This document shows, piece by piece, positions 1-64,000 of a DNA stretch of 64,000 nt; the first letter of the stretch is position 1, and each line of letters begins with the position of its first letter. The DNA comes from Pomacea canaliculata (taxonomy: Eukaryota; Mollusca; Gastropoda; Architaenioglossa; Ampullariidae), in NCBI RefSeq assembly GCF_003073045.1, contig NC_037596.1, forward strand, positions 27,564,392 to 27,628,391, given 5' to 3'. The translations under genes were made by a program, and so were the position numbers. A model generated the notes under the pieces. That model saw nothing but the letters and a program-made list of their open reading frames with translations. It made no database searches and was not told the DNA's origin.

Positions 1-1746
1 TTAAATAGTAATTGCTGCATGTTAAAAGTAACAAAATAATCGACAAATAATAAGTCAAAGTTGCATAACTTTCTAATTTTGCCAAAGATTACAACTTTCT
101 ACTTTATAGAAAGAGAACCGGAAAGCAAGGAATCATCAGCACAATGTGTAAACACAGTCATCGTTGGTGGTGTCGGAGCAGCTGCTATTGTCTTACTAAT
201 CAGCGCGGCAGTCCTCGTTGTGTGCATCATCAAACGACGGAGAGGTTTGCATGTCTAGAATTGTTTAATGTAGACTAATCTCTAACCTCACTTTATAGTG
301 TTGGTGGCACTGCAATCTGCAACAATCAAACGATTGTTAGACACACTGCGTTCTAATGAGTTCGTGCTCGTACCGCTAGAATTTTGCATTACTGCTCGAG
401 CAACCGGCGCATCTGTGAAAATTTTAACTCTCATATATCTTTGTTACAGGTGTTTCTTTTATTTCAACCACTGAGAAGAACTATAACAAACAGCTAGTAT
501 TAGCCTTCTACATTTAATATTGCTATGGATTTTTCTCTAATTTGTCGGATCATACATTGAACAGCCAAAACATATATTAAGCTTTACACATTTTGTGTAG
601 GATCTTTTTCTTCCTACAAAGTTTAGTCATTTATAATTGCACCAACGAACATTATCTTAACCATTTTTGTCTCCAGCCTTTTAGGATTTCATCTCAGTCC
701 GGTTATATTATATTTTATATTTGTGTTAACTATATTTTAATACTAAAAAATTAAAACCTAGCAATATTAGCGTGAAAACATCACCACAAAAATTGTTTAT
801 GAAAATTATGTTGCATGTATGCGTGCCTAACGACAGGAATGGCCAAGAAAAAAGAAAACCCGCTGTCCCATCTTTATGCAATCTTCAAGAGACAAAAGTC
901 GCAGGTTTTTACTGACCATCATTCAGCATCAGTGGATGAGATTTACTCTATCGCCGACTCAACTACTGCTGACCACGGGGTGGACAATGCAGCATTCAAT
1001 GAGACGATCCATAGCAGCGGGACTAGACACGTGACCTACGACAATAACTACGTGACACAAGAGATTGGTGGACACAAGACAGCAATGAAACCACTAACAA
1101 AGCCAATGCCAGTCACAGCAGGAAAACACAACTGTCAAAATTTATCAGGTAAGAATATTGTTTTGTTTGTCATTACCTATACACAATCGGAGAGGTACAC
1201 ACCGACCAACACAAGAAAACGTCTATAAAATGCATTCTGCTAAATATTTCATCATTGCTAACTAAGCGACAGACATGTTTTTGATGAAACTTGTAATTAA
1301 TCCATCTTTACAACAAGCCAGTGCTTCATCATATTTCAGAATCGATGTATGACTCGGGCCTCATGTCCGCCTGCATGGACCATAATTACGAAGACCTCTC
1401 CCCCAAGGGATATAAAGCAAAGTCAATTCTCAGGTACATGAGTGACTCGTACTTAGACTCCAGCCATCGCTTGATACACTAACAAAGATTATTTGATTGA
1501 CTTTCTGCTTATTTTACTTTTGGATGATTGTTCTGTGTAGTAAGGGCGAGACAATAAATTGTACTAATACTAATACTATATACGATTTGGTGATATTAGT
1601 GTTGATATATATCACAGTTAAAATTGTAATGTTTGTACACGATATTGAATGCTAAACTATACATTTCTTTTGGTCAGATACCTCCTATGGCCAAGGCTGA
1701 GAGGTGTAACAAAGATGAAAGTATTTATGAGAATGTGGGCAACTAA
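1..1746 (+). CDS. Ig-type receptor A, 3' part only: transmembrane exon and tyrosine-motif tail
   Basis: Cut by the window start, so its Ig domains are not visible. Exons seen: 110-244 (135 nt, phase 1-1), a short extracellular stem, a membrane helix starting near VIVGGVGAAAIVLL and a KRRRG stop-transfer; 837-1148 (phase 1-1), tail part 1 with YSIA, a Grb2-type YDNN and YVTQ; 1340-1433, tail part 2 with YDSG and NYEDL. The 3' end is ambiguous. Read-through of the donor at 1434 stops at about 1482, with AATAAA at 1553. Alternatively a terminal exon ending at 1746 encodes ESIYENVGN, where SIYENV fits the ITIM consensus. The strong acceptor at 1677 is out of phase with that donor, while a weak one at 1703 is in phase. 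The membrane exon has exactly the length of its counterparts in genes C and F, so family membership is secure. Ligand unknown. Confidence 0.75.
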
Positions 1747-4700
1747 AATCAGAATGGGTCTTATATTGCAGGTATGTGAAAATTCATGGTTATTCCGCTT
1801 ACAGTCTAAAAATCGGGGAAAATAAAAATCTCAGTACTAAGATTTTTTGTGCATTGAAATTATTACATACTATATTTTGGAAAATCTTTTTAATGATTCT
1901 TGCAATGTGCAGAAAAAATTGTAAACACAAAATATTACATCTTTATTGTGATGGGGCTGAACTTTATATTATTGGAATAAAATTTAAACGCGAGCAAATA
2001 ACATTTTATAACCAACTAAATGCTATTGGATAGGTATTACAGAAATTGTATTTATATATGTGTTTAAAATATGTATTTCTCCATATATGCAGTTTCGGTT
2101 GCAACAAAGTCCATGTTGGTGAAGACAGCACACGTGTGTTTAGTAAATCTTGCACCAATCATGTTACTCATCTCCATCTTATGCTGCATTCAGTATCATT
2201 CAGCAACATGCAGGATCAAAATTAACAAACACGGGTTATTTAAAGTTTCCTTACAGGTTAAAAAATAAATTGTAATTTTGTTAAAGCCATAGTTAATGCT
2301 CATCCTATGCATAATGATATCACAATGATCACTAATATCCTGCACGCTTTCTGAACAAAGCCACGAGGGAGATCGAGTAAGAAACCTCCTGTATATTTTA
2401 TTTTTTTTTTTTTTTGCAATGAGTAGTAACCTGATGTATGCGGATGTAGAATTATATCTGAATGTAGCAATAAGTTTTAAAGTAAAAAGGTAGAGTGTCT
2501 TTTTCTGTGTAAATAGCTTTTGAATCCTGAGTGTTTTATCAAGATATGCGGCCTAATACGATAACTGAGTTGTCGTTTGAAAAATATTTGTTCATGGACT
2601 ATTCCTTATTTTCTTGTCATGTTAAACCAATTTTCTTCTTTTTTTCCTAGCAAATGTTTATCCAGCACCTTAGTTCTATTTAATGTTTTAGTCTATACCG
2701 AATCCTTATATTTACCTTTACTAGAGCACTTTGATGTTTTATAACAAAAATGAGAGCCACATGCACGCGACAAGAATACAACACAATACAAACATGACAC
2801 TCATGTTCTGTCATCAAAATGCATGTCATTTTGTTATGTGGTCTGCTTAAATTTTACCTGCGTTTTTCAAGTCATGATCTTTTAAATGACAGACTGATGT
2901 TGAATTTTTTTTGTAAAGTAATAAGTTAGGTTGGTTGTATTAGTTCGCCTATTTTAAGAGTATATTTTAGTATATATAGTAGATTTTTTATTTAAAGTTA
3001 TGACATTCCAATTTGTAAGAAATTTCAATTTTTTTCTCTGTACTGTATACCTTTTTAAAAAAATATTGTGTAAATCCAGACCTCATAACTACTTTGTCTG
3101 CCGCAGTGTCTATCAACATAGATGGTAAAAGTGTTTAATTTTAGTTTTGGGCTACTTTAGAATCTCTCGATTTCACAGAGGTTAAATCCCTTCAATCATT
3201 CAAAGGTATGGAATTTCTCTCCACCACTGTACTATGTGCTGACATGTCACGTGTGTCATTTCCAAGTAGAACTAGTTTTTATAATCAGCCTCACATTTAA
3301 TCCTTTGTGTCTATTATGACACTAAATTATGACTAATCACCACACCACATAAAATTATTTTCAGTCTTAACATTACTCACCAAACAGACCCATCATAACA
3401 TGATTCAGTCTGCTCCTTCAGTCTCTGACAAGGAAATATTCCTCGTATTGAGAAGCATGAAGGATGTGGTGTGACTTTCCTACTTTCAGCGGCTGAACAT
3501 TTTACCTCATCTCCACTTTTTTCCTTGTCGTTCCTCTAGTGTCTTGTGCAATGAAAATTGTAATTATTAGTGTTCATGATATTTCTTTGTAAATATATTC
3601 GCTATTCTACCGGGATGAGATGTAGTGATAGTATGATTGTTTAATTTTTTTTCTGCTGAGCATCTCGCTTACGAAGAAAATTTTCTTTTCAGACTCAAAA
3701 TATTGTAGGATACTATGGATCAGATGTTTATTAATGGAAAAAATCTAGTTTCAATGACCAATATCCTTTAACAAAATCCCAGGAGGAAGTGACTAACAGT
3801 TTCATGACATTCCTTCTGTAATATGACAACTGTTACTCTTTTCCTGCCATGGCCAACACTTCATAGTTTTAGTTTTGTTTTCCTTGGTTTTGTCCTGTTT
3901 TGCTTTGCTTTTCCTTGTTCTTCGATGTTAGATCCTCGTTTTCGTCGAGGGCTTGTTTTCCTCGCCTGTGTCCCTTTTGTTCTTGCTGTACGAGTTTTTC
4001 ATTTGATTAAGACAGAAGGATGTTGTTTCTTGTATACATCGAACCAAATCTTAAAATGAAACGTTTTGATAATCGTCTTTATCATATCATTATTCTATGT
4101 TTCCTGTTGTATAACTTCTTGAGGTATGGTTAATGGTTGGGTAAAAGTAATAAATTGAGTATTAAAGGTTCACCTAGAAACTTGTGTATGTTTGCGAGTA
4201 TATATCTATGCTTCTGTCTGAAATGCACAACCCTTGTGCCTTAAGAACTGTTTAAAATAATATGAAAGCTGATATTTATCCATGCTTGAATATTAAGAGC
4301 TGAGGCATAGTGTCGGAGGTAAATTTAAACATGACTGTTTGATGACATTGAGTGTACATACGTATTTAATATACCTAAACGAATTTACATTAGAAATGTT
4401 TGTGTCACATAACATGTCAGTCGCTGGGTCTGTAGTTATTGTCAGGTAAACAGGGGGGCGACTGCGTTCAAATGACTACCTACCCAGGAAATAAAGACAA
4501 CTAAGATGAAGGAATGTAACAAATATTTGTAAAATATGCCTAAATAAAAAAAAGAATATTTTTGTTATTTATTACTTTATGGTCTAAATAAGTCACAGTA
4601 TGACAGATCACTTTGAGTATGTCTGATAGTGGGTGAGTGTGTGTATGTGTGTGTGTGGGGATTGTATGGAAGCTGAAGCTTGCAGTTAAATAATAGTATA

Positions 4701-4799
4701 CAAAGAGAAATAGAAAGAAAAAATATGTAAAAAGAGTATAGCCACAAACTTGTAAAAAATGATGAAAAAGTATCAAGTAAGATTAACGACGATACGAAT

Positions 4800-4970
4800 T
4801 CAACAAGAGGTATAACTCTTGAATGCTTAGCAATTATGTCAAAAAGGGTTATATCCCTTGACTTAATTTTTTTTTTAATTTTTTTTTTAATTAATCCTTT
4901 TTCGGACAAAGTGTTTAAACATAGTGCATATACCAGAGCGACGGTAGATTTTCCTTTTGGAACATAAAAC
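4800..4970 (+). repeat. 3'-flank block shared by the receptor genes, copy 1
   Basis: The stretch around ATAACTCTTGAATGCTTAGC, then TGTCAAAAAGGGTT and TCCCTTGA, recurs with changes at about 16565-16700 (3' of B), 24735-24850 (3' of C), 28985-29045 (3' of D) and 40187-40305 (3' of F). Its repeated place downstream of receptor genes suggests duplicated ancestral flank rather than a free mobile element, but a short interspersed repeat cannot be excluded. Confidence 0.55.
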
Positions 4971-7900
4971 ATATACTATTGTTCAATGTATTGACAGGAA
5001 ACAAACTAACAAAATATAAAACAAAGAAACCGAAAAATAAATCGACGCTTTAGCGTGTACTGATCAAACAATGTCACTCAAAGTGATTAAGGACTCAGTT
5101 ATAATCATTCAACAGCTTTAAATTTTAATTGTTGCTTTTTGACTTAGTTCGCAAAGCTAAAATATTAACATCATTATATAACATTCTAATTTGTTAGCTG
5201 TTACTGGTTTACATGTTGAAAGTCTAAGCTTTAATACTAAAAAATGATAAAACGTGTTTTATCAAACTTATTTTAGTCGTATACAAGCGTAGTATAAGCA
5301 TATTTAAAAACCGCGTTGTTTTTATCGCAAATGTGTGAAAATTTAAAATATGTTTTGAAAATGGGATTTCTTTAATACAGAATACAGTTTGTTTCAGACT
5401 TGACGTGCATGTTTGCAATGCTGTCATTTAGCTCAGAGTGTCTGTCTCAAGTCTTTTGACCGAAAGTAGATAATCACGATTTTCAAAATCTTTCATACAT
5501 CCAAACAAAATATAGTCTGTTTTCTAGAAATAGTAGATTGCACGCAGAGAGTGAACATAATCTCTTAAAATTTGAGAACTTTCACATTTTATTATCAAAC
5601 GTCCAACAGGACAAAAAATCGAATTCATCCACTGGAGCTAATGAGTTAGTGGTTGTGTCGAGTCCACAAAGCGGTTTCTAAGAACAGCAACAGGAGATGA
5701 GAATCTTTTGAGCCGATTATTCTGAATAAACCCATGTAGGACACTTCCTTTTCGGTCGAGTTTGCACACTTACTGTAAGTGGCTGGTTGTGTGACCATGA
5801 TTTGTAAAAAAAAAAAAAAAAAAAAAAACTACACATGAGCGGACCACATTTATAGACATTTACATTCAAACCACTGTACAATATTTCAGCAAAAAAAAAA
5901 AAATTCGGTTACACAGTTTTCGCGTTTCTAATCAATCGACACATTAATTTCAGACATGTGATGATCAAAAATATGCTAATCGTACAGTTTTTTTAATATA
6001 ATTACCAGTATTGGACCTCATTAAAAAGACAGAAAAAGCTTGAGGCCTATGCTACTATCCAAAGTTACAAAACTGTACTCCAAGATAATATACAGCTCTT
6101 AGTTCAGACATCATAGACAGCAACACCAAAAAGCCAAGAACTGTAGATACAAAGTATTAACAGGGATAAAGCTCTTATAATAGAAAGGACAGTTGTACCG
6201 GACACGGTATGAGTAGAAGGGAGAGGTTTGTACAAGCAGTTGTAACGATTATTTTGTCATGTATCTATATACATAAAAACTCTCCAATGTATATAAAAAA
6301 ATTATTTTGAAGAGCTTCCTTGTAGATATCAGGACAATCAATCATATGGTATGGCTTAAATATCGATTCCTTTCGATCTGTGTTAAATTGCATGTGGTAT
6401 GACTGCTATTGACAAAAGAAATAATGATCAATGTAACTACGACAGTAGGTCTCTATTGACTGACAGTTCGATTTCCAAAGACACGAAGGGTCACCCCACT
6501 GTGTAGTTTTAGGAAGGGACGTTTCATCTAGATTTTTCTGCAAACAAGACATAACGAGTGTCAATAAGGCCTGCCATTGTCAACTGCGTAGGAAGGATGA
6601 TACAGCGAATCAAGGCAATTAAAATGATTTCAGTACACAAGAATAGTGGTATTTATCTACAGGGATACTGTCATTTACAAAGAGGGACTGCCATGGAAAT
6701 GACAGTATGTCTTAGCCTTAAAAATACAGGATGCAACATGATGATGATGATGATGAGGGAGGAGGAGGAGGAAATTATATTATGATAATAATCGTAAAAA
6801 GATACCTAAACCTGTGACTGTGACAAGGCTGTCAACCGCTGCACCACATTTCCACTCGTGTCACGTTGACGTGGCCGTAAACATTTAGCAATGAAAAGAA
6901 AGACAAGGGCCGTTGTATGGTTTGGCGAGCAAAGAATACCCCGTTATTGAAGATCTGAAGCAAAAATCACAAAGACTGTTAGTCTGTGGGACACACCTAA
7001 CAAAGCACGACTGTTTTAAACGATATTTTACTTCTGAGGCGGTAGTTGTGAAGCGAGGGGAGGTAGGGCAACGGGAACTAAAGGACAAGAGGTTTGTTTA
7101 CAAAACTCGTACAGATCTCACAGATGTTGTTTTAGAAATATTTTTCAGTGACAAGGGTGCTTGTAGTAAATTAATATGAATGTAGTGTCCGCGGTGTCTG
7201 GAAGTCGCTTTCGAACTCGGCAACAAGACGCTTTTTGTTTTTTGTTTTTCCTATTTACCCCTAAGTAGCGACTTTTCTCTCACTCCTTACCTCCAGTACA
7301 AGATTTTTTTTTTAAAACACAGTATGATACTGTAGGATACAAAACCATAAAATACATCAACAAAACATTTTAAGATCTCATAACATATTGTACAAGCGTG
7401 TTTGCAGATATTTATACCATAATGATTCGTCAGTACATTGCTTACGTCAACTGTGGTAGGGAGCTCACTCCCAGCCTGAAGGAGAAGGGCTGCCCGGCCA
7501 CCATGCTTGCGGACGGTAGATAAACATGAGTTTCTGTACCCCATACCCCATTCAGGAGTACATTGATGGAGAGAAAAGACGGATCGGAAGGAGAGGAAAA
7601 TCGCCAGGCTGTGTGAATTGGAATTTCAAGACCGTTAGGTGTGTGGACTTCAAAACAAACACGTGACTGGAAAAGAGAAATGCACCGAAAATTAAAGATA
7701 AATATTGTTATGTGTTTCTTTGTATTGTGTCATTTTAAAAAAATATTGTTATTTTGTTGCAACCGCTGACACCTTTTTAGATGTAGAAATAATAAATAAA
7801 CACACGCTAGCCAATTGGTATTTATACTTAAAACACTTTATTGAGGAAATATCATATGCTAAGTTTTCAACCGGATATCAAAAAACATTACTCAGCAAAA

Positions 7901-8205
7901 TAATATTAGGAAGCAAATATATTTAAACCATAGGCAGTATTTATGCAAAACAGAAGTGTTCACAATAAGATACGGCATTGACTTTATCTCAAAGTGAAGC
8001 AAGAGTTAGAAGCACACACCACAACAGTCACTTACCTCGCATTCTGTAAAGGACTGCCTTCGATGCATAACGAAAAATTTACATTCACTGTAGAAGGTAT
8101 TTTAAAAGATATATTGTCGGCTGTCTTCTTGGTCTGTAAGAATATAAACTCAAATTTAAAAAAAAAAATTTTCTTACTGATGAACTGCAGTAAATCCTTC
8201 CTCCC

Positions 8206-8230
8206 CCAACACACACACACACACACACAC
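8206..8230. repeat. (CA)n microsatellite
   Basis: Uninterrupted CA dinucleotide run of about 12 units in intergenic DNA. Confidence 0.9.
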
Positions 8231-8628
8231 GTATGCGAGCATACATACGCATACACCTAAAGCTGAAGCATGCAGGCACCAGAGTATATATATATAAGCA
8301 TTGCGTTGCATTAATATAATAAATTACAAGATATAACACCTATTGACAAACTTGAAATCCTTTCTATTTGATTTTAGTAAACATGGCGGCGCGTCGTAGT
8401 AAATGTGTCTTACTTGTGCTAAAAGATAATCATGGCCCGTTTTTTTCATGTATGAGAATACGAATAAATGTACAGAATGGATCATGGTAGCTTATGTATA
8501 TCTTACGACTCAATATCTTGCACTAAACTTTATTTCATCGTTTCACACTACTCGGTCAATGCTACTTGTCTAAATAAATGTTTCTTTGTCTTCATTCACG
8601 CAGTTCTTTGAAGCTGATTGCTAAGTAC

Positions 8629-9440
8629 TTATTGAAGACAACACAGATAGCATACTGATGAAGAAGGATCGTACCTCTGGGTATCGCCAGACTCGTTTCT
8701 CACACTGTCCATCACTCCACAACCATCACCAGAGCAGGTTACCTGCAGGACAGGTGGAAAGTAGTCGTCGTCACAGGTGACGTTGGCTGTCACACTCCAG
8801 AGTGTTCGTTGAATCGTCACTGAGTGGAGAGATTCATTGATGTCGAGATGACTACACTCCGGATCTGAAAATGGACAGAAATTGCTACTAAGTCGATTTC
8901 AGATTATTTAGGTAGAATATTTTTACCATTTCAAGACATAAAATGTATCTGGTATAAAATGCTATTTTTCAGCTTAGCGACGTATACCATTATATATTTA
9001 ATATTTTCTTTATTTTTAAAAATATTTATAAGTATAAAATATTAATTCCAAACTGCATAAAATATTAATGTATCTTTTTATGAAGTATTAAAAACTATGA
9101 AAGGTAATTTGATAATTAAATGTAGGGAAAAGGTAAACAAAATCAGACCTTACCTACCCCCCAGTAAACGGACAAATTCTTGATATCGTCTCCTGTTGAA
9201 GACATAAATGGATGAAGTAAACACCTAGAAAACTCATCATCAAAGGCGAATGAAATGCAGTGAGGGTATTCTCGACACTTTCTGGCGCAGTCGAGCTTTG
9301 ACCGAGCAGAAACCTCCATCTCGCAATCGTTTATAGATGTTTGTGCAGTTCTACGGAAAGTCTTCAACGTTAGAGCAGCCAAGGGTCATGTGACTAGCCA
9401 TCCATAGGCACGCAGAAATCATGATTCGTGTAAGGCTCAT
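8629..9440 (-). CDS. Secreted PAN/apple plus CCP-like protein, probably damaged
   Basis: Read on the minus strand. Exon 1 runs 9440 to 9154. Its ATG opens a signal peptide (MSLTRIMISACLWMASH) followed by CSNVED, which matches the start of the PAN domain in the lectin gene (CSTEDL). A one-base frame change near 9365 then shifts into FRRTAQTSINDCEMEV and the rest of a PAN/apple domain, with DCARKC, CISFAF and RCLLHP. Exon 1 ends at a good GTAAG donor in phase 1. Exon 2 runs 8864 to 8629 and opens in matching phase after TTTTCAG. It encodes CSHLDIN, VTANVTCDDDYFP and VTCSGDGC, resembling half of a sushi/CCP module, and ends in TAA with a minus-strand AATAAA near 8530-8535. The frame change suggests a recent pseudogene or a sequence error. 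A CAA/CAG run lies just upstream. Likely extracellular recognition; partner unknown. Confidence 0.55.
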
Positions 9441-9446
9441 GGCTGA

Positions 9447-9522
9447 AACAACAACAACGACAACAACAACAGCAGCAGCAGCAACAACAACGACAACAAC
9501 AACAACAACAACAACAGCAACA
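9447..9522. repeat. (CAA/CAG)n trinucleotide repeat
   Basis: About 25 imperfect CAA, CAG and CGA triplets directly upstream of the start codon of the minus-strand PAN gene. It yields spurious poly-Thr, poly-Ala and poly-Cys reading frames that are not genes. Confidence 0.9.
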
Positions 9523-9649
9523 AATGGTCAGCATCTTTATATCTCGCTGCTTACTTTTCGCTCTTGTCAACAGGAGGAAATGTTTTCTAATTATATCCAT
9601 GTTCCTAAAAAAGTATCACTAAGACTTTTCTGCAAATTCTAAGTATGTA

Positions 9650-11840
9650 AGTGCTTACCTCTCTAAATAAATTTACTCGACATAAAATATAAATTATATT
9701 CTTACCTCATTGACTGATTACTAGTCGGAAGATGTAGAACGGAGAGGTCGCTTTTTCTTCAGCCTTTCGGAGAAATGTCTTCGAAATAAATAACAAGCTC
9801 CTAGCGGTAAGATATTTGTTTGTGGAACACATGCGCTGCCATGGAAACGTTGCGCGTGCGAAAAATATTCTGCTTTCCCAAGGTCTAGAAAATTGATCCC
9901 CAGGATGTCGCAAGGGAAAATTTTTCCCAATCTTTCAGCAAATCATTCTATCTATCTTTTGCAAACATGTAATTCAATAAATCATTACCTTGTCTTTAAC
10001 AGTAAACTTTTCTTTGACACATCCGGTAGTTTCATCTTCGCCACAAAAGAAAGAAAACACAGCGTCTCCTGTTCTGTTGTCTGTTAAAAAGTAGATATGT
10101 ATCTTTGGTAAACATCGACCTGGCAGGTAAATACACTTATTGAAGAGAGAAAATCTGATAGCACAGAACATTGTCTTGAAATCATTAAAACCGCTTTAGT
10201 TTTCTATTGAAATCTTTCTCGCCGTATATATTATTTTTAATTTTTAAAACTGGTAACAGGACACCCCCAGAGATTAAGTTTTCGGATCCGGTCTAGACTG
10301 TAAACAAACCGGGTCCAAACCACCACGTCGACACTTTTCAAACGATAATTTCTGCATCTTCAGTTGTGTATATTTTTTTTTTGGGTAAATAGTGGGTACC
10401 CAGATATATTATTATTATCCTGGAGGTCGATGCAAGATGTGGACATGCCCTTAGGAAAGTTCCAGTGTTGAATGGATGTAAATAAACATTTGATCCTATC
10501 ATGTCTACCATTCCGACAAACACAATCTGAAGTATTTCATGGGTGTGATTAACTTTGGTGCTTGTTCTATACCCGTATATTGCGACCTACTTCCGTCAGT
10601 CGATCCAGCTGTCAGGTAGATACCTATTCTAATGTTGATAACAAATTTTAAAAAGAATTTTTAGATAAAGAAAAGATCTTAAAAAATCTAAGAAAAGTAC
10701 ATAGCTAAACCAGGATAGCTTATATAATAACAATACAAATAATTACCAACATTGCAAAAATCACATTATTTTGCCAATACGAATCCACTAAGACACAGAG
10801 AAAGATATCGACACTCCTTTCATTCATTCCAATACAGTTTTCACCCTCAATCACTCCAACATTACAGCTGAAGAAGGAGGATGATAATCCATGCTGAGTT
10901 TTAACACATGACTTTGTATTATATTTAATATCTTTTATTAATTAATCAATCCATATTTCTTGTCTGTATCAGGCACAATCCAGGTCAATTACTTTTACGT
11001 TTGTTTACAAAATAATTTAACACTTTACTACCTATGTCATAGCAGAGCAGTTTTCCTACAGACATAGTGAAAGGCCTTCATGTAATCAATGAAAGTTCAC
11101 ATCAGTCTTTTCTTGCGCTTTAAACAAATATCAATTAGGCAGTGCACCGAAAAAAAGGGTTGACAGGTTTCATCTTGGATGTTATCATAGCCGTTATTAT
11201 TGCCTACATCATCTAGCGATTAATATGTTAGCATGTACACATCAGGAACTTTAAAAATATGTAAAAATCAGTAAAGTCAATCACATAAAATGTATATGAA
11301 TGACGGCAGCAAAAGTGTTTTTTTTTCCTATACTCTACATATTACACTTATATTCAAACAGGAACCTACTGTCTCAGTGATTGCTAATGACAAATATATG
11401 TTTCTAAATGTCCGAGTCCATTATTATGTACATTAACATCATCAAACATTGTACAGCGACCTTGGTCTAAATAACAAATATAATGACACTCTCTAATGTC
11501 CTTTAGTCTGCACTAAACAATGGAGATATTGTATAGAAAACTTAAAGCCTTAAGAGGAAATATTTCCTGTCTGTCACCGTTAATTAATCCTGATTAAATT
11601 GCCAGTGTGAATACATGTAAGTGGTGGCACACGTCCACATAGCTGTCTGCCAAAGGTTTTACACGAGGAAGTGAAGACTATCAGATGGTTGGTGGCTGCA
11701 AGGTTTGAAGTTCTCTACTCTAGACACATTTCAAAATTGTGATAGCAAATTAATCTTAAAAACATTCTTTTCCCTTTCCATGGAATATTCTGAAGTGTCT
11801 AGAAAACGTGTGGTGTTCATAAAAGCGACAGAAGACAGTG
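9650..11840. other. Intergenic region upstream of receptor B
   Basis: No convincing gene. One minus-strand stretch (about 10086 to 9987) has acceptor- and donor-like edges and an open frame, but it belongs to no model I can build. The promoter of receptor B should lie near the 3' end of this stretch; no clear TATA box or initiator could be assigned. Confidence 0.5.
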
Positions 11841-14120
11841 ATGGCGTGTAGACAGTGGATATTATGTTGCGCTGCTCTGCTCACTGCAGTTGGTTATTCA
11901 GGTACCAAAGCTCTTAAAATATTCTTGTTGATGCTATTTTTCAGTGCAAAAAATTCTTGCTTCGATGTATTTACATATTCCCTATGCTTGTGTTTACCAT
12001 AATTGATATGGAGGTTTTTCATTATGGGCTAGCAGTTTTTAATAGTATACTTAGGTTTCTCTTCTTGTTGTGGCTTTGGGCGTTTACAAAGTGTACCAAG
12101 GTTAGTATTAATAAGATAATTATAGACACATTTTCAGTTTTTATTTCTTAAGATACATAGCTGTAGAAAAAAATGATGAGAGCTAATCAACTTTAAAGAT
12201 AAACTCATTAGTTTGTTTATCGACTTTGTTTATCGAAGGTACATTTAGGTAATCATCTGAGGTACTATAGTTTTATATCAGTATCGGTCAATTTACAGCT
12301 CTGGAAATCGAAAACTGTCCATCTGGAGAGAGAAAAGTCCTTGAATACACAACTGTGAGAGTAGCCTGCGGTCAGTGCAAAGATTCGATGGCTTGGTATG
12401 TTGGTGATGACAAAGACAAGAAATACGTCGGCAACTGCACGGAAACAAACTGTGAAGTTCAAGATAAGTCTCCCTTTAATTTAAAAGCCAACAAACCAAC
12501 TAATCCATACCACAGTACTCTAATTATTTTAAACATTTCAAGAATGGACGAAATCGTCGTTTCGTGCAAGTGTGACGAATTAAACAACAAAGACAGTAAA
12601 TCGTGCAAGCTGATAATTAAAGGTGAGCTAATGATGATGGACATGTGAGGACTCATCGAAGCATGTGTTAGCTAAGTTCATTTAAACGTCCAGCTCTTGT
12701 CTTATGTCTCTGTCATATCTTTTGTCTTGCTGTCCATAAAGAATTACATTTTTTTTGTTTTATTATATACTTTGTTTAAATCGGCGCTAAAAGCAGTTCT
12801 ACCAAAAACTTAGCATAAAGGAGATAGACAATAAAACATATGAATTATTTGTCAAATCACCGCCAACGCTTCATGGCATTATATTTTTGTATAAATTTCG
12901 TTGAAGTTTTATAATAATAACTGCATTATAAAAAGTCATCTATGTTCCAGTAGCAAATGCAGTGAGCTTCTTACCTTTGCATTAGACATGTCACAACACA
13001 GTATTTACATTCAGCGTCTTTGTTTACACAAAGTTCAAATGTCCACAACTTGCAGTGTTATTTTAATACCATTGAAAACTGATTGTTTCAGTTTCTTATA
13101 ATCCACATCATAAAATCTTTCTTTTAAGTTATGATATTATTATTCTTTTACATCAGTTCCAATCAGCATAGTTCCAGGAAGTTGCAGTGTGCATCTGTCA
13201 GGCTCGAAGGTTTATGGTGTGTGTACAATTCAGTGGCTGCATCATCGAGATAATAATACTTTTATGTGCAATTGGCGCTTAACTTACAAGGTATGATCAA
13301 CAGTTACAATTAATCTAATTTTCTCTATTTCTTCTTTTACACTTGCAACTATTATTTATGTATGTATTTATTAAGTATGTTAACAAAATTTATTTTCTCT
13401 TTTATCAGTATTTGCGTCAAATATAAGTTGCTTCAAAACAGTTAAAAATTTTTAAACAAATGAGTTTTTTATATGAGAAAGTTATTTTATTTTCTTTCAT
13501 AATCGTATAACATTTCCTTTTAAGCATTGTCTTCCTTAAATAATAATTGTGTGCAGAATAAAACACAGGACATACCTCATTTCCAAGACCCTACAACATC
13601 TACCACTCACGATTTTGATCGTTACAAAAGAAGAAGCTGCAAGTTTGTGGCCGAGATGCCTGGTGATGAGGGTGATTATACCTACAGCATCCGAGTGTCT
13701 TCACATCCAGAAAATCACTTCTCAAAGACATTTTACATTGGTAACATCGTAATTTAAATACTGATTATAAATGATCAAGGAGACCCAGAGGTGCAAATAA
13801 GTGCTTCTCAAATTATGTGAAACATTTTTGCCGACTTGAAGAGGTTTATAAAGCATACAAGTGTCAACAAGTCAGAGTTAATAAACTTTGCTCCAAGAGC
13901 GTGGTTTCTTTATATTTCCTGCAGGCAGCCCACAGACTCACAGGACTGGAGTATCATACGGCATTGCTGCAGCAGCAGTCATCTTGCCTCTCATTGCAGC
14001 TGTTATCATTGTCTGTATTGTCAAGCGACGAACAGGTTAGTATGTATACATCTTGTATTATAAAAATAAGAGCTGACAAATATAAATAGGTATAAACAAT
14101 TAATACTCTTATTTGCAATA

Positions 14121-14151
<31 letters not shown>

Positions 14152-16297
14152 CAACAATAACAGCAATAATATAATTTATTTATGTATGAATGCAAATTTC
14201 ACGTAAACACCTTTCCATTGTTCTTTGCTTTGTATCATCATTTTAAGGCAAAGGTTACTAGATTGCTTTTGTTGATATTGAATGAAACTTTGTGTCTGTA
14301 AATGTGTGTATCTTCTGCTTATTTTATTATGGTCGAACTATACTATAGATCAGATCAGGAAGAACACAAATCACATTTTCTATGGATAGGAACTCGTTTG
14401 CAATAAATATCAGCTCGAGTATATAAAAAAGAGTCATGATCTTGGGTTGTCTTCGATGCCATAAACGTTTGGGATTTGTGTTTATAGGAAACAGTACATG
14501 AAAAGATATAACACTTCGTTACTAAATAACCTGATTCACGATTATTTCACCGCCACAAAATGGTTTTGTGCAGTCAAGCACACTCGCTGTCAAGTTATAG
14601 AGCATCATTCATTGCAGTCGCAAAACACCAGTCAACAAATTGCACACCCTATTTATACCTTTCTTGTCGACGAAGTTTTATCATTTTTATTGATATTTAC
14701 CGTGCAATTTCTTTTATAAGACCATTTGTTGTATCCATCTTTTATGCAAAAATATCAGGTAAAATTGTTTTACTTTTTCATCATTAAAGAGTCTTACTGA
14801 ATTGATTTTTTTTCTTGTGGTAATGCTTATGCAATATAATATGAGATACAAAAGCAGTCATCTAGAATTCGAAAAATTAAATGTATGCTGATATTAAGGA
14901 TTTCCTACCACTGCGTTAGATAGATAAGCTTGTTATTACTCTTTTATAATCATAAAGAATACTTTTGTATTCACATTATCTCATTCTATAAAGCACATTC
15001 CTTATAAAAGTTGGGTAGCATGCAGATAGTTCCTATAAAAACTGAGAAATAAGCATGGCGAAAAAAGAACAGTTATAAACCTGTATATATATTATTAGGT
15101 TCTATTAGCTCCTATAATAACTGCTTCAATTATAATGGTTTCAAAACTGTATGTAGACATCAGAAATTGGAAGACACAGACTCCGAGTGTAGGCTATGCT
15201 GTGCCATCAGACAATCTGTACACCATCGCCGCTACAACAATAGAAAACCACGATGAAGATGATTATGTCACATTGCCTGAGACAATTGAAAACGATGTTT
15301 GTGGACCGGGGAGCAGTAAGTCTCCTGAAGCTGGTACAGCAGCTCAACAGGCAAGTGAAGAAAGAAAATCGTTGCCATCGAAAATAACATCCAGCAGAGG
15401 TAAAACACATAGTCAACAATGTTTCCATGTGTGTGTGTGGAATAAAAAAAAGGAACAAACTAGAAAAAAAATAAGAATCTTGAAGTTGCTCTTTCAAATA
15501 CATAAAAGGTAAGATTTGCAGAACATTGTTCTAAATACATGTATAATGTTCAAAATATCTAGGTCTTTCGAGATTTGACGAGAGTGAGAAAAGGTGACGT
15601 AAAGCTGACTTTTAATTAACCGATTCGGAGGTTAAGCCACAGCATATGTAATTTCCAAGGGAGACAACGTGAAGAGTTTTCACTTGTACCAGCATGTTCC
15701 TGATATTATTGTTTACTTAAACAAAGCCAGTAGGTCACACACTGAGCGAGCTAATGGACTGTTGAGAGCATTCACGAGTATCTAGTTACACATTTGATTT
15801 TCCTTTTTTAATCAATTTCTTTTTAACTTCAGATGATTGCTATACGAATGTCACTGGAATGCAAACGGGATCTGGGTTTGGTATACACGAGGGTCCTTTG
15901 AGACCAGGATATGGAGACCCGGAACCTGATACAAGAGTAAGATTTTTTCAATTAATGCATAAAGATGATTATTATCATTGACGTCATAGATAGATAATAT
16001 ATTTTTCAAAAGAAGATAGTATTTTAGATAGAATCATGACCTCTTCTAACAAAGGTAGTGGCTAACAATTTAGTACTATAATGATATATTATATAAAGTT
16101 TTTTGTTTATCTGCTTTATTAAAGTTTGTGTAGCACACGCTGGTGTATAATTTTTGTAAAGTAAGAAACAAATGTTAAAACAGGTAGATTATGCAGGAGT
16201 GGATTCCGAAGACGAATACAACATCCTACATGTTCAAGTGCATTGTTCCACGCATGAGGATCACGACAACAACTACAGCCGTATTCACCTTAAATAA
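11841..16297 (+). CDS. Ig-type receptor B: two Ig domains, membrane segment, ITIM-bearing tail (complete)
   Basis: Eight exons join in frame to 424 aa: 11841-11901 (signal peptide MACRQWILCCAALL), 12299-12622 (Ig1), 13157-13290 and 13557-13740 (Ig2, split at phase 0), 13925-14035 (membrane helix, KRRT stop-transfer), 15157-15399, 15833-15936 and 16184-16297 (tail). Ig1 (residues about 21-128) is cysteine-rich, with VACGQC, the core Trp in MAWYV and VVSCKC in the F-strand position. Ig2 ends with the Ig hallmark DEGDYTYSIRV. Tail tyrosines: LYTIA, DYVTL, CYTNV, VDYAGV (fits the ITIM consensus), EYNIL and NYSRI. The last two are separated by about 18 residues. AATAAA lies at 16428. Likely a type I plasma-membrane receptor whose phosphotyrosines would recruit SH2 proteins. 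It has no Ig3 or Ig4; only 184 bases separate Ig2 from the membrane exon. Function inferred from motifs. Confidence 0.85.
14120..14150. repeat. (GAT)n microsatellite in receptor B intron
   Basis: About ten GAT triplets between the membrane exon and the first tail exon. Confidence 0.9.
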
Positions 16298-16564
16298 CAT
16301 CTTTCTTCATTTCTTTCTGAACGTCTGTTGAGGTCTACCAGAGTTGTGTCTCTGTGTAGTACCTCGATGAACTAAAAACCACTGTTGTGAAATATTCTAT
16401 CGCTAATTTGCATAATTGTTTTTGGTAAATAAAAAAGTGTAAACTTGCTAGTTCCTTTGTCAAAATAAAGCAAACGGGACTTTTAAACTGTTTACATGTT
16501 AAAATCACCTTAATAATTATATTTACACCATTTATAATGTGTGTTTAATGAAGGTGTAAATTAC

Positions 16565-16700
16565 AAGGAGAGAGAACTCTTGCATGCCTAGTAATTATCG
16601 TGCACTGTCAAAATAGGTTAATTCCCTTGATTAAAAAGGAAACATTCGCGCATTATTCACTTTATGGGAACAGTGCTTACAAATAGTGAGTATACGAAAG
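16565..16700 (+). repeat. 3'-flank block shared by the receptor genes, copy 2
   Basis: Contains ACTCTTGCATGCCTAGTAAT, then TGTCAAAATAGGTT and TTCCCTTGATT. Same family as the copies at 4800, 24735, 28985 and 40187. It lies about 270 bases after the stop codon of receptor B. Confidence 0.6.
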
Positions 16701-16728
16701 AGATGGTCAAACTCGTCTATGAAATGTA

Positions 16729-16795
16729 AAACTGCAAAACTGTTCTTAAACTTATATCCCACCGAAATATAAGTTTAAGAACAGTTTTGTAGTTT
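16729..16795. repeat. Long near-perfect hairpin
   Basis: A 29-base arm (16729-16757, core AAAACTGTTCTTAAACTT) and its reverse complement (16767-16795) with one mismatch flank a 9-base loop. It sits in the spacer between receptors B and C. It may be a mini inverted repeat or a hairpin RNA source; no other evidence of transcription. Confidence 0.85.
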
Positions 16796-16899
16796 AACTT
16801 AAGCGCGCGCACACACAAAGAGAAAGACAAAATATAAAGGTAAACTATTCAGCGTAATTAAGTTTAACAAATCCATAGTTAGTATTTCGCAAACGTGGT

Positions 16900-17900
16900 G
16901 TTAATTACGGTCAGCAAGAAAGCAAATGAGCATTATCACACAATAGCATCATGGACATTTCCTTAAGACGACTTCAATTGAATGCATTCATGTACATCTC
17001 TAGTGCAAACACATTTTATAAAACAAACCCCTTAGATTGAAAAAGGACTGAACAAGTTTTTGTCAATCAAGAATACAAGTTTCAGCCCTTCAAGGGAAGT
17101 CCGTATTGGTATCAGCAACATAGGAAAGTGAAGTGTTGACATCGGAACCTTTTATCTGTCTAAGCTGAGAGCCAGGGATGATGAGAAGCAGGGACTCACT
17201 GTGCAGAACTACAAATATCACAATCACTTAAATGAACTTATTAAGTAGGGTGGTACGAGAGAGAGAGAGGGAGCTTGAGTATGGTCGCACCTACGAGCGA
17301 TAGACTTGCAAATAAAATTAGTCTTTGACCATAAAACTTCACATATTACAAATGTCGGATGAGACAGTTTAATCTTTTACATTTTAAGTATTAATAAGAT
17401 TGTTAATTTCTGAGAAAGCAGCCCAAGCACTATCTCGGGCAATATACATTAACAACAAGGTAAACAATACAGCGTCATGCACGTGTGATATCACAGCAAG
17501 GGACTGTAACAGGAATCTAGTGGCGTCTTATATAACAGTACGTATGCATGCCACATTTTTAATTAGGCTGCAACAATAATAAAACACATTTAACAGTTAA
17601 CATACAACATCGTGCAACTATGCTAATTGCGGAATATTTAACTTTCCTACTGACCGCCTGGATATCACTTCGCCAGAGTTTCACTCAATGGAGGAAATAA
17701 ATCCAAGTTAGAGAAAATTGTACTGAGTCTGTCGCGAGCATACAATAAGTGTCTTAAATATACAACTGGAACACATACTACATTGAAGCTTCCAACGTTC
17801 GGCCGCCATTGAAACCTGTAGACGTCTATCTAGTCTCATGTGTCAATACAAATTGTTGATAGACAGAAGAAGGATAGAAAAAGATACCATTCAAAGTGTG
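16900..17900 (+). repeat. Duplicated 5' flank of receptor C (promoter-side block)
   Basis: About 1 kb upstream of gene C matches blocks at about 25680-26590 (gene D), 29280-30560 (gene E) and 32170-33113 (gene F). Shared landmarks are a TCAATCAAGAATACAAGTTT-like string, GGAACCTTTTATCTGTCTAA, a GAGAGA run and GGTCGCACC. Retention before four genes suggests the duplicated unit included the promoter. Transcription starts cannot be placed. Confidence 0.65.
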
Positions 17901-20359
17901 ACAGTGTACTTCATTCTTCTACTGTCTGGTTGGTTTCAGGTAACTGAGTTATTTATATGATTATTGTGAGTATAATAATATTTTCAAATAAATTTTATAG
18001 TATAAACTCTGGTTTACTTATTATTATGTTCTTAGAATAAAACACTTATTAGGATATTTGAGCTTCTTATAAAATTAAAAGGAACTTTTTAGTAACTAAT
18101 TGTCTTTCAAGTTTGAATCAGATCATTAAAAAGTTATATACTGATGTTTTAAAAGAGCATGTTACAATTGGTTTGTGATTATAACGTAACTCAGTTCAAT
18201 CAATGTGTTTTAAGTTTAATATTTTTTTACACAGGAGCTTTAACGAGATAAGAGACATCGCTAAGCTATTTAAAATTGACAGCTCGACTGCCAGTTAGGT
18301 AAATTTTGCCTATGGTCTTCGTTCGTGTTGTGTTTTGCTGTTGACATGTGATTATTTGTCATGTTTACAGCGTCAGTACCATCAGCAGTGTTCTATCCTG
18401 GACAACCACGACGTTTATGAAAACAAACATGCCACCTCAGGTGTGGTGCAGTGCAGGCGATAAGATACAATGGTTTGTTGAGGCGCGACAACAGAAGTAA
18501 GAAATAGTTTGGCGAGTGCAAATCTAAAATTACGTGCAACGTTGAAGACAACTTCGCTTTCAGTTGCAGCAGACACGAGAAGTAACCTTACAGCAGTGTA
18601 CTTGACATTATTAACATCCAACGAGTGACACACTTCACGTATAGTCGTGCAGCAGTGTTACCGACTTCGAACACGTAGTTACTCATACAGGTAACGCTTG
18701 AAGCCATGCTTCGTGCAAGCTTATAGCGCACAGGGTACGCGCGGATCTGACAGTGATCAATAATAATTATACATTTTTCAGCTGTTAGAATTTACTGATC
18801 TTGCAATAATATCTTCCCTCCTAATGTATTGCATTTTGACTGTCTTTATGACTACTCCTAGGGAGTATGCAAAATAACCTAAAATCTATTCTAGTGACAG
18901 ATAGACTTAAATCCTTTTTAAAGATTACCTATCCATGGGATTGTCCTAGGTTATTATTTAATGAACACTAAAGAATCCTCTGAAAAAGTTCACCGATTAT
19001 AATTGCTTTGTTTAGAAACTTCTGTTATAAGACTTCTTCCATTACTGTACAACAACCTCAAAAATTTCCCTCACGTTAGTCACCAGGTTTTGATAAGCAA
19101 GTCCCATTATAACAGCTATACAAACCTTTTCTGTTTATTATTGTCGTGCACTTGACGTACAGCACCATGTTGTTTACAAATGTAACATAGTCGCTGTTAT
19201 GGTTAACTTTAACTTGTCATTAAATACAGTGGGCTGGCTTTGAGAGACGTTTTTAGATAGTGTCTTCAGCATATTTTTGTAACTTCAGACGTACATGATT
19301 TCAGTGATGTTTTATTATTAAATAACTTAATTCACCTACCACCCTTGGTTTCATCACAAGAAAATTAGACCTCTTCAACTACTGCAAATCCAAGCAATGA
19401 AATTTGACAATGTTTTGAAGGCTTCATACGCATGTGTCAATTTAATTCTTTCTGGATTACATTATGAGCTCAACTAAGTGCCTATCAGCCATTGTCCATG
19501 GGAGCTGGTAGATGTACCAGCTGCATGATGAAAAGTAAAAGTTCGTCCAAGTGTGCACAGTTCAATGGCTGGTAAAAATCCCGGTGAACGAATTGTACTT
19601 AATAGCCTACGTGCAATGGAGTTTGAACTACATCTAGTTGTGTGAGCTTACTAGGGCCTTTTGATCTTCTCAATGTAGCTTTGTTTTTGAACCAAACTTT
19701 ATTTTGTACATGTTAGAAACAAAGTAACAACTCAGTATAGTTTCTCTCCCCAGTAACTTTACTTATGGTAATACTGTGTAATCAGTAAAAAAGAAGTCTT
19801 TATTTTGTGCTGGATCTTTTCGATATTGACTTGCTGGTTTTAATGTTTCTGTGTTTTAATAATTTTATGTCTTTGTAAAAAATATATGTTTATAAAAGTA
19901 GATATGAATGCGTTAAAGGAGGCCAGTAATGTGCTCAAAAGTATGTTGTTTAAGCAGCTTGGAGAATCTACTTTTTAAGATAATTACGAATACTATTGTA
20001 GTATAGAGTGTTTCTTTGAAATAAAATCCTATGAGAGTGGAGCACGTGACTACCGATTTACAAGGCCCAACGACATCTGACCAGCGTAGGGTCTACAACC
20101 GTACAATACAGAACTGTACGTTCAGAGGCGATATGCCTGTGGATGATGGCGATTTTACCTACAGGTCACAGTACCCCTCCCACCCAGCGGATCGTTTCTC
20201 AAAGACACTTTTATATTGGTAACTATCTATTTCAAAACATTAAAGCACGTAATTCTGCAGCCAAATGTTTATATTAGATAATATCTATGAATACCAACAT
20301 GAATATATGAATGTCAAACAAAGCTTTATATTACTCAAATGTATATAAATCTTGCGCAG

Positions 20360-20599
20360 TGCAGCAGATGGAACCCAAGCACAACTGTCCAGAAATGGTT
20401 CTTGAAGGGTCCAGTATCAACTGCACGTGCTATACATCAAAAATTGGGAATCCTCCTGCACACATTGGGTGGTCTGAATCAAATGACGAGTATCTGGTTG
20501 TGGAAAATATTGGTAGAGGAAGAAGTGGCGCCAATTTTACTTGCAAGCTTTTGTGGGGAGTCATCAGTAAGGAAACGATATACACCGTTAGAGTAATGA
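20360..20599 (+). other. Ig3 exon of receptor C (open)
   Basis: An 80-codon phase 1-1 exon with HNCPEMVLEG, INCTCY, the core Trp in IGWSES and FTCKLLWG. Cysteines and Trp fit a C2-like Ig domain. It is nearly identical to 35621-35860 in gene F, and its first half to 28573-28680 in gene D. Confidence 0.85.
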
Positions 20600-20902
20600 G
20601 TAAGTAACGTTTTTTTTGGGGGGGGTTTACTTACTGCTCCATTGTTTGGCAATTATTTTAGTTTCGATGTCACCATGTATATCTTTTTCTTTTGTTCTGT
20701 CAGTTATACATCTACGCGATAGATTTTACTATTGCATATGAAAAAAAATGTCCGACGTTTTCGAATATGCTGCCATTTTTTTTAAGTATTTTTTTTTACT
20801 TTTAAACAAAAAAAATCAAAGAATCAAACTAAATGCCTTGATTTCCCCATCCTCCATGTTAGCAAAGTAAAATTACGAAATGGATTTACAACTGTTTTTA
20901 AG

Positions 20903-21171
20903 TGGTCCATCGGGAATGGACATCAGAAGCTACACGGGGACATCGGAAGAAAGTACAGAGATTGTGTTAGTATGTACTGCAATAGATGTTTACCCTTCAG
21001 CCGTGTTTGTCTGGAACATCACGTGTGACAACACGACTGACAGCACGAATACCAGCACGTGTACTTTCTTTACAAAGACTGAAGAAGTCGAGATGATAGT
21101 CGAGTGCACAGCAAGCAACAGTGTGTTTGAGAATGTGTCTTTATCGGCGATTTACGTGGTACATATTTCAG
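20903..21171 (+). other. Ig4 exon of receptor C
   Basis: Membrane-proximal Ig domain with VLVCTAIDVYPSAVFVWNIT and MIVECTASN. It has several N-glycosylation sequons. One base is missing at the 5' edge relative to gene F (37127-37396), so normal splicing from Ig3 would shift the frame. Confidence 0.8.
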
Positions 21172-21870
21172 GTATGTAATATTTTACTGGTGTAAGACAA
21201 AACTGATTGAAACTACATTTTCACAGAAATAAAATAAGGATTTTTTTACAACATTATCACAAGTATGTTTGCAAAAGCATTATCGTTTAGCACAGTAATT
21301 AACAAACTCATAATTACATTAAAAAGAATATAAAACAAAAACATTGTTTACTTTTTATTAGACGGGCATGCTGGCTATGGAATCTGTGCAGGAAAAAAAC
21401 AGTTTGATGATATATTGATAATAAGCGGGATTTCTGCTGCCGTTGTTGTCGTCATTGGAGCTGTTATCTTCGTCTGCATCATCAAGCAGAGGCGAGGTTA
21501 GCATGTTTTCCTTTTGTGCGTATACATGATTAAAATCAATTGAGTTCTGTCCCTCCCGACAAAATAGAAAGCGATCTGGGTGTTACACTTAGCTTTTTCA
21601 CAATAAGCTGAAGTTGCCTCCATTTTCATTGCTCAGGCCACAGCTATAGTATCATAGAGTTTACTAGTCTCACTTGTAATCCTCAGTTAGGACGTCCGTT
21701 GGCTTAGTAACATAGTTCCTGTGACCCGCACAGTGAGTATGGTAGAATGTGTTGTTTAGAATTTGAGTTTAACAAGTTATTGTTTCTCATATCAGGGCTA
21801 AATAATATTCTGATACGAGATAAGTTCATTTGTCCTGCTTATGTCGTGAAAGTATTTAAATATACATATA

Positions 21871-22628
21871 CAGTGGAACCTCGGTTAGCGAACGCCTCGG
21901 ATAGCGAATATTTTGGATAACGAACAAAAAACTAAAAGCATGTCATCATTTGCGCTCGAGACACAGTTACGATCAGTCGTGCCTTATCTAAGAGCATCCT
22001 TCTTATTTAGTGATTTATGTGTTTTATTTTAATAAGATAATCCTCAATCATGGTTCCAAAGAAGATTAAGATCACTTAATAGTAATGAGGTAATGACAAG
22101 GAAGCGGCCAACAAATGAATTGAAAAAGAAAATGATTTCAAAGTATGAAGGTGGCATGCGTCTGTCGGATATGTGATGTCGTATTACCGAAGAGTTTTAC
22201 AAAAAAGTCAGAAGGAACAGACACTGGACAAGTTTTGTCCTTTAACCTCAAAGCTACAGAAAAGGGAAGTCACCGCCGATTGTATAATGTCACGTGTGCT
22301 CATGGAGGGAATCCAAGCAGTAATTCCACCTTCCTCCCCACACCTGCTTCCAACCACGCCGTCAAAACGACAAGTTTCTGATGTTTAATGCTTTCGTTAA
22401 TGTTTTTATGTTTATTTAACTCCATTTATATTGCATTATAACTGTTCTCATTAAAACAAATACTATATAGCCTGTAACTTTTAAATATTAGCGAGTCAAC
22501 AGGGGCTGGGAACCAATTAAATCTATTTCCTTTATTTCTTATGGAAAAAAATTGTTTCGGATAACGAACATTTTGGATAACCAACAGCTTTCCAGAACGG
22601 ATTAAGTTCGTTAACCGAGGTTCCACTG
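21871..22628 (+). mobile_element. Non-autonomous Tigger/pogo-type DNA transposon
   Basis: The ends are inverted repeats starting CAGTGGAACCTCGGTTAGCG and ending with its near complement, flanked by TA on both sides. Subterminal repeats of ATTTTGGATAACGAAC occur at both ends. The interior keeps a readable trace of a CENP-B-type helix-turn-helix (KRPTNELKKKMISKYEGG) but is only 758 bp, so most of the transposase is absent. It lies in the intron between the membrane exon and first tail exon of gene C. The same intron of gene F has no insert, so insertion followed the duplication. Confidence 0.85.
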
Positions 22629-24059
22629 TATACAAATTCCCTTTTGTTAGAATGTTGTCGCAGTGGCTTTGAAATAGTAAAGGAATTTTTAAAATAATGA
22701 CACAAAAACGACAAAATTACGCAGAATCATAAAAAGATTCAGGAAATAAATGTATATTCAGTATCTATTGATAATGCTCGGGTAGAGTTTGTCGGAGTCG
22801 CACTGTGTTTTGAGTTTTCATACAGTCTTCAGCAAGCGTAAGACAACAACTCCTGTTGTACACTACACCGCGCCATCGGGTGACCTGTACACGATCGTTG
22901 GTACAAGGATAAGAAACCACGGCGATAATGAGAATATCGCAATTTGTGAAACAATCGAGACTCGACTATCTAGAACAGAGCATATTGGGTGTGATGAGGC
23001 TAGGTCACAACCTCACAAGACGGACGAAACAAGAAAACCTCTAAAACCAAAAAGAAACCTAAAGCCAATCAGAACAGGTAAACCAATTCCAGGATTTACT
23101 AGGTAAAACAATGACACCTATTTAAAAGGCAGCATTGTGGAAATAAAAAATCTTTTATTAAAAATGCTTTAGTCTTAATAGAGTTGTTGTAGTGTCCAGT
23201 AGTAAAAAAGGTCATTAAAGGTCATTAAAGAACTTTTGTTTGTAGCAGTGTAATGTTTCCTTTCCTCAAAACCTTGAAAGCCTTACCTCCTAAACAAGTT
23301 TACGAAGCGTATTAAAAGAAAGGAAAAAATAAAAAAATCCAAGTTTAAATTTAAACGGTGAAGACTTTGAACTATATTAAACATATCAAAGAGGATGATA
23401 AATTTAGACAAAGGGAGAGAACGTAGACAGACCTCTTGTGCCACGGGAAAATAATATTTCAAGAGGAGGAAACATGGTGGCACAAAAAACATTTGGTGAG
23501 TTGAAGAAAAATCGTGTGTTTGTCTATTGCTTTTTCTTTTCTATTCATTATGAATTCCAGAGGTTACCTATTCGAATGTCCCTGAAATGTCAGCTCATTC
23601 TTGTGTGGACGTTTATCATGACGATCTCTGGACGACCTCTGGGTCGACTGAACCTGATACAACCGTAAGTTATGTTTCTGTTCAGTCTGTCAGATATTTA
23701 TAATCCAAGAGACTAGTAATGATAAAGATTTAATAATAAAGAAAAAATTCTAATGAAAGTACAATCACAATCTTCTTAGAACTAAGTAATTTCATTTCTT
23801 TTTTTGCCGACAAAATATTTCACTTACAATATCAGTAATTTGTCGATATCGTGTATGTTTTTTTGTATCAAAACCAAAATTTTTAAACTCTACAATTTAA
23901 TTTTAACTTCTGTTTTCTTTATATGTCACATGTGTTCAAATAGAAAACTACTGCAGCAGAGATTGCAAATGACGAATATAATGCCCTACATTTCCATGTG
24001 AACTGTTCAGAACATCAACAGGACGACACTTACTACAGCCACCTTAACCTTTAGTAGCA

Positions 24060-25680
24060 ACTACATTGATTCGCGCTATCATCGCTTAGTTTGGATTATT
24101 TCTACCGAAATTGTGACAAGGAAAAACATCGTATAGCTTGTTAACAGCCAATGATAAGCAAATTATTTGCTTTCTTCACAGTGTTTGTTAAAATGGAAGC
24201 AAACTAACAAAGAAAAGTAAATAAATGTACCATATGCATTGAAAAAGTTCATTTTAAAATCATCAGCTTTTGTTTGTCTCTAATTGTGTGTGTGTGTGTG
24301 GTTTCAATCTTCTTTAATATTTTCTTCTTTATTTTTTATTTATTTACTGTTAAATATACGGTTACTGCTAGTTTGAACTTTATATATATAGATATATAAC
24401 TGTTTCATTAAAATTATATTGTTTTCTTATGGTAATTGTGAGTCCGTGTATATATAAATGATACGTGAATAAATGATGTAAGTATGCGTTAGTGTGAGTG
24501 TTTGTTTGAGTAAATTTAGTAGGACTTGCTGTTAATTTATGGTAAAATATCTCTCTCAGTCACACGCGCGTGCGCAGATACACACACACGGGCGGGACTA
24601 CATACACATCTTAGTCATTGACATCACAGAACGACAGAAAAAATGCAATATGGATTTTATCTGGTGTTATCAATTTCTATAATTATATGCACACAAGTTT
24701 TTTTTTTCTGTTTAATACTATGTAAGTAATAAAAAGAGGAAGAACTCTTACACGCTTAGCATTTCTGGTAGATTGTCAAACGCGGTTTTCTCCCTTGATT
24801 AATCGCTCTGCAAGCAAAGTGCTTGAAAATAGTGCATGCTAACTACAGATGTATATCTTACAGTGAAATATGACATTGTTTTTAAATGTACATATTTTTT
24901 CTTAGAAAGAATGAATGTAAGAAAATTTACACTCGTTTCAAACACATGTAACTTACTATGCTGCCCACATAGATCTTCTCCCCTCTGATGCTGGGTGTCA
25001 CGTGTGGCCTCATGTGTATTCAAAGCAGCCAGGAAGCTGAACAACTCAGGTATTTTTGCTTTGCTCGCGGCGTGGTGTTACCTGTCTAAATATGTCGCCG
25101 TCTATGATTTGTGTGTGCGTATGACTTACTCTTTAGCTAATAATAAGTGGGAAATAGAAGAGATGCTAAAAGAAGTTAAAATGTTTCCTTCAAGTAAGCA
25201 GTTGAACTCACAGCAGACGACATGTACAGGTGAAGTCAGACACAAGTAGATGACACACTGTTTGTTCACTTGCCTGTCACACCTACACACTGGTGGAATG
25301 ACTAGGCAGCAACAATGTCAACACCTTCAAGATTTCAGAGCAAGTCCTAGATACCAAGAGATGCCTCAGCTGTCATTTATTTCATTAAGTTAAGAATTAA
25401 AAGGGAAAAACTAAAAATATATACGAAACATATTTTTCCATTAAACCCAGCGTGAAATATTGTTTTGATATATATATATACCCATAAAATATCTCTTTAT
25501 AGATATACATGGATTTCAAATAAATCGGAATTTTAAATGCAAAATATTAAAAGGTTTACAAATGAAAGAGTTTTCTTTTAACTGTGATTGTCATTAAATC
25601 TTACAATATAAACTCCAAAAAAAAAAGAAAAAAAATCTTTTCCTTTCATCTGGCAGTTAATAAATACGGTCATCAATAAA
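24060..25680. other. Spacer between receptors C and D
   Basis: Holds the 3' flank of gene C (AATAAA near 24220, a TG run at about 24282-24300 and a shared 3'-flank block at 24735-24850), then sequence also seen 3' of gene F (39515-40810), including GACGACATGTACAGGTGAAG. No coding region recognised. Confidence 0.6.
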
Positions 25681-26586
25681 GCAAATGAACATTATCACAC
25701 AATAGCATCATAGTGCGAGCACATTTTATAAAACAAACCCCTTCGATTGTAGAAGTTTGTGTCAATCAAGAATACAAGTTTCAGCCCTTCAAGCGACGTC
25801 CGTATTGGTATCAGCCACATAGGAAAGTGAAATTAATATTAACACCGGAACCTTTTATCTGTCTAAGTTGAGAACCAGGGATGATGAGAAGTATGGACAC
25901 ACTGTCCAGAACTACAAATCTCACAATCACTTAAATAAGCTTATTAAGTACGGTGGTACCAGAGAGAGAGAGAGCTTGAGTATGGTCGCACCCACAAAGG
26001 ATAGGCTTGCAAATAAAATAAAGCCTTTGACAATGAAACTTCACACATGTACAAATGTCAGTTTAATCATTTGACATTTTAAGCATTTAATAAAACTAAG
26101 TTAATTTTCTAATAAAGCGGCCGACACACCATCTGTCAAATTATTTCCTGTATTCTCGTCTAGTAGTAAGCAACTGCGTATTAAAAACAAACAACTGAAC
26201 AACGCAGTTCATTGCATGTGATCAACATAGACTTATTGTACTGGTGTCTACGGCTTTGTATACGTTTGTATGTATGTACATTTTTGTAATTAGACTGCAA
26301 TGGTAAAAACGTATTTAAGAAATTAATACGCACTACGTTAATTGTGCAAGTGCAAGTGTTTAACTTTTTACTGACAGCCCGGTATTATTTCGCCAGACTT
26401 TCAAACAAGGAGGAAGGTATTCAGTATATTTTGCTGGCTATCGGAAGATAACGAGGTCTTACATTGTGAACTGTACACGGACTACATTCCAGGTTTTGAC
26501 CTTTGTCATAGCATCGAAAACCAGTTCTCTAGTCCCTTCTTATGTGTGAAAATCTACATTGTGTGACAGAAAAGTAAAGAAGAAAG
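25680..26586 (+). repeat. Duplicated 5' flank of receptor D
   Basis: Same block as upstream of genes C, E and F, including CCGGAACCTTTTATCTGTCT and the GAGAGA run. Nothing coding is seen. It presumably carries the promoter. Confidence 0.6.
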
Positions 26587-28730
26587 ATGACACTCATAGT
26601 GTGGACAGTGTACTGTGTTCTTCTACTTTCTGGTTGTTCGGGTAACTGAGTATTTTATGTTATTATCATGCGTATAATATTATAATAGTTTAAAACAAAT
26701 ACATTTTAATTTAATCGTATGAACTTAGTACTTATTTGTTCTTACAAATTATAAGGAAACTTTTAGAAAACTAATTTGTATGTCTTGCTTTGGTTTCAGA
26801 TATTAAAGTATACCAATATTTTAAAACACTGGTGCAAGCGCTGTAGACTAAGAGTTAGTACACACGATCCAATTGGAATTTAAGATGACTATGTACACCG
26901 ACTTTAACAAAGAAAAGTGTGATTATTTGGTCATTTTACAGCTCTCAGTATTCAGCAGTGTTCATCTGGAAAACAGTACGTTTATGAACAAAGCACTGTA
27001 CACCTCAGTTGCGGTCAGTGCAGCGATAAGATACAATGGTTTGTTAGGGGCAACAACGATCAACGTGATAAATACGTTGGCGAGTGCACTGAAATCACGT
27101 GCAACGTTGAAGACAACTCTGCCTTTCGTTTAGCAGCAGATACGAGCAACAAACTTTACAGCAGTAAGCTTGACATTATTAACATCCAACGACTGGATCC
27201 ACTTCATGTATCGTGCTGGTGTTACCGCTTGTACACAAATAATTTTTATGGAAGTTATTACTCCAAAGCCAGTGATTCGTGCAAGCTTATCACAGGTACG
27301 CGGAATCTGAGAGAGATGCAGAAATGTATAAAATCATTTCTTTTTAAATTTTACTGATTTGCAGAATTATCTTTCCCTCCTATTGCATTGACTGTATGAG
27401 TATCCTGAGTGTGTGCAAAATAAACCTAAAATCATTGTAGTGGTCAGATGACTTAAAGTTTAATCATGGGGATTGCCTCTATATTTCATGAAGCACTAAA
27501 GAAGCCTTTGAAAAGGTTTTTAGATAGCGTCACAGGCACTTTTTTCCTTCAGACTGTACAGGTTTACAGTGAGGTTGTTTTTGGTAATATAACAATTCAC
27601 AATAAACGAGATGCCATACCGCGGTTTTCCAAAGGCAATGAAATTTGAGTGTGTTTAAAGGCTTCTTACGCATGTTTTAATTCTTTTATTACATTGTGAG
27701 CTCAGTGCCTATCAGCATTGTCCAGGGGAGCTGCAGTGTACAGCTGTCAGGATGGAAAGTGTCCGGAGTGTGTACAGTTCAATGGCTGGATGGTCAAACT
27801 ACTCCTATGTGCAAATGGAGTTTGAACTACAAGGTGTGAATATTTAAAGATTGTATATTTTCTCAAATGTGTTTCTTTTTAACCAAACTTTATTTTGTAC
27901 ATGTAAGAACAAAGTATGGTCTCTCTAGTTCTTTAAACCGAAGTTAAACATCGAAATGAAAAAAAAAATATCCTTAACATATATATATATAAGTAATACT
28001 GAGAAATCTGTATAGAAATTAATTTTATTCTGCGTTGCATCTTTTCCAATGATTTACTGGTTTCAACTGTTTCTGCGTTTTAATAATTTTGTGTCTTTGT
28101 AAAAAATAATATGTTTATTAAAAGTAGTTATAAATGCGTTGAAAGAGACCGAGTACATGTGCTCAGAAGTATGTCGTCTAAACAGCGCGTGGAGTAATTT
28201 AATCGTTACTTTTTAAGATGATTACGAATAATATAGTAGTTAAAGTGTTTCTTTAAATTAAAATCCTATGCAGAGCGGAGAACGTGAACTACACCATTTA
28301 CAAGGCCCAACGACATCTGACCAGCGTGGGTCATCCTCGTACAATACAAGAAACTGTACGCTGGAGGTCGACATGCCTGTGGATGATGGTGATTATACCT
28401 ACAGTGTCACAGTGCCCTCCCACCCAGCGGATCGTTTCTCAAAGACACTTCGCATTGGTAACTAAATACTTTTAAAACATTAAAACACGAATTCTTGAAG
28501 CCGAGTGTTTCTAATAGATATGAATATCAAACAATAGATTTTATATCTTCAAAATGTATATAATTTGCGCAGAGCAGCCAGAGGGACCCAAGCACAACTG
28601 TCCAGAAATGGTTCTTGAAGGTTTCGGCATCAACTGCACATGCTATACATCAAAAATTGGGAATCCTCCTGCACACATTGTGTTTATTACATCTAATTCT
28701 AACGATGTTAGTACTGTACTCAATTATTAA
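26587..28730 (+). CDS. Ig-type receptor D: chimeric, truncated, predicted secreted
   Basis: Five exons join in frame to 292 aa: 26587-26641 (signal peptide MTLIVWTVYCVLLLSGCSG), 26942-27295 (Ig1), 27706-27833 and 28274-28457 (Ig2), and 28573-28730. The last is the first half of an Ig3 exon that runs, at about 28680, into unrelated sequence and stops after VSTVLNY. Ig1 has VHLSCGQC, the core Trp in IQWFV and HVSCWC. From about 28735 the DNA matches the 3'-UTR of receptor B, including a shared polyadenylation region (AATAAA at 28890). Gene D thus looks like a deletion fusion of an F-like 5' part to a B-like 3' end. It lacks a membrane segment and tail, so the product would be soluble with half an Ig3 domain. 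It may be a decoy or a dying gene; every exon seen is open. Confidence 0.72.
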
Positions 28731-28974
28731 CTCAAATCTTGCGTGAAAGTTTTGTATCTCTTGTGAGCTCTACCTCTGTGCCGTACATTGATGATCTCAA
28801 AACCACTGGATTGAAATATTCTATCGCCTTATTTACATAACTATTTTTGGAAAATGAAAAAAGTGTAAGCTTGCTAGTTTATTTATCAAAATAAAGCAAA
28901 CGGGAAATTACCTGTTAAAATCGCCTAAATAATTATATTTACACAATTTATCATGTGTGCTTAATGAAGACGTA

Positions 28975-30557
28975 AATTACAATAAAAAGAAAACTCTTAC
29001 ATGCCTAGTAATTATTGTGCAATGTCAAAATATGTTAATTCCCTTGTGTAGCATTGTGTTGATATATATATATACCCATACAATACCTCTGTTTTATATA
29101 ATATATATATGTACAAGGATTTCAAATAAATCGGAATTTCAACTGCAAAATATTAAAAGCTTTACAAATGAAACATTTTTCTTTTAACTGAGATTGTCAT
29201 TAAATCTTACAATATAAACTCCAAAAAATGAAAGAAAATCTTGTCTTTTCATCTGCCAGTTAAATACGGTCAGCAATAAAGAAAATTAACATTATCACAC
29301 AATAGCATCATAGACATTTCCATAAAGGGATACTCAAGGCTTGTGATAAGGCTGTGATGACGGTCAAACGTTTCAAAAATATATTTAGTTACAATGACAG
29401 ACCACGAGAGCGATACAGGAGAAATGAAAGATGCTTTTCTCCCTTCATTACCACTTATTAGCACTATTTCGGTTGCCGATGTTTATAAAAATCGAAAAAA
29501 TCGTGTGAAATCGACCCTTGTGTCCTTCCGAAAAAAAAAAGAGTCCCGTGTAATTTCTCTTATTAAACACAACATTCTACTAAAAACCTTCAACGTTTTC
29601 CACATGAACACACATATAAATAGACGAGATTCAAATTTATCCTACTCTTTACGAGATTCTAAGCAGTTTTATTTTGCCTTTAGAATCCCTTTAAGACAAT
29701 TTTAATTGAAAGCATTCCTGGACATCTCTTATGCAAACACATTTTATAAAACAAACCCATTAGATTGTAAAAATTTTTGCAATCAGGAATACAAGTTTCA
29801 GCCCTTCAAGCGACGTCCATATTGGTATCAGCAACATAGGGAAGTGAAGTGTTGACATCGGAACCTTTTATCTGTCTAAGATGGGAAACAGGCATGATGA
29901 CAAGTAGAGACACGTTGCGCAGAACTGCAAATCTCACAATCACTTAAATGAGCTTATTAAGTACGGTGGTACGAGAGAGAGAGATAGCTTGGTGTTTGCA
30001 ATATGTTTGCAAATAAAATAAAGCCTTTGACTATAAAACTTCACAAATGTACAAATGTCAGCATGCGACAGTTTAATTTTTTGACATTTTAAGTATTTAA
30101 TAACACTAAGTTAATTTTCTAATAAAGCGGCCGACACACCATCTGTCAAATTATTTCCTGTATTCTCGTCTAGTAGTACAGTGAGCAGTGCAGGTCATTG
30201 CATGTGATCAACATAAACTTATTGTACAGTTGTCTACGGTTTTGTATACGTTAGTATGGATGTGCATTTGTGTAATTAGACTGCGATAGTAAAAACTTAT
30301 TTAACAAATTAACACGCACTACGTTAATTGCGCAAGTGTTTAACTTTCTACTGACAGCCGGGTATTATTTCGCCAGAGTTTTACACAAGGAGGAAGGTAT
30401 TCAGTATATTTCATGGCTATCTGAAAAGAAAGTGTCTCACATTGTGAACTGTACACGGACTACACTCCAAGTTTCGACCTTTCTCAGAGCATCGAAAACC
30501 ACTTCTCTAGTCTCTTCTTATCTGTGAAAATTCAAACAGAAAAGCGACAGAAGAAAG
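28975..30557. other. Spacer between receptors D and E, with MITE and duplicated 5' flank
   Basis: Contains a shared 3'-flank block (28985-29045), AT-rich DNA also seen before gene D, a 366 bp TTAA-flanked MITE (29326-29691) and the duplicated 5' flank ending at the start codon of gene E. No gene recognised. Confidence 0.6.
29326..29691. mobile_element. MITE with TTAA-type target site
   Basis: It starts AGGGATACTCAAGG and ends AGAATCCCT, with TTAA after it and ATAA (a one-base change) before it. The unoccupied site is visible in gene C flank near 16960 as TCCTTAAGACGAC, so the insertion is defined by comparison. TTAA targets suggest a piggyBac-like source, but no transposase is present. Related copies lie at 49109 and about 53500-53700. 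Confidence 0.75.
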
Positions 30558-31772
30558 ATGACAATCAGAGTATGGACAGTGTATTGTGTTCTTCTACTTT
30601 CTCTTTGTTCGGGTAACTGAGTTTTTATGTTATAATCATGACTATCATATTATAATAATTAATACATTTTAATCTAATTGTATGAGTTTGTACTTATTTG
30701 TTCTTACAAGAAATGCTAAGATGATATTTGATCAGGTTTTGATATCAAATGATAAGAAAACTTTCAGAACACTAATTTGTGTTTCTTGCTTTGGTTTCAG
30801 ATATTAACAAGTATACCAATGTTTTAAAACACTGTTACAAGTGCTATAGACGTAACGTTAGTACACACATTCCAATTGGAATTTAAGATAAATATGTATA
30901 CAGACTTTAAACAAAAAGATAAGTGTGATTCTTTGATCATTTTCCAGCTCTAAGTATTCAGCAGTGCTCATCTGGACAGATGTACGTTAATGAAGAAACT
31001 ACTGAACACCTAAGTTGCGGTGAGTGCATGTATAACATACGATGGTTTGTTACGGGCGACAATGATCAAAGTGAGAAATTCGTTGGCGAGTGCTTTCAAA
31101 CCAAGTGCTACGTTAACGACAACTCTGCCTTTCGTTTAGCCGCAGAAATGAGAAACGAAGTTTTCAGCAGTGTACTTGACATTATCAAGATCCAACAACG
31201 TGAGCCACTTCACGTATCGTGCAGGTGTCACGAATTTCATATTTATGTAGGGAATTACATGGATGGCATTGCTTCGTGCAACCTTATCACGGGTAAGCAG
31301 AATCTGACAGAGATGCAGAAATGTATAAACTTTTTCTGTTTATATTTTACTGTTTTGCAGAATAATCTTTCAATCTTTTAATCCCATTTCTGTTTTCTTT
31401 TTAGGAATTGGCTATATGAATGTCACTGATATGCCAAATGGATCTGGGTTTGGAGTGGATGATGATCTTTTGAGTCCAGGATTTGGAGATACAGAGCCTG
31501 ATTCAAGAGTAAGATTTGTTCAGTTAAATCATAGGAAAGATGAATATTATCAATGACGTCATATCTATATATATTTAATTACAATAAAATTATTTGCATA
31601 CAGTCACGACCTCTTCTAACAAACGAAGTGATAAATAAATTGCGTACTTTTACGTATAAATAATCTCTCATGTAAAGATGTTTTTGTCAATCTGTTTTTT
31701 TTAAAGTTTGTTAGCAGAGCCTGACATTTTTTTAACGTACAAATGTTGAAACAGGTAAAGTCTGCAGAGTGA
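30558..31772 (+). CDS. Ig-type receptor E: one Ig domain joined to a short tail remnant, predicted secreted
   Basis: Four exons join in frame to 173 aa: 30558-30612 (signal peptide MTIRVWTVYCVLLLSLCSG), 30948-31292 (Ig1), 31405-31508 (a B-like second tail exon with IGYMNV, which fits the ITIM consensus) and 31755-31772 (five codons and a TGA). Ig2 to Ig4, membrane exon and first tail exon are absent. The intron at 31293-31404 starts like the post-Ig1 intron of D and F and ends like the intron before tail exon 2 of B, which marks a deletion near 31375. The final exon lost part of the B-like sequence that carries EYNILH, so the frame stops early. Without a membrane helix the product would be secreted, and its former signalling motif could not work. 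Soluble decoy or relic. Confidence 0.65.
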
Positions 31773-32039
31773 ATAAAGAATACAACATACTACATTTTCA
31801 AGTAGATTGTTGCTGGCATGAGGATCACGACAACAACTACAACCGTTTTGACCTGAAATAACATTTGTCTTCATGCATCCTGCTTTGTGAAATGTGTCGA
31901 GGTCTGCCAGAGTTGTTTAGTCTCATGTAGAGATTACTTCTTTTGACATTCTGAGGTGTGAAACATACTGTTGAGATTGTAGACAAATGGACTTTATTGG
32001 TAACACTGTTGTGAATTTGTATTGAAATATAGTCACTTT

Positions 32040-33112
32040 AATAATATAATAAAATAAATTTAAAAGCTTTACAAATGAAAGTTTTCTTTTAACTGAGATT
32101 GTCATTAAATCTTACAATATAAACTCCAAAAAATTGAAAGAAAATCTTTTCCTTTCATCTGGCAGTTACAGACGGTTACACAATAGCATCATAGACATTT
32201 CCTTAAGACGACTTTAATTGAATGCATTCATGTTCATCTCTAGTGCAAACACATTTTATAAAACAAACGCCTTAGACTATAAGACTTTGTGTCAATCAAG
32301 AATACAAGTTTCAGCTCTTCAAGTGACGTCTGTATTGGTATGAGCACCATAGGGAAGTGAAGTATTAGCATCGGAAAATTTTATTTGTCTAAGCTGGGAA
32401 ACAGGGATGATGAGAAGTAGGGACACACTACACAGAACTACAAATCTCACAATCACTTAAATAAATTTATTAAGTAATGTGGTACGAGGGAGAGAGGGAG
32501 CTTGAGTATGGTCGCACCTACGAGTGATAGACTTACAAATAAAATTAGGCCCTTGACCATAAAACTTCATATATTTACAAATGTCGGGATGAGACAGTTT
32601 AATCTTTTGACATTTTAAGTATTTAATAACATTAAATTAATTTTCTGAGAAAGCAGCCCACGCACTATCGGCCAGATTGTTTCCTGTATTCTCGTCTAGT
32701 AAACATACTCGTATTAAGAGAACAACAAGTAAACAATGCAGGTCATTGTGTGAGATCAACAACAAACTATTGTACAGGAATCTACTGTGTTGTATGCTTT
32801 TGTATGAATGCACATTTTTAAATTAGGCTGCAATAATAAAAACACATTTAACAGGTTAACACGCTCTATGTTAATTGCGGAAGTATTTAACGTTCTACTG
32901 ACAGCCGGATATCACTTCGCCAGAGTTTCATACAAGGAGGAAATAATTCAGTTTAGTGTACTATCTGTGGGAGAACAAAGTGTTCTTAAATTATCAACTA
33001 CACCCTACTGCATTGCAAGTTTTGAACTTTGTCAGGGCATTGAAACCCTGTTGTCTATCTAGTCTCATGTGTCAATAGCAAAATTGTATGACAGAAAAAG
33101 GATAGAAAAAAG
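32040..33112 (+). repeat. Duplicated 5' flank of receptor F
   Basis: Matches the blocks upstream of genes C, D and E. It lacks the MITE seen before gene E. No coding region seen; presumed promoter side. Confidence 0.6.
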
Positions 33113-36100
33113 ATGACATTCAAAGTGTGGACAGTGTACTTCATTCTGCTACTGTCTGGTTGTTCAGGTAACTGAGTTATTTATATTATTATTGTAAGTA
33201 TATAATAATAGTTTTCAACAAGTAAGTTATAGTATAAGCTCCGTACTTATTTGTTCTTAGAAGAAATAGAGGATATTTGAGCTTCATATATAAAATTAAA
33301 AGGAAACTTTTAGTAACTAATTTGTCTTTCCTGTTTTGATTTCAGACATTAAAAAGTATACTGATGTTTTAAAGCACTGTTACAAGTGGTATAGACGTAA
33401 CTCAATCATTTTCAATTTTAAGATAAATATTTACACAGACTTTAACGGAGATAAGAGACACTAAGCTATTTTAAAATTGACAGGCTCGACATGCCATTTA
33501 GGTAAATGTTTGCCTATGGTCTTCGTTGGTGTTGGTGTTGTTAATGTGATTATTTGGTCATTTTACAGCTCTCAGTATTCAGCAGTGTACATCTGGAGAG
33601 AAGTACATTAATGAACAAACCACTGTACACCTCAGGTGCGGTCAGTGTAGCGATAAGATACAATGGTATGTTAGGGGCGACAACGATCAACGTGATAAAT
33701 ACGTTGGCGAGTGCACTAAAGTCACGTGCAACGTTGAAGACAACTCTGCCTTTCGGTTAGCAGCAAACATGAGAAAAAAATTTTACAGCAGTGAACTTGA
33801 CATTATTAACATCCAACGACGGAACCCACTTCACGTATCCTGCTGGTGTTACCGCTTCTACACAAATCTTTTTTATACAAAGTACTACTTCGAAGCCAGT
33901 GCTTCATGCAAGCTTATCACAGGTACGCGGAATCTGACAGAGATGCAGAAATGTATACAATTTTTCTGTTTAAATTTTACTGATCTGCATAATTATATTT
34001 CCCTCCTATTGCATTGACTGTATGAGTATCCTGAGTGTGTGCAAAATAAACCTAAAATCATTGTAGTGGTCAGATGACTTAAAGATTAATCATGGGGATT
34101 GCCTGGTATATCTAATGAAGCACTAAAGAAGCCTTTGAAAAAGTTTGATTATAATACTTTGTATAGAAACTTCTGTATAAAGACATTAATGTAAACAGCC
34201 TCAAAAATGTCCCCATAACAAATACAAACCTTTCTGTTTTATTATTGTAGTGCACTGTGACGTCACAGCACCATGTTGTTTAAATGTAACTTGCTGCTGC
34301 TGCTGATGATGATATCGGTTTGTAATGCGCAGGTATCCATTCAGAAGAATGCTCATTTGCTCACAAAAAAACCCCACAAAAAAAAAACCAAAAGTGAAAA
34401 AATAAAGTGAACAAATATATAAAACACCAAGAAAGTAAAACACTAGAGACAGAAGTGTTTCTTGGTTGTTTAAGACTGTTTTGAAAAGAAATTTCCATCT
34501 TATTGGTGGCGCAATGGTTAACGCTTGTCATGATTGCAGTGGGGCTGTTAGACGTTTTCAGAAAGTGTCACAGGCACTTTTTTTTCCTTCAGACTGTACA
34601 TGTTTACAGTGAGGTTGTTTTTGGTGAAATAACAATTCACCTCCGCCCTTGGTTTAACACATTAAATTAGACCTGAGTTCTTCCAAAGGCAATGAAATGT
34701 GAGTATGTTTAAAGGCTTCTTACGCATGTTTTAATTCTTTTATTACATTGTGAGCTCAGTGCCTATCAGCATTGTCCATGGGAGCTGCAGTGTACAGCTG
34801 TCAGGATGGAAAGTGTCCGGAGTGTGTACAGTTCAATGGCTGGATGGTCAAACTACTCCTACGTGCAAATGGAGTTTGAAATACAAGGTGGGAATCTTTA
34901 CAGATTTTATATCTTCTCAAATGTGTTTCTTTTTAACCAAACTTTATTTTGTACATGTCAGAGCAGAGTAAAAACTCATAATAGTCTCTCTAGTTCTTTA
35001 AACCGAAGTTAAACATTTAAATGAAAAAAATATCCTTTCCATCTATATATATATAAAGGTAATACTGAGAAATCAGTAAATAAGTTAATTTTATTTGGTG
35101 TTGCACCTTTTCGATTGTTTTACTGGTTTTAGCTGTTTCTGCGTTTTAATAATTTTATGTGTTTGTAAAAAATATGTTTTCTAAAAGTTATAAAGAGACC
35201 GAGTGCGTGTGCCCAAAAGTATGTCGTTTACGCAACGCGTGGAGTAATTTAATCGTTACTTTTTAAGATGATTACGAATACTATTGTAGTTAAAGAGTTT
35301 CTTTAAAGTAAACTCCTATGCAGAGTGGAGAAAGTGGCCTACATCATTTACAAGGCCCAACGTCATCTGTCCAGCGTGGGTCTACATGGTACAATACAAG
35401 AAACTGTACGTTCGAGGTCGACATGCCTGTGGATGATGGCGATTATACCTACAGTGTCACAGTGCCCTCCCACCCAGCGGATCGTTTCTCAAAGACACTT
35501 CGCATTGGTAACTATTTACTTTCAAAACTTTAAAACACCAATTCTTGAATCCGAATGTTTCTATGAGATATGAATGTCAAACAAAAGCTTTTATATACCC
35601 AAAATGTATAATTTGCGCAGAGCAGCCAGAGGTACCGCAGCACAACTGTCCAGAAATGGTTCTTGAAGGGTCCAGTATCAACTGCACATGCTATACATCG
35701 AAGATTGGGAAACCACCTGCACACATTGCGTGGTCTGAATCAAATAACGAGCATCTGGCTGTGGAAAATATATATAGAGGAGGAAGCGGCGCCCTTTTTA
35801 CTTGCAAGCTTTTGTGGGGAGCCATCAGTAAAGAAACGATATACACCGTTAGAGTAATGAGTAAGTAACGTTTTACTTACTGCTTCATTTGTATGGCAAT
35901 CATTTCAGTTTCAATGTCAGCATGTGTTTCTTCTTCTCTTGCTTTGCCAGTCTCACAACTAAGTAATGGATTTTACTATTGTATATACAAAAATGTCCTA
36001 AGTTTTCAAATATAATGCCAATTTTAGTATTTTCTTACTTTTAAACAGAGGAATTAAAGAATCAAACTAAATGCCTTTATTTTCTCATCCTCCATGTAAC

Positions 36101-39100
36101 CATGTAACTCCGAGGACCGTTCACGCGCACAGGCACCCTAGTGGTAACGGCCGTACGCTACGTTGCGGTTTTTAAATTTTTTAAGACGTAAATGAAAGAA
36201 TATATAAGGGAGAAAACACGGAATCCCTTACGAATTGTTTCTCTTTCCATTACTTCCCTTTAAAGGCTAAAAAAATCAACCAATCAGGTATTTTGTTTTG
36301 TTTGAGCGAACACGACGTTTTGTTTATCAATCGCCATATTGACATTTATTACCTGTCGCTCAATTCGACGTGGATTGTGTACTCAAACAACCAAAAATGA
36401 GAAAACAAACAGTAAGTAATATTGAAATTCATTTGTATATTCTAATAAAACATATGTCTGTTTTGTACTTTTGTGTATGTATCTATTTCATAATTTTTTT
36501 TTTATTGTCAAATGTTTGACCTACATCCCGCTTTGTGAATTCTCCGTCCTATACACTCTTTCAGTTGATTTTACTACAAGACAACAACACGTATGTTTGT
36601 TAAAAGTTACACCACGTAAATGTCTTTTAAATTATCTTTAAAATGGAGTATCGCAGATAGCTGTTTTTATTCATGGTTAAATATAATTTAAAAAAGAATA
36701 CCGGTCAAAGTTCATTCACCGGGTTTCGCCGCTTAGTTTCTGTGTGTCAAACCGCCTCTAGCCTAAATGTCCTCAAAGAGTAAAATACGTAATTTGTGAG
36801 TTTCTATGGACAAGAACAATGTATGTGCATTTCTTATTGTTTTTAAACATCAATTTCTGTCTCCTAAAAGTCTAACTTCTTGTTAGCTGACATAACCTGT
36901 GTCAACATGTGTCGGAACAACTTTTAAGTTTCAAGTAGATTGTTCCTTTTCTACACGTTGTAATCTATCATTATCAGTTTGAATTTTTCTTCTACCTCTT
37001 TTATGTACTTTTTTATGATTTTTTGAAAAACGGTAATAATCATGCGTACCAGTGGGTCAAACTGCCTCTAACCTAGCCATCTTCAATGAGTTAAAATTAC
37101 GACATGGATTTACAACTGTTTTTAAGATGGTCCCTCTGGAATAGACATCAGAAGCTACACGAGAACATCTGGAGACAGTACAGAGATTGTGTTAGTATGT
37201 ACTGCAATAGATGTTTACCCTTCAGCTGTGTTTGTCTGGAACATCACGTGTGACAACATTACTGACAGCTCGAATACCAGCACGTGTACCTTTACTACAA
37301 CGAGTGAAGAAGCCGAGATGATAGTCGAGTGCACAGCAAGCAACAGTGTGTTTGAGAATGTGTCTTCATCGGCGATTTACGTGGTACATATCTCAGGTAC
37401 GTAATATTTTACTGGTGTAAAACAAAACTGATTGAAACTACATTTTCACAGAAATAAAATAATGATATTGTTTACATCATCACAAGTATGTTTGCGAAAG
37501 CATTAACGTTTTAAACAATAATTAACAAACTCATAATTGCAGTAAGAAGAGTATAAAACGAATACATTGTTTACTTTTTTAGACGGGCATGATGGCTTTC
37601 AAATCTGTACAGGAAACAAACAGTCTCATGACATATTGATAATAAGCGGGATCTCTGCTACCGTTGTTATCGTCATTGGAGCTGTTATCTTCGTCTGCAT
37701 CATCAACAAGTGGCGAGGTTAGCATGTTTTCATTTTGTAAAGTGCGTATAGATGATTAGAATCAATTGGGTTCTGTCCCTCCCGACAAAATAGAAAGTGC
37801 AATGTGAATTGGGTGTTGCATTCAGCTCTTTTACAATAAGCTGAAGTTGTCTCCATTTTCATTGCTCAGACCACAGCTATAGTATCATAGAGTTTACTAT
37901 TCTCACTTGTAATCCTCAGTTAGGACATCCGGTGGCTTAGTAACATAGTTTCTGTGACCTGCACAGTGAGTATTATAGGATGAATTGTTTAGAATTTGAG
38001 TACGATATTGTTTCTCATATCAGGGCTAAATAATACTGTCATACAACATAAGTTCATCTGTCGCATTCATGTCGTGATAGGAATTAATATATATTTAATT
38101 CTAAATATATATTAATTCCTTTTTGACTTGTTCTTAGAATGCTGTCGCAGTGGCTTTAAATCAGTAAAGGAAATTTGAAAGTAATTACTTGTAGTACACA
38201 GGATGATAAACAGATTCAGGAAATAAATGTAAATTCAGTATATGTTAATAATGCTCGGTTAGAGGTTGTCGGAGTCAGTGTTTTAAGTTTTCATACAGTC
38301 TTCAGCAAGCGTGGGACACCGACTCCTGTTGTACACTACACCGCGCCGTCAGGTGACCTGTACACCATCGCTGGTACAACGATAAGAAACCACGGCGATA
38401 ATGAGAATATGGTAATTTGTGAAACAATCGAGAATCGACTATCTAGAACAGAGCGTATTGGGTTTGATCAGGCTTGGTCAAAACCTGACAAGAGGGACGA
38501 AAGAAGAAAACCTTTAAAGCCAAAAAGAAACCCAAAGCCAATCAGAACAGGTAAACAAATTCCATGATTTACTAGGTAAAACAATGACACCTATTTAAAA
38601 GGCAGCATTGTGGTAATAAAAAATCTTTTATTAAAAATACTTTAGTCTTAATAGAGTTGTTGTAGTGTCCAGTAGTAAAAAAGGTCATTAAAGGTCATTA
38701 AATAACTTTTGTTTGTAGCAATGCAATGTTACCTTTCCTTGAAACCTTGAATGCCTTACCTCCTAAACAAGTTTACGAAGCGTATTGAAAAAAGGAAAAC
38801 ATAAAAAAAAATCCAATTTTTAATCTAGACGGTAAAGACTTTAAATTAAAAATATCAAAGAGGATGATAAATTTAGACAAAGGGAGAGAACTTACACAAA
38901 CCTCTTGTGCCACGGGAAAATAATATTTCAAGTTAAGGAAACATGGTGGAACAAATAACATACTGACTTCTTTGAATAATAATTATGTGTTTGTCTATTG
39001 CTTTTTCTTTTCTATTTATTATGAATTCCAGAGGTTAACTCCGCGAATGTCACTGAACTGTCAGCTGATTCTTGTGTGGACGTTTATCATGACCTTTCCT

Positions 39101-39515
39101 GGACAACCTCTGGATTGACTGAACCTGATACAATCGTAAGATATGTTTCTGTTAAATCTGTTAGATATTTATAATCCAAGAGACCAATAATGATAAAGAT
39201 TTAATAATAAATAGCAAATTCTAATGAAAGTACAATCTTAATCTTAGAACTAAGTAATTTCATCCCTTTTGTTGCCGACAAAACATTTCACATACAATAG
39301 AAGTAATTTGTCGCTATCATTTTTTTTATCAAACCCAAAAGTTTTAAACTGTACAATTTAATTTTAACTTTTGTTTTCTTTATATGTTGCATGTGTTGAA
39401 ATAGAAAACTACTGCAGCAGAGATTGGAAATGACGAATATAATGCCCTACATTTCCATGTGAACTGTTCAGAACATCAACAGGACGACACTGACTACAGC
39501 CACCTTAACCTTTAG
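33113..39515 (+). CDS. Ig-type receptor F: four Ig domains, membrane segment, tyrosine-motif tail (complete)
   Basis: Ten exons join in frame to 610 aa: 33113-33167 (signal peptide MTFKVWTVYFILLLSGCSG), 33569-33922 (Ig1), 34760-34887 and 35324-35507 (Ig2, split at phase 0), 35621-35860 (Ig3), 37127-37396 (Ig4), 37583-37717 (membrane exon), 38299-38550, 39032-39135 and 39405-39515 (tail). Ig1 has VHLRCGQC, the core Trp in IQWYV and HVSCWC; Ig2 ends in DDGDYTYSVTV; Ig4 has LVCTAIDV, VWNIT and IVECTA. The helix (about residues 428-450) has no charged residue, and the tail is about 155 aa. Tail motifs: LYTIA, VYHDL, EYNAL and, at the very end, TDYSHL, which fits an ITSM-like T-x-Y-x-x-L. YNAL and YSHL are 15 residues apart. 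Likely a plasma-membrane immune-type receptor. The Ig3-Ig4 intron holds a roughly 970 bp insertion. Ligand unknown. Confidence 0.87.
36105..37085. mobile_element. Insertion of about 970 bp in the Ig3-Ig4 intron of receptor F
   Basis: The same intron of gene C is about 300 bp and lacks this block: flanking CTCATCCTCCATGT and TTAAAATTACGACATGG are contiguous there apart from a few bases. CATGTAAC is doubled at the left edge. The block contains two related strings, near 36745 and 37050 (GTCAAACCGCCTCTA and GTCAAACTGCCTCTA), so it has an internal repeat. Part of it (about 36350-36730) matches 46120-46320 in gene G. No open frame or clear terminal repeat; family unknown. Confidence 0.65.
38079..38120. 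repeat. Short perfect palindrome in receptor F intron
   Basis: Two perfect 18-base arms (AGGAATTAATATATATTT and complement) flank a six-base loop. It lies where the Tigger-type element sits in the matching intron of gene C. Confidence 0.85.
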
Positions 39516-39519
39516 TAGC

Positions 39520-42236
39520 AACTACAGTGATTCGCACTTGGATTATTTCTCCCGAAATGTGACAAGGAAAAACATTGTATAGCTTGTTAACTGCCAATGA
39601 TAAGCAAATTGTTTGCTTTCTTCACAGTGTTTGTTAAAATGGAAGGAAACAAACAAAGAAAAAGTAAATACATGTACCATATAATTTTGAATAATTTATT
39701 TTTGTTTGTCTCTAATTTTGTTTGTGTGTGTGTGTGCGTGGTTTCAGTCTCCTTTGATATTTTATTTTTTTATTTTTTTGAATTTACTGTTAAATATGTG
39801 ATTACTGCTAGTTCAAACTTTACATATATATATATAGAAACATGTGTATTATTAATGTATTATTAAAAAAAATTATTTTCTTATGGTAATTGTGAGTTCG
39901 TGTATATAAGAGTGATACATGTGTAAATGATGTAAGTATGCGTTAGTGTGAGTGTTTATTTGAGTAAAATTTGTAGGACTTGCTGCTAATTTATGGTAAA
40001 ATCTCTCTCTCAGTCACACGCGCATGCGCGCACACACACACGGTCGGGCAGACATACACATCTTAATGATTGACATCACACACCAACAAAAGAAAAAAAA
40101 TACAATATGGATTTTATCTGGTGACATCAATTTCTATAATAATATGCACCCAAGTTTTTATTTAATACTATGGAAGTAATTAAAGAGGAAGAACTCTTAC
40201 ACGCTTAGCTTTTCTGGTAAATTGTCAAACACGGTTCTCTCCCTTGATTAAGAACCCATTTGCGATTTAATCACTTTAAAGTGCTTGAAAACAGTGCATG
40301 CTAGTTGGGGACGGTATATCTTCAAGTAAAATACGACATTGTTTTTAATTGTCTCCCCTAATTTTTCGTAAGAAAGAATGAATGAAAGAAAATTTACACT
40401 CGTTTCAAACACATGTAACTTACTATGCTGCCCACATAGATCTTCTCCCCCCTGATGCTGGGTGTCACGTGTGGCCTCATTTGTATTAAAAGTAACCAGG
40501 AAGCTGAACAACTCAGGTATCTTTGCTTTGATGGGGGCTTGCTGTTATCTGTCTAAATGTGTCGGTGTCTTTGATGTGTGTGTGTGTGTGGCATACTTTT
40601 AAGCTAAAAATAAGTGGGAAATAGAGGAGATACTAAAAGATAGTGGTTCCTTCAAATAAGCAGTTAAACTCACAGCAGACGACATGTACAGGTGAAGTCA
40701 GACACAAGTAGATGACACACTGTTTGTTTACTTGGCTGTCACACCTACACACTGAAGGAATGTCAACACCTTCAAGATTTCAGAGCAAGTCCTAGATACC
40801 AAGAGATGCCTCCGCTGTTATTTATTTGATCGTTTCTTTTTAATTTTATCGCTCTCTTTTCTTTCCTTATCAAGCTCTTTTTTCTTACACCTGCTTTCCG
40901 TTTATAGTGCTGTCTGTACAAAAAGAACGAATTTAATGACATTTATGACAAAAACTATCTGCTTGAGACCATCGAGCGTAAAATTTCTTCAATACAATAA
41001 AAAAGAAAGAAATAAAAAAGAAGAAAAGACTGTTGCTCTTTATAACTTGGGTCCATTAAAACTGTCAATCCTACCCTACTTACTCGACACGAGAATGTAG
41101 ACCACCTTTGCGACCCGATTTTTTTCACGAGACTAGGAAGTCAACGACTGGATATTTTACTCCCTTGATAACCCGACTTTATCTTTTGTCCTTAAACGAG
41201 TCACAAGTCAGTCACTCATTTACGCAAAATCAATTTAGCTCAACACCTTTATTCATAGAACTTTCTATTTGTCTATGTGTTTGTATGTTTTTGTAGTCTA
41301 TGTATACTTGTGCAATTTTTTAGAAGTGTTTATTTGTGCCCCCGTTTCTTTCTTTGTGTGTATGTTCGTGTGCCTGCTGTAACTAAACTAAATTAAGAAT
41401 GAAAACAACCATCGAACTTCACCTTTTGTTTCTTACAGCCAAATCCCAAAACGATAAGTAAGTACGAAAGAGCGAGAGATACAAGGGAGGTAAGAAAACA
41501 TCTCACTTGCTCCAATATCCCACACATATGATGCTCTGCACTTTTCTCTATGATAGCTGTACCTTTCTCTTGATATTGTTCTTTCTTCTCAACTCAGTTA
41601 AAAAGAGCGCAACGTAAACATGTTTTTAATGTTTTATTTTAATTTGTTGGCAAAAAAGCTATTCAGCAGTCACAGAAAATTAGAGAAAGCTGTAAATAAA
41701 GCACTTCATTAGATATATTCGTAAAAATCTCTAAAGATTTATGAATGTACAAATTTTAGTTTCCTGATTAGAATCAAGAAATAACTCTCCTAAAAATAGT
41801 TGTTCTAAAGCCTAGTTGTCTCTTATTTGAAAAAAAACAACCCAAGATGTATTAAATTAATTTGAAGAAAATATTTCTTATTTTTTTCCTTGTCTGCTCG
41901 ACTTCTAAGTCTGAAAAAAAGCGATATAAAGGTGTGCGAGCCCTTATGTGTGAAATTCTTACTTCTCTACAAACCGACGACGATAGATGAGGATGCTCTG
42001 TGTCCAGCAACGAATGAATTCCGCCTTCCTTCTAGGCTGCTTACCTTCTAATTCCGAAACGACAGGACAAAGAGGAACATAATTTCTACTGTAGAATTCT
42101 GTCTCTACATTTTGGTGTTGCTTGAAACTGAAGTGACAGTATGTATCTAGGTACGCAGAAAGAAGTGGATGTACCTGTGAATCCTGTTGGATACAGCATT
42201 TGTCCTAACTTCTGATATTCTGAACTGGAGATAGAA
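39520..42236. other. Spacer between receptors F and G
   Basis: The first 1.3 kb matches the 3' flank of gene C (24055-25400), including a GT run and the shared block at 40187-40305. From about 40810 the similarity ends, and unrelated AT-rich DNA leads to gene G. No gene recognised. Confidence 0.6.
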
Positions 42237-45200
42237 ATGATGAGACCGACGATTTTGATATTATATGGACTTATACTTATGGAGGTAAAACTTCAATCAG
42301 GCAAGTAAACTTTTATTAAACCATGTATTTATGAAATTAAAACCTTTATTTATTGAGCTGTAATAACATGTATGGCAATGGAATTTTTTTAATCATTTTT
42401 TTCTAATTCTTGTAAAAGAGCGCGTGTACACATACACACACACGCGAACACAATTAAAATGTTTAAAAATTTATTGATGGGCGATGATAGAAACGGACGA
42501 AAAATAGACAGGACATATTTGTGTAATTAATATACAAAAATAGTGTGAAAAGTATATATATAATATATATATAATATATATATGTTTTTAAATCTATTAC
42601 TTGTTTGCATAGCTCTGAATATTATGAATGCTCGTCGTGGAACGATAACTGTAACGGAGGGCAGTAACATCAGCCTCACTTGCAGTCTGTATAAACGACA
42701 ACTAGAGTGGGACTTTTCTCCTGACTACCCATCACGATTCTACATCGGAAAGTGCAATAGAAGGTTGTGTTACATCCCAAAACACCGACAGTTTAGGATG
42801 TATGCCTCGTTAGCTCAGCGGCATTTTCCTTTCTACAAAGGCACGCTTGAAATTGTGAATGTCACAAGACAGGATCCTTCCATCTTCCGGTGCTCGGACC
42901 CCGACACAAAGGAGATCGCCTCGTGTAGGATTCAAGTCACATGTGAGTAGAGTGCACTTTACATTCCTTGGAGCATGACCTATGTCGTAGTCTGACAACA
43001 TTGGCATGTAAAACCTACACAGTTCCGAACGAAAGCATGGCTTAGAAAGGGAAGTAATCTATAGTATAACAACTTCTGATGGCTCCAGTGCTTGTCTCCC
43101 TTTATGTTTTCATTCATTTACGCACAGAGAGATTTTTTTTTCTAAGATAATACTCCCGGTAGGATATATCTTTTTCTTACTCGTGTAAGGCGGCTGTGCG
43201 CGGGGTAGGTTACATTTGAGCTTTTTGTCGTTATTGAGTTTAATTCAATCTTTTCTTTCTTCGGTAAAACAAGCAACAAAATGTGTTTTTTTTTTTTTTT
43301 TGATACATGATATTTCTATTTTATAGCTTCTGCTAGCATCGTTCCCGGCACCTGCTACGTGACGATACACAGCTGGCACGTGCACGGCACATGCGCTGTA
43401 GAAGGAATGTTGGCTTCAAACGTTGTTCACAAGTGCTCTTGGCTATTAAACAATGGTGACCAGGTAGCCATTCACGATGTTTATAACCTTCTGCGCAAGT
43501 ATATCTAAAGACTTTCCCAAAAAGTTTTGAATTACTACCAAAAACATATTTGCACTTTATGTCAAACACAAAGTGCTTATTCTTTGTAAACGCTTTTTTT
43601 ATTTAATAAAAGTAAATTTAATTCAGCAATATGAGAAATAAGAAAGCATAATCAACAAAAAGAAATAAACTTAAACATCCTTGTCTTTATCAGCCTACTC
43701 ATAATCCTAAGTACAGTATTATATAATTGTTCTAAGCCTTAATGGAACTGAAAATAAACATTCTGCATCTTATGTTTCGAAATCTTTTTCAAAGTCAAAT
43801 GACATAAGATTTAAAATAATCATTCAGCTTCAGAATGGTGACTGTTAGATGTGCAAAAAACGCTTAACAGTCTATCGACCATTGACCAACTGTATTGCAG
43901 ATCGAAAGTGGGTTTGGAGATTCTCTGAGTCAATACATATTTGACAATATTAATTATTGGAGAGGAAGCTGCTCTTTCAACACGATAATGCCAGTTGTCC
44001 GAGGATGGTATACCTACAGCTTTGCTATAAATCCACCCCAACCAAATTTTTTCGCAGGAACCATTGAAGTAGGTAAGATGATGTTTTTATACCTATGTAG
44101 CTTACGGTCACGCTCGTGAGGGGCTGCTCTTAGAATTTAAGGCAAGAACGAGACAAAAGCAGCATATAGAGGAACTACAAACAACACTAGTAAAATATAA
44201 CATAAAAGACATCTACAGATTAATTAAAACGGAAGAGGATATTAACAACTGATTGTATGTGATTTTGCAGTGGTGTAAAATGGGTAGGGGAGTAGCAGAC
44301 AGACAAAAATAGGTAAAGAAGGGGTCAAAATGGACAAGAATTGTGTGGACTGTTTTCAGAAGTAAGACTCAAGGAAATGTACAATTTACGAAGGTTATAC
44401 ATCTCTAAAGAGTTACAGCATTTAATAACTATTGTACATTGTGCAGTGCCTCCAGGAGAACCTCACCACGATTGTCCAGAAGTTGTAAATGAACAATCTA
44501 CAGTCAGCTGCAAATGCACCTCCTTAAACCCAGGAACGCCACCAGCGGAAATTGTTTGGGATGGAATGTTTGATAATAGTAATACTTTACTTATTCAAAC
44601 TGTGGAACAGCAAAGTACAGTCAACAGTTATACATGTCGACTGACATGGGGTCCAAAAGGATTTATCAACCGAACAGTTGTTTATACCTTTAAAATAGTA
44701 GGTAAGTATAAGTTATATTATTGAACAAATACCTGTACATTAGTACGTAAGTATTATAAGGTTTACTTTTTGTGTCATAAAATGTGTAACCGAGAGCTGG
44801 GGTTCAGGACTGACGACAACAACCGTCCAACACTCAGATAAAAGCAGGAACCGTCAGCAGGTGTGACACTTGAATTCACGGGCGACAACAATGCGACGGC
44901 TGCGGCGCCACACGTTGATGCCCTTCCCGATCCACTGATCTGATCGACTGATTATATTTCTAAGTAATTACTGCGGGGGCACGATGTGTGTAGAAGGGCC
45001 GGCATTCTGTCAATCTGCCCCGTGTGTGATTGTCCAGTCATAATTACATTTCATAGGCGCAGCCGTGGAAAAACGAAAAGAAAATGAACAAAATAGTAAG
45101 ATAAACAAACTAATCAATGCTTAAACCACATCTACGTGTTATCTACAGTGTCAATGAATAGTGTCACACAAAACAGTTTTCTACACATGTGAGTTTTATG

Positions 45201-47291
45201 CCTGTCTAACAGCAAACAGCTGCGAATTTTGTGCCTGGGGTACTACAGGCACTGCCACTTCTCGTATCACAGGTCCTGTCACTTCTGGTACCACAGACAC
45301 TGTCATATCTGGCACCACAGCCACTGTCATCTCTGGCACCACAGGCACTCTCATCTCTGGCACCACAGGCACTGCCACTTCTGGAACGACAGGCACTGTC
45401 ATATCTGGCACCACAGGTCCTGTCACTTCTGGCACAATAGGCACTGTCATCTCTGGGACCACAGGTACTGCCACTCCTGGAACTACAGGTACTGCCACTT
45501 CTGGCACAACAGCCACTGTCATATCTGGCACCAAAGGTACTGTCACTTTTGGTATCACTATAGTTCTGGCATGACGGGGTGGGACAGTACCATACCAAAA
45601 CGGAGTTTCTTCGTCACTGTCGCAGTCCTGACAATCCTGTGTCTTCGGCAGTTGACTGTCCTCTAACAGCAGAGACGGCTATATATACATATATATATAT
45701 ATAAAAGAAGTATCGTTGAGCTATCTTTCATTATATATATATATAATTATAGTATATAAGTCCTTGTGTCACAATGTGATACTTTTTCATCTTACAATAC
45801 TTTTGACAATAACGGAATAAAATTGTTAATCTGTTCCTATGCATATTTATTTCACGCAGAAAACAAACCTAGTGCTGGGTCGGCAGTTCTAATAGGAACA
45901 ACTGTGGGTGTTCTTGCTGCTCTGGTTATTATCATTTTCATTATATTGATGATCATACGTCTAAAATGTAAGTGCATTCACATGTAAACTTTCATATCTA
46001 TTTGCAACATGGGATAGATCACAGTGTCATTTGGATGTTTGAATATACATCTGTTTAAATTACTTGCGTTCAGGTATTTTGCTATTTTTGAAAGTAGACA
46101 AAGATTCTGTTATCTTCAATTCGTTTACCAGTTACTCAATTCAACATGGATTTGTACTCAAACCACTGACAATAAGTACAATTAACACCACGCAAATGTC
46201 TTTACAATGCTCTTTTAAAGGGTGTATCACAGATAGTTGTCTTAATTATAGGTTAATAGAAATAATTTTATTTTTAAAATACCGGTAAAAATTTCACTTT
46301 TTGCCTCGCCAGCTGAAAGCAAAGCGCACATTATTAACTATGGAGCATTTCAAGTTTAAAAAATGTTTTTTTTTGAAAGATATAAGTGTGAGATGCAATA
46401 AAATATGCAAGTTTCTCATTTAGTAAAATAAAAGCAGAATGAGCCGCGCTCGCTTAAATAACAATCATGTACCTGTTTCATCCAGAATCTGCCAGGTAAT
46501 AGTACAACTGGTATTTAGCACTTTAATTTATAATTCTTTAACACCACTATGTGCATAGATGTTGTCATAACACAAATTTCCCTTTAATATGTCAGGTCCA
46601 GTATACTGCAAGGCGAAAAGGCCTTTTAGCGAAGAACACACTTACGACGACATCGCAGGTATATTATAGTCACGTGGTCCTTAACAGGCAATATTTTTAA
46701 TCATTTAAAGCAAACGACTTATTATGTTTACTTGTATTTCTTACTTACAATACAAAAATGTAAGTGACGATAGCTACACTGTGCCTAGTGCAAGGAAGAG
46801 AAAATAAAGTAAGGTGTGCTGTTATGGCAGAGATTGTTGTTTATGTTGCTTGAAATGTGAGATCAAATGTTAGGAATGTTTGTAACAGATGTTGAACAAA
46901 GTCCACACTATGACAGACTCACAAGACAAGAGACAGGTGAACATCACTACGAGACTGCTGCCAATGGAGGCGGGAATTGTTCTCAAACTGCAGGCAAGCA
47001 ACTAAGTATTTAAAGCATTACTAATTAAACCATCAGAGAGGAAGTTAACAATTCTTACTAAAAATAGAGATTTTATTTTTGAGAAAACAATTGTTATACA
47101 TATTTACCATGGAGCGTTACATCTCGAAATTTCTAATAAGAAATTTAATAATAAATCTTACATTATGAACTATACATTTTCAATACTACTTATATCTGGA
47201 TCTTTAAAATTTTACTTAGTTTTATTTTCCTTTAGATGGAGTGTTTGTTGTACCTGCAACATATTTGACAGTTTGCAGTCCTGAGAGATAG
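42237..47291 (+). CDS. Ig-type receptor G: three Ig domains, Thr/Gly-rich stalk, membrane segment, ITAM tail
   Basis: Ten exons join in frame to 537 aa: 42237-42300 (signal peptide MMRPTILILYGLILM; GC donor), 42613-42942 (V-like Ig1 with SNISLTCSL, LEWDF, LEIVNVT and IFRCSD), 43327-43463 and 43901-44072 (Ig2, split at phase 0), 44447-44701 (Ig3), 45213-45536 (stalk of repeats of about eight residues such as GTTGTVIS), 45860-45967 (membrane helix), 46596-46658 and 46889-46993 (ITAM exons; GC donor), and 47236-47291 (ending TYLTVCSPER). If the last GC donor is not used, the frame stops at 47013 (525 aa). The tail reads YDDIADVEQSPHYDRL around residues 480-495, with Glu at -3: a canonical ITAM. 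AATAAA lies near 47356. Domain order recalls vertebrate TIM receptors (Ig, mucin stalk, signalling tail), probably by convergence. Use of the stalk exon is inferred from phase and splice sites. Confidence 0.78.
45236..45545 (+). repeat. Coding minisatellite, 24-base unit, in the receptor G stalk
   Basis: About 13 imperfect copies of a 24-base unit (GGCACCACAGGCACTGTCAT plus TCT-type ends) encode Gly-Thr-Thr-Gly-Thr-(Val/Ala)-(Ile/Thr)-Ser. Dense Thr and Ser suggest an O-glycosylated mucin-like stalk. Copy number is probably polymorphic. The opposite strand is also open, a by-product of the repeat. Confidence 0.85.
46070..46330. repeat. Partial second copy of the receptor F intron insertion
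   Basis: TTACTCAATTCAACATGG, ACACCACGCAAATGTCTTTA and the stretch around ATACCGGTAAAAATTTCA align with about 36350-36730. It lies in the intron between the membrane exon and first ITAM exon of gene G. Shared non-coding DNA in two unrelated introns supports a dispersed repeat. Confidence 0.6.
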
Positions 47292-47964
47292 CACATGGCT
47301 GCTCTACACAGCCACAGTACATATGCCTGACAACTTTTGTATGTTCTTAAGGAAATAAAAGTTTTCTTGATTCTTTCTGTGTTTATCTTGGGTAATAAGG
47401 AATTGTCCACAGCATAGCTGTCTTTTTTTCAGGGTCTCCAAAAAATAAAGTATATGGTTATGCATTAGAAAGTAGAAATGAGAATAGTGCCTACTCACAT
47501 TGGTAAGGATCATGTTTTTTTCTCTAAAAAACAAGAAAGAGGCATGGACAGCATATGAGGGACAGGAAAGGAAAGTACATACCGACAACATATGAATAAA
47601 AATGGTAGCAATGTAGAATGTATCAAAACTAAGTCACGCTCACTTAAACGTGTCTTCACGGGATTAAATCATTTCTTGGTACATCAACAGTATGTCATGA
47701 GGGCTTTTACTTGTCTAAAGACTTGTAAAAGATGTAGAAATCGTGTGAAAGTGTATTAACAGGAACAAAACCAAGAAAAAAATTGGGTTGGAAAATAATA
47801 TAAAACAATGAAATAATAAGCATTTGATTTAAATCAAAATCTTCATGTCGTCTGATGTGTTTGTTGTTATAAAGTATATATTAACAGCCTGTACTTTGTG
47901 TAAGCTACTAATTTAATCAAAAGCTAAGACTGTGTGTGCTTTACTGTAATTATTAGCCGAAGTG

Positions 47965-50680
47965 TCTACACTAAAAGTAAAGTGAACAAATTTATATTGT
48001 CGTCTATGTTTTTTCCTATTTCTTTCCTTCTGTTTTCTTCTTTTTTTATGCAATCTGACTAGAGGTGTCTATATTGTTTTATTTAATCGGGATATATTTG
48101 ACTATTTGGTTGCAAACTTATTCATTCAAGAATTGGAAAATCATAGAAATGCATTTTTAAGTCGAAAATGAAAATTGTTTTCCTGTGATCAGCGATATCA
48201 CACACTTAAATTTTTCAACTCACTGGCCGAACAAGTATAATAAGTCTCTGAGAAAAAAAATCCTGGTCGACATCGACACTTGTCCACGTAGCACAAAGTG
48301 TTTGTGTCATCGCACTCCTCGTCAGTCACACAGCTTGTGGTCGACCAGTCGTGTGGCTTGCTAGAGTTGCCATGGCGTCCAGACTTTTCACTTTTGAAAA
48401 TTATTAATAATAATTTTATGTTATTAGCATTATTCATTTTTCGTTTGAAGTTTAACAAAGACTGTTGGTTTCCGACCGCTTAAATATAACAGAATGAAAA
48501 AAATAACAAATTAAACAGAAACAAAACACAATTGAAAATGCATTTGCCGAACAAGCTTGTGTATTACATAACATTTTCCTCCCTCAAAAATATGACCTGC
48601 ATACGATCTATCAATCTGTAATTTTCATTAGTGAATGCAATAACATCAGATTTACTACCAAGTAGAAGCTGTAAAATCTGTTGTAGTAACTATTCTTCTT
48701 CATAGATGTGAAGTGTGGATTCTGCTTATCTATATGGAGAGGGAAATAAGAGAATACTTTCTGCAGAAGTCAAGAAGAGCTAACACATCTCACCTCTCTG
48801 TAGTCTGTGTCAGCAGACAAGGAGACACACACAGGAGAAAAAAGAAAAATCGTAGCATTTCCATTCACCTGTTAAACACCTGAAACCTCGTAAATTGCAA
48901 ATGTCATTTATATTTATCGCATGTTTGGTTACAGTAATACCCATAAGTAGAAATGACTGCAATAGATTCTACTAACAACAAAATTTAATGATAACAGAAC
49001 TTGCATAGAGAAACGTGCTCTACGCTTTACACAAAACCCGGGCAAATGTGTCTGACATACAGAAATAGAGACAGAAAATATGTTCAAAGGACACAGTGAC
49101 AGTCTTAAAGGGATATTCAAGTCTTATGATAAGGCTCTGGCGACGGTCAAACGTTTCAAAATATATTTAGTTACAATTAGAGAGCACGAGAGCAACACAG
49201 GAGAAATAAAGGATTCGTTTCTCACTTAATTACCATATATTAGCACTATTTCGGTTGCCGATATTTAAAAAAATCGGTAAAAAATCCAGTGAAATCGACC
49301 CTTGTGTCCTTCCGCCGAGTAACCACGATAGCTACCCGAGATGATCAAGCAGACGAGTCTGGGTGTGACGTCAGTCAGAGACGGACAACAAGTGTTAGTG
49401 ATCATTTTTAGGATTTGAACTCGTCATCGGTGGTGTCTCGTCTCATCAATGATGGAATAATGCGTTTTGATGAAATGAGATTGACAAAGTTTAAGGAAAA
49501 GGGAAAGAAGAAATGCAAAAGGTGAATTAGAATTTGGAACTGTTTTGATCAGCGGTTTTTCTACAATTAATCCATTTATAAATGGAAACATTTTTGAAAA
49601 TATTATCATAGGAAGAAAGTTCAAGATGGGACGATAAATCTCGTGCTTGTTTGTGACAAGACTGTCCTCAAGACTGTTGGTGTCCTTCCAGATACGTATA
49701 TCAACAACCAGAAAAGACATTTAACAAGACAAACAAAAACAAAACTTTTTTTATTAACTCTATTATAAAAGTTAAATAAACGAGCTAGAATGTTTCGCTA
49801 CTTAAATTTTGAGTTATGGTACTTACCTATATATAAAAAGTTGTGTTTTCTGTCAGGCTCCACGGCCCAGCAGTCATATTCTTTGACTGGTTATAAATGT
49901 TGATGATAGGATTAGTCGTATACAGCAGACATCGTTTCTCTTATCACCCTCCATTGGAGTAAATCCTGTTGTTGACAAGAAGGACAAACAAGATCCTTAT
50001 CATAAACAACGGATGCTAGCCGCCACACAAATACGGACACTGTAATTCCTGTTAATCCAAGTTTTGCGATAAAATTTAGGTGTATGTGTTATTTTGGCAT
50101 TGTGTTATCTCAAATCTTTGAAAGACTATGCCATACGGAACGTCCAACTATTTTCACTCTGTCTTCTGTGTCGTCACGTGTTCTCTCACTCGTGTTTTCA
50201 TTGGCTTTTATTGCCGCTGTGTCGTGAGACTGATCTGACAAACGACTTATACTATCACTTTTCAGAGTTTCGACAGCAATCATGCAGGAGACAAAATATG
50301 TTTTTGTAACTGATGATCGATACGAGTGACGAATCCCCATGTAACGAAGAGAACTTGTCACTTTGAACCGGAGCTTCACAGTCCAATGCGTTTTATAAAT
50401 AATAGGCAATAGCTTATGGAAACAACAGATTGCCCTTTAAAACAAACATCTCAAATACAAAAAGTCTTAATGTTAACGTAAATCCGTGATTCAACAGTTG
50501 TCAAACGTTTTTCAAACAAGGAACAGATAATTCCCATCTCCCCCTCACTAAGTACCTTACCGCTGTTTAAAGAGTCAGGCAAGCGTTTGTTCACCTGCAA
50601 TGTTTTGATGGTCTTAGTTCCACTCTACATCCCTTAACACTGATAGACACCAGATATTCCGGAAAAATAAAACCGATCTG
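47965..50680 (-). repeat. Left arm of a large inverted duplication
   Basis: The reverse complement of this arm matches 51828-54815 over most of its length with scattered substitutions and indels. Landmarks: CACTTTACTTTTAGTG-like outer ends, the EB and signal-peptide exons, the MITE-derived block near 49109-49310, GTGTTCTCTCACTCGTGTTT near 50180, and CCGGAAAAATAAAACCGATC at the inner end. About 340 bases near 49340-49680 are present here but missing from the right arm. Confidence 0.85.
48198..48864 (-). pseudogene. Truncated divergent copy of the lectin gene 5' end (signal peptide plus EB-like module)
   Basis: On the minus strand, exon 48864 to 48794 encodes MEMLRFFFFLLCVSPCLL, a signal peptide, ending in phase 2 at a GTGAG donor. 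Exon 48390 to 48224 encodes an EB-like module (SCVTDEEC, TNTLCYVDKCRCRPG). Both mirror the first two exons of the lectin gene at 53913-54559. The arm ends soon after, and no PAN exon follows, so the rest is missing. The first cysteine of the module has become Arg and one codon is added. If the last donor is not used, a stop at 48198 would give a small secreted cysteine-rich peptide of roughly 80 aa. Relic or miniature gene; undecided. Confidence 0.65.
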
Positions 50681-51828
50681 AACAAAGGATAAAGGAAAGA
50701 TAGACAGAAAGAAAGAAAGATCATCTACACTCGTTGAATCACATGCAACTTGGCATGCTGCCCAGCCATAGATATATATCAGTCGCACGAACACACACAG
50801 GCGGGCCACCACGTACCTGTCGAACCTTTGATGAACGTACACTAAAACCAAGACGAAATGAACGATACAAAAATGAAGTTTAATAAAAATGTAAATAAAT
50901 ATGAAAAAAAAAATATCGAAATACACTTACACGTACACGAACACGCAAGAAAACCGGGCACTATAGTCGGTATACCCCACGCACAAAAAAGAAAACGTAA
51001 CGAGGGATGTTAGTAAGGGAACATCACCAATGGAAAACAAAAACAAAAACAGTCAAACACTCGCATACACTGCGCCACAATACTGTTAGAGATCTTGCCC
51101 TTAAGGCTTTTAGACCTGACGTCAGATGTAGACACTGTATACTCTGTTGATACTGTCTCCTTCACTTTCTGTGGTCATACTGACGCTTTCGCGCTGACCA
51201 CCATCACACTGTCTGACTTGCTTACTACACGACGCAGGACCGAATGACGAAGAAGACGGAACGAAGAAATGAAGGGAGGACAAAACTAGAGCGGTTTAGG
51301 TTCCGCACACGCTGGGGCAGAAAGGGCGAAGACGAAGATGTGACGAAATAGAAGAAATCAGGGACGACAAGAACCTGGACGAGGCTGACAAGATGACACT
51401 GACGATAAAAATGGCAGTGAATTTTCAATTAACTGTGATAATCTGTTGATGTCAAAATTCAATTTCAGACAACATGGTACTAATTATTTCTTGTGAGAAC
51501 CTCTTGGAATAAGCATAAACGTGTTAAGAAATATATAAATCGTTAACATAATTATAACCTCGGAGCGAAAGTTATATATATATATAACTATATACATCCA
51601 CGCTTGACTTATATAATACATAGCATTAGGTATATATAAGCTTTGACACCCCTTTACAGAAGTCAACATATACGTTTGACAAAATTATTATTAAGCGAGG
51701 AAGTTAAAACTAGAACTCATTTAAATAAGGCTTAGGAACGATGATCGGGATACTTGTAGCGAGGATAGCTTAGTTTGTAACATGGCAGGTGACTGGCAGC
51801 CAGTCAAAAAACAGATAGTTGGAGGGGG
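50680..51828. other. Spacer of the inverted duplication
   Basis: Unique DNA between the two arms. About 50720-50775 resembles part of the 3' flanks of genes C and F (compare 24925-24975 and 40385-40440, sharing ACACTCGTT and ATGCTGCCCA). No gene seen. Confidence 0.55.
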
Positions 51829-53912
51829 ACGTGATCGGTTTTATTTTTCCGGAATATTTGTTTTCTATCAGTGTTAAGGGATGTATAGTGGAATTAAGGC
51901 CATCAAAACATTGCAGGTGAACAGATGCTTGCCTGACTCAGCAACGGTACGGTGCTTAGCGAGGGAGGGGGATATGCGTTATCAGTTCCTTGTGTAAAAA
52001 AACGTTTGACAACTGATGAATCATGAATTTCAATTAACATTAAGACTATTTGTATTTGAAAACTTTTTATTAAAAGGGCAATCTGTTGTTTTCAGAGCTC
52101 AAACGTCTTTTAGTAGATCGGTCGTCGTATCCTAGAGACGGTTACTACTGTGGTTTTGGAGTAACACGTGTTTTAATATTGTGTTGTATTACAGTGACTA
52201 TTATTTCCGACTCCTAGAGAATTCACACATTAGTTCACGTGATTAATGAATGCTACTAAATGTAGTTCATGAATGTTAGCATGAGTTGAATATTACCAGA
52301 ATGTAATGCTAAATGTTATTTTCTACAGACCTTTGTGAAAGAACGTCAGTACAAAACGATCCGGAAGGAAAAATGATCACCGTTTCATGTTATTAAAACA
52401 ATTAAAACAAAAGGTGTGATTGAACACTAACAATTCTTTTTAGGAGATACAATTTATACTTGACAAGAGCAAATATGCATACGCATATTTTCTTTTTAAA
52501 TTACTTGTTTTGAAAGCGAATGCAAACATAACCTTTGTGACATTAACCATAGAACTTTCTCTTTTTCCTGCTTTCTACGTTATTAATAGTATATATATAT
52601 ATATAGAAACATACAGACATGATTTAAATTATTCACAGAGAGGAAAAGGAATAATATATCGCTGGGGTGTTTTAAGCTATTGCCCATTGTTTATAAAACG
52701 CAAATGAACGGTCAGGTTTCGCTCTAAAGTGACAAACTCTATTCTTACACGAGGATTTGTCTCTCGTATGGTTTATCAGTTACAAATGTATATCTTGTCT
52801 CCTGACAGATTACTGTTGGTACGCTGAAAGTTGATAGTATAAGTCATCGGTCGTATCAGTCTCACGATACAACGGCAATAAAAGCCAATGAAAACACGAG
52901 TGAGAGAACACGTGACGACACAGAATACAAAGTGAAAACAGTTGGACGATCAGTATCGCAAAGTCTTTCAAAGATTTGAGATAAGGCAATGCCAAAATAA
53001 CACATACACCTAAGTTTTATCGCAAATCTTGGATTATAAGGAATTACAGTGTCCATATATGTGGCGGCTAACATCCGTTGTTTATGATAATACTCTTGTT
53101 TGTCCTCCTTGTCAAGAACAGGATTTACTCCAATGGTGGGTGTTTAGAGAAACGATGCCTGCTGTATACGACTAATCCTATCATCAACATTCATAACCAG
53201 TCAGAGAGTATTTAAGTGACTGCCGGGCCGTGGAGCCTAACAGAAAATATCACAGCTTTTTACATATCGGTAAGTACCATAACTAAAAATTTAAGTAGCG
53301 AAACATTCTAGCACGTTTGTTTAAAATTTATAGTAGAGTTAATAGAACAATTTAATTTACAAGCTCACTTATTTAATGTTTTTTCAATAAAATAACAGCT
53401 TTGTGTGTTTTTTTTGTTTTTTTTTTTTTGTTTTTTTTTTTTTTTGTCTTGTTAAATGTCATTTCTAGTTGCTGATATATGTATCCGGCAGGAAGCTATC
53501 GTGGTTACTCGGCGGAAGGACACAAGGGTCGATTTCACTGAATTTTTTCGATTTTTATAAACATCGGCAACCGAAATAGTGCTAATATATGGTAATTAAG
53601 TGAGGAACGAATCCTTTATTTCTCCTGTATCGCTCCCGTGCTCTGTAATTGTGACTAAATATATTTTTGAAACGTTTGACCGTCGCCACAGCATTATCAC
53701 AACCCGTGTCTCTATTTCTGCATGTCAGACACATTAGAGCGCGTTTTGTGCAAAGCGTAGAACGCGTTTCTCGATGCAACTTTTGTTATTAAATTTTATT
53801 TTTAGTAGAATCTATTGCAGTAATTTCTACTTATTGGAATTACTGTAACAAAACATGCGATAAATATAAATGACATTTGCACTTTACATGGTTACAGGTG
53901 TTTAACAGGTGA

Positions 53913-63481
<9,569 letters not shown>

Positions 63482-63484
63482 CAT

Positions 63485-64000
63485 CACCTTGTCCCCTGTA
63501 CTCTCACTGTTTAAAACCCTAGTCTACTATACAGGGCAGTTTCATAGTAGTTTCATTGGCTACTTTGATGGTATTGCTAATTCTTGTCTAACATTGAAAT
63601 AAAATTACGAAACGGTTTCTCTTTGACTTTACTTTCCATGAATAAATAAATGTGTTTCAAATGTAAACAATTTTGATAATAACTGATAATAATTTCAAAT
63701 AGTAAATGTAAGTTAAAGTACTAACTCCTCAGACATTTCAAAAAAATTATCTTGATATTTAAAATCGCGTCAAAGAAAATAATAAACGCATACTTTTTTA
63801 AAATAATACAGAACAAAACAGATTGCTTTTATCAAACATTGTTCATTGTTTTCCTTACACATGACAGTTATGCATTTACCGTATTAAAATAAGCTTAAGT
63901 AAACTTTCGTTACTTTTATATTTTTAAGCATTCAAAAACAAATATCTCAGACAAGAACAGAGAGGACAGGATCTTTCTTTATATCAAAGTTATTAAATTT
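63485..64000. other. 3' flank of the lectin gene
   Basis: 3'-UTR with AATAAA at 63598, then AT-rich DNA to the window end. No further gene seen. Confidence 0.6.

Follow-up and report, generated by a model that had tools for sequence, protein, structure and literature searches.

The locus of Pomacea canaliculata analysed here raises the question of whether an invertebrate Ig receptor carries a canonical ITAM in its own chain, and of which role such a receptor would play beside its neighbours. The window, i.e., the whole stretch of 64,000 nucleotides that was analysed, contains a plus-strand tandem cluster of receptor genes, one of which (gene G) had been singled out in a preliminary description as a receptor with three Ig domains, a stalk and an ITAM split between two tail exons.

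The Gene G Model

Gene G was modelled at 42237-47291 as nine exons encoding 429 residues, in a frame that is open throughout and with consistent splice phases. All its junctions are phase 1, except for a phase 0 junction within domain 2. The exons, together with a minisatellite that lies outside the model, are the following:

42237-42300, plus strand: exon 1, signal-peptide-like by eye (MMRPTILILYGLILMEVKLQS), with the GC donor CAG/GCAAGT
42613-42942, plus strand: exon 2, Ig domain 1 (V-type), from sub-threshold Pfam matches, paralogue alignment and AlphaFold/Foldseek
43327-43463, plus strand: exon 3, first half of domain 2, 36% identity over 39 residues with the gene B exon 13156-13290
43901-44072, plus strand: exon 4, second half of domain 2, 34% identity with the gene B exon 13557-13739
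44447-44701, plus strand: exon 5, domain 3 (Ig-like), 33-36% identity with gene C and F exons
45245-45552, plus strand: 24-bp minisatellite of 12.8 copies, possible Thr/Ser/Gly stalk exon, outside the model
45860-45967, plus strand: exon 6, transmembrane (TM) helix without charged residues, by inspection
46596-46658, plus strand: exon 7, first ITAM half, SEEHTYDDIA, phase 1-1
46889-46993, plus strand: exon 8, second ITAM half, DVEQSPHYDRL, phase 1-1, with a GC donor
47236-47291, plus strand: exon 9, the last one, DGVFVVPATYLTVCSPER and then the stop

A poly(A) signal, AATAAA at 47354, is found 63 bases past the stop. The model includes two GC-AG introns, at 42300 (CAG/GCAAGT) and at 46993 (CAG/GCAAGC), and an Rfam search gave 0 matches at the gathering threshold.

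The three proposed Ig domains fared unequally. For the first one, both Pfam matches were under the cut-off (Ig_3, E 0.0013; V-set, E 0.0026), the alignment with exons of genes B, D, E and F gave 24-28% identity, and the AlphaFold model, obtained from a five-sequence alignment, reached a mean pLDDT of 84. A Foldseek search with this model returned myelin P0 as the best match (E 3.8e-6), and of at most 2,000 aligned PDB entries 937 matched at E <= 0.001. Judged by its model, domain 1 is an Ig fold of V-type and the only confidently folded domain of gene G, so this part of the initial proposal stands. Domain 2 gave no Pfam match, and its position was set by the paralogues, which share its two-exon split, whereas domain 3 showed a sub-threshold match to Pfam Ig_2 (E 0.053) and a poor model (pLDDT 52); its gene F homologue matched C2-set_2 at E 0.001, also under the cut-off. 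In the fuller alignments, the ectodomain exons of gene G share 24-36% identity with those of genes B, C, D, E and F. The best match of the whole spliced ectodomain among PDB sequences was a weak one to nectin-2 (E 0.032), and an IMG/VR scan for relatives of Ig domain 1 yielded 36 pattern stretches, none of them confirmed.

As for the stalk, the minisatellite can indeed be read through in the Thr frame; a possible phase-1 acceptor lies at 45213, donors of the form CAG/GTACTG or similar occur several times, and the variable sites by codon position are 5, 15 and 19. The case for a stalk exon at 45245-45552 is suggestive at most. The predicted TM stretch holds zero charged residues by inspection, as expected where a receptor has no charged-TM adaptor as its partner. 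A FREP or VIgL lectin, a secreted protein in which Ig domains are combined with a fibrinogen domain, was ruled out for gene G by the presence of the TM exon and the lack of a fibrinogen match, the fibrinogen-domain exons of the window being located downstream of its last exon.

An ITAM Assembled by Splicing

Behind the TM exon, exons 7 and 8 read ...IIRLKCPVYCKAKRPFSEEHTYDDIA/DVEQSPHYDRLTRQETGEHHYETAANGGGNCSQTA..., and the splicing of 46658 to 46889 gives ...FSEEHTYDDIA/DVEQSPHYDRLTRQ..., where the motif region is EEHTYDDIADVEQSPHYDRL. The two exons at 46596-46993 and their joined reading are thus as first described. In the spliced frame we find two YxxL/I boxes, YDDI and YDRL, separated by eight residues and preceded by an acid, the E at -3, so the spliced translation agrees with the claimed Glu at -3 and YxxI-x8-YxxL spacing. 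The usual ITAM spacing is x6-8, with x8 as its upper end, and distances of up to about 12 residues are also accepted. Since exons 7 and 8 lie in different genomic frames, the motif exists only after splicing, and the exon junction (46658/46889) falls between the two YxxΦ boxes, as had been indicated; in vertebrate ITAM adaptors the motif also extends across an exon junction. The ITAM sits in frame behind the TM exon 45860-45967, which supports its place in the same chain as the Ig ectodomain and locates it, with the topology taken by inspection, in the cytosol.

Regarding the splice signals, exon 7 is bordered by an AG acceptor and a GT donor, and exon 8 by an AG acceptor and a GC donor (GCAAGC). 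The exon 8 acceptor (46889) has a weak pyrimidine tract and is the weakest point of the gene G model. If the GC donor of exon 8 were unused, the frame would continue as far as a stop at 47011-47013; the ITAM would be complete in both cases. Exons 7 and 8 are richer in GC (0.49 and 0.47) than the introns around them (0.31, 0.33 and 0.24), but 15-17% of intron windows of equal length reach such values. The complete tail has 74 residues with 5 tyrosines, three besides the ITAM pair. Neither an ITIM ([S/I/V/L]xYxx[I/V/L]) nor an ITSM (TxYxx[V/I]) occurs anywhere in these 74 residues, and an inhibitory receptor identity for gene G was rejected on the lack of an ITIM. A tblastn search of the window detected no other copy of the ITAM exons (next best matches, E 0.67 and 0.87), and an IMG/VR scan for relatives of the tail gave 43 pattern stretches, none confirmed.

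How Often the Motif Arises by Chance

Two approaches were used to see how often such a motif arises by chance. When the 74-residue tail was shuffled 1,000,000 times, the exact acid-led x8 form appeared 41 times and the more general [DE]xxYxx[LI]x6-8Yxx[LI] pattern 122 times; dropping the acid raised the counts to 769 for the x6-8 spacing and to 1,719 for x6-12. The second approach was an enumeration of phase-1 exon pairs bounded by AG and GT (or GCAAG), under a loose filter of at least 5 pyrimidines out of 13. A junction-spanning, acid-led ITAM was present in 10 of the 17,953 plus-strand pairs, namely six gene G variants and four cases in which a single tail exon of gene B was wrongly paired, compared with 1/5,892 for the minus strand and 0/13,260 for three first-order Markov sequences together. 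Without the acid, the loose filter gave 50/17,953 (plus), 7/5,892 (minus) and 13/13,260 (Markov). A stricter filter left 3 of 7,302 pairs on the plus strand, each a mispairing of gene B, and none of the 2,068 minus-strand pairs; the gene G pair was lost here because the 46889 acceptor is pyrimidine-poor.

Comparison with CD79b

When the TM exon and tail were searched against the 177,635 sequences of the PDB, the top match was CD79b (7xq8_B, E 0.012; 8e4c_D, E 0.12), and the whole query from Ig3 to the tail again placed CD79b first (E 0.03). The alignment covers EEHTYDDIADVEQSPHYDRL plus the TGE after it, set against EDHTYEGL-DIDQTATYEDI of CD79b, which has a spacing of x7 compared with x8 in gene G. 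Three out of three shuffles that kept the five motif residues missed CD79b at E values up to 10. In a Smith-Waterman test, the observed score of 60 was reached by none of 20,000 motif-preserving shuffles (maximum 58), in a comparison that is biased because CD79b had been picked as the best match. CD79b has one Ig domain and acts as an adaptor chain, and the intron of CD79B likewise falls between the two tyrosines. The spliced ectodomain had no CD79b match in the PDB at E<=1. Descent from CD79b was therefore rejected as unproven, given that the likeness concerns only the tail (E 0.012) and that the best match of the ectodomain is nectin-2 (E 0.032). We take the likeness to reflect convergence towards one SH2-binding sequence, or chance, rather than descent.

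Gene G and Its Neighbours

Two of the paralogues, B and F, could be assembled from Ig1 to the stop, F without an identified signal exon and B with domain 3 not found:

11841-16297, plus strand: paralogue B, with a signal-like exon, Ig1, a split domain 2, TM and a 153-aa tail ending in EDEYNILHVQVHCSTHEDHDNNYSRIHLK
33568-39515, plus strand: paralogue F from Ig1 to the stop, with four ectodomain units, TM and a 155-aa tail ending in NDEYNALHFHVNCSEHQQDDTDYSHLNL
16184-16297 (gene B): last exon with YNxL-x15-YxxΦ, reading YNIL-x15-YSRI
23965-24054 (gene C): last exon with YNxL-x15-YxxΦ, reading YNAL-x15-YSHL
31772-31861 (gene E): last exon with YNxL-x15-YxxΦ, reading YNIL-x15-YNRF
39405-39515 (gene F): last exon with YNxL-x15-YxxΦ, reading YNAL-x15-YSHL

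The B and F tails show no similarity to the tail exons of gene G. Genes B, C, E and F carry instead a last exon with a YNxL-x15-YxxΦ pair, and its four copies agree in both tyrosines, in the E that precedes the first one and in eight more columns. From its sequence, this pair is possibly a long-spaced ITAM or hemITAM. In gene B the first YNxL box is preceded by E-D-E, and an E-D-E before the tyrosine recalls the hemITAM of Dectin-1 and CLEC-2. A single stretch of ITIM pattern, VDYAGV of gene B, was detected in the B and F tails.

Selection was approached through dN/dS. For exons 2 and 5, gene G against its neighbours gave values of 0.26-0.51, which are rough figures with dS at 1.6-2.7, near saturation, and which exclude the ITAM exons; comparisons between D, E and F, which are recent duplicates, gave 0.68-1.04 for domain 1, above the gene G values. 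The YNxL-x15 exon showed 0.25 for B against F or C and 0.75 for B against E, while C and F differ by two replacements only and E is saturated against either C or F, so that the case for selection on this exon is mixed. As a separate observation, the TM exons of C and F, also recent duplicates, (21361-21498 and 37582-37719) reached a dN/dS of 2.04, from small numbers (13 replacement and 2 silent changes) and with one partner, C, that is probably a pseudogene.

Several of the neighbours are incomplete. Gene C, with stops in its Ig1 remnant, is probably a pseudogene, gene D has its third domain cut short, and gene E passes from Ig1 straight to late tail exons. The decayed, truncated or shortened exons of these three genes (18421-18645, 28578-28718 and 30947-31508) have the appearance of birth-and-death. 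At 115-1750, the tail of gene A, cut by the window edge, contains NYEDL and a possible SIYENVGN end.

Other features occupy the DNA downstream of gene G. A large imperfect inverted duplication at 47968-54815 has arms of about 3 kb (47968-50678 and 51833-54815), which align in 14 pieces that are 84-96% complementary, with an EB-module-like exon (E 2e-4, under the cut-off) near its outer end. Lectin-like exons follow on the plus strand at 54300-63480, comprising an EB-like module, PAN_1 (E 4.5e-5) and a fibrinogen C-terminal domain (E about 1e-23). On the minus strand, at 60522-60884, a weak endonuclease/reverse-transcriptase match (PF14529, E 6e-4, under the cut-off) marks a probable retroelement remnant.

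Proposed Role and Alternative Readings

Taken from its sequence, gene G is probably a self-contained receptor with an ITAM of activating type, which would act via Src and Syk. The predicted product, an IgSF receptor of type I made of a single chain, would carry a compact activating ITAM module as its own tail. On ligand binding, the Ig ectodomains would bring the receptors together in clusters, and the tyrosines of EHTYDDI and PHYDRL would become substrates of a Src-family kinase; the tandem SH2 domains of Syk (or Shark) would dock there, leading to ERK, NF-kB or phagocytic outputs. In favour of an activating ITAM we counted the YxxΦ boxes, the acid, the x8 spacing, the absence of ITIM and ITSM, the CD79b match, the uncharged TM, the open 429-residue frame with its poly(A) signal, the rarity of the motif among tail shuffles and the dN/dS of exons 2 and 5; the weak exon 8 acceptor, the GC donor, the weakness of the CD79b match, judged with three shuffle searches, the restriction of the dN/dS values to the ectodomain and the alternative use of YxxΦ in endocytosis were counted against it. 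Such a mechanism is plausible in molluscs, in view of their place among the Bcl10 lineages and of the published hemITAM-Syk-ERK pathway of oyster and Draper-Shark pathway. In this regard, PMC5978004 reports Syk/Zap70 homologues of vertebrate-like type only in those invertebrates with CARD-CC and Bcl10, and lists molluscs among the lineages having Bcl10.

Other readings of the same tail have to be weighed. YDDI and YDRL might be independent sites, used for clathrin-adaptor endocytosis or by single-SH2 adaptors, with a coincidental ITAM spacing. Both boxes fit YxxΦ, which can serve as an endocytosis signal, there are three other tyrosines in the tail, and a 6-12 spacing without the acid comes up in 1,719 of 1,000,000 shuffles; the acid-led x6-8 form, however, is rarer (122/1,000,000) and the CD79b alignment reaches past the motif residues, so that we regard independent sites as unlikely. 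It seems more doubtful still that the ITAM is never made because gene G is not expressed as modelled, either as a pseudogene or through skipping of exon 7 or 8. Exon 8 combines a weak acceptor with a GC donor, genes C, D and E have broken or missing exons, and the loss of either phase 1-1 exon would preserve the frame; against this, the nine exons are open and consistent in phase, and non-use of the GC donor still leaves the ITAM, ending at the 47011-47013 stop.

A mainly inhibitory ITAM, working through partial phosphorylation and SHP-type phosphatases, or a paired activating/inhibitory set formed with the neighbours, appears very improbable. Such a set would fit the presence of the same ectodomain exon types with different tyrosine tails in the neighbours, as well as the oyster receptor CgIgIT2, which is titled inhibitory and yet credited with an ITAM in a review (see below). 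On the other hand, gene G lacks an ITIM, and VDYAGV of gene B is the one ITIM-like stretch that the B and F tails provide.

For the predicted activating receptor, the combination of family-type ectodomain exons with a tail that is single-copy within the window suggests that tails may have been diversifying by phase-1 exon exchange. A broader reading, tentative and on the whole rather unlikely, is that the cluster represents one molluscan Ig receptor family that swaps tails on a shared ectodomain, with a canonical split-exon ITAM in G and, in B, C, E and F, a conserved YNxL-x15-YxxΦ pair that would act as a long-spaced ITAM or hemITAM. The cluster would then parallel, in an invertebrate, the paired-receptor clusters of vertebrates, with ITAM halves on separate in-frame exons that could be switched by splicing.

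Relation to Known Receptors

Among known systems, Draper/CED-1/MEGF10 resembles gene G as a single-chain invertebrate receptor with an ITAM, on an ectodomain of EGF type and not Ig. The ITAM of Draper is described as used by Src42a and Shark (PMC10366216). Closer to the host of gene G is an IgSF receptor of oyster, to which a 2025 review (PMC11999971) ascribes five Ig domains, a single TM helix, a classic ITAM and ERK signalling. Compared by description only, this receptor and gene G have in common a mollusc host, several Ig domains, one TM and an ITAM in the same chain, and differ in the five Ig domains of the oyster protein. The same review refers to published work on BCR-like signalling in oyster and names CgIgIT2 as ITAM-bearing, a doubtful label, as the title of the cited CgIgIT2 paper says inhibitory. 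The oyster C-type lectins CgCLec-TM1 and CgCLec-HTM, which according to another review (PMC13027682) signal from a hemITAM to Syk and ERK, are like gene G single-chain receptors, but with a C-type lectin ectodomain and half an ITAM, so that the logic of their tails, as there described, is nearer to genes B, C, E and F than to G. In other phyla, a review (PMC12065747) mentions ITIM and hemITAM motifs in the Ig-superfamily FcoR family of Botryllus, and ITAM and ITIM motifs in candidate genes of Hydractinia, whose Alr are likewise allorecognition receptors; these hosts are also invertebrates, and the receptors, again compared by description only, differ in their allorecognition function.

An ITAM in an invertebrate, and even in a molluscan, Ig receptor is thus precedented, and gene G joins a kind of receptor already described. 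If working as predicted, it would add a single-chain ITAM receptor from a tandem cluster to the known invertebrate ones. Vertebrate paired-receptor families are thought to use tail exchange. The close neighbours of gene G, with common ectodomain exon types and unrelated tyrosine tails, would make such an exchange datable and testable outside chordates.
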